Origin: Pedobacter sp. FW305-3-2-15-E-R2A2
Lineage (GTDB): Bacteria > Bacteroidota > Bacteroidia > Sphingobacteriales > Sphingobacteriaceae
NCBI RefSeq assembly: GCF_038446955.1
Contig: NZ_CP151803.1
Location: forward strand, 3,286,001 to 3,350,000
Length of the DNA stretch: 64,000 nt
Direction: 5' to 3'
Part shown: positions 1-64,000 of the stretch, piece after piece
How the letters are laid out: every line of letters starts with the position of its first letter
Numbering within the stretch: position 1 is the first letter of the stretch
Program-made: the position numbers and the translations under genes
Notes under the pieces: model-generated
Seen by the model: only the letters and a program-made list of their open reading frames with translations
What the model was told of the DNA's origin: nothing
The model's database searches: none

Positions 1-119
1 GTTATAACCTTTTAACCTGGAGCCAGATTAAAGAATTTGACCCTGAAGCGGAAACCGGTAGTGGCAGTTATTATCCTCAGCAGAAGGAAGTGAACATGGG
101 TGTTAATTTTTCATTTTAA
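1..119 (+). CDS. SusC/RagA-type TonB-dependent receptor, C-terminal end (cut by window edge)
   Basis: Only the last 38 codons are present, read from base 3 to the TAA at 117-119. The tail has a tyrosine/asparagine-rich strand, a DPEA...YPQ stretch and a final GVNFSF ending in phenylalanine, which is how SusC outer-membrane barrels end (the terminal aromatic residue is the barrel-assembly signal). A SusD gene starts 11 bases downstream on the same strand, the standard SusC-SusD order, so the two should be one operon importing a glycan. Nothing can be said about the substrate from this fragment. The identification rests on the tail motif plus context. Confidence 0.8.
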   Translation, partial: YNLLTWSQIKEFDPEAETGSGSYYPQQKEVNMGVNFSF

Positions 120-130
120 TAAAGTAGATC

Positions 131-1789
131 ATGAAATTAAATCATATAAAGTATAAATATATCTTTCTTTGTTTGCTCCTGTTGGGACTTACATCATGTA
201 AAAAAGATTTTTTAAATCAGAAAAATCCATTGGCCATATCCGATGAGGAAGTCTGGACTGATCCGGCACTGATCGCCATGTATGTGAACAGTATATACAA
301 TGATGTGCCGGGATGGGATATGGGGCAATTATTTAGCAGCATTTCCGATGAATCTATGGTGACCTATTCTACCGATGCCAGTCATACCGTGCTTAGAGGA
401 GACTGGAGTGCGGTAAGCAATCCGATGGGATATTGGCCATACGCTTCCATCAGGAAATGCAACGAGTTCTTTGCCCGTATTGACGCTGCCCCTGTAGACA
501 ATGCAACGAAGACGATAATGAAAGGTGAGGTTCGTTTTTTACGCGCATTTCTATATTATAACCTGACCATCAGATATGGAGGTGTACCTATTATTCTCAG
601 GCCTCAAAAAATCACAGATGATTTACAGGTGAGCCGCAATACCCTGGATGAATCCTTTAACTTTATCATTACCCAAATGGATAGTGCTGCTAATGAATTG
701 CCAAAAGACGCTCTTCGTGGCAAAGCGACTAAAGGCGCAGCAATGGCGATGAAAGGAAGGACTTTAACTTTTTATGCCAGTCCGTTGTATAATGAAGCCC
801 ATGACAATGCGCGCTGGAAGGCTGCCGCTGATGCAAACCTGGCGGTGATGAACCTGGGGAAATATACGTTGAATCCGGACTTAAAGCGCATCTGGTTAGA
901 TGGAACCGAAGGAAACAAAGAACCAATTTTTGAAGTCTGCTATGCGATTCCTCAAAAACATCATTATTTAGATGCCATTGTTAAACCTTTAATCGTGGCC
1001 AATAATACTGCCGGAATGCGGAACCCTTACCAGGAATTGGTCAATGCTTATCCTATGAAAAATGGCAAACTCATTTCTGAAAGTGGATCCGGATATGATC
1101 TTAATGATCCATATGTAGGCAGGGACGACAGGTTTTATAATGATATTGCCTATAATGGCGCAAAAATTAAAGGGACGGCCAGTGGGCCGCCGGTACGTGA
1201 AATTACTTTACAGATCTATAAGGGTGGCAGGGATTATGATGAGATTCCAGGCTATCAGATCTATAATACTTATACCGGATATTATTCAACAAAAATGATA
1301 AATCAGGAAAATGCGGTGTATCGAGCTGGTTTTGGAAGTACACAGCCCTGGTTGGAAATCCGGTATGCAGAGGTCTTGCTGAACTATGCGGAGGCTCAAA
1401 ATGAATATTTAGGCAGTCCTGATGCAAGCGTGTATGAGGCATTAAACAAAATAAGGAGAAGGGCTGGGATTATTAATGATATTCCTGCAGGCAGTTTGAA
1501 TAAGGAATCAATGAGGGCCGCAATTGCAAATGAACGTTATGTAGAACTGAGTTATGAATGTAAACGTTATTGGGATTTGAGACGCTGGAAGACTGCTGAT
1601 AAAGTCCTGAACGGAGTTAAGTTTACAGGAGTGGTAACCACCAAAAAACCGGATGGATCCTTTACTTACGAGTATAAGCCCGCAGTTACCCAATTTGGGA
1701 TATTTTTACCAAAAATGTATTTTATGCCGCTGCCGCAAAGTGAAATTACCAAGAATAAAAAATTAGTACAGAACCCAGGTTGGGAGTAA
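131..1789 (+). CDS. SusD/RagB-family glycan-binding outer-membrane lipoprotein
   Basis: 552 aa. The N-terminus is a lipoprotein signal with lipobox LTSC, Cys at residue 23, then KKDFLNQ, the usual SusD beginning (CxxDFLdq). The middle has the helical TPR-like scaffold typical of the family (FLRAFLYYNLTIRYGGVP, GRTLTFYASPLYNEA) and the C-terminus has RYAEVLLNYAEAQNE, RRAGI, NERYVELSYECKRYWDLRRW and a final PLPQSEI...NPGW, all hallmark SusD signatures. It acts as the surface lid of the SusC transporter encoded immediately upstream. The gene is full length for the family. A GH29-like enzyme follows after 19 bases, which hints at a fucose-containing glycan, but SusD sequences do not reveal substrate by themselves. 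Confidence 0.96.
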   Translation: MKLNHIKYKYIFLCLLLLGLTSCKKDFLNQKNPLAISDEEVWTDPALIAMYVNSIYNDVPGWDMGQLFSSISDESMVTYSTDASHTVLRGDWSAVSNPMGYWPYASIRKCNEFFARIDAAPVDNATKTIMKGEVRFLRAFLYYNLTIRYGGVPIILRPQKITDDLQVSRNTLDESFNFIITQMDSAANELPKDALRGKATKGAAMAMKGRTLTFYASPLYNEAHDNARWKAAADANLAVMNLGKYTLNPDLKRIWLDGTEGNKEPIFEVCYAIPQKHHYLDAIVKPLIVANNTAGMRNPYQELVNAYPMKNGKLISESGSGYDLNDPYVGRDDRFYNDIAYNGAKIKGTASGPPVREITLQIYKGGRDYDEIPGYQIYNTYTGYYSTKMINQENAVYRAGFGSTQPWLEIRYAEVLLNYAEAQNEYLGSPDASVYEALNKIRRRAGIINDIPAGSLNKESMRAAIANERYVELSYECKRYWDLRRWKTADKVLNGVKFTGVVTTKKPDGSFTYEYKPAVTQFGIFLPKMYFMPLPQSEITKNKKLVQNPGWE

Positions 1790-1808
1790 ATCCATAATAA
1801 TTATATAT

Positions 1809-3206
1809 ATGCAAAAGAAGTTATTTTATCTGCTATCTGCCCTTGCGTTAGTTGTGTTTAGCACCCAGGCGCAAACATCAGGCAGAGCTAAGCCACTTTC
1901 TCAATTACAGCAACAGTTTGTTGACCTGCGGTTTGGTATGTTCATTCATTTTGGTATCGGAACTTATACAAATGCCGACTGGCCAGATCCGGAAGCTCCA
2001 GGAGTCATTTTTAATCCTACAAAATTAGATTGTAAACAATGGGCAAAAGCAGCAAAATCTGCGAATATGAGTTACGGTTGCTTAACCACCAAACATCACA
2101 ATGGCTTTTGTTTATGGGATACAAAAACTACGGATTATAGTGTAATGAATGGCCCTTTGAAAAGAGATGTGGTGAAGGAATATGTGGAAGCTTTCAGGGC
2201 AGAGGGTTTAAAAGTGATGTTGTATTATTCGATACTGGATATTCATCATAAGCTTCGCCCTAACGCGATTAAGCCCAAACATATTGAAATGGTGAAGCAA
2301 CAAATTACAGAGTTGCTAACGAAATATGGTCCGGTAGAAGCGCTGATTATCGATGGTTGGGATGCGCCATGGTCACGCATTAGTTATGATGATATTCCTT
2401 TTGAGGACGTGTATAAACTGGTAAAGAAACTACAGCCGAACTGTCTGATCATGGACCTTAACGGTGCTAAATATCCTGCTGAGGGGCTATATTATACGGA
2501 TATCAAAACCTATGAGATGGGGGCCGGACAATATGTGTCCAAAGAAACGAATCAGATGCCAGCCCTGGCCTGTTTGCCGTTAAACAGCTCCTGGTTTTGG
2601 AAAACAGACTTCCCAATGGTGCCAGTGCGTGATGTGAAGAATCTGGTTAATGAAACCCTGATGCCACTAAACAATGCCAGTTGTAATTTTATACTGAATG
2701 CGGCACCAAACCGCGAGGGTTTGTTTGATGATAATACCATTGAAGCACTGAAAGAAATAGGCCGTCTATGGAAAAACCAGGGCCCTGTGGCAAAACTGAA
2801 AGAGACGGGACCTCCTTTAATTGCCCATAATCTCGCGAAATTTGGCTTGGCAAATTCAAGTTGGAGTGAGGATGCTTCGATCATGGATTATGGCAACGAC
2901 GACAATTTTCGCTCGGCCTGGCAGTCAAACTCAATGGCAAAAGAATTTTGGTATGCCGTCGATCTGAAAAGTAATCAGCAATTTAATGCGGTGGTTATTT
3001 TTGAGGCTAAGCCAAATATTAGGAAATACAAATTGGAATACCACGATGGCAATGGCTGGAAGACGATATTTGAAGGCGAGAACTACAAACGCTTAAAAAT
3101 GCACCGTTTTAAGCCCTTAAAAGGGGACAAGGTAAAGATCACAATTCAAACGTCCGATACTCCACCATCGATAGGCGAGTTCCAGGTTTATAATGAACCG
3201 GTATAA
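1809..3206 (+). CDS. GH29-family alpha-L-fucosidase-like glycosidase, exported
   Basis: 465 aa with a signal peptide over residues 1-22 (cleavage near TQAQ). GH29 features are visible in order: FGMFIHFGI (residues 43-50), KHHNGFCLW (95-103), and the segment ALIIDGWD, where Asp182 sits at the position of the family nucleophile. Most GH29 enzymes have a WFDG-type sequence there, and this one has IIDG. The C-terminal 110 residues form a beta-rich module resembling the appended carbohydrate-binding domain of these enzymes. It follows SusD by 19 bases and probably closes the operon, since a hairpin repeat lies right after its stop. Fucose release is a family inference; the unusual IIDG context means another deoxy-sugar is possible. 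Confidence 0.85.
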   Translation: MQKKLFYLLSALALVVFSTQAQTSGRAKPLSQLQQQFVDLRFGMFIHFGIGTYTNADWPDPEAPGVIFNPTKLDCKQWAKAAKSANMSYGCLTTKHHNGFCLWDTKTTDYSVMNGPLKRDVVKEYVEAFRAEGLKVMLYYSILDIHHKLRPNAIKPKHIEMVKQQITELLTKYGPVEALIIDGWDAPWSRISYDDIPFEDVYKLVKKLQPNCLIMDLNGAKYPAEGLYYTDIKTYEMGAGQYVSKETNQMPALACLPLNSSWFWKTDFPMVPVRDVKNLVNETLMPLNNASCNFILNAAPNREGLFDDNTIEALKEIGRLWKNQGPVAKLKETGPPLIAHNLAKFGLANSSWSEDASIMDYGNDDNFRSAWQSNSMAKEFWYAVDLKSNQQFNAVVIFEAKPNIRKYKLEYHDGNGWKTIFEGENYKRLKMHRFKPLKGDKVKITIQTSDTPPSIGEFQVYNEPV

Positions 3207-3210
3207 TCAA

Positions 3211-3259
3211 TAGAGAACGTTAATTTAATAGCCCGTATCCGTAACTGGTGCGGGTTATT
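3211..3259. repeat. 49-nt dispersed intergenic repeat, copy 1, with hairpin
   Basis: This sequence recurs at 15175-15223 with a single mismatch. Its core is an imperfect inverted repeat, AATAGCCCG ... CGGGTTATT, able to form a 9-bp stem with one G-U pair. Both copies sit between the ends of convergent genes (here GH29 on + and the membrane protein on -), so a bidirectional terminator or a small palindromic repeat family is the simplest reading. Confidence 0.75.
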
Positions 3260-3287
3260 CATCAAATGAAACATTATATAAAAAAGA

Positions 3288-4247
3288 CTATGGCAGCGGT
3301 TTATTCAGGACGTACTTTTCATACATATACTCGGTCATGGGTAATAATCTTTTACGGTTGTCTGCTGGGTTTTCACCACTGGTAGTATAAAACTCCACTT
3401 TATTGTTCAGCTTTGAATAGTGAACTTTTCCTATGTCATCCCGGCTTATAGTAGCCCAATTTGTGATTCTTTTTAAGTGTTCCAAACTGTATTTATTTAA
3501 AGGAACAATGATTTCACCTTCTACCTCCTGATCGCAGGCTACCGATTCATAATGATCATTATCCCAATACATACATCTATACTTGCTGATATCGTAGAAA
3601 ATATAAGAGCCAGCCAATGTGATGAATGCAGCCAGAAATGCAAAAATGGTTTTGTTGAATTTACGTGGAATGCCAAATTTGCTATCGTTGACTTTCCCTA
3701 TATCGTATAATGGCGTTGTAGTGGGCTTCTGAAATTTTTCTTCTATAATTTCCGGCTCAATTGGTTTATCGATGGTTTCTGTTTCGTTTGGTTCCCGGGT
3801 TTCTGTTTCTTCCCGATGATCATTAGCTATTTCCCGCACCGAATCTTTCTTCGCAGTTGGTGAATCCCATTCTGATTTCACCAGATCATAAATATCACCA
3901 GGCTTATAAGGCCTCGGTTCAAAATCTATAAACCAGGCTAAGAGTTCGATGCTGATATTTTTAGGTGCCTTAATTTCTCCTTTTAGAAAGTTGTACAAAG
4001 GTTTGAATTTATCAGCACCCACTGCTTTAATTCTCTTTGCATATTCTTCTGCACTATCTCTTTCACCGAATAACGACTTAAAGGTTTCGCTATCCTTGTC
4101 GGAGTACCGGTTGTGAAAAACATTCAGGCATTCCGCTTTCAGATTTGCCGTCGTATAACTCTCCAACTTAGGGGGTAATGTTCCTTCTTTTTTTTTCTTT
4201 TCATAAGCAAGAATCACCTCCTGTTTATAATCTTCAAACCTTTTCAA
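3288..4247 (-). CDS. Uncharacterised single-pass membrane protein, CMYWxxDHYESxxC family (copy 1)
   Basis: 319 aa. Residues 1-115 are a soluble helical region ending ELLAWFIDFEPRPY. Residues 135-172 are a charged Glu/Thr-rich linker, 200-219 a single transmembrane helix, and 225-319 an extracytoplasmic domain opening with CMYWDNDHYESVAC (Cys225 to Cys238, likely a disulfide) and ending with RKRLLPMTEYMYEKY. A paralogue with the same layout lies at 46067-47035. I recall similar uncharacterised proteins as common in Flavobacteriia and Sphingobacteriia, but I know of no function. The N-in topology suggests a cytoplasmic module linked to a small envelope domain. It is a single-gene unit whose 5' region carries the GGAATTTTC repeats. 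Confidence 0.8.
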   Translation of the reverse strand: MKRFEDYKQEVILAYEKKKKEGTLPPKLESYTTANLKAECLNVFHNRYSDKDSETFKSLFGERDSAEEYAKRIKAVGADKFKPLYNFLKGEIKAPKNISIELLAWFIDFEPRPYKPGDIYDLVKSEWDSPTAKKDSVREIANDHREETETREPNETETIDKPIEPEIIEEKFQKPTTTPLYDIGKVNDSKFGIPRKFNKTIFAFLAAFITLAGSYIFYDISKYRCMYWDNDHYESVACDQEVEGEIIVPLNKYSLEHLKRITNWATISRDDIGKVHYSKLNNKVEFYTTSGENPADNRKRLLPMTEYMYEKYVLNKPLP

Positions 4248-4271
4248 ATCATTTAAGCGCTAATGGTTAGA

Positions 4272-4336
4272 CGGAATTTTCGGAATCTCTAAGGAATTTC
4301 CGGAATTCTAATGGAATCATCGGAATTTTCGGAATC
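4272..4336. repeat. GGAATTTTC-type repeats upstream of the membrane protein gene
   Basis: CGGAATTTTCGGAATC occurs at 4272-4287 and again, identically, at 4321-4336, 49 bases apart. Between them lies the related AAGGAATTTCCGGAATTC. The repeats start 24 bases upstream of the minus-strand start codon at 4247, so they may be regulator-binding sites or simply a low-complexity tract. No equivalent is present upstream of the paralogue at 47035. Confidence 0.6.
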
Positions 4337-4447
4337 CGCTGATAAACAACGATTTATAACCTCATATGTTTGTGTCAGAAATCAGTTCAGACTTTGATTC
4401 GCTATCAGAGTTTAAATGTACAAAACAGATTTCAAAAAGAGACAAAG

Positions 4448-4580
4448 ACGCGGGAGTTACTAACCGGTTTGGGAAGCAGTTATTGGTTCCCGCGTTTGAA
4501 GCTCAGACTTCCCAAAAATTTCAGAAGGCCTTCTGATTTACAACCGTAGCAGCCCCCGCGTATGGAACGCGGGGAACTAC
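4448..4580 (+). ncRNA. Candidate structured RNA / leader with four stems and a possible pseudoknot
   Basis: Four exact complementarities are packed into 133 bases of otherwise geneless sequence. ACGCGGGA (4448-4455) pairs with TCCCGCGT (4488-4495). TTTGGGAAG (4468-4476), inside that loop, pairs with CTTCCCAAA (4508-4516), giving either a pseudoknot or two mutually exclusive folds. TCAGAAGGCCTTCTGA (4521-4536) is self-complementary. CCCCGCG (4554-4560) pairs with CGCGGGG (4568-4574), extended by GTAG/CTAC. A 51-codon gene starts 29 bases later and ends in a strong terminator, so this may be its leader or part of a small RNA. The strand is inferred from that terminator. The rest of the 4248-4609 gap is AT-rich with the repeats noted separately. 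Confidence 0.4.
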
Positions 4581-4609
4581 AAAGTATTTCATTCTTAAAT
4601 TTTTGAGTT

Positions 4610-4765
4610 ATGTTTTTTCAGTTATTAATTGCCATGATATTGGGATTGACTTCCCCTTCAAACACCACCAATGCGACACAAAATAGTGCTACAACAATGG
4701 ATGATACTAAGGGCGATCCCATTACAGGAGGTGATACCGGACAAAATCCACCACCAAAAAAATAA
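4610..4765 (+). CDS. Small exported or membrane peptide of 51 aa, unknown function
   Basis: It starts at ATG 4610 and ends at TAA 4763-4765. Residues 1-16 are hydrophobic (MFFQLLIAMILGLTSP), like a short signal or membrane anchor. The rest is Thr/Asn/Asp-rich with a GDPITGGDTGQ stretch and a PPPKK end. Support for a real gene is contextual: a highly structured region lies just upstream and a perfect rho-independent terminator on the same strand begins 10 bases after the stop. A sensor kinase gene follows 95 bases after the stop. An open frame on the other strand here is less likely because the terminator U-run is only on the + strand. I do not recognise a family. Confidence 0.45.
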   Translation: MFFQLLIAMILGLTSPSNTTNATQNSATTMDDTKGDPITGGDTGQNPPPKK

Positions 4766-4775
4766 CAGTAACGCA

Positions 4776-4804
4776 GTAGGGTGGGAAACCACCCTACTTT
4801 TTTT
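4776..4804 (+). terminator. Rho-independent terminator
   Basis: GTAGGGTGG (4776-4784), loop GAAA, CCACCCTAC (4789-4797), then seven T residues (4798-4804). This is a perfect 9-bp GC-rich stem with a tetraloop, oriented for + strand transcription, and separates the 51-aa gene from the sensor kinase. Confidence 0.92.
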
Positions 4805-4860
4805 AGCAATTGATAAATAAAAGCAGAGTTTTGATGTAAACTCTTGTTTTTTTCTTTATT

Positions 4861-6549
4861 TTGGATAAAATTAAGCGCTTGAAACCTCTCTGTCTCCTCT
4901 CATTTCTTCTGATGTTTTTTTATTCCTGTACTGATCGGATCAGGGAAGAAAAACCAAAAGATAATCTATACTACGACCTGGCATTTGAATTTCGGGACAA
5001 TAAAAAAATACCTGATAGTGCCTTTTTTTATTTTAATAAGGCTAAAGAAGTGTTTTTTCAGCAAAATGATAGCCTGGGTGTGGGAAGGTGTTTAGTGAAC
5101 ATGGGAATTATTTCAACAAACAGGGGTGATTATTTTGGGGCACAGGAAATTTCATTGAACGCAATTTCCCATTTTGACAAAAAGAAAGAAGATCAATCCT
5201 ACTACATTCATTCCAACTATAACAATCTTGGAATAGCAACCCATAATCTGGGAAATTATAAGGACGCATTAAAGTTTTATGACGCAGCAATCGAATCTTG
5301 CAAAGATTCCGTGGACATCCGTCTTTACCTGAATAATAAAGGTAAAACTTATCAGATGATTCCCGATTATAAAGAAGCACTGAAAATATACCATCAGATT
5401 TTAAAGGGAGTTAGTAAAAATAAGAAGGAATACGCCAGGGCATTAACTAATATTTCGCTGACCAAATGGCTGCAGGATTCTACCTACAATGCTGCTCCGG
5501 ATTTTTTAAAAGCATTACATATTCGTGAAGAAGAAAATGACTTTTGGGGGCAAAATTCCAGCTATTCACACCTTTCCGATTTTTATGCTAAAAAACAAGT
5601 CGACTCTGCATTGATTTATGCGCATAAGATGTACGCTGCAGCAACAAAAATAAATAGTGCTGATGATAAATTGGCTGCAATTCGGAAATTGATTAAACTT
5701 AGTCCACCTAAAGTCGCGAAAGCGTATTTTCAAACCTATCAAAATCTAAATGATAGCTTGCAGATTGCTCGTAATTTAGCCAAAAATCAGTTTGCACTGA
5801 TTCGGTATGAAACGGAGAAGCACAAAACAGATTTTTTAAATGCCCAGGCTGAAAACATTCAGAAAAGGAACAATATACTCGTGCAGAATTTTATCCTGGT
5901 CATCCTGGCATTAGGCCTGGTATCGGGATATTTGTGGTATAGAAGAAGAAAGAAGATGCTATTGCAGGAAAAGGAGCTGGAAGTCAAGAAAACAGAACTT
6001 AAGTACGTGAAAAAAATTCATGATCGGGTGGCAAATAAAGTCTATCATGTGATGTCTGAAGTAGAAAACAGCCCGGAAATGGACAGAGACATTTTACTGG
6101 ACAAACTGGAAATCCTTTATAATATCTCAAGAGACATCTCTTACGAAAGTAAAGAGCTGGATACGGCAAAGGATTATGCCGGACAACTTTCGGAAATGTT
6201 GCAATCCTATTCATCTGAATTTACTGAAGTTTTGATTGTCGGAAATGAGGAAGAGCTATGGGAATGTATAGACAATGCCGGAAAGGCGGAACTTTTTTAT
6301 ATCCTGCAAGAGTTGATGACAAACATGAGTAAGCACAGTAAAGCAGAAACTGTGATCTTAAAGTTTCAACGGAATGACCTTGATATAAATATCTTATACT
6401 CGGATGATGGCATTGGGATGAAAGATGTTCAGAAGAAAAATGGTTTGACAAATACGGAAAACCGTATTAAAAGTATTCGGGGTACCATTACTTTTGATCA
6501 TACACTCAAAAAAGGACTTGGAATTAATCTTTCCTTCCCTTTTTCCTAA
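4861..6549 (+). CDS. TPR-containing sensor histidine kinase (lipoprotein-like N-terminus)
   Basis: 562 aa if it starts at TTG 4861. The next in-frame ATG (4912) would remove most of the signal, so TTG is preferred. The N-terminus has a hydrophobic stretch ending FFYSC, a lipobox. Residues about 35-330 are TPR repeats (NNLGIATHNLGNYKDALKFYDAAI and relatives), about 342-360 a transmembrane helix, then a HisKA_3-like helix with IHDRV (His386) and a GHKL ATPase with the N box ELMTNMSKHSKA, DDGIGM and GLTNTENRI. This is the NarL/LuxR-class kinase layout common in Bacteroidota. The cognate response regulator starts 12 bases later. The stimulus is unknown. Confidence 0.9.
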   Translation: MDKIKRLKPLCLLSFLLMFFYSCTDRIREEKPKDNLYYDLAFEFRDNKKIPDSAFFYFNKAKEVFFQQNDSLGVGRCLVNMGIISTNRGDYFGAQEISLNAISHFDKKKEDQSYYIHSNYNNLGIATHNLGNYKDALKFYDAAIESCKDSVDIRLYLNNKGKTYQMIPDYKEALKIYHQILKGVSKNKKEYARALTNISLTKWLQDSTYNAAPDFLKALHIREEENDFWGQNSSYSHLSDFYAKKQVDSALIYAHKMYAAATKINSADDKLAAIRKLIKLSPPKVAKAYFQTYQNLNDSLQIARNLAKNQFALIRYETEKHKTDFLNAQAENIQKRNNILVQNFILVILALGLVSGYLWYRRRKKMLLQEKELEVKKTELKYVKKIHDRVANKVYHVMSEVENSPEMDRDILLDKLEILYNISRDISYESKELDTAKDYAGQLSEMLQSYSSEFTEVLIVGNEEELWECIDNAGKAELFYILQELMTNMSKHSKAETVILKFQRNDLDINILYSDDGIGMKDVQKKNGLTNTENRIKSIRGTITFDHTLKKGLGINLSFPFS

Positions 6550-6561
6550 AAGATATAGATA

Positions 6562-7227
6562 ATGTTCAAAAAAGTACTCATAGCGGAAGACCACGAACAC
6601 ACTAACATTTCTGTGCGTAAAACTTTGAAAGATCTTGGAATCACTCAGACGGAGTTTAGATATTATTGCGACGATGCACTAAAACTAATAGAAGTAGCCG
6701 TTAATCAGGAACAGCCTTTCGATTTATTGATTACCGATCTTTCTTTTGAAGAAGACAAAAATATCCAGGTCATCAATGATGGTCGGGCACTGATTAAAGC
6801 AGCAAGACATTTGCAGCCCGATTTAAAAGTAATCGTTTTCTCTCTTGAAAATAACGTCACAGTGGTTGATGAACTGTTTGATGGTTTGGACATTGATGCT
6901 TATGTGCGTAAAGCCAGATATGATGCAGATGACCTTAAACGAGCTATAGATGCGGTTTCTAACCATAAAAAATATCGCTCTGCAGATTTGATGAGAAATA
7001 AAAGAATAGAGAAATCCTATGATTTTAAAGCTTTTGATATTGAGATTATCACCCTATTGTGTAATGGAACACCTCAAAAAAATATTCCATCTTACCTGCA
7101 GGAAAACAATATTAAACCATCTGGTTTAAGTAGTGTGGAAAAGCGGCTCTCTTTTATAAAGACGGCATTGAGTATTTCCAGTAATGAGCAACTGGTTGCT
7201 TATTGTAAAGACAAGAAGATTATTTAA
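6562..7227 (+). CDS. Response regulator, REC plus LuxR-like HTH
   Basis: 221 aa. The receiver domain occupies residues 1-130, with the acidic pair Glu9-Asp10 and the phosphoacceptor Asp59 in LLITDLS. The switch Ser is in VIVFSLENN and the Lys in YVRKARYD. The C-terminal 70 residues are a divergent LuxR-type helix-turn-helix with IITLLCNGTPQKNIPSYL and a second helix SVEKRLSFIKTAL, the form usually seen beside TPR kinases in this phylum. It is 12 bases downstream of the kinase and therefore its partner. Two small genes follow on the same strand within 23 bases and could be part of the same transcript. Confidence 0.9.
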   Translation: MFKKVLIAEDHEHTNISVRKTLKDLGITQTEFRYYCDDALKLIEVAVNQEQPFDLLITDLSFEEDKNIQVINDGRALIKAARHLQPDLKVIVFSLENNVTVVDELFDGLDIDAYVRKARYDADDLKRAIDAVSNHKKYRSADLMRNKRIEKSYDFKAFDIEIITLLCNGTPQKNIPSYLQENNIKPSGLSSVEKRLSFIKTALSISSNEQLVAYCKDKKII

Positions 7228-7249
7228 TAAGGATTAGATTTACGGATAT

Positions 7250-7486
7250 ATGAATACAATTCTATTCTTGGGAAGCATTTTTCTCTATACCATCACGTCC
7301 ATCCCGACTAAAGAGGTATATATTTGCAATAACAAAAAAGCGGACAAGTATCATTATTCATCAACTTGCAGAGGTCTAAGTAATTGCCAGTATAAAGTTT
7401 CAAAAACAACACTTGTCCTGGCAGAAAAGAAAGGAATGACACTATGCTCCTGGGAGAACAAGACAAGAAAAAAGAAGGTAAAATAG
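7250..7486 (+). CDS. Small exported four-cysteine protein, uncharacterised
   Basis: 78 aa. Residues 1-17 form a hydrophobic signal-like segment. The mature part reads VYICNN...YHYSSTCRGLSNCQYKV...GMTLCSWE. I recall CRGLxxC followed by a Lys/Val strand and a final CGWE- or CSWE-like motif in other small hypothetical proteins of Bacteroidota, but know of no function. The four cysteines could make two disulfides in the periplasm. It lies 22 bases after the response regulator, so it may be co-transcribed with it. The tail is very basic (KTRKKKVK). Confidence 0.7.
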   Translation: MNTILFLGSIFLYTITSIPTKEVYICNNKKADKYHYSSTCRGLSNCQYKVSKTTLVLAEKKGMTLCSWENKTRKKKVK

Positions 7487-7491
7487 AGGAA

Positions 7492-7785
7492 ATGCGGTCA
7501 GCTTACGGACTCGATAAAGAAGGCAGCCTGTTAACCATACTGGATGATTTTAAGGAGGAAGATGAAATCAGAACGTATTGCTGGATGGTACTCAGAACCT
7601 ATTCCGATCTGAAAAAAGAAGATTGGATGATAGGGATAGAAGGAGGAGATTACATCTATAGTTTTGTAGGTAATTATGTCTTTATTACTGATGATATCTG
7701 GAGCTTTGATGTGGTTGCGAAACCCGAGGTATTGGAATTGCTGGCAGATAAGATGAGGATTCTTAGGAACGAAAAAGGTAAGTAA
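7492..7785 (+). CDS. Hypothetical acidic protein of 97 aa
   Basis: I chose ATG 7492, which follows a purine-rich GAGGAA and lies 5 bases after the previous stop. An earlier in-frame ATG at 7444 would add 16 residues but overlap the upstream gene by 43 bases. The protein has no signal peptide. It is acidic, with a Trp/Tyr-rich middle (TYCWMVLRTYSDLKKEDW) and a strand-like VFITDDIWSFDVV. It looks like a small cytoplasmic protein that could be an immunity- or chaperone-like partner of its exported neighbour, but that is speculation. The stop codon lies inside the terminator hairpin. Confidence 0.6.
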   Translation: MRSAYGLDKEGSLLTILDDFKEEDEIRTYCWMVLRTYSDLKKEDWMIGIEGGDYIYSFVGNYVFITDDIWSFDVVAKPEVLELLADKMRILRNEKGK

Positions 7786-7817
7786 AGGCAAGATCAAATG
7801 ATGATCTTGCCTTTACT
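7781..7817. terminator. Bidirectional hairpin terminator between convergent genes
   Basis: AGTAAAGGCAAGATCA (7781-7796), loop AATGA, and its exact complement at 7802-7817 form a perfect 16-bp stem. It contains the stop of the 97-aa gene and lies just before the minus-strand dehalogenase stop at 7822, so it can serve both directions. Confidence 0.8.
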
Positions 7818-7821
7818 TCAA

Positions 7822-8730
7822 TTATAGATTAATACCCTGTAGCCAGGTGACCAAAGCCATACCAACCTCTGTCGGCGAGTCCTCTTGCGGATAATGCAGG
7901 CCCTTTACCACTATTTTCGTGGTATTAGGCAGACTGTTGCAAAACTGTTTTGCATCAGCTGAACTCATTCCCGGATCGGCTTCAATGTACAGCTTTGGTA
8001 TCCTGGTTTTCTTTAGCCATGCGGTATACCTGCTGGCCACAGCAGTAAATGCGCTGGGTTCTCCGTAGAAGGGGAGTTGACGTGCCCAGGAGAGCATAGG
8101 TCGGCGTGATTCTCCCGGTACTAGAAAAGGCCTTCGGTATTCGTCATGTTCCTCTTTCGTCAAGGGGATAAGATGCGATAAAGGAATGTTGACTTCAAGA
8201 AATGAATTTTGCTCAAGTACCATTTTTTCGCCTGCAGGCGAGCGTAACGCCTGAAAGATCTCTCTACCTTTTGGAGGCATTTGTTCCCACTTATAGGGAA
8301 CCGTAATAGATTCCATAAACGCAATCCCTTTAACGGCTTCAGGATGTCTGCTTGCCCAATCGAATGCCAATGCCGAGCCCCAGTCGTGCACTACAAATGT
8401 TATTCTCTTTTTTATCCCAAGCTTTTCGTAAAAAGCATCCAGATATCGACTATTTTCGGCAAAGGTATGTGATCTCGAATCTAAAATTTTTTCCGAATCA
8501 CCCATTCCGATTAAATCAGGAGCGATGCAGCGGCCTAAGTGCGATACGTAAGGGATGATGTTTCTCCAAAGAAAGGATGAGCTCGGATTTCCATGTAGAA
8601 ATACGATAGGATCGCCAGTTCCGGTTTCTATATAAGCGATGTCCTTTCCTAATACGTTAACATGTTTTTTTTCGGCTGCCTGCGACAGGAGGGAGCTGGT
8701 AATTGCGATAATTAAAGGTAAGTGTTTCAT
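7822..8730 (-). CDS. Exported haloalkane dehalogenase-like alpha/beta hydrolase
   Basis: 302 aa from the ATG at 8730. An upstream in-frame start at 8793 would place 21 residues before a clear signal peptide (MKHLPLIIAITSSLLSQA). The body matches subfamily II haloalkane dehalogenases closely: HGNPSSSFLWRN (Asn48 as halide-stabilising residue), VVHDWGSALAF (Asp116 nucleophile, Trp117 second halide ligand), GIAFMES (Glu140 catalytic acid) and GLHYPQEDSP (His279). All five signature residues are present, so true dehalogenase chemistry is plausible. A signal peptide is unusual for this family, whose characterised members are cytoplasmic. An AraC regulator lies upstream on the same strand, 83 bases away. 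Confidence 0.85.
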   Translation of the reverse strand: MKHLPLIIAITSSLLSQAAEKKHVNVLGKDIAYIETGTGDPIVFLHGNPSSSFLWRNIIPYVSHLGRCIAPDLIGMGDSEKILDSRSHTFAENSRYLDAFYEKLGIKKRITFVVHDWGSALAFDWASRHPEAVKGIAFMESITVPYKWEQMPPKGREIFQALRSPAGEKMVLEQNSFLEVNIPLSHLIPLTKEEHDEYRRPFLVPGESRRPMLSWARQLPFYGEPSAFTAVASRYTAWLKKTRIPKLYIEADPGMSSADAKQFCNSLPNTTKIVVKGLHYPQEDSPTEVGMALVTWLQGINL

Positions 8731-8813
8731 GTGCTGATAAATTAATAAGACAAAATTATGCGGCACGCGGGACCGAAAATTGTACAAAATCAAGTTTTAT
8801 CGGCTTTCTAAAC

Positions 8814-9575
8814 TCACCACTTCGGTACGCCTTTTTTAAAGAACTGACCAGGGCTTTCGCCTGTAAATATCTTGAAATCCCTGTTGAAATGGGCCTGATC
8901 AAAGAAACCTGTTTCCATAGAAACTGCGGTAAGGTTTTGATGCGGCTGGTAAGTGCGGATGACGGATTGGATCCTGACGATGGAGGAGAAGTGTTTAGGA
9001 GAAATGCCTGCCTGCGCACGGAAGCGCTTTTCAAAAGAATCGATATTGATGTTCAGCGCAGCAGCAAGATCTTTTATTTTGTAATTGCCCTTACTGGATT
9101 TGATCATATCTAAAGCCTTACTGATGATGGGGTCTTTATCGTTTGTTTTGAGTTGTGTGATCAGGAAGTTTTCGACCATGACGATCCTCTGGGCATGGGT
9201 TTGCGCCCTATCCAGGTTTTCTTCAAGTCGTTGAACCTGTTCGGGAGGAAATACGTTGTCGAGATTTGCAGTTAGACCCGAGAACTCATTTAAAGGCATG
9301 TTAATGAATGCTGCGGCGCCACCCTCCTTGAAAAGCACGAGTAATACAGCCGATCCAGCTGTATAATGCACTGGTCGCGCCACTCTGCTTATGCCTGTAA
9401 TGCCAAAGCCCAGATTCGTATCGTTGAGATGTATTGCGCCTTTAAAACGCAATGCCATAACGGGTGCAGTACCAGGCAGGAGCTGGCGGGTTAAATCCTC
9501 TTCACTTTCTGTAACCAGGAAGCGGTTTACAAAAGGCTTAAGTACATCGGACGGAAGAAATTGATGGACTTTCAT
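8814..9575 (-). CDS. AraC-family transcriptional regulator
   Basis: 253 aa. The N-terminal 150 residues are a ligand-sensing domain of the type found in short AraC regulators (PSDVLKPFVNRF..., LLPGTAPVMALRFKG, GITGISRVARPVHYTAG...LLVLFKEGGAAAF). The C-terminal 100 residues carry two helix-turn-helix motifs, IKDLAAALNINIDSFEKRFRAQ and AVSMETGFFDQAHFNRDFK, followed by FTGESPGQFFK. It is divergent from a second AraC gene at 9889 and directly upstream of the exported dehalogenase-like gene, its most likely target. The effector is unknown. Confidence 0.92.
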   Translation of the reverse strand: MKVHQFLPSDVLKPFVNRFLVTESEEDLTRQLLPGTAPVMALRFKGAIHLNDTNLGFGITGISRVARPVHYTAGSAVLLVLFKEGGAAAFINMPLNEFSGLTANLDNVFPPEQVQRLEENLDRAQTHAQRIVMVENFLITQLKTNDKDPIISKALDMIKSSKGNYKIKDLAAALNINIDSFEKRFRAQAGISPKHFSSIVRIQSVIRTYQPHQNLTAVSMETGFFDQAHFNRDFKIFTGESPGQFFKKGVPKW

Positions 9576-9888
9576 TTCAACGGCTTTATGTCATCAAATA
9601 TAACCGCTTTTTTGTTTGTCTGTGTTGATTTTATCAGATGTCTTGCCATCAGATACGATAAAATTGGAGTTTAAGCATTACTTTTACGATAAAATGAATT
9701 AAGATTTTATTACTTTATAAAGTTGAACAATTCACAATGCTTCATTATACCAAAAATCAATGATGAAATGGAACGAAGTTTCAATGATATGATTAGCAAT
9801 GATAAGCTGTTCCATCAATTACAACTGGACTTTGAAGTGTAAAAGTCAACAAACACCTCTTTGATTTGCTAAAGGGGTTAAGGTATAA
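9576..9888. other. 313-base spacer between two divergent AraC genes
   Basis: AT-rich region that must hold both AraC promoters. The only open frame I see is a 24-codon one (9768-9842, MERSFNDMISND...) that stays open for several codons upstream of its ATG. It could be the remnant of a small gene but has no supporting signal. No strong hairpin was found. Confidence 0.4.
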
Positions 9889-10767
9889 ATGAAAAAAGAA
9901 AAAGCACAAACGACGAAGATCAAAACCTATCATTTTCTACCCAATAAATATGGGAGGGAGTTGTTGCTGGATATTGGTCGGGTGGAGATGTTAAATCATT
10001 ATGTGCTTGATCCCACCTTACATCAGCTTAGTTTTTATGAAATTCTATTTATAGAGCAAGGTAAAGGTGTTTTTTCATTGGACGATCACAAAATGGCAAT
10101 CAGTCCAGGTACCATTATTTTTACTAGTCCCGGACAAGTGCGGCATTGGGATATTGAAGAAGCGGTAAAAGGTTATACCTTATTCTTTGAAAAAGAATTT
10201 CTCCATTTGTTTTTTTCAGACCATTTGTTTCTATATCGGTTTCAATACTTCCATCAATATGCGCGGCCGGCAGAAATGCAAATGCCGGAAACAGATTTTG
10301 CCCGATGTCTGAAACTTGTGCATACCATAGAACAGGAGTTTTCCAGTCTTCAGAACGACAGCAGCCATTTGATAAGGGCTGTTTTGTACCAGTTGCTTGT
10401 TGTTCTGAACCGTTATTACGCCAATACCTACCATTTGCAAAGCGACACCTCTATACCTGCGGATTTTTATAGGTTCCGGGCTTTATTGGAAAAGGAGTTT
10501 ACTGCCCATCACGATGTGCTGAGTTACACAAAAATGCTAAATATCAGTCAGGGAAACCTTAGGAAGCTCTGCAAGCAATATAGCGGACTCTCTGCACAGC
10601 AGATGATTCATCAGAAGTTAATCTCGGAAATAAAGAAAGCCTTATTTTATCATAAATCTGCCAAAGAGATCACCTATGAGTTCGGTTTTTCCGATCCCTC
10701 CAATTTTAACCGTTTTTTTAAAAAGATGACCGGCAGTACACCACAACAATATAAAGATCAATTGTAA
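9889..10767 (+). CDS. AraC-family transcriptional regulator with cupin sensor domain
   Basis: 292 aa. The N-terminal half is an AraC-type cupin (SFYEILFIEQGKGVFSLDDHKMAISPGTIIFTSPGQVRHW). The C-terminal 100 residues contain HTH1 (LSYTKMLNISQGNLRKLCKQYSG) and the HTH2 signature ITYEFGFSDPSNFNRFFKKMTGSTPQQYK. Two direct repeats of TGACCATTT, 20 bases apart, lie immediately after its stop and 38 bases before the next gene. That geometry fits an AraC operator, so the adjacent beta-helix gene is a plausible target. The inducer is unknown. Confidence 0.93.
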   Translation: MKKEKAQTTKIKTYHFLPNKYGRELLLDIGRVEMLNHYVLDPTLHQLSFYEILFIEQGKGVFSLDDHKMAISPGTIIFTSPGQVRHWDIEEAVKGYTLFFEKEFLHLFFSDHLFLYRFQYFHQYARPAEMQMPETDFARCLKLVHTIEQEFSSLQNDSSHLIRAVLYQLLVVLNRYYANTYHLQSDTSIPADFYRFRALLEKEFTAHHDVLSYTKMLNISQGNLRKLCKQYSGLSAQQMIHQKLISEIKKALFYHKSAKEITYEFGFSDPSNFNRFFKKMTGSTPQQYKDQL

Positions 10768-10768
10768 T

Positions 10769-10798
10769 TGACCATTTAAAGTTTAAAATGACCATTTT
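10769..10798 (+). promoter_or_regulatory. Tandem TGACCATTT repeats, candidate AraC operator
   Basis: TGACCATTT at 10769-10777 is repeated as TGACCATTTT at 10789-10798, both in AAxTGACCATTTxAAA context and 20 bp apart (two helical turns). They lie between the AraC gene stop and the ATG at 10837. Tandem same-face half-sites are how AraC proteins bind. Confidence 0.45.
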
Positions 10799-10836
10799 AA
10801 AAGCCGGGTTAAGGCTAGTTTTGAAAAAAAACTAAA

Positions 10837-11895
10837 ATGATCAGGAAATTATTCAGCCTCCTTTTCTTGCTTACGATAGCAATGGTGGCATCAGCACAAG
10901 AACTATACGTGAATCCCCGGATTGGCAATGATGTAAATTCAGGAACAAAAGCACAGCCCTTGAAGACCATTGCTGAAGCGGCAAAGCGTGTAAATGTAAA
11001 TGAACATCCGGGCTCCACTACCATCACGCTGACGGAAGGCATACATCTGTTAACAGAAACCGTTGTATTCAGCAATAATAAGTATACCGCGGAAAGTCGT
11101 CTGACCATTTGTGCGGAAGTGATGCCGGACGATCCCGACTGGACACCTCAGAAAATGCCGGTCCTGGTAACCGCTGTACCCCTTAAACCTGGTATAGGTG
11201 GGGAAGAGGCGAGAGGGTTGCAACCAGAAGTTGACCATGTAACGATTGAGGGCTTAAGGTTTACAGGGAGTCCGGATTATGCATATATAGACGATCAAAA
11301 TCTTCGTCGTTCCTATCCGATTTGGCGCGATGGTAAAAAACTGGACGATCTTGTCATCACGCAATGTCTGTTTGCCGGTAACGTTGATGTGCTACCACTG
11401 CATGTTGGCGTGATTGCCAATGGCTATGGTCTGGTGATTGACCATTGCGTGTTTTTCAACTGCAAGATTCCAGTGGTTTTCTGGCAAAGCGAGAACGGAA
11501 GAGGCAGACGTAACGCCATGCGTTATTGCCTGGTTTATGGGGCATATTTTGGTGGGGTCTGGACAACCAAAAGTACCGATGGAGACTTTTTTGAATTTCA
11601 TCATAATATTATAGCCAATAGCAGCACGGTCTGGATAAGAGAAAAAGGAAGTACAAATCGATACACCGCTTCTGATTGCCTTTTTACCGATTATACCAAC
11701 CTGGCAGGATTTGGAAGCGGTCCCTTGAGTGGTAACAATACAACTTCAACCGGTTTTCTGGAAATGAAAAACGTAAGCACCACAGGTACCGTTCAAATTG
11801 AAAAAGATCAAAGCAAACGAAATTACCTTCAGTTAGCCGAGGGGTCAATTGGTGCAGACTTAAAAGCAGGACTTTTTAAAAGGAAAGGGCTTTAA
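10837..11895 (+). CDS. Exported right-handed beta-helix (pectate-lyase-like) protein
   Basis: 352 aa with a signal peptide (residues 1-20, cleavage at ASA-QE). The mature start YVNPRIGNDVNSGTKAQPLKTIAEA is the typical opening of polysaccharide-degrading beta-helix enzymes (DUF1565-like: ...GSDxNxGTxxxPxxTIxxA). Later coils carry short repeats such as VDHVTIEGLRFTG, LVITQCLFAGN, LVIDHCVFFNCK, AMRYCLVYGAYFGG and FEFHHNIIANSS. This indicates a parallel beta-helix that binds or cleaves an acidic polysaccharide, with no specific lyase motif recognisable. It probably follows the control of the AraC gene just upstream. Its stop overlaps by 4 bases the stop of the convergent subtilase gene. Confidence 0.8.
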   Translation: MIRKLFSLLFLLTIAMVASAQELYVNPRIGNDVNSGTKAQPLKTIAEAAKRVNVNEHPGSTTITLTEGIHLLTETVVFSNNKYTAESRLTICAEVMPDDPDWTPQKMPVLVTAVPLKPGIGGEEARGLQPEVDHVTIEGLRFTGSPDYAYIDDQNLRRSYPIWRDGKKLDDLVITQCLFAGNVDVLPLHVGVIANGYGLVIDHCVFFNCKIPVVFWQSENGRGRRNAMRYCLVYGAYFGGVWTTKSTDGDFFEFHHNIIANSSTVWIREKGSTNRYTASDCLFTDYTNLAGFGSGPLSGNNTTSTGFLEMKNVSTTGTVQIEKDQSKRNYLQLAEGSIGADLKAGLFKRKGL

Positions 11896-13550
11896 AAGCT
11901 GGCTTTTATTTTCGCCAGCTCCATTGCTTTTTTCATATCTGCGATACCATAACCAAAAGGCAATTCAGGATTACTGGCCCGATCGGCAGATTTACGGATG
12001 ATTTCCATTAGATCATGATTGGTCAGCTTGGGATAGGCTTGCCATAAACAGGCGACTAACCCGCACATGATCGGACTGGAATAGGAGGTACCACTTCTAT
12101 TTTCGGCAGTGCCGGAAGTATTGATTACACTCGTATAACCACCCATGGCCATTACATCTGGTTTGATCCGGCCATCGGCAGTCATTCCCCAGGAGGTGAA
12201 ACCGCTTGCGCTGCCATTAGGGTTGGTCGAACCTATGGTGAGCACGGCAGGCGAATCAGCAGGAGTGCCTACCCATTTCCGCTCGTTCCCCGCACAGTTC
12301 ACAATAAAAATTCCTTTTTTGAAGGCCATATTTGCCGCCTTACTGGCCAGAGCGGTTTTACCATCCATATCATTAGCAGTATAGCGTTTGGTGAGATAGG
12401 AATAGCCGTCACTATACGATAGAGAGGAGTTCACCAAATCTACTCCTGCACTGTCTGCAAATTCAATGGCGCTTGTCCAGTAGTCTTCTTCGACCGGAAA
12501 TTCGGTGTTACCATCTTCTGTCCGAAGCAGCCAGTAATTTGCTTCTGGTGCGGTACCTACATAGGTTCCAGGTTTGTTTACGGCCATACATGAGGTTACC
12601 CAAACACCATGCGTATCGATACTGTATGGATCGTCGTTTTCATACACAAAAGATTTTGCGCCTTTAATATGTATGTTATCAAAAGCCGGATTGTTTTTTA
12701 ACTGTAAAAACCCCGCATCAATAACAGCGATATCGATTCCTGCACCTTTAAAGCCCTGCTGATGTAGCACTTCTCCCTTCACCGTACTGATATTTAGTCC
12801 GGCCGATCCATAATCAATGGAGGTGCCCGGATCGGTATAATTTCCTGCCTGTGGTCTATCGACATATTTGGAGGTATTTGAATTTTGCTTCCTTTTCCCC
12901 ACATATACCAATATGACTTCTTTTACGAAAGGTAAAGCTTTGTACTTGTCGATCAGAAACTGATCCTGAAGGGTGACGGTCACCGTATTCAACCACTTAC
13001 TCTGGGCAACAATGGTACCTCCAATTTCGGTGATCGCCTTAAGGTATTGCCTGGATATAGGCAGGTCAGTCTCATCAATGGGAATATTTCTTTTGAGACG
13101 TCTTTCAATGGCTTTTCTTGAAAGAAACGTTTCAGGGCTACCAATTGAAAAATCTGATTTTCCCTTATCGGTTAATACCAGTCTGAATTTATAGTCATTT
13201 CCATCAGTTACGATGATCTTACATTTCGCTTCACCTTTCCCATTCAGAAGTTTGGCATAAACGTAGGTAATACCAGCTCCCTTTGGCCATACAATTCCTG
13301 CTGTGGTTACTTCGGCAATACGCGGATTATCTACCCGCCATTCTACATCGGCTGAAGTGTTTTCAGGAAAGTTTTCAAGAATGACCGACAATTCCCTGCC
13401 AAAAAAGCTGTCATTTGCCAGAATAGTACTGTCCAAACTCATGCGAACGGAAGGAATTGGTGGTTTTGGTATTTCAGTTTTTTTACATGCAGATAGAAAA
13501 ATAAGGGATGCTAAGCAGCTTATCAGTAAGTGGCAGGTGTATGATTGCAT
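11892..13550 (-). CDS. S8 subtilisin-like serine protease, lipoprotein
   Basis: 552 aa. The signal ends in the lipobox LSAC followed by KKTE. Residues about 30-120 look like an Ig-like beta domain, and 120-210 hold an inhibitor_I9-type propeptide-like region (FRLVLTDKGKS...FLSRKAIERR...). The catalytic domain shows the triad: Asp in DIAVIDAGF (about 277), His in IDTHGVWV (about 314) and Ser in SGTSYSSPIMCG (about 488), with the oxyanion Asn in IVNCAGNE. It is full length with no missing catalytic residue. It is probably attached to the outer membrane and acts on extracellular protein. The FLSRKAIERR element is typical of Bacteroidota subtilases. Confidence 0.94.
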   Translation of the reverse strand: MQSYTCHLLISCLASLIFLSACKKTEIPKPPIPSVRMSLDSTILANDSFFGRELSVILENFPENTSADVEWRVDNPRIAEVTTAGIVWPKGAGITYVYAKLLNGKGEAKCKIIVTDGNDYKFRLVLTDKGKSDFSIGSPETFLSRKAIERRLKRNIPIDETDLPISRQYLKAITEIGGTIVAQSKWLNTVTVTLQDQFLIDKYKALPFVKEVILVYVGKRKQNSNTSKYVDRPQAGNYTDPGTSIDYGSAGLNISTVKGEVLHQQGFKGAGIDIAVIDAGFLQLKNNPAFDNIHIKGAKSFVYENDDPYSIDTHGVWVTSCMAVNKPGTYVGTAPEANYWLLRTEDGNTEFPVEEDYWTSAIEFADSAGVDLVNSSLSYSDGYSYLTKRYTANDMDGKTALASKAANMAFKKGIFIVNCAGNERKWVGTPADSPAVLTIGSTNPNGSASGFTSWGMTADGRIKPDVMAMGGYTSVINTSGTAENRSGTSYSSPIMCGLVACLWQAYPKLTNHDLMEIIRKSADRASNPELPFGYGIADMKKAMELAKIKASF

Positions 13551-13592
13551 TTTTAGTTAAATGATTTTCCGGCATAAATTTAGGATTAATAT

Positions 13593-14228
13593 TTAAGTAA
13601 AACTTAGTATTTCTGGTCGGGTGGCAAGCGTTTCACTCATTTCTGTCAGATACTTTTTCTTGCCGGATACCTTGAACGTGACCATTAAATGATTGTTTTC
13701 CTTGGCAATTTCCAGCCGTTCCAAAGAAAGGCCTTTTGTACTTAAAGTGTTCTCGAGTTGTGGGATCTGATCAAAGTCCGGATCACGGAAGGTGACACTT
13801 AGGAGCTGTTCTTTTTGCAGTTGAGCAATCATACGCTCTACCTTGGTTACCATCAGCAATACCCCCAATGTGATGATGGTAAGGCATAATGCCAGTGCAT
13901 GATAACCGATTCCGGTAGTCATACCAATTGCAGCAGATGTCCAGATTACAGCGGCTGTGGTCAATCCCCGGACAGAAATCTTGTCTTTAAAAATTACACC
14001 TGCGCCGATAAAACCGATACCGGTAATGATGTTTGCTGAAATCCGGTCATCAGCCCCAACACCGTGGCGGGAAACGATGGTGAAAATCGTAGAGCCCAGA
14101 GAAATTAGAATGATGGTACGAAAGCCGGCAGATTTATTTTTATACTCCCGCTCAAAGCCTATTGCTCCTCCACATATGATGGAAACAATCATCGCAACCA
14201 TATCCTCTAGCTCTACTGTAAAATCCAT
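13593..14228 (-). CDS. MgtC/SapB-family inner-membrane protein
   Basis: 211 aa. The N-terminal 135 residues contain the MgtC signature GGAIGFEREYKNKSAGFRT, then LISLGSTIFTIVS, GIGFIGAGVIFKD, VRGLTTAAVIWTSAAIGM and GYHALAL, forming four or five membrane helices. The C-terminal 75 residues are a soluble ACT-like domain (LSVTFRDPDF...). Family members are linked to magnesium homeostasis and growth at low Mg2+, though many homologues have no proven transport. It stands alone, with 224 AT-rich bases upstream in which I see no clear operator. Confidence 0.93.
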   Translation of the reverse strand: MDFTVELEDMVAMIVSIICGGAIGFEREYKNKSAGFRTIILISLGSTIFTIVSRHGVGADDRISANIITGIGFIGAGVIFKDKISVRGLTTAAVIWTSAAIGMTTGIGYHALALCLTIITLGVLLMVTKVERMIAQLQKEQLLSVTFRDPDFDQIPQLENTLSTKGLSLERLEIAKENNHLMVTFKVSGKKKYLTEMSETLATRPEILSFT

Positions 14229-14452
14229 AAATAAATCTGTAAGTTATTATTTGCTATTACAAACCGATATTGGCCGGTTTTGTTTCAGTTACCTAATATA
14301 ACAATAAGCATACTGTTGCTAGGAAAAATTGCAATAATCAAACCGTTTATCCTTTTGTTAATCTGTTTGCAAGATGATTAGTGATCTTGTTAAGGGAATT
14401 GTTAAAAAACATGTACTTGTCGCTACAATAGGGAATTATCTAAATTTAAATT

Positions 14453-15160
14453 ATGAAAAAACTAAAATTCCGTCCAATGGATCTGGGCTCACACCCGTAT
14501 GTTTTAGGAAAACCTTTTGCTGAAGATACTTATATAGAAAAAGCGTTCTTGAAATTTAAGAAAAAATATGGCATTGTAAACGCTATAGAAACGGGTACCC
14601 ACGTAGGCGCCACATTTATATGGCTATATAACAATTTCGACAACGTTTATACTTGTGAAATTAAGGAAGAGTATTATCAAATCGCTTGCTCGTTGATATT
14701 TGGCCGTATAAGTGAAGACGAGCACTTTGAAAACGAAATTGTTAACCCTCCAAGTCTGGGGAAAATGATGATGAAGAACATTGATTCCGTAGACTTTATG
14801 AAGGAGATATGTCCAAAGTTGACAGGAGAGTCCATTTTCTTTTTAGATGCCCATTGGAAAAGCCATTGTCCACTCTTAGATGAGTTAAAGGCCATATCCG
14901 AAGCCAATCTGAAACCTGCAGTAATTGCAATTCATGATTTTAAAACCGATCATCCAGATGTTTTAGGCTATGACGTCTATAACGGTCGGTCATATGATTT
15001 GGATTGGATTAAGCCCTCAATTGATAGTATATATGGTGCTAACTGGAGTTTTGAATACAATGCTCCGGAAGAAGCAACAGGTGCTTTAAGAGGCATTATT
15101 TACATCAAACGGGAAGATGGTCAACTTTTTTTCAAAAATTCATCTAATCTTCATAATTGA
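14453..15160 (+). CDS. Class I SAM-dependent methyltransferase-like protein
   Basis: 235 aa, no signal peptide. AIETGTHVGATFIWLYNNF fits the SAM-binding glycine-rich loop (E/DxGxxxG variant). VYTCEIKEEYYQIA is the acidic end of strand 2. SIFFLDAHWKSHCPLLDEL is the characteristic block of this family, with a possible metal-binding Asp-His, and AIHDFKTDHP comes later. Similar proteins are commonly annotated as hypothetical methyltransferases near sugar or surface-polysaccharide genes. Here the neighbours give no such hint. The substrate is unknown. It ends at the second copy of the 49-nt repeat. Confidence 0.7.
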   Translation: MKKLKFRPMDLGSHPYVLGKPFAEDTYIEKAFLKFKKKYGIVNAIETGTHVGATFIWLYNNFDNVYTCEIKEEYYQIACSLIFGRISEDEHFENEIVNPPSLGKMMMKNIDSVDFMKEICPKLTGESIFFLDAHWKSHCPLLDELKAISEANLKPAVIAIHDFKTDHPDVLGYDVYNGRSYDLDWIKPSIDSIYGANWSFEYNAPEEATGALRGIIYIKREDGQLFFKNSSNLHN

Positions 15161-15174
15161 GATGTAGGTTTGTA

Positions 15175-15223
15175 TAGAGAGCGTTAATTTAATAGCCCGT
15201 ATCCGTAACTGGTGCGGGTTATT
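15175..15223. repeat. 49-nt dispersed intergenic repeat, copy 2, with hairpin
   Basis: Same as 3211-3259 except for one base (G for A at the seventh position). It lies 14 bases after the methyltransferase stop and 59 bases before the convergent rocD stop. In this copy the hairpin is followed by a short T-rich run, supporting a terminator role on the + strand. Confidence 0.75.
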
Positions 15224-15282
15224 TTTATATTAATATAGCTTAGTCAGGCAGGTCAGATGGCTTTATCATGTATTTATAAGCC

Positions 15283-16542
15283 CTAAGCAACGCTTAACAA
15301 TGACCTTTCGATAATGTCCAGACTTTCGATAATTTGTGCTTCAGTAATCACTAATGGAGGAGCGAAACGGATCTTATTTCCATGAGTAGGTTTTGCCAGT
15401 AAGCCATTCTCTTTAAACTTCATACAGATGTTCCAGGCCATATCAGATTCTTCCGGGCAATTGATGACAATCGCATTCAGCAATCCTTTACCTCTGACCG
15501 ACTGGATCAGGTCAGTTTTTGTGGCTATGTTTTCTAATCCAGCTCTGAATATTTCCCCAAGTCTCTGTGCGTTTTCTGCCAGATTCTCATCAATAACTAC
15601 TTGTATCGCTTCTCTCGCCACGGCACAAGCCAAAGGATTTCCTCCATAGGTAGAGCCATGTTCGCCTGGCTTAATGGTTAACATGATTTCGTCATTGGCA
15701 AGTACTGCTGAAACTGGTAATACGCCACCAGAAATGGCTTTTCCCAAGATCAGAATATCCGGTTGGTTGTGCTTTTCTTCCGAATCAACTTCGTAAGAAG
15801 CTAGCATACTTCCAGTACGGGCAATTCCGGTTTGGATTTCATCAGCAATGAATAAAACATTGTAAGCCTGACAAAGTGCTTTAATGCGCGACAGGTAATT
15901 TGCATCTGGTACAACTACACCAGCTTCACCCTGAATGGGTTCTACTATGAAACCTGCAACATTTTTATCTGTTTTTAAAAGTGCTTCAAAAGCATCCACA
16001 TCGTTGTAGGGAACATGGGTAATGCCACCTACAAAGGGGCCAAAGTCTTTTCTTGCACTTTCATCATTGGAGGCTGAAATTACAGAAATGGTTCTGCCGT
16101 GGAAATTTCCTTCGGCAAAGACGATCTTAGCCTGATCAGGTTGGATTCCCTTGATTTGATATGCCCATTTTCTACAAAGCTTCATCGCCGTTTCAACTGC
16201 TTCCACACCCGAGTTCATAATCAGGGATTTATCGTAACCAAAGAGGTTACATACAAATTCTTCAAAATCACCCAGTTTGTCATTATAAAATGCCCTGGAA
16301 CTTAGGGTGAGTTCTTCTGCCTGATCTTTAAGCGCTTTAATAATCCTCGGGTGACCATGACCTTGGTTTACCGCTGAGTAAGCAGAAAGAAAGTCATAAT
16401 ACCTCATTTCTTCAACATCCCAAACGAAGACGCCTTTCCCTTTTTTCAGTACGACAGGTAGCGGGTGGTAATTATGTGCACCATATCGTTCTTCTTTTTC
16501 TATTAACTCCTCGCTTTTACTTAAATTTGTTGAAATATTCAT
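15283..16542 (-). CDS. rocD: Ornithine aminotransferase (ornithine--oxo-acid transaminase)
   Basis: 419 aa, class III PLP aminotransferase. The start region [16 protein letters not shown] is diagnostic of ornithine aminotransferase. Other blocks are [54 protein letters not shown], the PLP lysine in [14 protein letters not shown], and [15 protein letters not shown]. It converts ornithine and 2-oxoglutarate to glutamate-5-semialdehyde and glutamate in arginine catabolism or proline supply, in the cytoplasm. It is transcribed divergently from an Lrp/AsnC regulator. This arrangement usually means direct control by that regulator, and an AT-rich palindrome lies 24 bases upstream of its start. Confidence 0.96.
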
Positions 16543-16566
16543 AATTGACTATTTATTGGGCTAAAG

Positions 16567-16583
16567 ATAATAAAATTTATTAT
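16567..16583. promoter_or_regulatory. AT-rich palindrome in the rocD/Lrp divergent promoter
   Basis: ATAATAAA-A-TTTATTAT is a perfect 8-bp inverted repeat with one central base, 24 bases before the rocD start codon. Lrp/AsnC proteins bind AT-rich palindromes of about this size, and the regulator gene is divergent at 16687. It is a candidate only, because AT-rich spacers produce such palindromes by chance. Confidence 0.4.
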
Positions 16584-16686
16584 TTTGTATTTCGCATAAA
16601 GTTAATTTGACTTTTTAATGGGTTTTGAAAGTGTATTTAATGCTGATGAACCGGTTTAGCTGAATAAAATAATTTTAAATACAAGT

Positions 16687-17139
16687 ATGGACCACATTGA
16701 TGAATTTGACATTCAAATATTAAAACAACTGGAAATAGATGGACGAATGGCCTATTCGGCGATTGCTGCCACATTGGGCATCTCCAACACCATGGTTCAT
16801 CAGCGAATCTCCAGATTAACGGAGCAAGGAATATTGACAGGGATTAAACCTGTTTTAGATGAGAAGAAGATTGGTTACGACTGGGGATCCTTTACCGGGA
16901 TCACACTCGAGAAAGACCATGACTCCAACAGGATCATTGAAGAATTAAAGAAAATTCCGGAAGTGACGGAGTGTTATTATATCAGCGGCGGATATACTTT
17001 GTACTTGAAAATTATTGCCAAAAATCATGAACACATGAGGCAAATACTTTATGAGAAAATCGACAATATCGACGGTATTGCCAAAACAGATTCTATCATG
17101 GAACTAGGTTGTGCGTTTAAAAGAAATATTATCCTGTAA
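16687..17139 (+). CDS. Lrp/AsnC-family transcriptional regulator
   Basis: 150 aa. The N-terminal winged HTH reads DEFDIQILKQLEIDGRMAYSAIAATLGISNTMVHQRISRLTEQGILTG, followed by the RAM/ACT ligand domain with VTECYYISGGYTLYLKIIAKN and a final GIAKTDSIMELG. Full length for the family. It is divergent from rocD, so it most likely senses an amino acid such as ornithine or arginine and controls rocD. That pairing is from context, and the ligand is not evident from sequence. Confidence 0.94.
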   Translation: MDHIDEFDIQILKQLEIDGRMAYSAIAATLGISNTMVHQRISRLTEQGILTGIKPVLDEKKIGYDWGSFTGITLEKDHDSNRIIEELKKIPEVTECYYISGGYTLYLKIIAKNHEHMRQILYEKIDNIDGIAKTDSIMELGCAFKRNIIL

Positions 17140-17178
17140 AGTGTTTAATCTGTCTGCGGGTTGGATTTAATTGGATAA

Positions 17179-17499
17179 GTGTTGTACGGCAAATGGAAAA
17201 TACGTCTCCTCTGGTTTATCAATTAGGGGTATCTGCGCCCCAGTGAGCTACAGCGGAAGGTTCCGGGTGCATCCAGAAGGGTGCTGAATATTCAGTTAAA
17301 TGAACTGGAGGCTCACGAACTGGTTACTAAGGTCATATTTCCCGTGCTTCCCCCAAAAGTAGAATACAGTCTTACCGACTTTGGCAAAACGTTAATACCC
17401 GTCATTGCCACTTTGGGCAAATGGGGGGACGATAATGATGAACGCTTGCGACTGGCAATTCTCAAAAGCCTCGAAACAGGGCAGATGACAACTTATTAA
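17179..17499 (+). pseudogene. HxlR-family regulator, broken by an in-frame TAG and lacking its 5' end
   Basis: In one continuous frame the sequence reads VLYGKWKIRLLWFIN, stop (TAG 17224-17226), GYLRPSELQRKVPGASRRVL, then EAHELVTKVIFPVLPPKVEYSLTDFGKTLIPV. This is the whole HxlR winged helix (GGKWK...LRFSELQRxIPG...VPPKVEYxLT). The TAG stands where family members often have Gln, so a single C-to-T change explains it. Upstream, a TAA directly precedes the GTG at 17179 and no Cys-Pro N-terminus is found, so the 5' end is also lost or shifted. A GTG at 17281 could start a 72-aa product but would lack the recognition helix. The stop overlaps crtY by 4 bases. Confidence 0.8.
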
Positions 17500-18653
17500 T
17501 TGCTCTTCATCAATTTTAAGGTACGCTTCAATAAAGCCATTGCGAACTCGCTTTTTTGCAGGGTTTTGAAAATCCGTATTTCCTCTATTAGAGAAGTTTC
17601 ATTGTCCAGGAATTTTAATATTTGTTGGGACTTGTTTCTTTTGAACAGGGTGGAAAAGATTTTTTCACCTGAAAGGCGTTTGCTGCTCAGTAAATGGAGG
17701 AGCGTGGCATCATAGATGTCGAACCTTTTTGGCGAGCGCGTTAAAATATGAGGATGCCCGGATTTCTGCAATTGCGCCACAATCGCAGCGGTATGTTTCT
17801 GTATAAAACGAAAGGTATAGCCGGTGGATCCTTTGGTAAATCCTCCTGCCGTGCCGAGGTAAATGATCCGGCCTTGCTGTGGTTTAATGGGATGATCAGA
17901 CATAGGGATTACACCTTTCTCTCTTTCTTTAATGTCGTAATCTTCGCAGTGTAACTGTTCCCGGATGTATTGTTTTAATGCAGTAGTATATGCTGTTGCC
18001 GGTAACTCATTTTCAGAGAATACTGTATATTCAATTAAAGCAAGAGTTGAGCTTAAAGGCAATACGTAGACGAAAGAGGTCCCTACCTGCTGAGCAGTGT
18101 TAAAGTCCATCAATGTAGCACGTTCCGGCTCAAATATTGGTGATTTACTTTCTATTATCCAGCCCTCAAAATGCTGTAGTAAATACTGATAACGATCAGG
18201 CCTTTTTTCCTGGATCCTGGGAATGCTGGAGAAAATATAATCAGTACTAAAGGTCTCTCCGTCGACGACCACGTATCCCTGTTCCTGCTCCGTATATATG
18301 CTTTCTACGTTTCCCTGTATCATACGGATGTGACTGCTTTCCGACAATTGTTTCTCAGTATAGGCATAGAAATCTGCTCCGCGAATCATTTTGTATTGAT
18401 AGGGATGGATGTCCATGTGCTGACGATGCGCAGAGTTTGCAAAGGATAAGTGATTCCATTTCCTGAATACAACGGATTCAAATACATCCGGTTGTTGTTC
18501 CCAAAAACACCAGGTTCTGTCGTTTTCTTTTTTGCTGTCCTTATCTATCAGCAGGACTTTTTTGTTGGATACTTCAAGATAAGGCAACATCCTTAAAGCC
18601 AGACTTCGTCCTGCGCATCCTCCTCCGGCAATGATATAGTCAAAGTGTTTCAT
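17496..18653 (-). CDS. crtY: Lycopene beta-cyclase
   Basis: 385 aa. The N-terminal dinucleotide-binding motif is DYIIAGGGCAGRSLALRM. Further family blocks are NDRTWCFWEQ, FVYVLPLSSTLALIEYTVFS and IPMSDHP...IIYLGTAGGFTKGSTGYTFRFIQ, all typical of CrtY-type flavoprotein cyclases. It closes both psi ends of lycopene to give beta-carotene at the membrane. It is the last gene of the carotenoid operon and overlaps crtZ by 4 bases (ATGA-type junction). Its 3' end overlaps the stop of the HxlR pseudogene on the other strand. Confidence 0.95.
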   Translation of the reverse strand: MKHFDYIIAGGGCAGRSLALRMLPYLEVSNKKVLLIDKDSKKENDRTWCFWEQQPDVFESVVFRKWNHLSFANSAHRQHMDIHPYQYKMIRGADFYAYTEKQLSESSHIRMIQGNVESIYTEQEQGYVVVDGETFSTDYIFSSIPRIQEKRPDRYQYLLQHFEGWIIESKSPIFEPERATLMDFNTAQQVGTSFVYVLPLSSTLALIEYTVFSENELPATAYTTALKQYIREQLHCEDYDIKEREKGVIPMSDHPIKPQQGRIIYLGTAGGFTKGSTGYTFRFIQKHTAAIVAQLQKSGHPHILTRSPKRFDIYDATLLHLLSSKRLSGEKIFSTLFKRNKSQQILKFLDNETSLIEEIRIFKTLQKSEFAMALLKRTLKLMKSN

Positions 18654-19117
18654 CGTTGCTTTTTTTGAGTGTGCTGCCAGTATTTTCGGGCGGCAAACAA
18701 CATGCCGAAGGATTCACCATCGTGTCTGTCCAGGTGTTTATGGTGCATTTTATGTGCCCTTTTGATCGTTTTTATATACGTATTGTTGCTTCTTGAAAAC
18801 CATTTGAATCTTTGGTGGATGACCACATCATGTATGATGAAATAGGCAATACCGTAGAGTAAGATTCCCAGACCAACGTAAAACATCCAATTGAATCCTG
18901 CTTCCGCGCCAAAAAAGAAAAGAAGAATGCTAGGGGCGGCGAATATCAGAAAGAAAAAATCATTTTTTTCAAAGAAATGAGGCTTCTTCTGGTGGTGATC
19001 TTTATGTAATACCCATAACAGCCCATGCATTACAAATTTATGCGTAAACCATGCTACACCTTCCATAAAGATAAAAGTACCTGTTGTAATCAGTAAATAG
19101 ATCATTCCGTTAGTCAT
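18650..19117 (-). CDS. crtZ: Beta-carotene hydroxylase
   Basis: 155 aa, integral membrane di-iron hydroxylase. The four histidine clusters are visible: HKFVMH, HKDHH, HDVVIHQR and HKMHHKH, separated by hydrophobic helices. It adds 3-hydroxyls to beta-carotene, giving zeaxanthin. It overlaps idi upstream by 8 bases and crtY downstream by 4, so it is translationally coupled to both. No ketolase (CrtW) gene lies in this window, so zeaxanthin is the predicted end product of the locus as seen here. Confidence 0.95.
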   Translation of the reverse strand: MTNGMIYLLITTGTFIFMEGVAWFTHKFVMHGLLWVLHKDHHQKKPHFFEKNDFFFLIFAAPSILLFFFGAEAGFNWMFYVGLGILLYGIAYFIIHDVVIHQRFKWFSRSNNTYIKTIKRAHKMHHKHLDRHDGESFGMLFAARKYWQHTQKKQR

Positions 19118-19637
19118 TGCTCTTTTTATAATGCAGCATTACTTCTGTAAAACATATTTTTAACCATGCGGTATATTTTTCATCCTCATGGATGAGGCTG
19201 GATTGCAGTTTTTCCATGTCGACATAGTTGAAGGATGCTACTTCATCCGGGTTAGGTTGAGGTTGAGCATCTGATGTGCCAAAATAAACATGATCATATT
19301 CATTTTCTGTCAGGCCGTTTTCAAATTCAGCCTGGTAGGAAAAGCTAAAAACAGGATGTATTTCGCATTCCATACCCATTTCTTCTTTTAATCGTCTTTT
19401 CGCGGCATGGATGGTCTCTTCGCCAGGTCGGGGATGACTACAGCAGGTATTGGTCCATTTTCCTGCGGAATGATACTTCCCCAGAGCCCGTTGCTGCAAT
19501 AAAAGTGCTCCCGACTGGTTGAAAATAAAAACGGAGAAAGCACGGTGAAGTTTACCTTCAATATGTGCCTGTAGTTTAGGCATCGTTCCAATTGGCCGAT
19601 CGTAGTGGTCTACCAGTATTACTTCTTCTTCCATCAT
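19110..19637 (-). CDS. idi: Isopentenyl-diphosphate delta-isomerase, type I
   Basis: 175 aa Nudix-fold protein. Family residues are visible: HRAFSVFIFN, KWTNTCCSHPRPGE (active-site Cys), AAKRRLKEEMGM (Nudix-like Glu cluster) and ENEYDHVYFG (Glu and metal-binding Glu/His). It interconverts IPP and DMAPP and so supplies the prenyl starter for phytoene. Placing idi inside a crt operon is common in Bacteroidota. It overlaps both the upstream unknown gene (4 bases) and crtZ (8 bases). Confidence 0.96.
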   Translation of the reverse strand: MMEEEVILVDHYDRPIGTMPKLQAHIEGKLHRAFSVFIFNQSGALLLQQRALGKYHSAGKWTNTCCSHPRPGEETIHAAKRRLKEEMGMECEIHPVFSFSYQAEFENGLTENEYDHVYFGTSDAQPQPNPDEVASFNYVDMEKLQSSLIHEDEKYTAWLKICFTEVMLHYKKSND

Positions 19638-20137
19638 GTATTTAATCCTTTCTTTTCGTCAGCAGAACAATAGTTCGAAGTTGACAAATATTTTAATATG
19701 CTTTCCTTCAATTTTTTATCTTTTATTGTTTTCAGGTTGCTTAATAAAAACTGTTTGTCCCTTGCGATATCGTCATTATAATTGAGGAATGAAGGGAGGT
19801 TAGTCTGAATAGCAAACCTCAAAAATCGTATTTCTATGTTATGAGATTCTTTCTTTACTGCTGCTTCGATCAGCGCTTTTCCTTTTTTGAACCTCCTGAA
19901 TTTGTGGATTGGGTTAATTCCATACCTGCAGCGCATCATCTCAGCAGCTCCTTTATAGCAGATCAAAAGTGGAGGAGAGGAAGGTCCGGTGACAGACAAT
20001 ATTTTCAAAAGCCGGTCGGAGGAATCCTTGCTGTGCACTGCCGCTTCGAACAAACGCTTCACTTCCCGCAGTTCGGGTTCTGCGGAATAGGTTTTCGTTG
20101 CAAAAAGTAACAGGAAGAAAAAGGTTGCAGCTTTCAT
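19634..20137 (-). CDS. Uncharacterised exported protein inside the carotenoid operon
   Basis: 167 aa with a signal peptide (residues 1-18, cleavage near YSA-EP). The mature protein is helical. Recognisable stretches are PPLLICYKGAAEMMRC, FKKGKALIEAAVK and NIEIRFLRFAIQTNLPSFLNYN, followed by DIARDKQFLLSNL. It overlaps crtB and idi by 4 bases on either side, so it must be made together with the pathway enzymes. I recall similar proteins in crt clusters of related genera but no assigned function. An envelope role such as pigment placement or assembly is possible but unproven. Confidence 0.8.
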   Translation of the reverse strand: MKAATFFFLLLFATKTYSAEPELREVKRLFEAAVHSKDSSDRLLKILSVTGPSSPPLLICYKGAAEMMRCRYGINPIHKFRRFKKGKALIEAAVKKESHNIEIRFLRFAIQTNLPSFLNYNDDIARDKQFLLSNLKTIKDKKLKESILKYLSTSNYCSADEKKGLNT

Positions 20138-20970
20138 ATGGTATTTGTTTTGTAGCGGATGATAGAGTCAAACATCAATCCGAATTTATGAGCATTTGAA
20201 ATCCGGATCCTTTGGGTCATCACTTTCTCAGCCGTGCTGTTTTTGATCTTATTGAACAACTTTTTGTAATACACATAAGCTAGATAGACTCCGTTTTTAG
20301 AGGATGGAGGTAGTTCCCGGATGCCAATCAGTGCCAGTTTAAATTCGCTCTCAATTTCTTCTTCTATCTGTTTTTTTTCAATGTTGGTGAATTTGGAAAG
20401 GTTCACATTTGGAAAATAGGTCCGGTTGAGCATATAATAATCGGCGTTGACATCTCTCAGGAAATTCACCTTCTGAAATGCAGAGCCCAGTTTCATTGCC
20501 GAATCTTTCAGCTTTTCGTACTGTATTTTATCTCCTTCAGTAAAGACCTGCAGACACATTAAACCTACGACCTGAGCAGAACCCAGGATATATTGGTCGT
20601 ATTTTTCAGGAGTATAAAGTTCTTGTTTAAGGTCCATTTCCATACTTTGAAGAAACAACTCAATCAATTCTTTGTCGATCTGATATTTGTTTACCACTTC
20701 CTGAAAGGAATTGAGTATCGGATTCAGGCTGATTCCCTCTTCGATGGCCTCATAGCAATCTCTTTTAAACTTCGCGAGCAAAGTAATTTTGTTATAGTCA
20801 TGGAAGCTGTCTACGATTTCGTCTGCCAGTCGTACGAAGCCGTATATGGCGTAGATGGGCTGACGGAGTCTTTCGTTTAAAAAATAAATACCTAATGAAA
20901 AGCTGGTGCTATAACGTTTGGTAATCATTTCGCTGCATGCTGCTGATAATTTATCAAAGATCTCTTTCAT
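20134..20970 (-). CDS. crtB: Phytoene synthase
   Basis: 278 aa trans-isoprenyl diphosphate synthase of the squalene/phytoene type. The first Asp-rich motif is in YGFVRLADEIVDSFHD, preceded by the SFSLGIYFLNERLR start block. The second region is GSAFQKVNFLRDVNADY with the DxxxD-like RDVNAD. It joins two geranylgeranyl diphosphates to phytoene at the membrane surface. It is 2 bases downstream of crtI and overlaps the following unknown gene by 4 bases. Confidence 0.95.
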   Translation of the reverse strand: MKEIFDKLSAACSEMITKRYSTSFSLGIYFLNERLRQPIYAIYGFVRLADEIVDSFHDYNKITLLAKFKRDCYEAIEEGISLNPILNSFQEVVNKYQIDKELIELFLQSMEMDLKQELYTPEKYDQYILGSAQVVGLMCLQVFTEGDKIQYEKLKDSAMKLGSAFQKVNFLRDVNADYYMLNRTYFPNVNLSKFTNIEKKQIEEEIESEFKLALIGIRELPPSSKNGVYLAYVYYKKLFNKIKNSTAEKVMTQRIRISNAHKFGLMFDSIIRYKTNTI

Positions 20971-20972
20971 GG

Positions 20973-22472
20973 CTATTTGTTTAGGTGCTTTATCAATTGT
21001 TGGGCGGCTATGTTTCCTGAGATAATGGAGGGCGGAACTCCCGGGCCTGGAACGGTAAGTTGCCCGGCGTAGAACAGGTTATCTATTTTCTTATTTTTCA
21101 GGGAGGGCTTCAGAGTGGCAGTTTGCATCAGCGTGTTTGCCAGTCCGTAGGCATTTCCTTTATAGGAATTGTAGTCTGCGATGAAATCACTTACGCAATA
21201 GCTTTTTTTATAATCCAGCTGTTCACGTATGGGGCTACCGGTATGGGCTTCCAGTCGGTCCATGATCAAATTGAAATACGTTTCCCGGATTGATTCAGGA
21301 TCTTCAAGATCCGGCGCTAAGGGCATCAGGATAAATAGATTCTCATGTCCTTCCGGCGCCACTGAGGAATCAGTGATACTTGGACAGCATACATAAAATA
21401 AAGGTTTTGCAGGCCATTTTGCCTCTTTATAGATTTCCTGTGAATGCTGTTTCAAATCCTCATCAAAGAACAGGGTATGGTGTTTTAAACGGTTGATTTT
21501 AGTCTTCACCCCCAGATAAAAGATGAGGCAGGAGGGAGCAAGAACTCTATTATTCCAATATTTCTCCGTATAATTTCTGTAAGTCTGATCCAGTAGTTTT
21601 TCCTCCACATGGTGATAATCGGCAGCAGCAATGACGCCATCATAATCCTTTGTTCCTTTTGTTGAGGTTAGATTTACGATGTATTTTCCCTGTACATCAA
21701 GAGCGGTTACCGCAGTATCGGTGTGAAATTTTGCGCCCTGTTTTTCTGCGACATCCTTCATGGCCTGGATTACTTTTCCAAAACCACCTTTTGGATACCA
21801 GGTCCCTAGCTTGAGTCCTGCATAGTTCATCAGACTGTACAACGCCGGTGTGTCTTCGGGCATGGCCCCAAGAAAGAGGACCGGGAACTCCATTAAAGCG
21901 ATGAGCCTGGGATCTTTGAAGTATTTTTTTACATGTGAGCTGAAAGAAGTAAAAACCTGCAGTTTAAACAGACCTTTTGCCAGATCTGCGTCTGCAAACT
22001 CCAGTAAGGAGAGTCCGGGTTTGTAAACAAGTTTCCCGATTCCGATCTGATACTTGTATTCTGCTTCCGTTAAAAAGCTCCTTAGTTTAGCGGCACTTCC
22101 GCTTTCTATAGATTCGAACAGTTGGCAGAGTTCTTCAAAATTAGCCGGGATATTTAAGACTTCATCATTTCTGAAAACTACGCTGAAACCAGGGTCAAGT
22201 AATTGCAGTTCATAAAAATCTGATGCTTTACAGCCAAAGTCATTAAAAAACTTTTCAAATACTTCGGGCATCCAATACCAACTTGGCCCCATGTCAAACA
22301 CATAGCCGTTATCGGTACTGAGTTGGCGGGCGCGTCCGCCGATGTCTGTATTTTTTTCATAAACATCTACGCTGTAACCTTGCTTTGCAAGGTAAGCCGC
22401 AGCACTGATTCCGGCAAAGCCCGAGCCAATTACCGCTATTTCAAGACCTTCTTTTATTTGATGAACTGACAT
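20973..22472 (-). CDS. crtI: Phytoene desaturase
   Basis: 499 aa FAD-dependent CrtI-type desaturase. The N-terminus has EIAVIGSGFAGISAAAYLAKQGYSVDVYEKN and GGRARQLSTDNGYVFDMGPSWYW. The C-terminus has the bacterial phytoene dehydrogenase signature NLFYAGQLTVPGPGVPPSIISGNIAAQQL. It converts phytoene to lycopene. It is the first enzyme gene of the operon, 32 bases after the MarR regulator and 2 bases before crtB. The carotenoid CrtI signature makes confusion with other amine-oxidase-like flavoproteins unlikely. Confidence 0.96.
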   Translation of the reverse strand: MSVHQIKEGLEIAVIGSGFAGISAAAYLAKQGYSVDVYEKNTDIGGRARQLSTDNGYVFDMGPSWYWMPEVFEKFFNDFGCKASDFYELQLLDPGFSVVFRNDEVLNIPANFEELCQLFESIESGSAAKLRSFLTEAEYKYQIGIGKLVYKPGLSLLEFADADLAKGLFKLQVFTSFSSHVKKYFKDPRLIALMEFPVLFLGAMPEDTPALYSLMNYAGLKLGTWYPKGGFGKVIQAMKDVAEKQGAKFHTDTAVTALDVQGKYIVNLTSTKGTKDYDGVIAAADYHHVEEKLLDQTYRNYTEKYWNNRVLAPSCLIFYLGVKTKINRLKHHTLFFDEDLKQHSQEIYKEAKWPAKPLFYVCCPSITDSSVAPEGHENLFILMPLAPDLEDPESIRETYFNLIMDRLEAHTGSPIREQLDYKKSYCVSDFIADYNSYKGNAYGLANTLMQTATLKPSLKNKKIDNLFYAGQLTVPGPGVPPSIISGNIAAQQLIKHLNK

Positions 22473-22504
22473 GCAGGTTTTTAATTATGATGATTTGTAA
22501 TGGG

Positions 22505-23119
22505 CTACAGCTGGCCTTTTGTTTTTTCCTCGTGAAAGTTTTCAAGCTTTGTCAGCAAGCGGATCAATTCCATTTTTTCCTGATGGGATAGTGGCTCTGT
22601 TACCTTCATGGAGGCTATTCTTATCTTCTGCATGCTTTCATTTAAAAGCTGAGTTCCTTTTGGTGTGATGTGGATCATTCTGTTCCTCTTGTCACTATCT
22701 AGTGCGGCCTGTTCTACCAATCCATTGCTGATTAACCGGTTTACGATTTGCATTCCCGCAGATTTTTCATGAATATTCAGTCGGATGAGCGCCGTTTTGG
22801 TCATACTTCCAAATGAGATCAAACTGATTAAATAAATGAATTCATCAGGCGTAGAAAAGGCGGTGTCGACTATCGCTGCTTTAGCATGCAATCTGGCATA
22901 TTTATAAAGGTGAACTAAGGAAGTGTTAATTACGCTATCAGCTGAACGTCCATTTACCTTTCCATCCCATTCCGGCTCGGGAACTGAGACATGCCCTGTT
23001 TTCTGGTAATATTCAGTTAACCATTGTCCAAATAAATAGGGATCCTGCTCCTGGGGACCAGATTCCTGCTCGTAAATTTTAATCAAGCCTATTACCTCGG
23101 TTATTAGATCGTAATACAT
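22505..23119 (-). CDS. MarR-family regulator heading the carotenoid operon
   Basis: 204 aa, longer than the usual 140-150 because of an N-terminal extension of about 60 residues. The winged HTH is in EFIYLISLISFGSMTKTALIRLNIHEKSAGMQIVNRLISNGLVEQAALDSDKRNRMIHITPKGTQLL. The DSDKRNR wing and the ITPKG strand are typical of MarR. It is the first gene of the crt unit with a 32-base gap to crtI. Near-palindromic AGTATAAAT sites in its own upstream region suggest autoregulation and thereby control of pigment synthesis. The inducing signal is unknown. Confidence 0.92.
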   Translation of the reverse strand: MYYDLITEVIGLIKIYEQESGPQEQDPYLFGQWLTEYYQKTGHVSVPEPEWDGKVNGRSADSVINTSLVHLYKYARLHAKAAIVDTAFSTPDEFIYLISLISFGSMTKTALIRLNIHEKSAGMQIVNRLISNGLVEQAALDSDKRNRMIHITPKGTQLLNESMQKIRIASMKVTEPLSHQEKMELIRLLTKLENFHEEKTKGQL

Positions 23120-23134
23120 GTATTTAAATTAATA

Positions 23135-23150
23135 AGTACAAATTTATACT
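23135..23150. promoter_or_regulatory. Near-palindrome overlapping the predicted crt-operon -7 box
   Basis: AGTACAAATTTATACT is a 16-bp palindrome with one mismatched pair. On the minus strand it contains TAAATTTG (bases 23146-23139), a perfect match to the Bacteroidota -7 element TAnnTTTG, 20 bases from the MarR start codon. A repressor bound here would block the promoter. A related half-site TTTATACTTT follows near 23164-23173. Confidence 0.5.
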
Positions 23151-23206
23151 AATTTAGCTCATATTTATACTTTGTTTTTTATTTAAATGTTTATTAAGAT
23201 TGATAA

Positions 23207-23224
23207 AAGTATAAAATAATACTT
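23207..23224. promoter_or_regulatory. Second AAGTAT/ATACTT inverted repeat upstream of MarR
   Basis: AAGTAT-AAAATA-ATACTT has perfect 6-bp arms and shares AGTATAAA with the site at 23135-23150, 72 bases away. Two similar sites in one short spacer support an operator set for the MarR protein. Confidence 0.4.
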
Positions 23225-23250
23225 ATTATTCTAATAATACTGTTTTTTTA

Positions 23251-23370
23251 GGGACTCCTAAAGAAACAGGTTTTCTACAGGATAGATTGTTTGAAGCCGA
23301 TGGTGTCATTGAGGTGCAGTTTTTGCAGGAGAAAATACGACCGTTTAAAATTTACTTGACCGCAAGATGA
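23251..23370 (+). other. Coding-like open frame without a start, overlapping the xth start codon
   Basis: The frame is open from 23215 (after TAA 23212-23214) to TGA 23368-23370 and, from 23251, reads like protein (GTPKETGFLQ...RLFEADGVIEVQF...KIRPFKIYL). The stop overlaps the xth ATG as ATGA, a coupling arrangement. No ATG exists in frame; TTG 23287 is the only weak candidate start. It may be the 3' remnant of a lost gene once coupled to xth. No function can be given. Confidence 0.3.
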
Positions 23371-24137
23371 AAATAGCAACCTATAACGTAAACGGAGTTA
23401 ATGGCCGCCTGCCGGTATTGCTTCGTTGGTTAAAAGAATCAAAACCTGATGTAGTATGTTTACAAGAACTGAAAGCCCCACAGGAAAAGTTCCCTTTGGC
23501 TGAAATTAATGATGCAGGCTATCAGGCAATCTGGCATGGACAGAAAAGCTGGAACGGAGTCGCAATCCTTTCGGCAGGAGCGGAATTGAAAGAAGTTCAT
23601 CGAGTATTGCCCGGTGATCCTGAAGATCTTCAAAGCAGGTATATCGAAGCAATTGTGAATGACATCGTGATCGGATGCCTTTACCTGCCCAACGGTAATC
23701 CTTATCCTGGCCCGAAATTCGATTACAAACTGGGTTGGTTTAAGCGCTTCTCTGCACATGCGCAAAAGCTGTTGGATTTGGGTGTTCCTGCCATCCTTAC
23801 CGGCGATTTTAACGTGATCCCTACAGAAAAAGATGTGTATAAACCGGAACGCTGGATAAATGACGCCTTGTTCAGGGAAGAAGTGCGTGAGGCTTTCAAA
23901 GCCCTCGTTGATCAGGGATGGACAGACGCCATCCGAAAACTATACCCGGAAGAGACCATTTATACCTTTTGGGATTACTTCCGTAATGCCTATGGTCGTG
24001 ACGCCGGACTTCGCATCGATCACTTTCTTTTGAGCCCACAGATTGACAAACGATTGATCGGGGCAGGGGTAAACCGGGAAGTCAGAGGCTGGGAAAAAAC
24101 AAGTGACCACGGGCCAGTCTGGATAGAGATTAAGTAA
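23367..24137 (+). CDS. xth: Exodeoxyribonuclease III (AP endonuclease)
   Basis: 256 aa, complete endonuclease/exonuclease/phosphatase fold. It begins MKIATYNVNGVNGRLPVLLRWL, followed by DVVCLQELK (metal-binding Glu), YLPNGNP, ILTGDFNVIPTEKDVYKPE (Asp/Asn catalytic pair), the DAIRKLYP and FWDYFRNAYGRDAGLRIDHFLLS blocks, and the final SDHGPVWIEI with the catalytic Asp-His. It cleaves DNA at abasic sites in base excision repair, in the cytoplasm. The gene stands between the carotenoid operon and chrA. The ATG overlaps the stop of a short coding-like remnant. Confidence 0.95.
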   Translation: MKIATYNVNGVNGRLPVLLRWLKESKPDVVCLQELKAPQEKFPLAEINDAGYQAIWHGQKSWNGVAILSAGAELKEVHRVLPGDPEDLQSRYIEAIVNDIVIGCLYLPNGNPYPGPKFDYKLGWFKRFSAHAQKLLDLGVPAILTGDFNVIPTEKDVYKPERWINDALFREEVREAFKALVDQGWTDAIRKLYPEETIYTFWDYFRNAYGRDAGLRIDHFLLSPQIDKRLIGAGVNREVRGWEKTSDHGPVWIEIK

Positions 24138-24259
24138 AAAAAACGTATCTTTACATCGCTTCACCGGAACTCGAATACACCTGTAAACCGGCCTTCATTA
24201 TCCATTAATGACCATTGTTTGGGCAGAAAATTCTGTCGGAGGAGAAGCTTTGCGTTTTT

Positions 24260-25579
24260 ATGAAAGAAAATAAATCCCCCTTCCCACCATCATTTAAAGA
24301 AGCCCTCAGGTTCTGGTTTAAACTAGGTTGGATTAGTTTCGGAGGAACGTTGGGACACATCAGTATCATGCACAACTTTCTGGTCGAAAAGAAGAAATGG
24401 ATCAGTAGCAGCAGGTTCTTTCATGCGCTTAGCTTGTGTATGCTTTTGCCAGGACCTGAAGCGCAGCAACTGGCTATATATATCGGCTGGCAGCTTCATG
24501 GTAAAAAGGGAGGGATTCTTGCCGGGATATTCTTCATTCTCCCTTCCATGTTTATTCTTTTGGCGCTGAGCTGTATCTATGTGAGCTATGGGAACCAAGC
24601 CTGGATGGATGCCATTTTCAGTGGCTTAAAACCAGCTGTTGTGGCGATTATCTTTCATGCCCTCTGGAGCGTTGGTAAAAAAGCACTCCATACCATTTTC
24701 CACTATATATTGGCCGGGCTTGCCTTTGCAAGCATTTTTTTCTTCAATATTTCTATGCCTTATATTATCTTCGGGACGATTGTCTCTGCGTTAATCTTAA
24801 GGTATTTCTGGCCGTCTTTAGTCTATAAAGGGAAGGCCGGAGAATCCCATGAAAGTTTGAATGAGCAGAATTATTATATTAACAATAAAACTGAGGGAGG
24901 GAAGAACTTCAAAGCTAAATTATTATGGAAACAATGCCTGTTATTTGCCTTCCTCTGGATGCTGCCCCTGTTTTTTTTCTATGCATTGAGTCCTGATTTC
25001 ACCTTCTGGAAAGGTTTAATATTGTTTTTTACCCAAACCGCACTCTTTACCATTGGCGGATCTTATACGGTTTTGCCCTATGTGGCTCAGTTTAGTGTTT
25101 CAAGATTTAACTGGTTGAGCAAATCTCAGATGGTAGATGGATTTGCATTGGCGGAGACCACTCCCGGACCATTGATTATTGTAGTTTGCTATGTCGGTTT
25201 TATGGCTGGTTTTAACCATTTCGATGGCTCATTAGTTATGGGGACTGTCGGACTGCTGGCGACCACATTTTACACTTTTCTACCTTCATTCCTCTTCATC
25301 TTTGTGGGCGGACCGATATTGGAACGTACCCGGGGAAGCGTGGTTATCAGTGATGTGCTTGGTTTTGTAACGGCAGCAGTAGTGGGAGTGATCCTGAACC
25401 TGACATTCTATCTGGGGAAAGATGTGCTGTTTCCTCAGGGCCTGATCCTACATAAAATAGATTTAATGGCTTTGCTTTGGGTATTTGTATCCGTCGTGCT
25501 CATCTTTAAATTCAGGTTAAATATCGTGTACCTGATCCTGCTCAGTATGTTGTATGGACTGCTCCAATACTGCATTTAG
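24260..25579 (+). CDS. chrA: Chromate transporter, CHR family (long form)
   Basis: 439 aa from ATG 24260. An upstream TTG at 24215 in the same frame only adds residues that look non-coding. There are two CHR domains in tandem. The first has FWFKLGWISFGGTLGHISIMHNFLVE, LCMLLPGPEAQQLAIYIGW and GILAGIFFILPS. The second has FFTQTALFTIGGSYTVLPYVAQF, ALAETTPGPLIIVVCYVGFMAGF and FLPSFLFIFVGGP. About ten membrane helices are expected. Long ChrA proteins export chromate, driven by the membrane potential, and some homologues may carry sulfate. No chrB-type regulator is adjacent. Confidence 0.93.
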   Translation: MKENKSPFPPSFKEALRFWFKLGWISFGGTLGHISIMHNFLVEKKKWISSSRFFHALSLCMLLPGPEAQQLAIYIGWQLHGKKGGILAGIFFILPSMFILLALSCIYVSYGNQAWMDAIFSGLKPAVVAIIFHALWSVGKKALHTIFHYILAGLAFASIFFFNISMPYIIFGTIVSALILRYFWPSLVYKGKAGESHESLNEQNYYINNKTEGGKNFKAKLLWKQCLLFAFLWMLPLFFFYALSPDFTFWKGLILFFTQTALFTIGGSYTVLPYVAQFSVSRFNWLSKSQMVDGFALAETTPGPLIIVVCYVGFMAGFNHFDGSLVMGTVGLLATTFYTFLPSFLFIFVGGPILERTRGSVVISDVLGFVTAAVVGVILNLTFYLGKDVLFPQGLILHKIDLMALLWVFVSVVLIFKFRLNIVYLILLSMLYGLLQYCI

Positions 25580-25590
25580 TTCAGTATTGG
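25564..25590. terminator. Hairpin at the end of chrA
   Basis: CCAATACTG (25564-25572) pairs exactly with CAGTATTGG (25582-25590) around a 9-base loop that contains the chrA stop codon. No T-run follows, so it is only a possible terminator or mRNA 3' stabiliser. It could also serve the convergent small gene. Confidence 0.5.
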
Positions 25591-25632
25591 TGGTATCATC
25601 CTAAAACAGGTTAAAGGGGAGCGGTTATTCCA

Positions 25633-25812
25633 TTACTTTTGGACTTCCAATGTCGGTTTTACCTGCTGAACTTGCGTTGCTGCGCGTGTATTGTTATTGC
25701 ATTTCCCCAACAGGCTATATATTACAATAAATATAATGATGGTGGAGAGGCAACCGCCTCCCAATTTTTTAGCGCCCCATGCGGCGATGATACCTCTGAA
25801 GAAATTATTCAT
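25633..25812 (-). CDS. Small membrane protein of 59 aa, conserved type
   Basis: I chose the ATG at 25812 (MNNFFRGIIAAWGAKKLGGGC). An in-frame start 27 bases upstream would add nine unlikely residues. Residues 19-37 (GGGCLSTIIIFIVIYSLLG) form one membrane helix, with a polar tail rich in Asn, Thr and Gln. I recall small proteins starting MNNFFRGIxAAWGAKKLGGGC in many Bacteroidota, without a known function. It is divergent from katG, and the shared 159-base spacer holds a palindrome. Confidence 0.7.
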   Translation of the reverse strand: MNNFFRGIIAAWGAKKLGGGCLSTIIIFIVIYSLLGKCNNNTRAATQVQQVKPTLEVQK

Positions 25813-25850
25813 AGCAATAGAGTTGTCAGGATACAACAATAGGCCTGCCT

Positions 25851-25867
25851 AATAGTTTTTAACTATT
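25851..25867. promoter_or_regulatory. ATAGTT/AACTAT palindrome upstream of katG
   Basis: AATAGTT-TTT-AACTATT has perfect 7-bp arms and is followed by ATAGAT (25872) and GATAG (25884). ATAG elements at near-helical spacing resemble the OxyR tetrad, although the internal spacing is one or two bases short of the enterobacterial consensus. It lies 105 bases before the katG ATG. Confidence 0.35.
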
Positions 25868-25968
25868 TAATATAGATTTAATTGATAGTGATTATTGGAT
25901 TCAATATCTTAAATTTATAATGGTTGACAATTACAGACACCTAAATAAAATTCATTATATAAAATTAA

Positions 25969-28245
<2,277 letters not shown>

Positions 28246-28261
28246 ACTATAAAATAAATAA

Positions 28262-28293
28262 ATATGCCCCGTCCTTAGCTGGATGGGGCATAT
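28262..28293. terminator. Terminator hairpin between katG and the convergent DUF1223 gene
   Basis: ATATGCCCC (28262-28270) pairs exactly with GGGGCATAT (28285-28293), a 9-bp stem with a 14-base loop, between two converging genes. It can act in both directions. No long T-run is present. Confidence 0.7.
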
Positions 28294-28315
28294 CTGTGAA
28301 AATGGCATCGGATTA

Positions 28316-29089
28316 TTAAAACACAACTTTGGTTGCGGCATTGATGGCCCTTGTTTTAGGATCTTGAAGGAAACCGATCAGTTCCCAGCCATTGGTATTG
28401 AAATCTTTGGAAAGTGAAATGCTGACCTGGCCTTTTTTATCTTTTTCCAACTCAAATGAATAAAGTTGTCTGACGATTTGTGCATGGGCTAAGGTTCGTC
28501 CTTCGTTTTCGCCACGTTTTACTTTGCTGACTGCATTTTTTTGCACTACTGCAATCACGAGTTCATTATGATCACTATCTCCGGTAACCTGATAATCCAG
28601 AGCCATCTTACCGGATTGCAGGTTTCCATGCAGAGTTACAGCGGCTGCAGGGCTGCCTTTTAAGGCACTGTTAATTGCGTAATCTGTTGCGGATTCGTTG
28701 GAGCCTACAAATTCCGTTTTGCCATTAACGACCAGTTGTGGCGTATAGACCTGAGCGCCGAGCTTGCTGGCATACTGGTACTGGCGTTTCGAATAATCAG
28801 CATTGCTAAAAGTATCTTTCCAACCTAAACGGTCCCAATAATCGACATGATAAGTCAATACATATACCGGTCTGTTGCCTGCTTCTTTCTGGACTTTAGC
28901 CAAAAGTTCGTCTGCAGGCGGACAGCTCGAGCAACCTTCGGAAGTAAACAGTTCAAGAACGGCAAAGCCATCTCCTTTAATGGTTCGTTCTGTTGATGAT
29001 TTAGAAGCAATGCTTCTGTCGGCGAGAATCGCGCTGAACAATAGCAGCGCACCTAGCGCAGCGATTATTGAAATCTGGATTGGTTTCAT
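28316..29089 (-). CDS. DUF1223 thioredoxin-fold exported protein
   Basis: 257 aa from the ATG at 29089, which gives a clean signal or anchor (MKPIQISIIAALGALLLFSAIL). An upstream in-frame start at 29188 adds 33 residues with no purpose. The DUF1223 signature is clear: AVLELFTSEGCSSCPPADELLAKV (CxxC), VYVLTYHVDYWDRLGWKDTFSN, YSKRQYQYA and VYTPQLVVNGKTEFVGS. The family is a thioredoxin-like fold of unknown function, probably periplasmic and redox-active through the CxxC. It stands alone, followed upstream by a LytR-type regulator gene on the same strand. Confidence 0.9.
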   Translation of the reverse strand: MKPIQISIIAALGALLLFSAILADRSIASKSSTERTIKGDGFAVLELFTSEGCSSCPPADELLAKVQKEAGNRPVYVLTYHVDYWDRLGWKDTFSNADYSKRQYQYASKLGAQVYTPQLVVNGKTEFVGSNESATDYAINSALKGSPAAAVTLHGNLQSGKMALDYQVTGDSDHNELVIAVVQKNAVSKVKRGENEGRTLAHAQIVRQLYSFELEKDKKGQVSISLSKDFNTNGWELIGFLQDPKTRAINAATKVVF

Positions 29090-29200
29090 AGCTTTTGATT
29101 TTTTATTTGATTCAAAAGTATCCTTCAAAAGCGCTGAAAATAAGCCGGAAATGGCTAAACCAGACATTTCGAACCGCCAGTTAGACAAGCAGAGACCAGA

Positions 29201-29962
29201 CTAGCGGTTTTCCATCCAGGCGAGAAAGAGCTGTGATTTTTCCTTATTGATGAGCAACTTTTCTGGCGTTTCAATAAGCAGCTTAACATACAACTTTCGT
29301 AAAAAATAATGCTCCACTTCTTTGATCGCTTTAAAGTTGACCAGGTACTGGCGGTTTACCCTAAAGAACTGTCTGGCTGAAACTGAAGCGGCAATCTGGT
29401 CCAGGGCCTGGTTCAGTGCAAACTCTTGTCCGTCAAAACACATGATGGAAGTGGAGTCGTTACGGATATAAAAAAAGGCAATTTGTTCAATTTGTACCGT
29501 AGTGTATTTCTGGTGTTTGAATACCAGAAAACTTGTCTTTTCTGCAGGTTTAACAATGTTGATCAGCATTTCTGCAAGGTCAGGAATCTGCTTTTGCTGG
29601 AAAAAGTTCTTCAGCTCATCAACTTTTTTAAAAGCGCCGGTAATGTCTTCTTTGGAGAAGGGTTTGAGTAGATAATCGACCCCATTGGCCTTAAAAGCTT
29701 CCAGGGAATATTCGTCGAAGGCGGTACAGAATACCACCGGACAGGTGATTTTTACAGCTTTGAATATCTCAAAGCTGAGGCCATCAGCCAATTGGATGTC
29801 CATAAAGATCAAATCGGGAGGCGTACCTTCTGAAAGCGCCGAAACCGATGCTTCTATACTTTGGTATGGTCCGGTGATTTTGGCTTCAGGCCTGATTTCC
29901 CGAATCATATTTTCGAGAGATTTTGCTGTTCTCAGCTCATCCTCAATGATGATGATGTTCAT
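29201..29962 (-). CDS. LytTR-family response regulator
   Basis: 253 aa from ATG 29962 (MNIIIIEDELRTAKSL). An in-frame start at 30001 would lie 13 codons earlier inside the kinase gene and is less likely. The receiver domain has Glu-Asp at residues 7-8, the phosphoacceptor Asp in DLIFMDIQLADGLSFEIF, and the Lys in DYLLKPFSKED. The C-terminal LytTR DNA-binding domain follows: FLVFKHQKYTTVQIEQIAFFY, ALDQIAASVSARQFFRVNRQYLVNFKAIKEV. It overlaps its histidine kinase gene by 20 bases, so the two are coupled. Confidence 0.94.
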   Translation of the reverse strand: MNIIIIEDELRTAKSLENMIREIRPEAKITGPYQSIEASVSALSEGTPPDLIFMDIQLADGLSFEIFKAVKITCPVVFCTAFDEYSLEAFKANGVDYLLKPFSKEDITGAFKKVDELKNFFQQKQIPDLAEMLINIVKPAEKTSFLVFKHQKYTTVQIEQIAFFYIRNDSTSIMCFDGQEFALNQALDQIAASVSARQFFRVNRQYLVNFKAIKEVEHYFLRKLYVKLLIETPEKLLINKEKSQLFLAWMENR

Positions 29963-30965
29963 AGATAATAGGGAGTTTGATTTGGAATGTAATGTTGTCA
30001 TTGATGATCTCTACCTGTTTGTCCAGTAAATGGCTATACCTGAGTTCTATGTTTTTTAGACCTACGCCGAGTGAACCTGCTTCGCCGGTTTTCAGCTGTA
30101 TGTGGTTTTCTATTATTATCTTTTCACCCTCCTGATAGAGCCTGATTTTTAAGGGCCTTTGAAGAGAAACGATGTTGTGCTTGAGACAGTTTTCTACCAA
30201 TAGCTGTAAAGTGAAAGGAGGGATGAGTGTAGATAAGATATTGTTGTCCAGTGTGCTATTGAATGTAAATCCTTCGTCGAACCTCGCTTTTTGTAAAAAG
30301 AGGTAAGCATCAAGAATTTCCATTTCTTCCTTTACATGGATCAGATCCAGCTTGCGGCTTTCCAGCGTGTAGCGGTAGAAATTGGAGAGTTTCAGAATAA
30401 AATCCACGGATTGCTGGTCCCCGGTTTCTACCATTGCTTTCAACGTGTTTAGGCTGTTGAATAGAAAATGAGGATTAACCTGTTGCTTGAGCAATTCATA
30501 TTGTGCCCCCAGGTTATCATTTCTGGTACGCTCCAGTTCCATGTTGACATGCTGGTTCTCGTAATTCTGCTGAAGTAGGTTCAGGAACATGTAAAACACG
30601 AGATTGATCAGGATTCCCCTAACTTCCACCATGAGCATAACCGGTCCGAAATCAATATGGGAAAGAATAAGCTGCTGAATGTAAGCCAGTCCTAGCATGA
30701 TGACCAGTCCAAAAAGTAAAGATTTCAGCAGTTTACCATAGGAAATGCTTTGCTTGCGGTGCTTGTCGCCATTATCTGAGAGCATATAGATGTTGAAATA
30801 CCACATCATCACCGCAAAAATTGCAGTAATGCCGGCATTAACAATCGCTTCTAAAGCATTAAACTGACGTGAAGCCAGTTGAGGTACAGAGGAGAGCAGT
30901 CCTAAAACTATTGAACTGGTCCAGATGATGGTATGAGAAATCTTAAAGCCTGTTTTCTTCATCAA
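29943..30965 (-). CDS. LytS/AlgZ-type sensor histidine kinase
   Basis: 340 aa. Four membrane helices lie in residues about 10-130. The His_kinase domain follows with the motif QVNPHFLFNSLNTLKAMVE, where His in NPHFLFN is the phosphorylation site. The ATPase has PPFTLQLLVENCLKHNI and the glycine loop GSLGVGLKNIELRY. This is the standard partner of LytTR regulators, and that gene overlaps its 3' end. The C-terminus ends in four natural histidines (YEHHHH), which may bind metal or be incidental. The signal sensed is unknown. Confidence 0.94.
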   Translation of the reverse strand: MMKKTGFKISHTIIWTSSIVLGLLSSVPQLASRQFNALEAIVNAGITAIFAVMMWYFNIYMLSDNGDKHRKQSISYGKLLKSLLFGLVIMLGLAYIQQLILSHIDFGPVMLMVEVRGILINLVFYMFLNLLQQNYENQHVNMELERTRNDNLGAQYELLKQQVNPHFLFNSLNTLKAMVETGDQQSVDFILKLSNFYRYTLESRKLDLIHVKEEMEILDAYLFLQKARFDEGFTFNSTLDNNILSTLIPPFTLQLLVENCLKHNIVSLQRPLKIRLYQEGEKIIIENHIQLKTGEAGSLGVGLKNIELRYSHLLDKQVEIINDNITFQIKLPIIYEHHHH

Positions 30966-31061
30966 TAAAGAGGGTATTTTACTTCAATGGTCGTTCTAAA
31001 CGATAACGATCATCTAATGTATTGATAAATATTGTGATCAAGAGAAAAGATCTTGAGCGCG

Positions 31062-31096
31062 CAAAGAGAAGTGGAGGATGTCCGGACTTCTCTTTG
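31062..31096. terminator. Long hairpin downstream of ohr
   Basis: CAAAGAGAAGT (31062-31072) pairs exactly with ACTTCTCTTTG (31086-31096). It is an 11-bp stem between the end of ohr (stop at 31121) and the start of the kinase gene. The T-run lies on the + strand side, so its use as the ohr terminator on the minus strand is uncertain. Confidence 0.5.
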
Positions 31097-31120
31097 TTTT
31101 ACGCGTCCGCTGAATGAGGA

Positions 31121-31573
31121 TTAAATGGCAATGCTGATCTCTACACCGATATTGCCACGTGTGGCTTTTGAATATGGGCAGGTCTGATGAGCCGCTTCAA
31201 CCACTGCTTTGGCTTGTTCTGCGCTGAGTCCAGGTAAATTAACCTCTAGTCTTGCCTGCAGTGAATAACCGTCGTCGCCGCTTGCCAGATCTACCTCGGC
31301 ATTTACTGAGGTTTCTGCAGGTAGGGTTATTTTTAAACTGGCAGCATTGATCTTCATTGCTCCGATGAAACAGGCAGACCATCCTGCAGCAAATAACTGC
31401 TCCGGGTTGGTGCCCGTACCTGAGGTTCCAGGGCTGGAAAGGTTGATTTCCAATCGGCCATCAGTACTTTTCGCTTGTCCTTCGCGACCTCCGGTAACGT
31501 GTACTTTTCCTGTGTATAAAACTTTAGTGATTGTTGCTGCACCTGCTGAGGTGATTACTGTTTGAGTTTTCAT
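31121..31573 (-). CDS. ohr: Organic hydroperoxide resistance protein
   Basis: 150 aa, OsmC/Ohr fold. The two catalytic cysteines appear in LFAAGWSACFIGAMK and AAHQTCPYSKATRGNI, the second block being the Ohr-specific form. Other Ohr blocks are LYTGKVHVTGGREGQAKSTDG and SSPGTSGTGTNPEQLF. It reduces organic peroxides via a Cys pair in the cytoplasm. There is no OhrR repressor beside it. An exported alpha/beta hydrolase gene lies 48 bases upstream on the same strand and could share its promoter. Confidence 0.95.
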   Translation of the reverse strand: MKTQTVITSAGAATITKVLYTGKVHVTGGREGQAKSTDGRLEINLSSPGTSGTGTNPEQLFAAGWSACFIGAMKINAASLKITLPAETSVNAEVDLASGDDGYSLQARLEVNLPGLSAEQAKAVVEAAHQTCPYSKATRGNIGVEISIAI

Positions 31574-31621
31574 ATGTATATAATTGTTTTTTTGATTTTA
31601 TTTAAAATTTATGATAATTGA

Positions 31622-32668
31622 TTATTTTGTCCAGTTTGAAACTTCAATGATGGCATCTGAAAAGGCTTGCGGAGCTTCTTGTGGCAGGTTATGTCCAATA
31701 CTTCCGCTAAGGTTATGGTGACTGTAGCGACCTTTGAACTTTACAGCATAAGTCGAGGGCTCCGGATGTGGGGCGCCATTGGCATCTCCTTCAAGCGTGA
31801 TTGCCGGAACGGTGATGGCAGGAGCGGCAGCCAGTTGTTTTTCGAGTGCATCGTATTGCGGTTCTCCCTCCGCAAGGCCTAGTCGCCAGCGATAATTATG
31901 AACCACAATGGCTACATGGTCCGGGTGGTTGAGTGATGCTGCAGAGCGTTCAAATGTGGTGTCTTCAAATTGCCATTTTGGTGAAGCAGTTTGCCAGATT
32001 AACTTTGCAAAATCATGCCAGTTTGCCTCATAACCCATACGACCGCGCTCGGTTGCAAAATAGAACTGGTACCACCAGGCTTGTTCCGCTTTAGGTGATA
32101 ATGGCATCTCGTTGGCCTTTTGACTGCCAATCAGATAACCACTTACGGAGACCAGTGCTTCACAGCGTTCCGGCCACAATGCAGCTACAATACAGGCCGT
32201 GCGGGCTCCCCAGTCAAAACCTCCGATAATGGCTTTATTGATTTTCAATGCATCCATCAATGCAATCACATCCAGTGCTAAGGCAGATTGCTGTCCGTTA
32301 CGGGGGCTTTCTGAAGAAAGGAATGTCGTGCTGCCATGGCCACGCAGGTGTGGTACAATGACCCTAAAGCCCTTTTTTGCCAGGATATCTGCAGATACAG
32401 CAAAACTATGAATGTCGTATGGCCAGCCATGAAGGAGAATAACTGTACGGCCGTTTTCCGGGCCCAGCTCTGCGTAGCCCACATCAAGCACACCCGCTTT
32501 TACCTGTTTGATTTTGTCAAAGGTATGTAGCTGAGCTCCGTTTAAGGTCGCTTTGGTTTTTGTCTGGGCCGCCTTTAAAATGCCGGCATTGCCAAGCCCG
32601 GCTGCTGCAATAGTGATGGACGCAATGCTCAGAAAGCGACGGCGACCTAAGTTTGGTTGATATTCCAT
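31622..32668 (-). CDS. Tat-exported epoxide-hydrolase-like alpha/beta hydrolase
   Basis: 348 aa. The N-terminus has a twin-arginine signal (LGRRRFLSIASITIAAAGLGNAG). The hydrolase core shows HGWPYDIHSF (oxyanion region), VIVPHLRGHGSTTF, the nucleophile in GGFDWGARTACIVAALWPERC (Asp in FDWGA) and a late His in GSIGHNLPQEAP. Asp nucleophile with this HGWP motif is typical of epoxide hydrolases and related dehalogenases. The substrate is unknown. It precedes ohr, and the HxlR/SDR pair lies upstream. Confidence 0.87.
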   Translation of the reverse strand: MEYQPNLGRRRFLSIASITIAAAGLGNAGILKAAQTKTKATLNGAQLHTFDKIKQVKAGVLDVGYAELGPENGRTVILLHGWPYDIHSFAVSADILAKKGFRVIVPHLRGHGSTTFLSSESPRNGQQSALALDVIALMDALKINKAIIGGFDWGARTACIVAALWPERCEALVSVSGYLIGSQKANEMPLSPKAEQAWWYQFYFATERGRMGYEANWHDFAKLIWQTASPKWQFEDTTFERSAASLNHPDHVAIVVHNYRWRLGLAEGEPQYDALEKQLAAAPAITVPAITLEGDANGAPHPEPSTYAVKFKGRYSHHNLSGSIGHNLPQEAPQAFSDAIIEVSNWTK

Positions 32669-32815
32669 GCTGATGTCTTTGTTTTATGGTCTGTAATTCA
32701 GATGTTTTAATCATCTGACAGGACAAAACTACCATCAGGACACTGCCATAGAAATCAATATCGGGTTGAAGCAGACCCTCTGAGCTGTCAACCGGACATA
32801 TCGCTCCCTGAAAAA

Positions 32816-33193
32816 TTAGCTGCTTTTGATCAGCTCCCTATGGGCCTTGCCCCATTTGATCATTTCCAGGATAATATCTCCAAAAGAACGGCAATAATCA
32901 GTAGGGGAATAAGCGATCATGGAAGGAATGTCGGGATCCACGGTTCTTTTGATCAGCTGGTTGGCTTCCATATCTTTCAACTCACGTGAAAGCATTCTGG
33001 TGGTGATACCCGGGATGCTGCGTTCAATTTCCCTGAATCTGCTGTTGCCATTACAAAGGGAATTAATGATGGGTAACTTCCATTTTCCGCCAAGTACATA
33101 GATCGTATCCTGAAGGGCCTGTACCTCTTCCTGTTGATTGCGAGGATTAGAAAGTACCTCCTTGATCATTTTGAGCCTCTTTTTGTCTTCCAT
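32816..33193 (-). CDS. HxlR-family transcriptional regulator
   Basis: 125 aa. The winged HTH is complete: VLGGKWKLPIINSLCNGNSRFREIERSIPGITTRMLSRELKDMEANQLIKRTV, then the wing MIAYSPTDYCRSF. The N-terminal Cys that makes some HxlR proteins redox sensors is absent (VQALQDTIYVLGG). It is divergent from the SDR gene at 33272, with repeated GTTATAC elements in the 78-base spacer. Repression of the SDR is therefore likely. Confidence 0.93.
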   Translation of the reverse strand: MEDKKRLKMIKEVLSNPRNQQEEVQALQDTIYVLGGKWKLPIINSLCNGNSRFREIERSIPGITTRMLSRELKDMEANQLIKRTVDPDIPSMIAYSPTDYCRSFGDIILEMIKWGKAHRELIKSS

Positions 33194-33194
33194 T

Positions 33195-33248
33195 TGGTAT
33201 CATCGGTTATACTGGTTACAAAGTTATACCATTTCCCTTATAGCTTTG
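33195..33248 (+). promoter_or_regulatory. HxlR/SDR divergent promoter with repeated GTTATAC and a -7 box
   Basis: TGGTAT (33195-33200) and ATACCA (33226-33231) form outer inverted arms. GTTATAC occurs at 33206-33212 and 33223-33229. TAGCTTTG (33241-33248) matches the Bacteroidota -7 consensus TAnnTTTG perfectly, 23 bases before the SDR ATG. The repeats lie just upstream of the -7 box, where an HxlR protein would act. Confidence 0.55.
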
Positions 33249-33271
33249 CACACAGAATAAATAAAATTATA

Positions 33272-34012
33272 ATGGAAACTTTAAAAAACAAAGTAGCTGT
33301 GGTTACCGGTGGTAACAGTGGCATCGGATATGCCACAGCAGTAGAATTAAAAGCAGCAGGAGCAAAGGTGATCATTACCGGAAGGCGTAAGGAGGCCATT
33401 GAAACTGCGGCCCGGGAACTTGGGGTTACCGGTTTTGTGGCAGATCAGTCAAGCCTGGCAGACATTGAGCACCTGGTGGAAAGGGTAAAAGATGAATTCG
33501 GAAAAGTGGACATTCTGTTCATCAATGCTGGAATATTGGGAGGTGGGGCCATTGCTGAAGCGACCGAAGAAACCTTCGACAGCGTGATCGGGGTTAATTT
33601 TAAGGGCGCTTATTTCACGCTTAGTCGTTTTATTCCCCTTCTGAATGATGGTTCATCAGTCGTGTTTTTGTCTTCCAATACGGCAAGCATGAGCGCCGCA
33701 AACTCCTCCATTTATTCTTCCACTAAAGCTGCGCTTAATTCGGTGATGAAGATTGCTGCGGTGGAGTTGGCGCCGCGTAGGATCAGGGTAAATGCGGTAA
33801 GCCCAGGTCCGATAGCCACAGAAATCCTGAACAAACAAGGACTTACAGAAGAGCAGCTTGAGGGCCTGAAAGAATGGATCATCGGACGGGTTCCTTTGCA
33901 GCAAATGGGAAGGGCCGGCGATGTCGGAAAGATGGTGGTTCAGCTGTCTGGCGAAGCCTCGTCTTTCATTACAGGTGCAGAATTTCTGATGGATGGGGGA
34001 ATGAGCCTTTAA
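33272..34012 (+). CDS. Short-chain dehydrogenase/reductase
   Basis: 246 aa from ATG 33272. An open frame extends back to 33134 but that part runs through the divergent HxlR gene. Classical SDR: VAVVTGGNSGIGYATAVEL (TGxxxGIG), DILFINAGILGGG (NAG), Ser in VVFLSSNTAS, catalytic YSSTKAALNSVMK (YxxxK) and VNAVSPGPIATEIL. The Arg in ITGRRKEAIE after strand 2 suggests NADP(H) preference. It is probably induced through the divergent HxlR regulator by an electrophile or quinone-type compound, as for other HxlR-SDR pairs. The substrate is unknown. Confidence 0.93.
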   Translation: METLKNKVAVVTGGNSGIGYATAVELKAAGAKVIITGRRKEAIETAARELGVTGFVADQSSLADIEHLVERVKDEFGKVDILFINAGILGGGAIAEATEETFDSVIGVNFKGAYFTLSRFIPLLNDGSSVVFLSSNTASMSAANSSIYSSTKAALNSVMKIAAVELAPRRIRVNAVSPGPIATEILNKQGLTEEQLEGLKEWIIGRVPLQQMGRAGDVGKMVVQLSGEASSFITGAEFLMDGGMSL

Positions 34013-34196
34013 CCATCACTCCGCAACTTTATGGATCCATTGCTTCATTTCCTTAATCTGAAAATTCAAGGTCGCAAATGACAAACTCAACATCGGCTTA
34101 GTCCAGCTGAACCATTTGGTTATCGGTCACTTTGCTTCATGGGAAGAGCCGCAATTGGTTTAAATGTTTTGTTTATTAAACTAACTGTTCATCATT

Positions 34197-34232
34197 GTAC
34201 AGCACATGTTCGGTATCGAACATGTGCTGTAC
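34197..34232. other. Perfect 16-bp inverted repeat with 4-base loop
   Basis: GTACAGCACATGTTCG (34197-34212), loop GTAT, and its exact complement (34217-34232), in the 329-base spacer between the SDR and HAD-like genes. No T-run follows on either strand, so it is not a simple terminator. It could be a regulator-binding palindrome or part of a small RNA. The rest of the 34013-34341 spacer shows nothing I can assign. Confidence 0.75.
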
Positions 34233-34341
34233 CTGGTTATTTGTAATTGACTGCTGTAGATGTGTTTATGTTTTTTGTCTTTCATGGCACAAAAGCTGGA
34301 AGGTGGCTGATCAGTTGCGATCACTTACCGCATAAAAGAAC

Positions 34342-34827
34342 ATGAAGAATTCGCTTTTGACATCAAAAATAAAGTGCATCATATTTAACCTTGATGAATT
34401 AATTCAGTCGTCCGATGTTAAAGACGTACTCATGAGTTTAGATTTACCTTATTGTGTCGTTTCAATTCGACCGAGAACCAGTATCTCACAGCTGTTGAAT
34501 ACAGCAGGGTTGCTTACTTTTTTTAGAGAAGACCGGATTTTTAGCAGTTCCGGGCAATTGCCAGGTAGTGCATACGGCGCGCTGATTTTCTTTCATGCAG
34601 TGATGTCTATGGGCTTTGAGCCCGCGGAATGCGCAATTGTTGATAAAAGTGATATTGGTCTTGATTTAGCCATGGAGGAAGATTTCTGTGTATTTAGAAT
34701 GAATGATGGCACCGATAGCGCTGAACTTGAAAATAAAGGCGTCCTGGTATTTAACAAATTTGCAGATCTGAGCGAATCTATTGACTTGTTTAACGAAGAA
34801 GTCGATTTGGAAATTAAACGATATTAA
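34342..34827 (+). CDS. Degenerate HAD-fold protein (likely pseudoenzyme)
   Basis: 161 aa. The start KCIIFNLDELIQSSD corresponds to the HAD motif I (FDLDGTL), but the nucleophile Asp is Asn16 here while the second Asp (18) is kept. The segment YCVVSIRPRTSISQLLNTAGLLTFF matches the motif II region. GFEPAECAIVDKSDIGLDLAMEEDFCVF matches motif IV (PxxCxxxEDSxxGIxAAxxAG). The motif III Lys is not evident and there is no cap domain. Phosphatase activity is therefore unlikely, and a binding or regulatory role is more probable. An LAAO-like gene follows 133 bases later. Confidence 0.65.
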   Translation: MKNSLLTSKIKCIIFNLDELIQSSDVKDVLMSLDLPYCVVSIRPRTSISQLLNTAGLLTFFREDRIFSSSGQLPGSAYGALIFFHAVMSMGFEPAECAIVDKSDIGLDLAMEEDFCVFRMNDGTDSAELENKGVLVFNKFADLSESIDLFNEEVDLEIKRY

Positions 34828-34960
34828 ACTTCTCCTGTTTCGCCCAATGTTGATAGTTATCAGTATTTATAAAAAATAACTTGCCAATACCGATAATTTC
34901 CTATATTTATTTCGCATTAACACTCACATATTTATTAACGCTCTTAATCTCATAAGATTT

Positions 34961-36688
34961 ATGGAAAATTACCTGCATGGTTTGCTGGATGAGGACAATG
35001 ATCCGATCATCCAGGAATACCTGAAATTTATTGACAACGGTATCCCGAAAACCCGAAATCCCAAAAACGTCTTAATCATTGGTGCCGGAATGGCCGGTAT
35101 GGTGTCCGCAAGCATGCTAAAAGAAGCTGGCCATACGGTAACAATTGTCGAATCAAATACCCGTGTAGGCGGGAGAATCAAAACATTCAGGAATACAAAA
35201 GACAAGAAATATTTTGAAAGTGATAAGGTATATGCCGAAGCAGGGGCGATGCGTATTCCTACCATTCATCAAATGGTATTGAAATACATTGACAAGCTTA
35301 AACTGAAAACGCAGCCATTTTATTATCTCGCCGTTGATAAAGACGAAGCCATTGCCCATCAGAAGGATCCTAAAAATCCCTTTCCAAAAATCACCAGAAA
35401 TTCCCTTTTATATGTGAATTACAGAAGGGTGGTTCAGAACGTCTATTTTAAAGATAAGGCGAACATTAACGAATTGCTGGATTATAACCTGGAGACGAGC
35501 GAACAGAATCTGTACGAAAACCAGCGTGCCGACGTTTTACTGGCCAATATCATGAATCCTTTGAAAGCATTTATTGCTCAGGATCCGGAGAAAAACTGGC
35601 CATTGCTTATTGAACGCTTTGGAGAGTATTCCATGCGTCGCTTCCTCGTGGAGCAGACTTTATACTCTGACAATGCGATTGAGATGATTGGTGTTTTACA
35701 AAACCTGGAATCAAGGATGGCATATGATTTTATTCAAAGCTTTATTGAATCCAATATCATTAAAGACAGCACACGCTTTGTCGAAATTGTAGGAGGCTCG
35801 GATCTCTTGCCAACGGAATTTTTTAAGGCACATGAGCTGGAAGACAATACTTATTTTGATTGTAGGGTAACCAGTCTGAAGCAGGTTCCAAAAACAGGAA
35901 AAATCAAAATAGGTGTAGATATTGAAGTGGAAAGAGACTTTGCATTCTATGAAAAGGCCGGCTTCAAAGCCTTAAAAACTCCGGTTACCGACCTGGAATT
36001 TGATGAAGTGATTGTTACCATACCTTTTTCAGCACTGAGACATGTATATGTTACTCCGGGATTTTCGCAGTTAAAACGCAAAGCAATCCGGGAACTTCAT
36101 TACGATTCCGCTACTAAAATATTGCTAGAATTCAGGGAGAAATGGTGGCAGAAAGCACCTTATAATATTGTGGGTGGAGGAACCATCACCGACTTTTCTA
36201 ACCGCTTCGTATACTATCCGAGTCAGGACATTGCAGACGAAAAGCATGGGGTGATTCTGGCCTCTTATTGCTGGTCTGATGAAGCGAGCCGCTGGGATTC
36301 TATGGACGATGACGACCGGTATTTTTATGCGCTTAAAAACCTGGCGATCATGCATACCGATGATGAGCAGGAACGTGAGCGGATTATGAATCTTGCCGTG
36401 ATCACTTCATCCACCAAAAACAAAAAAGGAGCGGAAGGCAGAATTGGTGCGGCTACACAAAGCTGGATGCGTGATCCATATGCCTATGGAGAGGCCGCAA
36501 TTTTCAATCCGGGTCAATTGCATCTGTTACAGAAACACATCATCTCGACTGAATGGGAGGGAAAGGCGCATTTTGCCGGAGAACATACCTCACTTAAACA
36601 TGCCTGGATTGAAGGTGCAATTGAATCGGGCATTCGTGCTGCGCTTGAAGTAAACGAAGATATGGCCAGTTTAAATAATCCGCGCTAG
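34961..36688 (+). CDS. Flavin amine oxidase, L-amino-acid-oxidase-like
   Basis: 575 aa. After about 35 residues of helical extension comes the FAD motif [18 protein letters not shown] with the ribose-binding Glu in [16 protein letters not shown]. The substrate-pocket segment is [21 protein letters not shown]. The C-terminal FAD signature is [27 protein letters not shown]. The AGAMRIP block is what bacterial and snake-venom L-amino-acid oxidases have. It would convert an L-amino acid to a 2-oxo acid with NH3 and H2O2. The stop is 1 base before the start of a thiamine-diphosphate decarboxylase gene, so the oxo acid is probably the next enzyme's substrate. No signal peptide is present. Confidence 0.85.
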
Positions 36689-36689
36689 T

Positions 36690-38450
36690 ATGGAAGAGAC
36701 ACAAATAACGGTCGCGAGATACCTGCAGATCAGACTGGAGCAAATGGGCCTTCGTCATTTATTTGGGATAGCGGGTAATTATACCGCACCATTTTTAAAT
36801 ACGATCCTGGAAGATAAACAGGCAAAAATTCAGGTGATCAATGATACCAATGAAATAAATGCAGGTCATTGCACCGATGCTTATGCAAGGCTGAATGGAT
36901 TTGGCGCTGTTGCGGTTACCTATGGCGTGGGTGCTTTTACTTTACTCAATTCTGTAGCTGGTTCTTATGTGGAGCACTGTCCGGTGTTGGTCATCAATGG
37001 TGCGCCAACCAATAGCGATCAACTTAAGAATATCGCACAGGGAATGTTGTCTTCACACATGACAGGTGATATGTACAGCAATATCAATGTGTATAGAAAT
37101 GTAACTGTAGCTGCAGAACAGGTAACCAGTGCCGCAGATGCCCCTTACAAAATTGATTCGATATTGAACGCTTGTATCTTGTATGGAAAGCCGGTTTATC
37201 TGGAGGTTTTTGAAGATGTCTGGCGGATGAAATGCCAGGCACCTGTGGCAACTTTAATTAAAGAATCCTTTAAAGGTTGTAAAGAAAATGCGCTTAAAGC
37301 GGCTAAAAGTGTAGCTGCATCGGCTGCCGGAAAAAAGATTATCTTTTGGGGTGGTATCGAGATCCAGCGCTATGGTCTGCAGCAGGAATTCCTGGACTTA
37401 ATTGAGACCACAGATACTGAATTTGTCACCTCAATATTGGGAAAATCAATCGTGTCTGAAGATCATCCTAAGTTTAAAGGTGTTTTTAACGGGAATGCTT
37501 CGCCGAAGGATGTGAAAGAGCGGTTTGAAAAGGCAGAAGTAAAAATCGGACTTGGGGTATGGACTACAGGGAAAAATCTGGGAGGCTTTGATGTTTGGAA
37601 AGATGATACGGTTCTTGCAAATCACAGCGGGGTAAGAATTGGACCTTCTTATGAACCAAACGTATCGCTCAAAGACTTTATATACCATTTGAAAGAGGAG
37701 CTGACGAAAGTAAGGTTTGAGGCTTATCAAATGTACGGGCCGGCGCTGTTGTCTGATTCATTTTTTGTGGCTGATGTTCCGGAAACAGAAAATGAAAAAA
37801 CAGCCATTACTTACGACCTGTTTTTCGCGAGAATGAATACCTTCATCGATAAAAGGCACATTGTGGTGGCAGATGCAGGCTTCCCTTTATTGGGCTGTCA
37901 GGGCATCCGTATTTCCGAAGCCAATGGGTTTGTTGCCCAGGCTTCCTGGCTTTCCATCGGCTATTCGGTGCCTGCGGCCACTGGCGTTAAATGCGCGAGG
38001 CCAGATAAAAGAGCGGTTGTTTTTGTTGGAGATGGTGCTTTTCAGGAGACTTGTCAGGCAATATCCACTCAGAATAAATTAAAACACAATACTATTGTGT
38101 TTGTGCTGGACAATGAGATCTATGGTATTGAGCAGTTATTGGTAAACCCGAACCCTTTCCGTGGTAAAGATAAAATCGACTATAGCCTGCCCGATTTGAA
38201 TGAGGTTTATGCTTATAACGAAATGCATCCCTGGAAGTACGCAAAACTCGTTGATGTTTTTGGCGGACGGGGATTTGAAGTGACAGACATGGAGGCTTTG
38301 GAAACTGTACTGGCTCAGCTGGATGACATCAAAGAGAATACCATTGTACATGTTCATTTGCCTAAAACCTCGTTTCCTGAAGCCATTGGCTACAAAAACA
38401 GGAAGCCCGGGGAGGACGAATTTTTGAACAAAGACTGGAGCCTATGCTAA
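36690..38450 (+). CDS. Thiamine-diphosphate enzyme, pyruvate/indolepyruvate-decarboxylase-like, atypical active site
   Basis: 586 aa. The three-domain ThDP decarboxylase layout aligns by eye along its length with Zymomonas pyruvate decarboxylase. The ThDP-activating Glu is kept (Glu55, NDTNEINAGH), the cofactor motif is GDGAFQETCQAIS...LDNEIYG, and the C-terminal Glu in YGIEQLL (about 480) is kept. However, the GDY Asp of PDC is Asn30 (GNY), and the HH pair is replaced by a Ser-Ser-His region (residues 121-123). So it may use a non-standard proton relay or do carboligation. It is coupled to the amino-acid oxidase upstream by a 1-base gap and ends in a clear terminator. Confidence 0.85.
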   Translation: MEETQITVARYLQIRLEQMGLRHLFGIAGNYTAPFLNTILEDKQAKIQVINDTNEINAGHCTDAYARLNGFGAVAVTYGVGAFTLLNSVAGSYVEHCPVLVINGAPTNSDQLKNIAQGMLSSHMTGDMYSNINVYRNVTVAAEQVTSAADAPYKIDSILNACILYGKPVYLEVFEDVWRMKCQAPVATLIKESFKGCKENALKAAKSVAASAAGKKIIFWGGIEIQRYGLQQEFLDLIETTDTEFVTSILGKSIVSEDHPKFKGVFNGNASPKDVKERFEKAEVKIGLGVWTTGKNLGGFDVWKDDTVLANHSGVRIGPSYEPNVSLKDFIYHLKEELTKVRFEAYQMYGPALLSDSFFVADVPETENEKTAITYDLFFARMNTFIDKRHIVVADAGFPLLGCQGIRISEANGFVAQASWLSIGYSVPAATGVKCARPDKRAVVFVGDGAFQETCQAISTQNKLKHNTIVFVLDNEIYGIEQLLVNPNPFRGKDKIDYSLPDLNEVYAYNEMHPWKYAKLVDVFGGRGFEVTDMEALETVLAQLDDIKENTIVHVHLPKTSFPEAIGYKNRKPGEDEFLNKDWSLC

Positions 38451-38460
38451 TCGGTTAGAA

Positions 38461-38492
38461 AAAAAAAGCGCATTTTTCAATGCGTTTTTTTT
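38461..38492 (+). terminator. Rho-independent terminator after the decarboxylase gene
   Basis: An A-run followed by GCGCA (38461-38472), an 8-base loop TTTTTCAA, then TGCG and eight T residues (38481-38492). The core CGCA/TGCG stem is extended by A-T pairs and one G-U pair. It closes the oxidase-decarboxylase operon. Confidence 0.88.
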
Positions 38493-38541
38493 GTGATGTA
38501 ACATTTGTCAACTTGTTGTGTCTTTTATTGAAACGATCGAT

Positions 38542-40011
38542 ATGGCCGCAAAAATATTTTTAAGAATTATCACTTTCTGTGTTTTTCTCCTCCTGAATTC
38601 GGATATGGCATTCAGTCAGATATCTTTAGATAGTGTTTATTCGATCCTAAAAAAAGAGATAGATCACAAACGTAGCAAAAGTATTATTGTTGGAATTGTT
38701 GATTCAAATGGGCGACATATCATCAGTGCAGGAGTATTGAGCGATAAGGACCGGCGTTTGCCAGACGGCAACACCGAGTACGAAATTGGTTCTGTAACTA
38801 AAGTTATTACTTCATTAATGCTGGCCGATATGAGTTTAAAGAAAAAGCTCGATCTCAGTGATCCCTTGCTGAAATTCCTTCCGAAATATGTAAAACCGCT
38901 GGATAAAAATGTGCGGGATATCAGCCTTTTAAATTTAGCTACCCATACTGCCGGGCTCCCACGTTTTCCGGATAATAACGAGCCTAAAGATCTTGAAAAT
39001 CCATATGCAGATTATACAGTTGGACAACTATATGAATACCTTTCCAGGTTTGAACCCAATAGGGTGCCTGGTACTCAATTTCAGTATTCTAATACTGGTT
39101 ATTCGCTACTGGGGCAGGTCTTGATAAATGTCTCAGGCAAAGATTATGAAAGTCTGGTAAAGGAGCAGATATTTTCACCTTTAAAAATGAACAGTACGGT
39201 CATTACACTTACGCCGGCATTAAAAAGCAATATGGCGATAGGGCATAACGAATATGGGGCAGCCGTTTCGGGCTGGGACATGCCGGCTGTCGCCAGCAAT
39301 GGTGCTTTGCGCTCTAATGTAAACGATATGCTTACATTTGTATCCGCGAATTTAGGGCTGATCAAAACGGATCTGTACCCGGCTATGGAATTGTCCCATC
39401 GGAAGCAGACCAGAAAGGGCAACGACGATGCCTTTATCACTTTGGGTTGGACGCTATTTGACCATGATGGCAAAGAAATACTCCTCAAAGATGGTTCGAC
39501 TGCCGGTTATAGTTCTCTTATAGCCATTGACAAGAAAAAAAACAGAGGAATTGTGGTGTTGGCAAATTCGAAGAACGAGATTAAAAATATCGCCTATCAC
39601 ATCCTGGATTCAACTTTTGCGTTGAAACCTTATACCTATAAATGGAGGCTGTTAGATACCCTGAATTCAGTAGCGAAACGTAAAGGAGTGGATGCCGCGA
39701 TTGCCTTATACCGTCAGCTTAGCACATTAGAAAAGAGTGAATTTGTATTTGATGAAGTTAGCCTTATTTATGCAGGTAATGAATTGCGAAAAGCAAATAA
39801 GCCAGACGATGCCATCAAAATGTATAAGTTTAACCTGACCGTATATCCAAATTCAACCGAGACTTATGAAAACTTAGCCGATCTGTACAGGCGGACAGGA
39901 AATGTGAAGATGGCCATTGCCAGTTATGAGCAGCTCCTGAAGATCGATCCTAAAAATGCGTCGGGAATCTGGATGCTGAGGCAGCTAAAAGATGCATCAG
40001 CTGTCAGGTAA
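38542..40011 (+). CDS. Beta-lactamase-fold serine hydrolase with C-terminal TPR
   Basis: 489 aa from ATG 38542. A GTG at 38518 is in frame but precedes the signal peptide (MAAKIFLRIITFCVFLLL...FSQ). The class C/penicillin-binding fold is shown by GSVTKVITSLM (Ser and Lys of SxxK), YSNTGYSLLGQ (YxN) and LKDGSTAGYSS (HTG-like). The C-terminal 130 residues are helical TPR units (DAIKMYKFNLTVYPNSTETYENLADLYRRTGNVKMAIASYEQLLKIDPKNA). Such proteins are usually peptidases or esterases in the periplasm and rarely true beta-lactamases. It stands alone. Confidence 0.88.
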   Translation: MAAKIFLRIITFCVFLLLNSDMAFSQISLDSVYSILKKEIDHKRSKSIIVGIVDSNGRHIISAGVLSDKDRRLPDGNTEYEIGSVTKVITSLMLADMSLKKKLDLSDPLLKFLPKYVKPLDKNVRDISLLNLATHTAGLPRFPDNNEPKDLENPYADYTVGQLYEYLSRFEPNRVPGTQFQYSNTGYSLLGQVLINVSGKDYESLVKEQIFSPLKMNSTVITLTPALKSNMAIGHNEYGAAVSGWDMPAVASNGALRSNVNDMLTFVSANLGLIKTDLYPAMELSHRKQTRKGNDDAFITLGWTLFDHDGKEILLKDGSTAGYSSLIAIDKKKNRGIVVLANSKNEIKNIAYHILDSTFALKPYTYKWRLLDTLNSVAKRKGVDAAIALYRQLSTLEKSEFVFDEVSLIYAGNELRKANKPDDAIKMYKFNLTVYPNSTETYENLADLYRRTGNVKMAIASYEQLLKIDPKNASGIWMLRQLKDASAVR

Positions 40012-40030
40012 AGTGTTTTAGTGATAAAGT

Positions 40031-40054
40031 GCTTATAATTTGTTTATTATAAGC
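40031..40054. terminator. Hairpin between convergent genes
   Basis: GCTTATAAT (40031-40039), loop TTGTTT, ATTATAAGC (40046-40054): a perfect 9-bp AT-rich stem that covers the stop of the DUF2809 gene and follows the serine hydrolase by 19 bases. A bidirectional terminator is likely. Confidence 0.6.
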
Positions 40055-40440
40055 GTGTTAAAGGGTTTAACTTTATAAAATATAAACAAACAAATCCCTG
40101 TCCCTAACGTGTATGCAGCCAGGTCGCTCCAGAGGAATCCACGGCCCAGCACCAATGCACCGAAAGTCGTATCTCTGATGCGATCGATCCATGGAGCGGT
40201 ATAAAGCTGCCCGAATTCAATGAGGTAACATATCGATAAACTGATCAATGCGATGTTTTTAAAGCTTAGCCTGAGGAACAGAAAGCAAATGATCAGAAAC
40301 ATCATCACCGCATATAAGACGTCGCCAACAAGGAGTGGTATCATCGCAATTTTTCTGGATAGGAGGCCTAAAGCGATAACGATAAGGACGAATAAGGCAT
40401 AAATCAACCTTATCCTGATATTGCTGTTTTCTGATTTCAT
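40033..40440 (-). CDS. DUF2809 membrane protein
   Basis: 135 aa with four to five membrane helices. ALGLLSRKIAMIPLLVGDVLYAVMMFLIICFLFL is the family's first half (GLxSRxxxxxPxxxGDxLYAxxxY). SLSICYLIEFGQLYTAPWIDRIR and LVLGRGFLWSDLAAYTLGTGICLF make up the second half, resembling VanZ-like proteins. The function is unknown. It is divergent from the ECF sigma gene. Confidence 0.82.
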   Translation of the reverse strand: MKSENSNIRIRLIYALFVLIVIALGLLSRKIAMIPLLVGDVLYAVMMFLIICFLFLRLSFKNIALISLSICYLIEFGQLYTAPWIDRIRDTTFGALVLGRGFLWSDLAAYTLGTGICLFIFYKVKPFNTLIINKL

Positions 40441-40541
40441 ATTACCTGTAAGGACCAGAGTTCATTCTGAATTTCGTAAATATAGCTGGTACAGGTTAAG
40501 ATTTTATGATTCGGCAGAAAGTTCTGTAGTGCTATAAATAA

Positions 40542-40564
40542 AATCAATATTATTTAGATTGATT
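40542..40564. promoter_or_regulatory. AATCAAT/ATTGATT inverted repeat before the ECF sigma gene
   Basis: Perfect 7-bp arms (40542-40548 and 40558-40564) around 9 bases, just before the predicted sigma-factor start. Given the iron-type operon downstream, a metal-responsive operator is possible, but it does not match a canonical Fur box. Confidence 0.3.
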
Positions 40565-40572
40565 CCAGTTAA

Positions 40573-41154
40573 TTGTTAGCTTTGGGGAAAATTGATCAAG
40601 TGCCTCCACCTATTTCAAATCAGGATCAACACCTTCACCTTACCGTCCATGACATGGATGAGCTGGGTTTTGAACAAACTTACCGGAATTGCTGGAAAAG
40701 TGTGTTTGGCATTATCTTTCATTATACCCAGGATGAGGAAATTGCGGAGGAGATTAGTCAGGATCTGTTTGCATCCCTTTGGGAGCGTAGAAAGAAAATC
40801 GTCATTAGAACTACCGTTGAGCAATATTTGAACCGGGCAGCCAAACTGGAGGCTTTCGATTATCTGCGTACCAGCAGTAGTCGCCGTGAACACATCAATT
40901 GTGCGTTACAAAACTTATGCGATTCCAGGAATTGTACTGAAGAGCAGGTGTTGTTTAATGAACTGAACGGCAACCTGAATTCGCTCTTGGACGAATTGCC
41001 ATGCCGCTGCCGCGAAGTATACGGATTGAGTCAGGAGCAGGGTATGAACAATAAAGCGATTGCTTCCAGATTGATGATCTCGGAAAAAACTGTGGAGTAT
41101 CACTTGTATAAAGCACTTAGTTTTTTGAGAATTAATCTACAGGAATACAGATAG
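40573..41154 (+). CDS. ECF sigma factor, FecI-like
   Basis: 193 aa if started at TTG 40573. GTG 40600 is an alternative, and the first ATG (40654) would begin inside region 2, so it is disfavoured. Region 2 is FEQTYRNCWKSVFGIIFHYTQDEEIAEEISQDLFASLWERR. Region 4 is ELPCRCREVYGLSQEQGMNNKAIASRLMISEKTVEYHLYKALSFLR. It is followed after 97 bases by FecR and the receptor gene, making it the cell-surface-signalling sigma factor of this unit. Its own promoter target is probably upstream of the receptor gene. Confidence 0.9.
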   Translation: MLALGKIDQVPPPISNQDQHLHLTVHDMDELGFEQTYRNCWKSVFGIIFHYTQDEEIAEEISQDLFASLWERRKKIVIRTTVEQYLNRAAKLEAFDYLRTSSSRREHINCALQNLCDSRNCTEEQVLFNELNGNLNSLLDELPCRCREVYGLSQEQGMNNKAIASRLMISEKTVEYHLYKALSFLRINLQEYR

Positions 41155-41251
41155 TTGTAGAATAATCTCATTTTTTGTGAAAACCGACCTAGGAGAAATC
41201 CCGGGTTATCCGGCTTAAAGGTATATGGGCACATAGGGGAGCCCGGTACTT

Positions 41252-42217
41252 ATGAAGATTACTAAAGAAATTATTGAGCGTTATCATCAGGGAAGATGTA
41301 GCCTGGAGGAGCAGCGTATTGTTGAACAATGGCTGGATGCTGAAGACGTGGAAATGAGTTTTCCTGAAAATGCTGATATCAATACCATTGGGGATAGAGG
41401 CTGGAAGCGAATTTCTTCCCGTTACCACATCGATGTGCAACCTGATCCCGTCGCCGCTGGTTTCAAATCCCGTAATTATCGAATGTTCTGGCAGCTTGCG
41501 GCCTGTATAACCTTGATCTTTGGTGCCGCGACTTTCTATTATTTAAGCAATGGACATCAGGATAGCCGTTTGGTTTATAAAGAGATCAAAACGCAAAAAG
41601 GGCAGAAGCTGAGTGTAAGTCTGGCCGACGGGACCGTTGTTTGGTTAAATTCGGAAAGTGTTTTACGCTTTCCGGAAAATTTTAAAGGTCGTTCAAGGGA
41701 ATTGGAATTTAGTGGTGAAGCCTATTTCAGCGTCGCTAAAGATGCCTCGAAGCCATTTATCATTCGTACAGAAAAAACAAAAATACAGGTACTGGGCACG
41801 AAGTTTAACTTAAGGGCGATGGCAACCGAAACTGCGACAACGGTAGTCGTTGAGGAAGGTAAAATCCAGTTTTCCGGAACGCCGGATCAACAGCAATTGA
41901 TTTTAACGGCTAATAAAAGAGGTGTTTTTGAAACAAAAAGCACGATGCCATCCATGCAAACAGATGAGGTGTACGCAGGCAAATATATGGCCTGGAAAAA
42001 TGGAGAGTTGTTAATGGACAATTTAACCATTGAAGAGGCTGCCAGGACCCTCGAGCGTTGGTACAACGTAAAAATCAACATTAGCAGGGAAGACCTGCTT
42101 AAAGAACGCTATACCGGTAGTTTTAAAAATCCTGCATTGAAACAGGTGCTGAAGAGTCTTGCGTTTGCGGTGAAATGTAGTTACAAGCAAAACGGACAGA
42201 CATTTACACTCTATTGA
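41252..42217 (+). CDS. FecR-type anti-sigma factor
   Basis: 321 aa. The N-terminal cytoplasmic segment (EIIERYHQGRCSLEEQRIVEQWLD) contacts the sigma factor. A single membrane helix spans about 78-98. The periplasmic FecR domain has IKTQKGQKLSVSLADGTVVWLNSESVLRFPENF, SRELEFSGEAYFSVAKDASKPFIIRT and VLGTKFNLRA. The C-terminal DUF4974 part has WKNGELLMDNLTIEEAARTLERWYNVKI. It relays the state of the TonB receptor to the sigma factor. Full length and canonical for Bacteroidota. Confidence 0.95.
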   Translation: MKITKEIIERYHQGRCSLEEQRIVEQWLDAEDVEMSFPENADINTIGDRGWKRISSRYHIDVQPDPVAAGFKSRNYRMFWQLAACITLIFGAATFYYLSNGHQDSRLVYKEIKTQKGQKLSVSLADGTVVWLNSESVLRFPENFKGRSRELEFSGEAYFSVAKDASKPFIIRTEKTKIQVLGTKFNLRAMATETATTVVVEEGKIQFSGTPDQQQLILTANKRGVFETKSTMPSMQTDEVYAGKYMAWKNGELLMDNLTIEEAARTLERWYNVKINISREDLLKERYTGSFKNPALKQVLKSLAFAVKCSYKQNGQTFTLY

Positions 42218-42320
42218 TCATCTCCAACCAATTATAAAAAGAAACCCGGTTTCGGTCTGCAAACTTCATACCGGGCTATCGAAAAATCAATTCATCATTA
42301 ATTTAACAACAAACAAAAGT

Positions 42321-45020
42321 ATGTACAAAAGATGTACCCGAAGGAAACAATTCTTGAAATTTCTGTTTTTTATTTGCAGTATTTTATACCTGCCCTACAG
42401 CAGTTACGGGCAGCAAAACCAGCTATTAGAAAAGACGTTGAGCCTACAGTTGAAGAATGTAACGCTGGGAGATGCATTAAAGGCGCTTGGAGATCAAACA
42501 GGTGTACAGTTTTCCTATAGTAGTACGCAGTTAAATACACAACGAAGAGTGAATGTGGATATCAGGCAGCAATCACTAAAAGATGCACTATCCGATTTGT
42601 TGGGGCAGGAGCTTAAAGGTCTTAGCCTGAGCGGGACACAGGTAACGATTCAGACTTCCGGAGGCAAAGGCAGCGTTAAAGGAACGGTTAAAACGAGCGA
42701 CGGAAAAGCAGCTGAGTTTGTTACGGTAGGCATTAAGGGCTTAAAAAGCGCCCAGGTAGATGCTAAAGGAAATTACTTGCTGAAAGATCTTGAAGCTGGT
42801 AAATATACCTTGATTGCCAGTTTTGTTGGTTTGGGCGTTCAGCAAAAAGAAGTAACCGTACTTGCGGGACAAACAATTTCTCAGAATTTTGTGCTGGTAG
42901 AAAGCAATGACCAATTGGAAGAAGTGGTGATTAACGGTGGGAGCACCAATAAGTTCTCTGTAAAAAAAACCACTACTTCTGCGAAGATGCCATTGGGTAA
43001 CCTCGAAAACCCGCAGGTGTATACCACCATTCCAAAGACGCTGCTAACAGAGCAAATGGTGACAGAGTTCAGTATGGCCCTGAAAAATAGTCCGGGCGTA
43101 TATAAGGTTCAAGGCTCCAGAGGGATCAATAGTGAAGGTGCTTCCTATTACAGTATGCGTGGCTTCAGATCAGAGGCGGCATTAATGGATGGTGTTCCTG
43201 CACAAACTAATGGGGAAGTTGAACCCGCAAACATTGAACGTGTAGAGCTGATCAAGGGACCTTCCGGCACCTTGTTTGGAGGAGCAGTGGTCTCTTTCGG
43301 TGGCTTGATTAATATTGTCACTAAAAAGCCAGTGGATACACTGGGTGGAGAAGTAAGCTTTACTACAGGTAGTTATGGCTTGAGACGCCTTAGTGCAGAC
43401 GTCTACGGGCCTGCAGATCCGGTAGATAAAGATAAAAAATTGCTGTTCAGGATGAATGCGGCTTACCAGAACCAACAGTCATTTCAGGATGCCGGTTTCA
43501 GAAAGTCGATATTTTTTGCCCCCTCGCTGGAATACCGTGCAAGCAAAAGACTAAACATCAGTGTGAATGCGGGCTTTTATCAGCTGGAAGGAACAAGCCC
43601 TTCCGTGATCTTTTTGAACAGAACACGTAATTATATAGCGAAAGCGCCATCCGAACTGAATTTTAACTGGAACAGATCTTATACCAATAATGACCTGACC
43701 ATGAAAAACCCGACCCTGAATTTTAGGTCACAGATAACTTATAAACTTTCCGATCAATGGACTTCACAGACCATTTATTCGATTAATAGCCGTAAGTCTG
43801 ATGGCTTTTACCAATACCAGTTTATACGTACGGCAAAAGACAATATGATGGAGCGGACGCTCTCAAAGCAATACTCTGTGAATACATCCAGAGATTTACA
43901 ACAGAATTTTACGGGCGATTTTAACTTGTTTGGTTTGCGTAACAGAATGGTGGTTGGTTTCGATTACCTGAACCAGACGGTTCGTAACAACAGTTCACCT
44001 TATATTGTGTTTGACAGCGTAGACGGGACGAATCCTGCAGATGCAAATTATGCGAAGATCAACCGCGCCGCAGTAGAAGCCGGACTGACGAAAAGTAAGG
44101 ATCCCCGCACCTGGAACTATGGCGAAAATAACATTTATGGTGCTTATGCTTCCAATGTGCTGAACCTGACTGACCGGTTAATGGCGATGTTGAGCTTAAG
44201 GGTAGACCGCTTCCAGAACAAAGGCGTTTTTAACCGCAATACCAATCTGCATACGGGTCAGTATATGCAAACTGCGATCTCTCCAAAGTTCGGCTTGGTT
44301 TACCAGGTACTGAAAGACAGGATTTTGTTATTTGGAAATTATATGAATGGCTTTAGTAATGTGGCCCCGGTAACACAACCAGAAGGTTCAGGCGCTTCCT
44401 CAACTTTCAAACCACAGCAATCCAATCAGTTTGAGGGAGGTGCGAAAATGGATCTGTTCCAGGGTAAATTAAGTTTTACTGCCAGCGTATACGATATTGA
44501 AGTGAACAACATGACCTGGAGAGAGGACATTAGCGTGAATGGTAAAAATTATCCGGTTACCTTACAGGGAGGTACTCAGAAAAGTAAAGGAATAGAACTC
44601 GAGCTGATTGCGAATCCATTTGAAGGTTTGAACGTCATTGCGGGTTATGCGTACAACGACAGCAAGCTGATTGAAGGAACCCCTGCGCTTGAAGGAAGAC
44701 GCCCGGCTTTTGCAGGGCCCTCAACCCTGATCAATTCCTGGATCAGTTATGCCATTCCACGTGGGGACCTGAAAGGCATTGGCCTCGGTGCCGGAGTAAA
44801 TTATATTGGCAAACATGTAACGGGGAATTCGGCAATCACCGGTGTATTCACTTTGCCTTCTTATGTGATGGCAACCGCAACTGTGTTTTATGATAAACCA
44901 AAATACAGATTGGGCTTTAAAGTTGACAATTTAACAGACGAACTATATTTTACAGGAATAGGGGTGTTGAGCCCACAAATGCCAAGAACTTTCGCCGCAA
45001 ATGCCACTTTCAAATTTTAA
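42321..45020 (+). CDS. TonB-dependent siderophore-type receptor with STN signalling domain
   Basis: 899 aa. Signal peptide to about residue 31, STN domain about 40-110 (LQLKNVTLGDALKALGDQTGVQFSYS), a carboxypeptidase-regulatory-like domain about 118-200 (GSVKGTVKTSDGKAAEFVTV...), the plug with EEVVINGG and SMRGFRSEAALMDGVPAQTNGEVEPANIERVELIKGPSGTLFG, then the barrel ending PRTFAANATFKF. The single-domain plug and FGGAVVSFGGLINIVTKKP resemble ferric-siderophore receptors rather than SusC. The STN domain signals to FecR encoded upstream. It overlaps the PepSY gene by 20 bases, so iron release from a siderophore is the likely purpose of the unit. Confidence 0.94.
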   Translation: MYKRCTRRKQFLKFLFFICSILYLPYSSYGQQNQLLEKTLSLQLKNVTLGDALKALGDQTGVQFSYSSTQLNTQRRVNVDIRQQSLKDALSDLLGQELKGLSLSGTQVTIQTSGGKGSVKGTVKTSDGKAAEFVTVGIKGLKSAQVDAKGNYLLKDLEAGKYTLIASFVGLGVQQKEVTVLAGQTISQNFVLVESNDQLEEVVINGGSTNKFSVKKTTTSAKMPLGNLENPQVYTTIPKTLLTEQMVTEFSMALKNSPGVYKVQGSRGINSEGASYYSMRGFRSEAALMDGVPAQTNGEVEPANIERVELIKGPSGTLFGGAVVSFGGLINIVTKKPVDTLGGEVSFTTGSYGLRRLSADVYGPADPVDKDKKLLFRMNAAYQNQQSFQDAGFRKSIFFAPSLEYRASKRLNISVNAGFYQLEGTSPSVIFLNRTRNYIAKAPSELNFNWNRSYTNNDLTMKNPTLNFRSQITYKLSDQWTSQTIYSINSRKSDGFYQYQFIRTAKDNMMERTLSKQYSVNTSRDLQQNFTGDFNLFGLRNRMVVGFDYLNQTVRNNSSPYIVFDSVDGTNPADANYAKINRAAVEAGLTKSKDPRTWNYGENNIYGAYASNVLNLTDRLMAMLSLRVDRFQNKGVFNRNTNLHTGQYMQTAISPKFGLVYQVLKDRILLFGNYMNGFSNVAPVTQPEGSGASSTFKPQQSNQFEGGAKMDLFQGKLSFTASVYDIEVNNMTWREDISVNGKNYPVTLQGGTQKSKGIELELIANPFEGLNVIAGYAYNDSKLIEGTPALEGRRPAFAGPSTLINSWISYAIPRGDLKGIGLGAGVNYIGKHVTGNSAITGVFTLPSYVMATATVFYDKPKYRLGFKVDNLTDELYFTGIGVLSPQMPRTFAANATFKF

Positions 45021-46104
45021 GAAAACCACACACTTTTTACACCTCTGGCTCGGATTGTTTTCCGGGCTGGTGGTGTTTATACTCGGACTTACCGGTGCCA
45101 TCTACGCCTTCAGCGATGAAATCAAAGAATGGGTGTATCAAGACAGGTTATATGTGGAGGCTCCGGCAGGTGCTGCAAGATTGCCATTAAGCAAGTTGTT
45201 ACCAATAGCGGAACAGGCAATGGGTAAAGACCGCAAAATTTCACGTGGGGAGCTTTCGCAGGCTAAGGGCCGTACGTATATGTTTCGGGCGATGAAGCTC
45301 AACAGGAAGGCCTTTGGTTATTGGAATTATTACGAGTATTATCATAAGGTTTATCTGAATCCTTATACCGGACAAGTGGTATTTAAGGAAAATGCCAAAA
45401 GGGAGTTTTTTACCGTGGTACTCGCCTTGCACATGAACCTGTTGATGGGCGATAATGTTGGGCATTTCATTATACGCTGGTCGGTGGTTTGTTTTGTTGT
45501 TTTATTGCTGTCGGGTATGGTGTTGTGGTGGCCAAAGAAATGGAAACGGAAGCAGTTGAAGAAGAATTTTAAGGTGAAATGGGATGCGAAGTTCAAACGC
45601 CTGAACTACGATTTACACAATGTATTTGGCTTTTATAGTCTTTTGGTTTTATTGATCATTGCATTGACGGGATTAATGTGGTCCTTTGAACTGACGACAG
45701 AGAAGAAGTCAAAGGTCTTGTCTGATACCACAAAGATAGTCGACATGATGCCGGCAGACCTGATTTTGAATCAGGCACTGAAAGCATCTCCGAAAACGGC
45801 TTATTTCCTGTATAATTTTCCCGTTGCAAAAAGCGGAACGGTAAATGTTTCCGCCTACCAAAGCGACATGAATCTATACGATCGGGTACAGTACCGCTTT
45901 GATCGCTACAGTGGCAAGTTGCTGCAAAAAGGGCTGGAGTTTAACAAGCAGGCGATAGGAGCACAGCTCATTTCGATGAATTATGATCTTCATACAGGCA
46001 GTGCCTTGGGACTGACAGGGAAAATATTGGCTTTCTTTGCAGGACTGATTGCTATGGGATTACCGGTTACCGGTTTTCTGATTTGGTGGAAAAGGGAGAA
46101 GTAG
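45001..46104 (+). CDS. PepSY-associated TM protein, siderophore-reductase-like
   Basis: 367 aa. Four membrane helices: FLHLWLGLFSGLVVFILGLTGAIYAF, IIRWSVVCFVVLLLSGMVLWWPK, LNYDLHNVFGFYSLLVLLIIALTGLMWSFE and LTGKILAFFAGLIAMGLPVTGFLIWW. Conserved histidines (HLWLG, HMNLLMG, DLHNVFG, DLHTGSALG) fit haem- or metal-binding in the PepSY_TM family. Members beside siderophore receptors reduce or help release ferric iron in the periplasm. It starts inside the receptor gene (20-base overlap), and its end overlaps by 38 bases the convergent membrane protein gene. Confidence 0.9.
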   Translation: MPLSNFKKTTHFLHLWLGLFSGLVVFILGLTGAIYAFSDEIKEWVYQDRLYVEAPAGAARLPLSKLLPIAEQAMGKDRKISRGELSQAKGRTYMFRAMKLNRKAFGYWNYYEYYHKVYLNPYTGQVVFKENAKREFFTVVLALHMNLLMGDNVGHFIIRWSVVCFVVLLLSGMVLWWPKKWKRKQLKKNFKVKWDAKFKRLNYDLHNVFGFYSLLVLLIIALTGLMWSFELTTEKKSKVLSDTTKIVDMMPADLILNQALKASPKTAYFLYNFPVAKSGTVNVSAYQSDMNLYDRVQYRFDRYSGKLLQKGLEFNKQAIGAQLISMNYDLHTGSALGLTGKILAFFAGLIAMGLPVTGFLIWWKREK

Positions 46105-47035
46105 CAACCAGGCCAGCATTTTTGGATTGGTTAAAATCAGCATTTTCCCTTTTGCGTTTTTTCCAGAAAGCGATTAACGAAATGGTACACAAGGCGATGA
46201 AAATGACCAGGCAAATTGACCAAAGCAAAAGCGTTAGCAAGTACCTGTAATAGGAGATGTATTTAAATAATATATATGCTGATAGTGGCCTTAGCTTTCT
46301 AACAGTATCTATAGGGTGGCTTCCACTATCTGTAAAATACTCCCGGTAATTACCTGTTCTGACGTACCAGACTTTTCCCAATGAATTTTTAGTGAGTGTA
46401 TCAGGTAAAGTGATTTTTTTAAAATAGTTTAATTTTCGAATATTTAAAGGAATGACAGGTGCGTCAGTGATCTTTTCATTGCAGTCGATGGACTCATAGT
46501 GATCGTCTTTCCAGTACATACATTTTTGGGTTGAAACTAAGCCATTAAACATACTGGGTGTTTTATCTTTCCAGAAGAAAAAAGTGCCCGCCACAAGAAC
46601 AAGACCAATACTTACAATGATGGCGTTACGTATTGGTGGCTTGGGGGGCATTGGTGGCTTTGGTATATCAGGTGGGGCGGACTGGCTGATATATTTTGTA
46701 AAAGGTCTTTGATTGAAATCTACTAACCAAGCTAAAAGCTCTATATACTTCCGATTAGGGCTACTGATGTCTCCTTTGAGAATTTTTGGCATTTGTTTAT
46801 ATTGAACTGCCTTGGAATTTTCAATATTTCTGGCAAATCCGATCTCTTTATCTGCAGCACCAAAGAACAATCTTAATGCTTCATCGTCATTACTGAGCGG
46901 CCTTTCCCTAAAAACAGTAATACATTCATTTCTAAAATCTCCAGGTGTTGGATTCGATAAATTTTGAGAAAGCGTCTTATCAGTTCTCTTCTTTTCGCAG
47001 TCAGCAAGAATGGCTTTTAAATAATCCTCAAACAT
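46067..47035 (-). CDS. Uncharacterised membrane protein, CMYWxxDHYESxxC family (copy 2)
   Basis: 322 aa paralogue of the protein at 3288-4247. The N-terminal helical domain (residues 1-112) has the same GECxxVFRER / LFFGAADK / KILKGDISSP / ELLAWLVDFNQRPF pattern. A Pro-rich linker follows, then a membrane helix at about 138-155 and the envelope domain with CMYWKDDHYESIDC (Cys172 to Cys185) and PLN...GKVWYVRTGNYREYFTDSGSHPIDTVRKLRPLSAYI. Unlike copy 1 it has a second membrane helix (about 265-291) and a 30-residue basic tail. The tail is encoded in the overlap with the PepSY gene and may be an extension by stop-codon loss. Confidence 0.8.
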   Translation of the reverse strand: MFEDYLKAILADCEKKRTDKTLSQNLSNPTPGDFRNECITVFRERPLSNDDEALRLFFGAADKEIGFARNIENSKAVQYKQMPKILKGDISSPNRKYIELLAWLVDFNQRPFTKYISQSAPPDIPKPPMPPKPPIRNAIIVSIGLVLVAGTFFFWKDKTPSMFNGLVSTQKCMYWKDDHYESIDCNEKITDAPVIPLNIRKLNYFKKITLPDTLTKNSLGKVWYVRTGNYREYFTDSGSHPIDTVRKLRPLSAYILFKYISYYRYLLTLLLWSICLVIFIALCTISLIAFWKKRKRENADFNQSKNAGLVATSPFSTKSENR

Positions 47036-47229
47036 TTTTGGAAAGCATTAATTGACGAAAATAGAAGAGGTTTTTAAAACTCCTGAAGCATCGTCTGGAT
47101 TTCATATGTGGTGTGTAGTTGTTGATTTTCAAAATTATTTCAAAAATTGCTCATGGCTTTACGGTTTCCCGTAAGTAAAGAGATTTGAACATCTATACTT
47201 TTGACAAGCTCAACAAAAAAAATATAAAG

Positions 47230-47457
47230 ATGACCTGGAGTTTTCATAAGCGAATAAAAATCATCCCGGTAGTTCATTTGAACTTAAGCAAAGGTGGTAT
47301 GTCAACCGCTGTAGGGATAAAAAGGGCAAGCATGCCTCAGCCTCAAATTTATAATCAAGATCGACTGGCAACGGTTTCGGGACTATCAGTCTACCGAAGA
47401 ATTTGGGCTTGCATTCAGAGACTATCAGGCAAGAATTATACGATTGAAATAGCTTAA
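47230..47457 (+). CDS. DUF4236 protein, degenerate
   Basis: 75 aa from ATG 47230. A TTG at 47185 is in frame but would add non-family residues. The start MTWSFHKRIKIIPVVHLNLSKGGMSTAVGIKRAS matches DUF4236 (RFRKRIKIxPGVxLNxSKSGxSTSxGxxGA). The expected glycine-rich continuation and the PGTGxxY motif are replaced by a poorly matching stretch (MPQPQIYNQDRLATVSGLSVYRR). It may be decayed or diverged. It is 12 bases upstream of the PLD-fold gene, and probably in the same operon. Confidence 0.65.
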   Translation: MTWSFHKRIKIIPVVHLNLSKGGMSTAVGIKRASMPQPQIYNQDRLATVSGLSVYRRIWACIQRLSGKNYTIEIA

Positions 47458-47469
47458 AACTTAAATATT

Positions 47470-49467
47470 ATGCTTACAGAAAACGCTCAACTTGATCAAC
47501 AGGTATTGCACAATAATAAAGAGATTTTTTCTCGTATCGTCGAAGAGCTCGAAGGAGCTGAATTCGAGATTTTAATTGCTACTGCCTGGTTTACTGATGA
47601 TGAGTTATTTGACATCATCAAACGTAAGGCCATCCAGAATATAAATATATCGCTGATTATAGCAGACAATCAGGAGAATCTTAAACTGGATTTCGACGAA
47701 CTTGCTTTGTTGGGCGTTTCGGTAACCAGGATAAAAAACGTCGGATATGGGATGATGAATCAGAAGTTTTGCGTAATTGACAAGCGGGTTGCACTTCATG
47801 GTTCCTACAACTGGTCAGTAAATGCAAGGAAAAATAATCATGAAAGCATTATTGTAACCAATCACGCAGAAACGGTAGCGAATTTAATTACCAACTTTAA
47901 CGACATCAACCAGAAAGCCTCGATGCCTCGGGCTGAAACAGTTGTACCCAGCCCCCCTGAACTTTCCACTGTCGAATTAAAAATCGAAAATCACAGCGCT
48001 AAAGAACATGCCATTTTGGAATTTACCAAGGTACTCGATTCTATGATAGCTGCTGAAATTGGTAACTTTGACCGTAAAATGCTGAGGGGGCAGGGGTATG
48101 AGCGTTCCAGATTTAATAATGGGGATCACCAGGTACTCACCAAGTCTCTTGATACGGTTTATTCTGTTTTCATTAATGACATCGATGTGGTTGATGATAA
48201 GAAGAGACGTTTAATTACAAAGATTGATGAGCAGGAAGTGAAGAGCATTAATACCTTCGAGGAAAACCTGAATTTACAATTACAGACGGCTGAAGCAGCA
48301 TCTGAAAACGAAACTTTAAATGCAAAAAATACCCTCATCAGCCTAAGGTCAGAGAGCGAAAAAAATAAACAGGAAATTCAGGGCCTTAAAACAGATAAAA
48401 TCACCTTTCATGAAAAAGAGGTGGCAGGGATTAAAGAGCGCATACGCGATGCACAGCGGAATTTCATTGCACCAAAATTTAAATGGTATGAGTTTATTCC
48501 GGTAGTTTTTGCCAATATAAGTCTGGTCACTTATCTTTTTATTTTTTATTCTTCTGCATGTTATATTCTATTATTTGCTGTTGAGGATTCAAAGGCAGCT
48601 AAAGCCGCTGGGCTGGATAGTATTCCGATGGAGATATTCAATCCCAAAGCATTAAGTTTAACTTTCTCAAAGGGAGTAGCAGGGGTGATTTTTATTTTGC
48701 TGTTTGTGAGTATTCCAATCTTTTGCGCGTTGATTAAACTGTTTACCAAGAAACAGTGGATTGCTGTTCTGATGTTTATCGTTGGAATTGGTTTTATTGA
48801 CGTTGCAATAGCCTATAAAGTTTCAGCTGCCATTTATGAAACTAAATTCGATGGCGGATATGAAAATGAAAAATGGCAAATGACCATGGCATTCGGCGAT
48901 CCAAATTTTTACCTGGTATTTCTATTGGGTGCTTCCGGTTTAATCATGCTAAAATTCGCTTTTGAAAAATTGATATCAATCTTCGAAGAGCGCAATCCTG
49001 ATATCGCCACCTTAAAAAATAGCCTGCTCATTAAACAGATGGATGAGGATGTGAAATTGCAGGAAGAAAAAATTCTTCTGATTAAAGCGAATGTTTATTC
49101 AATAGAAGCCATAAATATAGGTCTGGATGCGCAGTATAAAATAACTGAAGCCAGGCTGGAAGCCATACCCAACAAATTAAATCTGTTGAGAGAGATTAAA
49201 AAAACAGACCTGATTACTGGAAAACAACACATCAGAGATATTTCTACCATTTACAAAAGCCATGTGGAGAATGATCACCTTCCAATCTCCATCGATTCGC
49301 TTAACGACAGGATCAATATCTTCTTAGAGGGTTGGAATGATTACCTGCATGAGGAATATGCCGTATTAAAAGCAATCGAAAAATCGCGTGAGGCATTTGA
49401 TACAGCTGTACGTTGGCAAAATGAAAAGATAAGTAGTACACAAATAGATAAAAGGATAAAAATCTGA
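47470..49467 (+). CDS. PLD-fold (HxK-like, degenerate) protein fused to coiled coils and four TM helices
   Basis: 665 aa. Residues 10-135 form one phospholipase-D-type half domain. The catalytic block reads MNQKFCVID...GSYNWSVNARKNNHE: Lys99, Asp104, Gly111-Ser112, Asn114 and Glu125 are kept, but the catalytic His is Asn97. Residues about 165-340 are helical/coiled coil. Four membrane helices lie at about 342-500 (including LTFSKGVAGVIFILLFVSIPIFCALI and FYLVFLLGASGLIMLKFAF), then a cytoplasmic coiled coil to 665. The stop overlaps the next ATG (ATGA-type), so the VWA-like protein is coupled. A membrane-tethered single-HKD protein with the His lost suggests binding rather than cutting. Function unknown. 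Confidence 0.7.
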   Translation: MLTENAQLDQQVLHNNKEIFSRIVEELEGAEFEILIATAWFTDDELFDIIKRKAIQNINISLIIADNQENLKLDFDELALLGVSVTRIKNVGYGMMNQKFCVIDKRVALHGSYNWSVNARKNNHESIIVTNHAETVANLITNFNDINQKASMPRAETVVPSPPELSTVELKIENHSAKEHAILEFTKVLDSMIAAEIGNFDRKMLRGQGYERSRFNNGDHQVLTKSLDTVYSVFINDIDVVDDKKRRLITKIDEQEVKSINTFEENLNLQLQTAEAASENETLNAKNTLISLRSESEKNKQEIQGLKTDKITFHEKEVAGIKERIRDAQRNFIAPKFKWYEFIPVVFANISLVTYLFIFYSSACYILLFAVEDSKAAKAAGLDSIPMEIFNPKALSLTFSKGVAGVIFILLFVSIPIFCALIKLFTKKQWIAVLMFIVGIGFIDVAIAYKVSAAIYETKFDGGYENEKWQMTMAFGDPNFYLVFLLGASGLIMLKFAFEKLISIFEERNPDIATLKNSLLIKQMDEDVKLQEEKILLIKANVYSIEAINIGLDAQYKITEARLEAIPNKLNLLREIKKTDLITGKQHIRDISTIYKSHVENDHLPISIDSLNDRINIFLEGWNDYLHEEYAVLKAIEKSREAFDTAVRWQNEKISSTQIDKRIKI

Positions 49468-50411
49468 TGAGAAAATATATTTTAATAGGCCTCCTGGCGT
49501 TGCTGTCTGCAACGAAGTTGTCTGCCCAGAAACCAAATGAAATCACTCATTTTAACCTGATTTTTGCACCGGATTTATCGAACCGTTTAAATCCGAAACT
49601 ATATCCAAAAGCTGTTAATGATGCAGATATCGTTCAGGGGGCAATGGGGAAAATATGGCCGGATATCTTACGGATCGGGAGAGATGAGGGGCAACTGGAT
49701 CGGTATAGCGTTGATTTCATCAACAAAGGACTAATAGGTTTGTATAAAATCAATACCGACATATTGGTGATTGATTTTCAGTTATTTAAGAGACAGAGTG
49801 ACAGGATCAATTATATTTTAGCCAGAAACAGTGTACCACGTACTTTGAAGCAGGATGTGTCTGTGTTTATGGCTGAGTATCAGAAGTTTAATAATAAAGC
49901 CGCAATCTCCAATAATGGAGCGGATATCTGGACCTATTTTCAATCCGGTATTGACGACCGGATCGTGTTACCAGCCCTGTCAACCGGCGGTAGGCTGAAG
50001 CATAAATTCCGAAATGTAATGGTTTTAATGACCGATGGCTATATCGAGGCAGGTATCTATGGTAAGGGATATGATTTGAGTGCAGCAAAAGTGAAGGATT
50101 TTAGAAATGCATTTTTGAAATCGAATATAGACGACATGAATGTTTTCTTATCTAGAAATCCCAAATTCAAGATTAAGCCCGCTAAAAATCCCTTTCTGAA
50201 AGACCTGGAAGTGATTGTGTTGGAAATGTATGACCGCTCGCTCTCTAGAGCAGGTGCTGCTACCAGGCATCCTACAGACATGGAAATTATGAAATTAATC
50301 TGGACTGATTGGATGAGAAGTTCCGGGGTAAAAAGATTTGAACTTAAATCTACAGCCAGCAACAAATCCGAGGCCGTTAAATATATTATCGACTTCTTGA
50401 AAAAGCCATAA
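49467..50411 (+). CDS. Exported VWA-like protein, uncharacterised
   Basis: 314 aa with a signal peptide (residues 1-20, cleavage at LSA-QK). HFNLIFAPDLSNRLNPKLYPK resembles a MIDAS-type first loop (DxS), and NVMVLMTDGYIEAGIYGKGYDLS supplies a TDG loop, so a von Willebrand A-like fold is likely, though the third MIDAS Ser is Arg. Also visible are GADIWTYFQSGID and LEVIVLEMYDRSLSRAGAATRHPTDMEIMKLIWTDWM. I recall similar uncharacterised proteins in other Bacteroidota. It starts within the stop of the PLD-fold gene, so the two products probably act together across the inner membrane. Confidence 0.7.
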   Translation: MRKYILIGLLALLSATKLSAQKPNEITHFNLIFAPDLSNRLNPKLYPKAVNDADIVQGAMGKIWPDILRIGRDEGQLDRYSVDFINKGLIGLYKINTDILVIDFQLFKRQSDRINYILARNSVPRTLKQDVSVFMAEYQKFNNKAAISNNGADIWTYFQSGIDDRIVLPALSTGGRLKHKFRNVMVLMTDGYIEAGIYGKGYDLSAAKVKDFRNAFLKSNIDDMNVFLSRNPKFKIKPAKNPFLKDLEVIVLEMYDRSLSRAGAATRHPTDMEIMKLIWTDWMRSSGVKRFELKSTASNKSEAVKYIIDFLKKP

Positions 50412-50579
50412 AGCCAGTCTGATCTCCACGGTTATTCATTAGATAGGCACCCATTCATCCACTGCTATTGCCATAGACAAAGCATTCTATTGCATCCTTC
50501 CCCAGGCAAAGAAGTTCCCAGCCGATCGAAATCGGGTATTTGCTTTGAGGGCGGGCATCATCTTTTTATTCCGGTGTAA

Positions 50580-51245
50580 TCAGCTTCGTGTCCTTCTTTT
50601 TCTTCTGATCAGCAAAATGATGAGTAGAACAATTCCTGGAAGAACCAGCCAAGCCGCAACACTGCCAACGACATAACCAATATGATAAGCTGCGAATCCA
50701 GTTGCAGAAACGCCCTGTTCTAAACTGGTTTTATCGGCAATAATCGCAATGGAATTAAAGAATTTATCCCTTTCCGGCTTCGTTTTTAACTCATTTTCAG
50801 AAAGGGTCCAGAAGTCAATGGCCAGCATCACACCATTTAAGAATAAGATTCTTTTATATCTTAAGTCAGGCAGAAGAGGATTCGATGAAGATTTGTAGAC
50901 GATATCCAGGCCTTTAAGTCCATCAATTTCAAAAGGCTTTTGGCTGATTAGTTTTCCTTTCGATGCTTCAAGGACCCCATTTACATTTCCCTTATAGAAT
51001 TCATCAAGTTCGCTGGATTTTAGTTCAACGTGCTTGTTTTTTGATAAATCGATGATAACCACAACATAGGTCGCATTGGCCTCTGCATAGTGGAATGTTT
51101 GCTGACCTAAAGTGTCATTGGCCGCTGGTTTTGATGGGAAATTAATGCTGATCAGGTCTGCTAAATTTTGCTTGTAACCCTCTTGTGCTGCAGCTTGATG
51201 TAAGGTAGCAAAAAAGAGAATGATAAAGATGATATGGAGTTTCAT
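50580..51245 (-). CDS. Exported protein with C-terminal membrane anchor, unknown function
   Basis: 221 aa. Signal peptide 1-20 (cleavage AAA-QE), an extracytoplasmic beta-rich domain (ISINFPSKPAANDTLGQQTFHYAEANATYVVVIIDLS...), and a C-terminal membrane helix (IGYVVGSVAAWLVLPGIVLLIILLI) with a basic RRKRRTRS stop-transfer. This is a type I membrane protein with a large periplasmic part, resembling small PsbP/DUF-type stress proteins in shape only. It is convergent with the VWA-like gene and 10 bases downstream of the ROK gene. Confidence 0.65.
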   Translation of the reverse strand: MKLHIIFIILFFATLHQAAAQEGYKQNLADLISINFPSKPAANDTLGQQTFHYAEANATYVVVIIDLSKNKHVELKSSELDEFYKGNVNGVLEASKGKLISQKPFEIDGLKGLDIVYKSSSNPLLPDLRYKRILFLNGVMLAIDFWTLSENELKTKPERDKFFNSIAIIADKTSLEQGVSATGFAAYHIGYVVGSVAAWLVLPGIVLLIILLIRRKRRTRS

Positions 51246-51255
51246 ATAAGCGCGT

Positions 51256-52515
51256 CTATTTCTTTAATTTTTTTGTTTTGAGCAGATAGGCCTCTAAAAA
51301 CCGGTCGATACCGTCGGTCGCATAACCTAAAAGTCTGGAATTTTCGCCAAGCTCAGAAGATGCGATCACCATTTTTTCTCTAATCTGCGTCATACAGTAA
51401 GTATTTATCGATTGCTGCATGGGCAACGTAATGTACTGCTTTGCTTTGGCAATCTGTCCGCTTAACACAATAAGTTCGGGATTAAATAACTGAATCAATA
51501 TAGAGATTCCCTTGCCCATATTGGCCCCAACGTTAGACAACAGCTGTATGGCATATTGATCGCCTCTGTTTGCTGCATTTATAATTGCTTCCGGTTTAAT
51601 CCTTTCCAGTTCTTCTTTCGATAGCTCGTTTAACATCGAGTTTTTACCTTGTAGAAGCCCTTCTTTAGCGGTTTTCGATAAAGCATTACCCGAGGCAATG
51701 GTTTCTAAACAACCGTGCTTTCCACAGTAACAAAGCGCTCCGTTTTCAATGAAAGGAATGTGCCCGAATTCGCCGGCAAAACCTGTAGCACCCCTTCTTA
51801 ATTTGCCATCCATGATGATTCCCAATCCGACACCCCAATCCATGAGCAATACCAGTGCGTTTTTTTTGCCCTTTGCAAGCCCATGTCGAAATTCAGCAAT
51901 GGCTGATCCGGCCATATCGTTCTGTATGATGACCGGTAAGTTAAGGGCTTTTTCAAAAGCTTGTACCAGAGGATGGTTTTCCTGGTTATCGATCAGGTAA
52001 CTGTAGTTCTCGCCTTGTTCTGTGTTCACCAATCCAGGCATGCCTACATAACAACCAATGATCATATTTTGATCAATAGCGGCTGTTTGTTGCAGCGCCT
52101 GAAGGTGTGGAAGTAAAATTGAAAAGAAATCAGTTCTGTTTTTAGAAATCGGAAGGGAAACAGTGGCCACCTCAGTCATAAAATTACAGTTGTTATCCAA
52201 AATGGCTATTTTGGTGTTAAACAGCTCAATATCAACACAGATGATCAGTGCTTTTTCATTTTTTAAAGCGTATAAATCCGGCCTGCGTCCGCCAATAGAC
52301 AATCCACTTCCTTTTTTTTCTATCCAACCCACATTCTGCAAATCTGTTAAAAGCTTTAGCATACTTGGTGTACTCAGACTTACAGCATCACATAGTGCGG
52401 ATATAGAGGAAGATCCTGTAGAAAAGAGATGCTTTAATATTTTATATTTATGGGTAAGGTGCTTATCGTTTTTACTTTCTGATAATATGATGTCTTTTAA
52501 TAAGGAAAGATCCAT
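51256..52515 (-). CDS. ROK-family transcriptional regulator
   Basis: 419 aa. The N-terminal winged HTH (KYKILKHLFSTGSSSISALCDAVSLSTPSMLKLLTDLQNVGWIEKKG) is joined to a ROK kinase-fold domain with ALIICVDIELFNTKIAILD, VLLMDWGVGLGIIMDGKLRRGATGFAGEFGHI and the zinc motif CYCGKHGCLE. Like NagC/XylR proteins it probably binds a sugar or sugar derivative and represses genes. It is divergent from the 3-keto-glycoside operon at 52743, whose intermediate is the likely effector. A 15-bp AT-rich palindrome in the spacer is a likely operator. Confidence 0.92.
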   Translation of the reverse strand: MDLSLLKDIILSESKNDKHLTHKYKILKHLFSTGSSSISALCDAVSLSTPSMLKLLTDLQNVGWIEKKGSGLSIGGRRPDLYALKNEKALIICVDIELFNTKIAILDNNCNFMTEVATVSLPISKNRTDFFSILLPHLQALQQTAAIDQNMIIGCYVGMPGLVNTEQGENYSYLIDNQENHPLVQAFEKALNLPVIIQNDMAGSAIAEFRHGLAKGKKNALVLLMDWGVGLGIIMDGKLRRGATGFAGEFGHIPFIENGALCYCGKHGCLETIASGNALSKTAKEGLLQGKNSMLNELSKEELERIKPEAIINAANRGDQYAIQLLSNVGANMGKGISILIQLFNPELIVLSGQIAKAKQYITLPMQQSINTYCMTQIREKMVIASSELGENSRLLGYATDGIDRFLEAYLLKTKKLKK

Positions 52516-52568
52516 TGGCTAATTGTATTTATTAAGATAAGATTCGTCAACTTAATTGAAAATTTTAT

Positions 52569-52611
52569 TAAACTAATTTTTTTTATTAAAAAAATCAGTT
52601 TATTGATAAAC
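52569..52611. promoter_or_regulatory. Palindromic operator candidates in the ROK/Gfo-Idh-MocA spacer
   Basis: TAAACTAATTTTTTT (52569-52583) and AAAAAAATCAGTTTA (52588-52602) are inverted arms with one mismatch and a 4-base centre. A second palindrome GTTTAT-TG-ATAAAC overlaps at 52598-52611. Both share TAAACT/AGTTTA half-sites and sit in the 227-base divergent spacer, where a ROK regulator would bind. Confidence 0.55.
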
Positions 52612-52742
52612 TTAAATAAAAAATGTCATTATATTTCCTAAACCAAACCGACTTATTTACAGTTTGTTTTCCGCAGTCAATATTTTATTTACCATAACAA
52701 CCTAACCACATTTTAATTTTTCGTAACACCAATTAATTAACA

Positions 52743-54023
52743 ATGGAACCAAAACACACAAACGAAACCAATACCAGAAGAGATTTTATTAAAAAAACAG
52801 CCGTCGGACTGGCGGCTTTCACCATAGTGCCACGCTATGTATTAGGCGGTACAGGTTTTATAGCGCCCAGCGACCGGCTAACTAAAGCCGTAATCGGAGT
52901 AGGATCCATGGGCCGTGGCCATTTTGGCTACGATGGAACACAAGTAGTGGCCATCTGCGACGTGGATACCAGACATATTGCAACAGCAGCATCAATGTTG
53001 GATAAAGGCGTTAAAACTTTTAGTGATTACCGCGAATTGCTGAAATTACCTGAAGTAGATATTGTACACATCGCCACTCCACCTCACTGGCATGGCATTA
53101 TGGCTGTTGATGCAGCCAATGCAGGCAAAGACATCTGGTGTGAAAAACCGATGACCCATACCATCGGCGAAGGTAAACGCGTGATGGAAGCCGTTCAGAA
53201 ACATGGCAGCATGTTCCGTCTAAATACCTGGTTCAGATTTAAAGATACTTTTTATGGAATGGGTACAACTGTAAAGCCAGTTAAGAAATTGGTGGACAGT
53301 GGTTTATTGGGTTGGCCGTTAAAGGTTACTGTAGGTAAACATACGGGTTACGACTGGAAGTTTTATTGGGTAGGGAAGGACAATCTTGCTCCTCAGCCTG
53401 TGCCACCCGAACTGGATTACGACAGATGGCTTGGCCCGGCACCTTACAAACCGTACAATGAACACCGCGTTCATCAGACTTTCCGTGGTTATTGGGATTA
53501 TGATGGCGGTGGTTTGAGTGATATGGGACAGCATTATATCGACCCGATCCAATACTTTTTAGGCAAGGATGATACAAGTCCGGTTTCTGTTGAAATAGAT
53601 GCCCCGCAACAACATACGGATGCAGTTGGGACCTGGAGAAGGATTACTTATACTTATGCAGATGGCTGTCAGATCATTTTAGATGGCGAAGGAAAAGATA
53701 CCAATGTCCCTTATATTGAAGGGCCTAAAGGTAAACTGTATCCTGGGTTTAAATCAGATATCCCAGACCTGGAAAGGAAACTGGCCGCATTCCCGGACCC
53801 TGCGCCGCAAATGACGGATTTTGTAACCTCTGTGAAAACCAGACAAAAGTTTGCTTTGAATGAAGAGAATGGACATCGCTCGTGTAATATTGTGAATATG
53901 GGATTGGTGGCGTTGAGACTGGGTCGTTCCTTAAAGTTTGATCCTGTAAAACAGGAGTTTATTGATGATGAAGGTGCAAACAGATTGATTAATCCAGTAA
54001 TGCGTGCCCCTTTTTCTATCTAA
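52743..54023 (+). CDS. Gfo/Idh/MocA-family oxidoreductase, Tat-exported (glycoside 3-oxidation type)
   Basis: 426 aa. A twin-arginine-type signal is present (TRRDFIKKTAVGLAAFTIVPRYVLGG, the Bacteroidota form). The Rossmann part has AVIGVGSMGRGHF, VAICDVD, VDIVHIATPPHWHGIMAVDAANAGKDIWCEKPMTH (EKP), and the C-terminal domain has GGGLSDMGQHYIDPIQYFLG (the Asp/His pair that binds substrate). It is the first gene of an operon with a DUF1080 enzyme and a second paralogue, which suggests it oxidises a glycoside C3-OH to a keto group with bound NAD. The precise sugar is not known. Confidence 0.92.
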   Translation: MEPKHTNETNTRRDFIKKTAVGLAAFTIVPRYVLGGTGFIAPSDRLTKAVIGVGSMGRGHFGYDGTQVVAICDVDTRHIATAASMLDKGVKTFSDYRELLKLPEVDIVHIATPPHWHGIMAVDAANAGKDIWCEKPMTHTIGEGKRVMEAVQKHGSMFRLNTWFRFKDTFYGMGTTVKPVKKLVDSGLLGWPLKVTVGKHTGYDWKFYWVGKDNLAPQPVPPELDYDRWLGPAPYKPYNEHRVHQTFRGYWDYDGGGLSDMGQHYIDPIQYFLGKDDTSPVSVEIDAPQQHTDAVGTWRRITYTYADGCQIILDGEGKDTNVPYIEGPKGKLYPGFKSDIPDLERKLAAFPDPAPQMTDFVTSVKTRQKFALNEENGHRSCNIVNMGLVALRLGRSLKFDPVKQEFIDDEGANRLINPVMRAPFSI

Positions 54024-54074
54024 CTAAATAGCGATTTTAACTACAATTCAGATTAACATTTTACACATATCATA

Positions 54075-57000
54075 ATGATAAGAAAGATATTCTTTATCCT
54101 GCTAGCGGTAATCATGCTGCAAAATGTAGCACAGGCACAGGAGAAAAAAGACCAACGTACGGTAACGACGCGCATTGCTGATTTGCTCGCCCAAATGCCC
54201 GCAAAGGATGCAGGACTGCTGAAAAATAACATCAACGACATCGCTCGGCTGGGAGAAGAGGGCTATATCACACTCATTACCGGACTTACTGCGCCAGGCA
54301 AGGGAAATAACTCGCTATTGGAATATGCAATTGGCGGTTTCTCTGCGTATGTTACCCAGACCGGACAGGAAAACTGGCGAAAAATGGCCGTTGCTGCCTA
54401 TTGCAAAGCTTTACCAAAGCTTACTGATCCGCAAAATAAATCATTTATCATCAGCCAGCTGGAGCTTGTGGGTAAAGAGGATGCGATTCCTTGTTTACAA
54501 GGTTTTTTAGCAGATCCTCTATTGGCAGATCCGGCAGGAAGAGCTTTGGTTAAAATCAATACTGTTGCCTCAAAAACAACATTGTTAAACGCCCTGAGCC
54601 AGGCAAATGGCGCGGCAAAACTTTCCATCATCGAAGCTTTAGGTGATAGCCGTTTTAAGGATGCTGCTCCGGCGATTAATGCCCTGGCGGTAAGTAATGA
54701 TGCCAATACCACCAAGGTTGCATTATATGCACTTGCTTACATTGCAGATCCTTCTTCGGAAAATGTACTTGCTGCAGCGGCCGAAAAAAGTGGTTATCAA
54801 TTTGAAAGTACCAATGCGACCGCCGATTATCTGATCTATGCAAAACAGTTGTTGGAAAATGGAAATACTGCCCTTGCAGAACAAATTGGAAAAAAACTAA
54901 TGTCTAAAACTGCTGCTGATGAGCAGGTACGTGTTCGCACTTCTGCTTTAAAGCTTTTGGTGGAGGCAAATAAAGAAGGCAATCAACAGCTTCTGCTGGA
55001 TGCTGCCGGCGACAAAAATGCATTGTATCGTGCTACAGCCTTAAAGTTCGCTGTTCCGTATGTAACGGCTGCTTCAACAGGGGCATGGGTTAAAAAGCTG
55101 GGACAGGTTGATGAGGAGGCGAAAGCTGATCTTGTCTATATGCTTGGCGAAAGCAATGCGAAGGAAGCTTTGCCTGCAATATTAAAATTATTGAAGAGTA
55201 AAAATCAAAAAGTTAAACTGGCGGCCATCAATGCGGCTACAAATATTGGCCAGGAACAGGTTCTTGGCGATTTACTACAGGTAATGAGCAAAGGTGATGC
55301 TACCGATATTGCTGCTGTTTCCGGAGTGATCGACCGAATGAAAGGCAATGACATTCCGGCAAAAGTTGCCGCTGCCATTCCCAATGCAAAACCGGAGGTA
55401 CAGATTGCATTGATCAATATCCTTGCCTCACGTGCTGCAAATAGCCAATTGAATGCGGTTTATGCGCAAATGAAAAGTAAAAATCCGCAGGTACAACAAG
55501 CCGCATATACTGCTTTAAGTGCGGTGGTGGTAAATGGCGATTTGCCGAAGTTGTTTACTTTACTGAATGAAAATTCCGGAACGCAGGAACTGGCAGTACA
55601 AGCAGCAATTATAGCCGCAGTAAATGGCCCTGGTGATCAAACAGCACAGGTAGACGCGGTATTGCAGCAAATGAATACTGCTCCCGAAAATAAGAAACTA
55701 TTATATTATAAAGTTCTTGCAAATTTAGGTGGCGAGCAGTCCTTAAAAGCCGTGTCTGATGGCTATGCTTCCGGTAATGAGCAAACTCAACAAGTGGCTT
55801 TAGAGGCTTTATCTGCCTGGACCGATGGAACTGCTGCAGCAACATTGATCAAAATTGCCCGTGAGACCAAAAATCCGGCTTTCCTGAATACCGCGATTAA
55901 TGGTTATTTGCGTGCCGTAAAAGAAAGTACGGCTCCTGCAGAACAGAAATTGTTGCTGCTGCGCAATGCAATGGCAGTGGCACAAACTGCGGAACAGAAA
56001 AATCAGATCTTAAAGGCTACTGAACAAGCTAAATGTTTTAATGCGATCGTTTTTGCAGGTAAATATTTAGATGACGCTGCTTTACAACAGGCGGCAGCAA
56101 ATGCAGTCATGAACATCACAATGGCTGGCGAGTATAACGGGGAGCTGGTTAAAGGCTTGCTGAATAAAACAATCGCGGTGATCACCGGTGGTGATAGCGG
56201 TTATCAAAAAGAAGGAATGCGCAAATATATTGCTGAAATGAAAGCAGGAGCGGGTTTCGTATCGATGTTTAATGGAACGGATCTGACGGGATGGAAAGGT
56301 CTTGTTGCGGACCCAATTAAACGCTCAAAAATGGATGCCAAAACATTGGAGGCTGAACAGAAAAAGGCAGATGCAAAAGCTTTAGACAGCTGGAAGGTGG
56401 CAAACGGAGAATTACAGTTTGCAAGTCATGGCGACAACCTGGTTACGGCCAAAAAATATGGCGATTTTGAAATGCTGGTAGACTGGAAAATCATCGATGA
56501 TAAAAAAGGAGAAGGGGATGCAGGGATCTATCTTCGTGGTACACCACAGGTTCAGATCTGGGACAATGCACGTATAAAAGTAGGTGCCCAGGTAGGTTCA
56601 GGCGGTTTGTATAACAATCAGGTGAACGAAAGCAAACCACTGACGGTTGCTGACAATAAACTGGATGAATGGAATACCTTCCGTATTTTGATGAAAGGCG
56701 ACCGCGTGACGGTTTATTTAAACGGTGTGCTGGTAACAGACAATGTGATCCTTGAAAATTATTGGGATAAGAACATGGCGATCTTTGCAGAAGAGCAGAT
56801 TGAGCTGCAGGCGCATGGTTCTCCGGTAGCTTATCGCGATCTGTATATCAGGGAACTTCCACGTGTGAAACCTTTTGAATTGACTGCACAGGAGAAAAAA
56901 GAAGGTTATAAAGTGCTTTTTGATGGAACCAATATGCACAACTGGATGGGTAATACCACTGATTATGTGATCGAAGATGGAAACATTGCCATTCGTCCGA

Positions 57001-57494
57001 AACCAGGAAAAGGTTCTGGTGGTAACTTATTTACCAAAGAAGAGTTTAGCGATTTCGTGTACCGTTTTGAGTTTCAACTGACACCGGGTGCGAACAATGG
57101 TTTAGGGATCAGGGCTCCTTTAGAAGGAGATGCTGCTTATCAGGGGATGGAATTACAGATCCTGGATAGTGAAGCACCGATCTATAAAGACCTGCATATT
57201 TACCAATACCACGGTTCTATCTATGGTACCATCCCTGCAAAAAGAGGATTTTTAAAACCTGTAGGAGAATGGAATTATGAAGAGGTAATTGTCAAAGGTC
57301 CTAAAATTAAAGTGATCCTGAATGGAACAGTGATTCTTGATGCCGACATTACTGAGGCCAGAAAAAATGGTGCAGCCGATGGTCAGCCTCATCCTGGATT
57401 AATGCGTAACAGTGGCCATATTGGCTTCCTGGGTCATGGTTCCCCGGTACAGTTCAGGAACATCAGAATCAAAGACCTGAGCAAAAGAAAATAA
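54075..57494 (+). CDS. HEAT-repeat protein fused to two 3-keto-glycoside hydrolase (DUF1080) domains
   Basis: 1139 aa. Signal peptide 1-22. Residues about 30-720 are alpha-solenoid HEAT/ARM-like repeats. DUF1080 domain 1 spans about 725-930 (FVSMFNGTDLTGWKG, DAGIYLRGTPQVQIWD, EWNTFRILMKGDRVTVYLNG) and domain 2 about 943-1137 (YKVLFDGTNMHNWMG, NNGLGIRAPLEGDAAYQGMELQILD, HIGFLGHGSPVQFRNIRI). The fold is a concanavalin-like beta-sandwich known to cleave 3-keto-disaccharides by elimination/hydration. It lies between two Gfo/Idh/MocA genes. The long solenoid and two catalytic-type domains in one chain are unusual and may serve as scaffold. Confidence 0.9.
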   Translation: MIRKIFFILLAVIMLQNVAQAQEKKDQRTVTTRIADLLAQMPAKDAGLLKNNINDIARLGEEGYITLITGLTAPGKGNNSLLEYAIGGFSAYVTQTGQENWRKMAVAAYCKALPKLTDPQNKSFIISQLELVGKEDAIPCLQGFLADPLLADPAGRALVKINTVASKTTLLNALSQANGAAKLSIIEALGDSRFKDAAPAINALAVSNDANTTKVALYALAYIADPSSENVLAAAAEKSGYQFESTNATADYLIYAKQLLENGNTALAEQIGKKLMSKTAADEQVRVRTSALKLLVEANKEGNQQLLLDAAGDKNALYRATALKFAVPYVTAASTGAWVKKLGQVDEEAKADLVYMLGESNAKEALPAILKLLKSKNQKVKLAAINAATNIGQEQVLGDLLQVMSKGDATDIAAVSGVIDRMKGNDIPAKVAAAIPNAKPEVQIALINILASRAANSQLNAVYAQMKSKNPQVQQAAYTALSAVVVNGDLPKLFTLLNENSGTQELAVQAAIIAAVNGPGDQTAQVDAVLQQMNTAPENKKLLYYKVLANLGGEQSLKAVSDGYASGNEQTQQVALEALSAWTDGTAAATLIKIARETKNPAFLNTAINGYLRAVKESTAPAEQKLLLLRNAMAVAQTAEQKNQILKATEQAKCFNAIVFAGKYLDDAALQQAAANAVMNITMAGEYNGELVKGLLNKTIAVITGGDSGYQKEGMRKYIAEMKAGAGFVSMFNGTDLTGWKGLVADPIKRSKMDAKTLEAEQKKADAKALDSWKVANGELQFASHGDNLVTAKKYGDFEMLVDWKIIDDKKGEGDAGIYLRGTPQVQIWDNARIKVGAQVGSGGLYNNQVNESKPLTVADNKLDEWNTFRILMKGDRVTVYLNGVLVTDNVILENYWDKNMAIFAEEQIELQAHGSPVAYRDLYIRELPRVKPFELTAQEKKEGYKVLFDGTNMHNWMGNTTDYVIEDGNIAIRPKPGKGSGGNLFTKEEFSDFVYRFEFQLTPGANNGLGIRAPLEGDAAYQGMELQILDSEAPIYKDLHIYQYHGSIYGTIPAKRGFLKPVGEWNYEEVIVKGPKIKVILNGTVILDADITEARKNGAADGQPHPGLMRNSGHIGFLGHGSPVQFRNIRIKDLSKRK

Positions 57495-57572
57495 ATCCGG
57501 ACACAGGCAAACAAAAAGCCCGCAAGGGCGACAAAAAATATTGGTAATATCGTAATACAAAAGAATATAAAA

Positions 57573-59030
57573 ATGACTGAAGAGCATAAAGATTCAGCGG
57601 CAAATAGTTCAAGAAGAAACTTTATTAAAACAACCGCACTGGCAGCGGCAGGATTTATGATTGTACCCCGCCATGTATTGGGCGGTAAAGGATTTTTAGC
57701 CCCCAGCGACCGCCTTATGGTTGCTGGTGTTGGCGTAGGTGGGAAAGGAGAGAGTGACCTGGAAAGAGTCTATAGTGGTGGTAAATCTGATATTGCCTTT
57801 CTGTGTGATGTAGATGATAGAAGAGCCGCAGGATCGGTTAAGCGTTTCCCTAAAGCAAAATACTATAAAGATTACCGGCAGATGCTGGATAAGGAAGCCA
57901 AAAATATTGATGGTGTAGTCATCTCCACACCAGACCATACCCATGCGATGATTGCCATGGCGGCGATGCAACTTGGGAAACATGTGTATGTTCAAAAGCC
58001 TTTAACCCATGATATTTTCGAAGCACGCAAGCTGACAGAAGCGGCAAAGCGTTATCAGGTAGTTACCCAAATGGGGAACCAGGGGGCTTCGGGCGATGGT
58101 GTGAGACAGCTGCAGGATTGGTGCGACGCCGGTCTGATCGGTAAGGTGGAAACGGTCTATTGCTGGACAGACCGTCCGGTATGGCCTCAGGGAATTTTGT
58201 GGCCTTCTACGGCTGCTGCGATTCCGCCAGAACTGGATTGGGACTTGTGGTTGGGTTGTGCTCCTTACAAGCCTTACATCGATAAAATGGTTCCTTTTAA
58301 CTGGAGAGGCTGGTGGGATTATGGTACAGGTGCCATTGGCGATATGGGCTGTCACCTTGTCGAACCGCCTTTTAGAATATTGGGGCTGGACACACCAATA
58401 GATGTACAGTGCAGTGTTGGAAGTATTTATGTAGATGAATTTCAAAGAGGATATTTTCCTGATAGCTGTCCTCCCTCAAGTCATGTGATCATGACTTTTG
58501 AGAAGACGAAAAAAACAAAAGGTAACCTGGAACTGCATTGGATGGATGGGGGAATTAAACCTGAGCGTCCGGAAGAACTGGAGGCAAACGAAGCTTTTGG
58601 TGCAAATGGAGTACTGTTCGTTGGAACGAAAGGAAAAATGATGTGTGATGTGTATGGTGCTAATCCAAGATTATTGCCATTATCCCGCAATGCAGAAGAC
58701 CGGACCAAAAAGAAAACTCCTCTGGTACCAGGGGGTGTTGATGGCCATTATACCCAATGGGCAGAAGCAGCGATTGCAGGTTATGGCAAAATAAACCTGA
58801 GTTCACCATTCGAAACTGCAGGTCCGCTTACAGAAACACTTTTAATTGCAAATTTAGCGATTAGAGGAACTGATGTAAGGAGAACTAAAGCCGATGGCAA
58901 TGGTTTTGACTATCCAGGAAGAGACATTAAGTTGCTTTGGGACAAACAGAATCTCAGGGTAAGTAATTTTGACGAAGTAAATCAGTTTGTAAAACGCGAA
59001 TACCGTCAGGGCTGGAGCCTTGGCGTATAA
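57573..59030 (+). CDS. Gfo/Idh/MocA-family oxidoreductase, Tat-exported (second paralogue)
   Basis: 485 aa with a twin-arginine-like signal (SRRNFIKTTALAAAGFMIVPRHVLGG). The Rossmann part has MVAGVGVGGKGESDL, IAFLCDVDDRRA, VVISTPDHTHAMIAMAAMQLGKHVYVQKPLTH (QKP instead of EKP). The C-terminal domain has DYGTGAIGDMGCHLVEPPFRILGL, the Asp-Met-Gly-Cys-His active-site block of the longer members of the family. About 60 residues longer than the gene at 52743 and clearly a different subgroup, so it may act on a different step or sugar. It starts 78 bases after the DUF1080 gene. Confidence 0.92.
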   Translation: MTEEHKDSAANSSRRNFIKTTALAAAGFMIVPRHVLGGKGFLAPSDRLMVAGVGVGGKGESDLERVYSGGKSDIAFLCDVDDRRAAGSVKRFPKAKYYKDYRQMLDKEAKNIDGVVISTPDHTHAMIAMAAMQLGKHVYVQKPLTHDIFEARKLTEAAKRYQVVTQMGNQGASGDGVRQLQDWCDAGLIGKVETVYCWTDRPVWPQGILWPSTAAAIPPELDWDLWLGCAPYKPYIDKMVPFNWRGWWDYGTGAIGDMGCHLVEPPFRILGLDTPIDVQCSVGSIYVDEFQRGYFPDSCPPSSHVIMTFEKTKKTKGNLELHWMDGGIKPERPEELEANEAFGANGVLFVGTKGKMMCDVYGANPRLLPLSRNAEDRTKKKTPLVPGGVDGHYTQWAEAAIAGYGKINLSSPFETAGPLTETLLIANLAIRGTDVRRTKADGNGFDYPGRDIKLLWDKQNLRVSNFDEVNQFVKREYRQGWSLGV

Positions 59031-59042
59031 ACGGATAAATGC

Positions 59043-59825
59043 TTAAGATATGACCACATGCGATGTGACGACCCTGTTGATCGCATCGGTCATATTACAA
59101 GCCCCCGTTTTAGCGATAATGTGCTTTCGATGACTTTTTACGGTTTCAATAGCTAAATTCATCCGGGAAGCAATCTCCTTTGTGGTATGCCCTAATCTTA
59201 CGAGTTCCAATACCTGCTTTTCTCTGTCAGAGAGCTTAACTAAAGTTTCGGAGAATTTTTGTTCATAGCAAAGCTGATAAGTTCCCGATTTCAATAACCT
59301 ATGGATGCTGAGATTAATAGTCTGGTCATATTGAAAACCCGTAATGTCGGTGCAGTTGACATACTCTATTGCTGGCTTTCCATCCTCGGTAAACTCCATA
59401 AATGTACTCTGCCTTAAAATGTGAATATAATCATTGGCGGTAGTCTTCAGTCTGAGATTGTAACTAAATCTAAGTTTATCCCGTTGTGCCGACGGCACGT
59501 TGTAGTAGTAGTTGAAAATGGCACTATGCACGGCTCTTAGCTTTTGAACATCTTGCGAATGAATAATACTGAGCGTAAAACCAAAGCCTTTCTCCATAAA
59601 TATTTCTCTGTTATAGCCCAGGATATTCTTAACAGAAGCGCTTATGAAAACGTACTGCATCGTGCTCCAGTTAAAAATACAAGAGTAACCCGGGTTGATC
59701 TTTGCATCCAGGTATTTTGGAATGGAATCGGGCTGGAATAATCCAATAGCATTCATTTTTGATTTATCAGGGTAACCGGCCAATAGGTATAGTTCACCCG
59801 GGGTTAGGTTTTGATGAGAACTCAT
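59043..59825 (-). CDS. PAS-domain LuxR-family transcriptional regulator
   Basis: 260 aa. The N-terminal 160 residues are a PAS domain (CIFNWSTMQYVFISASVKNILGYNREIFMEKGFGFTLSIIHSQD...LRFSYNLRLKTT...), common in Bacteroidota LuxR regulators. The C-terminal HTH is LSDREKQVLELVRLGHTTKEIASRMNLAIETVKSHRKHIIAKTG. There is no receiver domain, so it is likely controlled by the PAS ligand or a partner protein. It is convergent with the Gfo/Idh/MocA gene (12-base gap). Confidence 0.93.
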   Translation of the reverse strand: MSSHQNLTPGELYLLAGYPDKSKMNAIGLFQPDSIPKYLDAKINPGYSCIFNWSTMQYVFISASVKNILGYNREIFMEKGFGFTLSIIHSQDVQKLRAVHSAIFNYYYNVPSAQRDKLRFSYNLRLKTTANDYIHILRQSTFMEFTEDGKPAIEYVNCTDITGFQYDQTINLSIHRLLKSGTYQLCYEQKFSETLVKLSDREKQVLELVRLGHTTKEIASRMNLAIETVKSHRKHIIAKTGACNMTDAINRVVTSHVVIS

Positions 59826-59972
59826 GCGTTAAATTATGGTGGAAGATAAATATAAATAAATATTTGCATTCGCTGATCATCAATTGATTAATAATCACTC
59901 TTTTGAGGGATTGTTGGGAGGTGTGATAATGAGGATATTCGATGTGCTAGTTGACCTTCAAAATCATTTGTT

Positions 59973-62786
59973 ATGCATTATTATAGACTTGTGTTTTATT
60001 TTTTGCTCATAGGATTACTGTTGACTTCCAGTATGACGAGTAAAAATAGTTTTCTATTGAAGACCCCTCATGCCAAGGCCGGAATATATAGCCTGGAACT
60101 TACTGCTCAGGATGCGCTTCAGGATTCCATCCTCGGGGATTGGAAAAAGTCCTATTTCTACCAGCTTGAGCAATCTGCTGATCAGCAGATTCATGAGATC
60201 CGGCCAACTAAAATAAACGGACTAAAGGTTGCTTATCAGCAGACACTGGCTGATTTTGGTTTTATCTTCTTCTATGTGGGATTTTTGTCTCTGATGTTCT
60301 GGAGATATCTCGCCCGGAACCCAATGAATCCCGCGGCAGGGAAAAGTAGGCTCTGGCTTTATTTGACGGGAATGGTTCTCCTTGCGGGATTGATGGATAT
60401 GATAGAGAATTTTCAATTGCTGAGGGTGATCAGACCGCATCTGCAGGAGCCCTATGTAGCAAATGTTTCTGCTCATGCCTGGATGGTATTTGTTCCTGCA
60501 GTAATCAAGTTTGCACTGCTGATCCTGGCCATCTGGCGGTTTGCATGGAAGGCTGATCTGTACAAAATGATAATGGCATGGTTAAAATCAGGTTCAGCTA
60601 TGCTGAAATTTTTTATCGGTCTGACCTGGACTTACAGGATCGTTCTGATTGTGCTCTTTGTACTGTATGCGCTTTTGAGATTTAGTGATCAGGGACAGGA
60701 TCTTTTAGTTACCATAAATACTTCCCGACAAGGAACCATCATATTTTATATCCTGATTAGCATTTTAGCAGCGCTCAATTGGTACCTGCCTAAAATTTAT
60801 CATAAATCGACACCTGAGACATCGGAACGGCTCGATGCTGAAGCCGGGGATAAAGTTAAACTGGATTATGCAAGGCTACTTGGGACGATTACATTTCTGG
60901 TTCCGGCAACCGGGATACTATATACCATGGAGGCTTATCACATTCCATATCTGTTACAAAGTATCCCCGTCACGGTTCTTTTTCTGGCTTTTATTCTGTT
61001 TTATACTAACCTATTGCGTTTCAACGGACTTGATGAGGTCTATATGTCGGGTCAAACCTTCCTGGCCAAAAGATACTGGATTAGTATAATTCTGATCCTT
61101 TTCTATATCATTCTATTGGGATTTTTTGTAGGAAATAATCAAACCCCCAAGTATTTAGCGTACCTCTCGATTGGCTTTTATTTGCTTTCTTTTGGTTTTC
61201 TGCTGACCGTAACTTATAGAAGAAAAATGAATTTTCTTAAAGAGGTTAAGATCGGTCGGATTGTAATTGGAGTAAGCCTGATTGTTTTGGTTCTTTTTCT
61301 GGCCTTTAACTTTCAGTCGGTATTGTTCTTTTTCATTCGTCAGGATCGTTTTTTTTCACTTCCGGTCGTTATAGCCGCGCTCATCACGTATGTACTTATC
61401 TTTTCCTTTTTACTCATTATCGGGAAGAAGAAGGGAATTCAGCTCATTACATTTCTGCTGCTGCTAGGCTTTGTCATCTCTTTTTCCTGGATCACAGATT
61501 TTCATAAAATCTATACGGTCAGTGGTAAATCCAATCCGGATTCACTGAGTACCTACGTGGAGAAATGGATTGAAAGTCGTTCCGGAGAGATTACACAATT
61601 TAACCAGGATTTTAATCAGCCTTATCCGGTGTTCTTTGTTAACGCACATGGAGGAGGGATCCGCGCAACAGCCTGGACAACCATGGTGATCGGGAAACTT
61701 GATCAGAAACTTCTTGGCAGAAAGAAAAATGAGAACAGCTCATTCAACGATTTCCAACATTATGTCTTTTCCTATTCAGGGTCTTCAGGAGGCACAGTTG
61801 GTCTCTCCCTGCTTTGTGCAGCCCGAATGGACCGGACTCAACCAGATCTTGGAAAAGTGTTTTATCCTGAGCAATCCAGCAAGATCTACGAGCACGATTA
61901 CCTTACCGGGAATATCGTAGGCATATTTGGCCGTGATGCCTTCATGAGCGCATTCGGTTTGCATGGCATTGCTGACCGGTCAAGAATACAGGAGATAGGA
62001 TGGGAGTGCTTCCTGAAGAAGCGCTTTGGCATCAATTATAGCAGGACTCTTGGGGAGGGCTGGCTTGATCCTGCGATGAATGTTCCGCTTCTTTTTTCCA
62101 ATACTTATGATGTGAATACGGGATTCAAAGGAATTGTCAGCCCCTTGAAACTCAGTGCTATGGATTTTCCAGGAGCCTTGTTTATCAGGGATTTAATTCC
62201 GGAAGGACAGGATTTGAGTTTAAGTACTGCGGCCCTTCTGAGTGCAAGGTTTCCCTATGTCAGTTCGACAGGTAAATTTGATGAAAGACATCAGTTTACC
62301 GATGGAGGGACAATAGAAAACTCAGGAGGAGAGACTTCTCTTCAGGCAATAAGGGTTTTTAACCGGGTCTTTAAAGAGATGAAAGCTAAAAGCGGGGAGA
62401 AATATGGGCACCTGGAGGTTAAGGTCAATATTCTTTCTCTGCCTAACGGTTTTGAGAGCATTGATTCCTGTGAACGGATTAAAAATATAAATCAGATTTT
62501 TGCCCCGGCTCTGGGTATTCTCAACAGCATAAACGGCAATACGATTAAGTCAGATTCGACCAACAGGTATATGGCTAAAACCAACAACTGGGGATATTAT
62601 TCGATCAGGCCAAAGCTTGAAAAGTATTTAGATGTCTGGCCTGTGCTTCCATTGGGATGGCAGATCTCGGACTATGCGCTGAAACAAATGAAAACTACTT
62701 TGGCCCGTCAGGAGCTGATGACGGATTCCATCTTAAAGGATTTTCCGTGGTATAAGAGGAAATTAGCAAAATCAGGCAGGAACTGA
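59973..62786 (+). CDS. Polytopic membrane protein with C-terminal patatin-like phospholipase domain
   Basis: 937 aa. Residues 1-520 carry about twelve or thirteen membrane helices. The C-terminal 390 residues form a patatin domain: oxyanion motif AHGGGIRATAW (about 557), nucleophile elbow YSGSSGGTVGLSLL (Ser, about 601) and the catalytic Asp in TDGGTIENSGG (about 775). All three patatin elements are intact. Such a long membrane region is unusual for patatins, which are mostly soluble or outer-membrane. The topology should place the lipase in the cytoplasm or periplasm next to the membrane. It is convergent with an AraC gene (3-base gap). Substrate unknown. Confidence 0.85.
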   Translation: MHYYRLVFYFLLIGLLLTSSMTSKNSFLLKTPHAKAGIYSLELTAQDALQDSILGDWKKSYFYQLEQSADQQIHEIRPTKINGLKVAYQQTLADFGFIFFYVGFLSLMFWRYLARNPMNPAAGKSRLWLYLTGMVLLAGLMDMIENFQLLRVIRPHLQEPYVANVSAHAWMVFVPAVIKFALLILAIWRFAWKADLYKMIMAWLKSGSAMLKFFIGLTWTYRIVLIVLFVLYALLRFSDQGQDLLVTINTSRQGTIIFYILISILAALNWYLPKIYHKSTPETSERLDAEAGDKVKLDYARLLGTITFLVPATGILYTMEAYHIPYLLQSIPVTVLFLAFILFYTNLLRFNGLDEVYMSGQTFLAKRYWISIILILFYIILLGFFVGNNQTPKYLAYLSIGFYLLSFGFLLTVTYRRKMNFLKEVKIGRIVIGVSLIVLVLFLAFNFQSVLFFFIRQDRFFSLPVVIAALITYVLIFSFLLIIGKKKGIQLITFLLLLGFVISFSWITDFHKIYTVSGKSNPDSLSTYVEKWIESRSGEITQFNQDFNQPYPVFFVNAHGGGIRATAWTTMVIGKLDQKLLGRKKNENSSFNDFQHYVFSYSGSSGGTVGLSLLCAARMDRTQPDLGKVFYPEQSSKIYEHDYLTGNIVGIFGRDAFMSAFGLHGIADRSRIQEIGWECFLKKRFGINYSRTLGEGWLDPAMNVPLLFSNTYDVNTGFKGIVSPLKLSAMDFPGALFIRDLIPEGQDLSLSTAALLSARFPYVSSTGKFDERHQFTDGGTIENSGGETSLQAIRVFNRVFKEMKAKSGEKYGHLEVKVNILSLPNGFESIDSCERIKNINQIFAPALGILNSINGNTIKSDSTNRYMAKTNNWGYYSIRPKLEKYLDVWPVLPLGWQISDYALKQMKTTLARQELMTDSILKDFPWYKRKLAKSGRN

Positions 62787-62789
62787 AGA

Positions 62790-63704
62790 TTATTGAAAGG
62801 ACTGCCGGAATGCTAAAGGAGATACATTGGTTTTTCTTTTGAACAGTTTATTGAAAGACTGCGGATGTTCAAAGCCCAATTGATAGGCCACTTCTGCAAC
62901 CGATAGATTGCTGGTGGATAAAATTTCTTTGGCCTTTTCAATGAGTTGATGGTGGATGTATTGCTGTGCATTTTGACCGATCAGGGAACGGAGCATATCG
63001 CTTAAATAACGGGAGGAAACATGGAGCTGACCGGCCAGGTATTGTACCGTCGGCAAGCCATTGAGCAATGCTGTTTTATGGTTGAAATAGTTGTTTAACA
63101 GGTTTTCTAATGCGCTCAATACATCATTATTGACCGCTTTCCGGGTAATGAACTGACGCTTATAAAAGCGGTTGCTATAATTTAGCAGCAACTCGATTTG
63201 TGTAACAATAACATCCTGGCTGTATTCGTCTATGGCAGACTGCAATTCATCTTCAATATTTTTGAAGACGGCAATGATGATCGTTTTTTCTTTGTCAGAC
63301 AAGTGAAGCGCCTCGTTGGTATCATAGGAAAAGAAACCGAAGTTCTTAATCGTTTTTCCCAAAGGATAGTTTCTGATAAAGTCAGGATGAATGAGTAAGG
63401 TATGACCTAAATATTCAGTATCATCGGTGGTGGCCAGCAATTGATTGGGTGAGGTAAAGACCATCCCACCTTCATCAAAATCATAATAGCTTTGCCCATA
63501 TCTTATTTTTCCGTTAAGCCCCTTTTTATAAGAGATCTTATAAAAATTAAGTAGAAAAGAGCCGGGCAATTGATCTTTATCTACGGCAATCGCAGTATTG
63601 TCAACCAGGCTTACCAGGGGGTGCAGAGGCTTTGGTAAGCCCAGCACCCGGTGTAATTCTGATATCGAATTGAACTGATATGGAATGTGTTCTTCTCTTT
63701 TCAC
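62790..63704 (-). CDS. AraC-family transcriptional regulator
   Basis: 304 aa. The N-terminal part is a cupin-like sensor domain (ELHRVLGLPKPLHPLVSLVD, YDFDEGGMVFTSPNQLLA, LIHPDFIRNYPLGKTIKNFGFFSYDTNEALHLSDKE), a type common near oxidoreductase genes. The C-terminal domain has HTH1 TVQYLAGQLHVSSRYLSDMLRSLIG and HTH2 VAEVAYQLGFEHPQSFNKLFKRKTNVSPLAFRQ. It lies 18 bases downstream of the partial SDR gene on the same strand, so it may be co-transcribed with it and control its expression. Confidence 0.94.
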   Translation of the reverse strand: MKREEHIPYQFNSISELHRVLGLPKPLHPLVSLVDNTAIAVDKDQLPGSFLLNFYKISYKKGLNGKIRYGQSYYDFDEGGMVFTSPNQLLATTDDTEYLGHTLLIHPDFIRNYPLGKTIKNFGFFSYDTNEALHLSDKEKTIIIAVFKNIEDELQSAIDEYSQDVIVTQIELLLNYSNRFYKRQFITRKAVNNDVLSALENLLNNYFNHKTALLNGLPTVQYLAGQLHVSSRYLSDMLRSLIGQNAQQYIHHQLIEKAKEILSTSNLSVAEVAYQLGFEHPQSFNKLFKRKTNVSPLAFRQSFQ

Positions 63705-63722
63705 CTGATAAAGATAAGCAGT

Positions 63723-64000
63723 TTAATTTCCTAAAAAGGTCTGTTCCATCTGTTTTCTGAAGGCCTCGTCGCCCAACTCGAGGCGTTGTGCATAGAGTGC
63801 TTTTGCATCTTCACCGGCAACATACCTGAGTTGATCTTTACCGTCTGTGGCGGCTTCGTAGACTACTTCCGCAATTTGTTCTGCTGAAGTAAAATGATTT
63901 TCGTCAAATCCTGCAAACAGTTGTGCCAGCCATTTTTCATAAACCGGATGGGTAGACATTTCAGCAGAGCGACTTAAAAAATCTGTTTTTATCCCACCGG
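63723..64000 (-). CDS. Short-chain dehydrogenase/reductase, C-terminal part (cut by window edge)
   Basis: The frame continues through the window edge. The visible 92 codons begin GGIKTDFLSRS, the post-catalytic segment of SDRs (PGxxxTxF), before a methionine at 63959 that should not be taken as the start. The tail has FDENHFTSAEQIAEVVYEAATDG and GEDAKALYAQRLELGDEAFRKQM, similar to SDRs often paired with AraC regulators of this type. The active site and Rossmann motif lie outside the window. An AraC gene follows immediately. Confidence 0.8.
   Translation of the reverse strand, partial: GGIKTDFLSRSAEMSTHPVYEKWLAQLFAGFDENHFTSAEQIAEVVYEAATDGKDQLRYVAGEDAKALYAQRLELGDEAFRKQMEQTFLGN

Follow-up and report, generated by a model that had tools for sequence, protein, structure and literature searches.

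A membrane protein and an exported VWA protein of Pedobacter as the putative envelope arm of a Ter-like stress regulon under two-component control

Results

A two-gene unit behind a decayed DUF4236 reading frame

The genes studied here lie in a 64,000-nt stretch of the genome of Pedobacter, a soil bacterium (this whole stretch is hereafter the window), and their features are collected in Table 1. The first-pass annotation had described a three-gene cassette, and the three + strand ORFs are indeed present at 47230-47457, 47470-49467 and 49467-50411, with the 12-base gap between the first two borne out; the ATGA overlap claimed for the second and third is in fact a one-base TGATG junction in which A49467 is common to both genes. 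What survives of the three-gene cassette is a two-gene unit encoding a 665-aa and a 314-aa protein, whereas the DUF4236 ORF in front of it is a decayed remnant. Its Pfam match is confined to the first ~35 codons, the last 24-25 residues of ~370-aa DUF4236 relatives were recovered by tblastn further along in another frame, and the remnant is absent from a 90%-identical relative (G134). A functional third gene was ruled out, as the frame is broken and carries an internal deletion.

Table 1. Positions of genes, domains and promoter elements in the window.
Feature	Position	Strand	Basis or remark
Second divergent w6-family gene, adjoins kinase/regulator pair	3288..4247	-	
TPR-containing histidine kinase, the island's sensor family	4912..6549	+	40 kb from cassette, same window
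RcsB/LuxR-like response regulator, predicted to bind palindrome	6562..7227	+	profile A3 vs RcsB, residues 4-192, E 5e-11
78-aa exported Cys/His island protein ("KYH" family)	7250..7486	+	
Divergent 322-aa membrane-protein gene ("w6" family), likely regulon member	46067..47035	-	family in 50/73 loci
Second -7 box (TAATTTTG on - strand), predicted promoter of divergent gene	47130..47137	-	exactly 21 nt, other side; kept in G134
Perfect palindrome TTACGGTTTCCCGTAA, predicted regulator site for both directions	47159..47174	.	sole copy in 64 kb; recurs across family loci
-7 box TACTTTTG (TAnnTTTG), predicted cassette promoter	47196..47203	+	exactly 21 nt 3' of palindrome
Decayed DUF4236 remnant, first 35 aa still in frame	47230..47457	+	PF14020 E 2.4e-10, 33/55 positions; tblastn with long relatives
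Out-of-frame C-terminal tail of ~370-aa DUF4236 relative (FRDYQSTEEFGLAFRDYQARIIRLK)	47375..47449	+	tblastn
665-aa PLD - coiled coil - 4 TM - coiled coil protein	47470..49467	+	ORF, Pfam, AlphaFold; dN/dS about 0.10 vs G134
NucT/Nuc-like single-HKD PLD domain, residues 7-152, catalytic His -> Asn	47488..47925	+	PDB 6ehi Z 20.1, rmsd 2.3 over 144 aa
Four-helix membrane core, residues 339-508, conserved in all relatives	48484..48993	+	AlphaFold, hydropathy
314-aa exported VWA-fold protein, DLSxR + TDGY loops	49467..50411	+	pLDDT 84.4; VWA/I domains Z about 11; dN/dS about 0.14

The 665-aa and 314-aa proteins

An AlphaFold model (pLDDT 79.6) and hydropathy confirmed the proposed layout of the 665-aa protein, with a coiled coil, four membrane helices and another coiled coil; its predicted periplasmic loops, residues 380-402 and 462-477, are where contacts with the 314-aa protein would be expected. 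Pfam places PLDc_2 at residues 23-145 (E 6e-16), and in structure comparisons the fold of residues 7-152 matched NucT (6ehi), FAM83B (Z 19.2) and Nuc (Z 19.1). The motif MNQKF...D...GSYN...E was seen as annotated, Asn taking the place of the catalytic His, and the window domain carries NxK rather than the complete HxK...D motif. Nevertheless, "degenerate" does not hold as a general trait, since Asn is not fixed: His and Asn alternate among relatives, with four or more switches between them on the tree, and the His is found in 2 of the 11 close orthologues and several distant ones (kept in L049, L051, L052-L055, L126, L128 and L129). Relatives with an intact His therefore exist, as envisaged in the first-pass annotation, but at the same position rather than elsewhere, and none is a known housekeeping protein. 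Because the catalytic His is repeatedly replaced by Asn, the PLD fold is probably mainly a binding or scaffolding part. An entire clade is devoid of the PLD domain and has a TerB-like gene or DUF6804 instead. In a viral fold library the 665-aa protein matched nothing but PLD domains and unspecific coiled coils of the SMC-like kind, at very high rmsd, which was uninformative. Among PADLOC profiles, DrmC (PLD) alone scored, weakly (E 7e-7) and over the PLD fold.

A signal peptide is predicted from the sequence of the 314-aa protein, and its model adopts a VWA fold in which DLSxR and TDGY form loops, the best matches being VWA/I domains. Residues D36, S38, R40, D153 and D190 are invariant in the family alignment. 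DxSxR and TDG of the MIDAS-like loops are likewise invariant, but the canonical DxSxS...T...D is absent, Arg replacing Ser as the last residue of the first loop. No PADLOC family matches the protein. Both genes are under purifying selection (Table 1), and the predicted structures agree with the trans-membrane build suggested earlier, in which a cytoplasmic PLD/coiled-coil part is followed by the membrane and the exported VWA protein.

Conserved pairing of the membrane and VWA genes

Rare adjacency of the two genes, named in the first-pass annotation as its refutation, did not occur: the four-helix core gene lies immediately 5' of the VWA gene in 73/73 loci from nine families of the phylum. This gene order marks the membrane core and its exported VWA partner as an obligate pair, which P. 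steynii DSM 19110 and P. cryoconitis also carry. Outside the class, loci L199, L201, L203 and L204 have the pair on its own, with neither the regulator nor Ter genes nor the motif, and it can therefore work without the regulon described below. Among the 73 loci, HSDR_N is present in 46 and SNase in 35. A TerB-like gene sits directly 5' of the membrane gene in half of the PLD-less loci (23/46) and was not seen in PLD-bearing loci; of 22 TerB-like members of this sister clade, 19 match PF05099, with 2.9e-7 as the best E value, although the one member displayed in full stays under the gathering threshold. The suggested defence-island location was not borne out for the window copy, which is flanked by ordinary metabolic and uptake genes, and PADLOC found nothing convincing among ten flanking proteins, with two weak regulator-domain matches only.

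A predicted palindromic promoter that tracks a candidate two-component regulator

Upstream of the cassette lies the 16-bp palindrome TTACGG-N4-CCGTAA, the only copy in the 64 kb at up to one mismatch (0.08 expected), which recurs in most loci of the family. The window copy is bidirectional, and the cassette unit reaches upstream to the divergent membrane-protein gene. The spacing to the -7 box is sharply defined: around 107 palindromes, offset 21 accounts for 91 boxes and no other offset for more than three. The promoter pattern was found at 178 sites in 145 Pedobacter genomes, compared with a single site for a reversed control pattern. Moreover, the motif keeps its exact spacing at scattered sites before different first genes. 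The w6 gene has its own palindrome promoter in L120, L121, L125, L127, L131, L133 and L164; the w6 protein itself matched no Pfam or PADLOC family. A literature search found no paper describing the regulon or the motif, and the palindromic promoter predicted ahead of the cassette appears to be new.

The candidate regulator is encoded in the same window beside the TPR kinase. Its profile aligns with RcsB over 189 residues, spanning the receiver and the C-terminal DNA-binding domain; its Response_reg match falls below the Pfam cut-off. Elsewhere, the regulator's own island bears the same promoter type (TTACGG-N4-CCGTAA, 21 nt, TAnnTTTG). Across the genus, the motif occurs in 91 of 103 genomes with the regulator versus 7 of 42 without it (p 1e-16), and across the class in 9/11 versus 0/284 genomes (p 1e-15), both p values being uncorrected for relatedness. 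The genus-level exceptions are 12 genomes that have the regulator without the exact motif and 7 with the motif and no regulator.

The same promoter type also precedes an operon of the same genome (G000), a gene set of the phage/metal-stress type that reads KYH, HSDR_N, an exported VWA-like protein, a 112-aa membrane protein, a tubulin-like protein, a large ATPase-like protein, two TerD proteins and OmpA. The two TerD genes, located outside the cassette, have relatives that score E 1e-58 and 2e-45 for TerD. The tubulin match falls below the Pfam cut-off, and a comparison with PDB sequences gave no match for this protein; "ATPase-like" is a label from motif reading only. An Hsp70/actin identity of the ~1300-aa protein was rejected, as neither Pfam nor PDB sequences matched. 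The pieces of the regulon are far apart in this genome, at 4.9 kb and 47 kb of the window and at 4.2 Mb and 4.7 Mb.

Discussion

From sequence and predicted structure, the 665-aa and 314-aa genes probably provide the envelope part of a Ter-like stress regulon that is under two-component control in Bacteroidota. A role of the pair in envelope or invader stress is favoured because one promoter type is common to the pair, the TerD/tubulin-like operon and the two-component system. In such a regulon the TPR kinase would sense the cue, and the RcsB-like regulator would bind the palindrome, approximately where a -33 element would sit, jointly activating all such promoters. The periplasmic VWA protein may bind a metal-dependent ligand, and the four-helix protein would relay this binding to the cytoplasmic coiled coils. 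The nucleic-acid/ligand module that these coiled coils may bear would be interchangeable: a NucT-like PLD domain in the window and a TerB-like or DUF6804 protein elsewhere. By analogy with proposals for Ter systems, the envelope could thereby be reinforced, or an invader (phage or DNA) blocked at the membrane.

That the genes form an Rcs-like envelope-stress module with no anti-invader role, the exported VWA protein monitoring the state of the cell wall or outer membrane and the coiled-coil membrane protein acting as a scaffold, is possible though doubtful: the RcsB-like regulator, the absence of defence genes next to the window copy and a regulon holding an OmpA-family protein, small exported proteins and two exported VWA-like proteins would all suit it, whereas the nuclease-type parts recurring in the regulon (HSDR_N, SNase, NucT-like PLD) and the link of ter genes to phage and colicin resistance (PMC12054061) would not. 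Nuclease parts are what a dedicated anti-phage or anti-plasmid system would call for, with the membrane PLD protein and the HSDR_N/SNase nucleases attacking incoming DNA, and the frequency of HSDR_N and SNase genes, the weak DrmC match and several members that join the NucT/Nuc fold to a full HKD motif speak for it. We nevertheless regard such a system as unlikely, given that the PLD catalytic His is often Asn, that a whole clade dispenses with the PLD domain, that the window offers no defence-island context and that the VWA protein belongs to no PADLOC family. The wide separation of the pieces in G000 could also mean that the shared promoter reflects mere common ancestry of one scattered island whose genes no longer cooperate; this seems very unlikely, because neutral decay would erase the motif, yet at scattered sites its spacing is still exact, and its distribution among genomes follows that of the regulator.

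Ter proteins are widespread, and their trigger and membrane partners are poorly understood. The Ter-like regulon that we favour would add a defined promoter, a regulator candidate and a membrane-VWA pair that is obligate, and the response should therefore be inducible and trackable by ordinary genetics. The Ter-dependent stress response includes TerB, TerC, TerD, TerF-VWA and TelA (Anantharaman, Iyer and Aravind 2012, summarised in PMC7824862). Shared with it are TerD proteins in the cassette's regulon and genome, a tentatively TerB-like protein directly 5' of the membrane gene in the sister clade, a VWA protein tied to a membrane component, and a proposed role in membrane or invader stress. 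In contrast to TerF/TerY, however, the cassette VWA protein is exported and not cytoplasmic; the membrane protein represents a four-helix coiled-coil family, a part without a Pfam name; PLD takes TerB's place in the window cassette; control would run from the TPR kinase/RcsB-like pair through the palindrome; the TerD genes lie in a separate operon with the tubulin-like protein; and no TerC, TelA, PRTase or HAD was recognised in the loci read.

The GAP1-N2 GTPase-centric conflict systems combine tubulin, HSP70 and extracellular vWA components (Kaur et al. 2020, PMC7159879), and the present genes resemble them in bringing together a tubulin-like protein, membrane proteins and a VWA domain located beyond the membrane. 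They differ in that no TRAFAC GTPase or GAP1 was recognised on reading L149, L187 and L151-L167, in occurring in Bacteroidota rather than actinobacteria or firmicutes, and in having TerD and a two-component regulator instead. Similarly, residues 7-152 share the fold of the single-HKD PLD nucleases NucT/Nuc and their FAM83/DUF1669 relatives, but in the 665-aa protein this domain is joined to coiled coils and a set of four membrane helices, and its catalytic position holds His or Asn depending on lineage. The regulator, for its part, resembles RcsB in profile, whereas its partner is a TPR histidine kinase and its predicted site a palindrome of 16 bp, set 21 nt away from a -7 box of the Bacteroidota type.

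A bolder and decidedly speculative extension, which we rate as improbable, is a trans-envelope alarm in which the exported VWA receptor and its obligate four-helix coiled-coil partner would pass an external signal on to an interchangeable module in the cytoplasm, either a pseudo-nuclease PLD or TerB. A tubulin-like/TerD structure would then be assembled beneath the membrane, with one kinase/regulator switching on the whole through a dedicated palindromic promoter. The recurrent exchange of His and Asn in a membrane-tethered NucT-like domain is a naturally occurring test of the conditions under which a nuclease turns into a binding protein.

A near-palindrome with two mismatches was also observed at window position 6452, 5' of the regulator gene and with the exact 21-nt spacing to TACTTTTG; it falls within the kinase coding sequence, at its conserved end, and was left out of the counts.

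Genes behind the conserved pair

A DUF4236 gene, a gene for a 665-aa membrane protein with a PLD domain and one for a 314-aa exported VWA-like protein had been proposed by the first-pass annotation as a three-gene cassette, and all three ORFs were found in the window sequence (Table), which belongs to a 7.59-Mb single-contig genome (G000). Pfam assigned the first to DUF4236 (33 of 55 positions only), the second to PLDc_2 and the 314-aa product to no family. Adjacency of the 665-aa and 314-aa homologues across genomes, on which that proposal was to be judged, held throughout: in 73 of 73 loci read with a VWA gene (window, L042-L081, L119-L133, L188-L207), the gene for the four-helix membrane core lies immediately 5' of it on the same strand, spaced by -77 to +32 bases, and by 122 in one locus (starts and small genes are approximate, since gene calling used a simple longest-ORF script). 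Every named relative of the 665-aa protein comes from Pedobacter (closest P. steynii, 90% identity); close orthologues occur in 11 of the genus's 145 genomes, each time adjoining the VWA gene, and profile searches found VWA relatives in 77/400 genomes of the order and 23/395 of the phylum. Relative to G134, a genome with a 90%-identical 665-aa relative, dN/dS is ~0.10 for the 665-aa and ~0.14 for the 314-aa protein (simple Nei-Gojobori count). Judged from sequence, these two genes are a real unit.

The DUF4236 gene is a remnant. Its full-length relatives mostly have 370-456 aa and, used as tblastn queries against window 47150-47475, their first 35 residues align in the frame of the ORF and their last 24-25 in a different one, ruling out a working third gene. 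The orthologous G134 locus has ~150 bases from palindrome to PLD gene and no DUF4236 match, and DUF4236 occurs in only 19 of the 73 loci. The proposed cassette thus loses its first member, a gene that travels with the operon only now and then and has decayed in the window copy.

Table. Coordinates of features in the window and at other loci
Sequence	Position	Strand	Feature
Window	4260-4330		series of CGGAATttTCGGAATC near-repeats between kinase gene and its divergent neighbour (3288-4247)
Window	4912-6549		island kinase, paired with regulator
Window	6562-7227		island regulator
Window	7250-7486		KYH gene
Window	17496-20970		carotenoid-cluster-like genes
Window	40654-46104		ECF sigma-like, FecR-like, TonB-receptor and PepSY-type genes
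Window	46067-47035	-	322-aa membrane-protein gene
Window	47159-47174		perfect palindrome TTACGGTTTCCCGTAA, sole copy in 64 kb
Window	47230-47457	+	DUF4236 ORF
Window	47375-47449		match to DUF4236 C-terminal residues (FRDYQSTEEFGLAFRDYQARIIRLK)
Window	47470-49467	+	665-aa protein
Window	49467-50411	+	314-aa protein
G000	4,701,667		motif site; KYH - HSDR_N - exported 514-aa protein - 112-aa membrane protein - tubulin-like - 1302-aa protein - 433-aa protein - TerD - TerD - OmpA
L114 (G000:C1 ~4.206 Mb)	8071-9922		second regulator copy
L133	5722, 5911		successive palindromes
L149	6193-6405		KYH gene
L198	~4528, 5076, 5850		successive palindromes

Protein architecture and exchange of the PLD domain

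AlphaFold2, run on a 38-sequence alignment (pLDDT 79.6), together with hydropathy, orders the 665-aa protein as PLD domain, 110-residue helix (220-330), four membrane helices (inside 339-379, 403-420, 429-461 and 478-508) and long coil. Because helices 2 and 3 are joined by a KKQW loop, the positive-inside rule suggests that the PLD domain and both coils are cytoplasmic. Structure comparison shows a NucT-like fold for the PLD part (6ehi, Z 20.1, rmsd 2.3 over 144 residues); Zucchini, Nuc and FAM83B rank just after. The 314-aa model (pLDDT 84) matches VWA/I domains at Z ~11, and since 37 sequences show no variation at D36, S38, R40, G151, D153, T189, D190 and G191, a MIDAS-like, non-canonical site is likely. 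Distant VWA members carry a lipobox-like Cys behind the signal peptide in their sequences.

The Asn at the catalytic His, singled out in the first-pass annotation, recurs as MNQKF in all close orthologues but two (L049 and L051, MHQKF); wider relatives have either. A tree built from the membrane core, PLD columns excluded, shows at least four to five changes between the two residues, gains and losses being indistinguishable in this count. The nucleophile exchange is thus recurrent, and Asn alone does not mark the protein as unusual. Across L122-L133 and L042-L055, the NucT-like His and Asn interchange at least four times with Lys, Asp, GSxN and Glu retained, which reads as recurrent active/inactive exchange.

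Of 46 PLD-less loci, 23 have a TerB-like gene and 15 DUF6804 at the PLD's place; of 22 TerB-like members, 19 hit the Pfam TerB family (best E 2.9e-7), and the locus maps show no TerB gene among PLD-fused loci. Because PLD-less forms make up a single clade on the same tree, this replacement is one evolutionary exchange rather than many.

A palindromic promoter and its putative regulator

Most loci of the family contain the palindrome (TTACGG-N4-CCGTAA). In the window, TAnnTTTG, which is the Bacteroidota -7 consensus (PMC7366714), stands exactly 21 nt downstream of it. For 107 palindromes, 91 boxes were counted at offset 21, and no other offset had more than 3. The 145 Pedobacter genomes hold 178 such sites versus 1 for a reversed control pattern when spacings of 21-28 are permitted, nearly all at 21 among the matches listed. 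Since the window and G134 palindromes have boxes at 21 nt on either side, the window copy would also serve the divergent 322-aa gene, whose family accompanies 50 of 73 loci, often with its own palindrome. Two or three successive palindrome promoters precede one gene group in L133 and L198. The CGGAATttTCGGAATC near-repeats are a possible second regulator site; akin CGGAAT stretches adjoin AATC-type palindromes in L127, L131 and L133.

The regulator, encoded with a TPR-containing histidine kinase in an island, matches RcsB across residues 4-192 by profile and has two copies in G000, one inside the window. Ignoring kinship, regulator and motif promoter co-occur in 91 genomes of the genus (regulator only 12, motif only 7, neither 35) and in 9 of 295 sampled from the class (regulator only 2, motif only 0), the positives there spanning three families. 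We infer that this regulator binds the palindrome. Outside the class the pair occurs without regulator and motif (L199, L201, L203, L204), so the regulon would either have joined a pair that already existed or have been lost there. At L114 the second regulator copy has two neighbours, a KYH gene and one for an exported endonuclease/exonuclease/phosphatase-like protein, with a one-mismatch palindrome in between; the longest-ORF script called no island-type kinase gene there.

A proposed Ter-like regulon

First genes behind the promoter vary (HSDR_N, DUF6232, DUF4236, DUF4177, the PLD gene, an exported VWA-like protein), and one G000 site starts an operon running from KYH to OmpA (Table). Its exported 514-aa product has VWA-like motifs on sequence reading, relatives of its two TerD proteins reach E 1e-58 and 2e-45 and the OmpA relative 4e-17; the tubulin-like label comes from Pfam Tubulin_2 at E 3e-7 for one relative, the G000 protein falling below cut-off. 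The TerD operon is convergent with and adjoins the island in L047, L066, L068, L071-L073 and L080. KYH proteins (KYHxxxCRGLxNC, small, exported, 69-80 aa) occur in 46 of 73 loci, often ahead of SNase, the window and L149 being two examples of many.

The presence of TerD proteins, of a TerB-like product encoded next to the membrane gene, of a VWA partner and of stress-type two-component control suggests a Ter-like response, of which the cassette may be the envelope arm. Ter systems are described as using TerB and TerD as sensors, together with membrane components and VWA structures beneath the membrane, to stop phages or xenobiotics (PMC7824862), ter genes influence resistance to phage, colicin and metal (PMC12054061), and GAP1-N2 conflict systems bring tubulin-family and vWA proteins together (PMC7159879). 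Unlike both Ter and GAP1-N2 systems, the cassette has an exported VWA protein, a four-helix partner, an exchangeable PLD/TerB module and its own promoter, which is why we class it as a putative new variant.

Elsewhere in the window, the genes at 40654-46104 adjoining the cassette read like an ordinary metal-uptake locus, and the carotenoid-cluster-like stretch contains, by sequence alone, lycopene-cyclase-like, hydroxylase-like and isopentenyl-diphosphate-isomerase-like genes.
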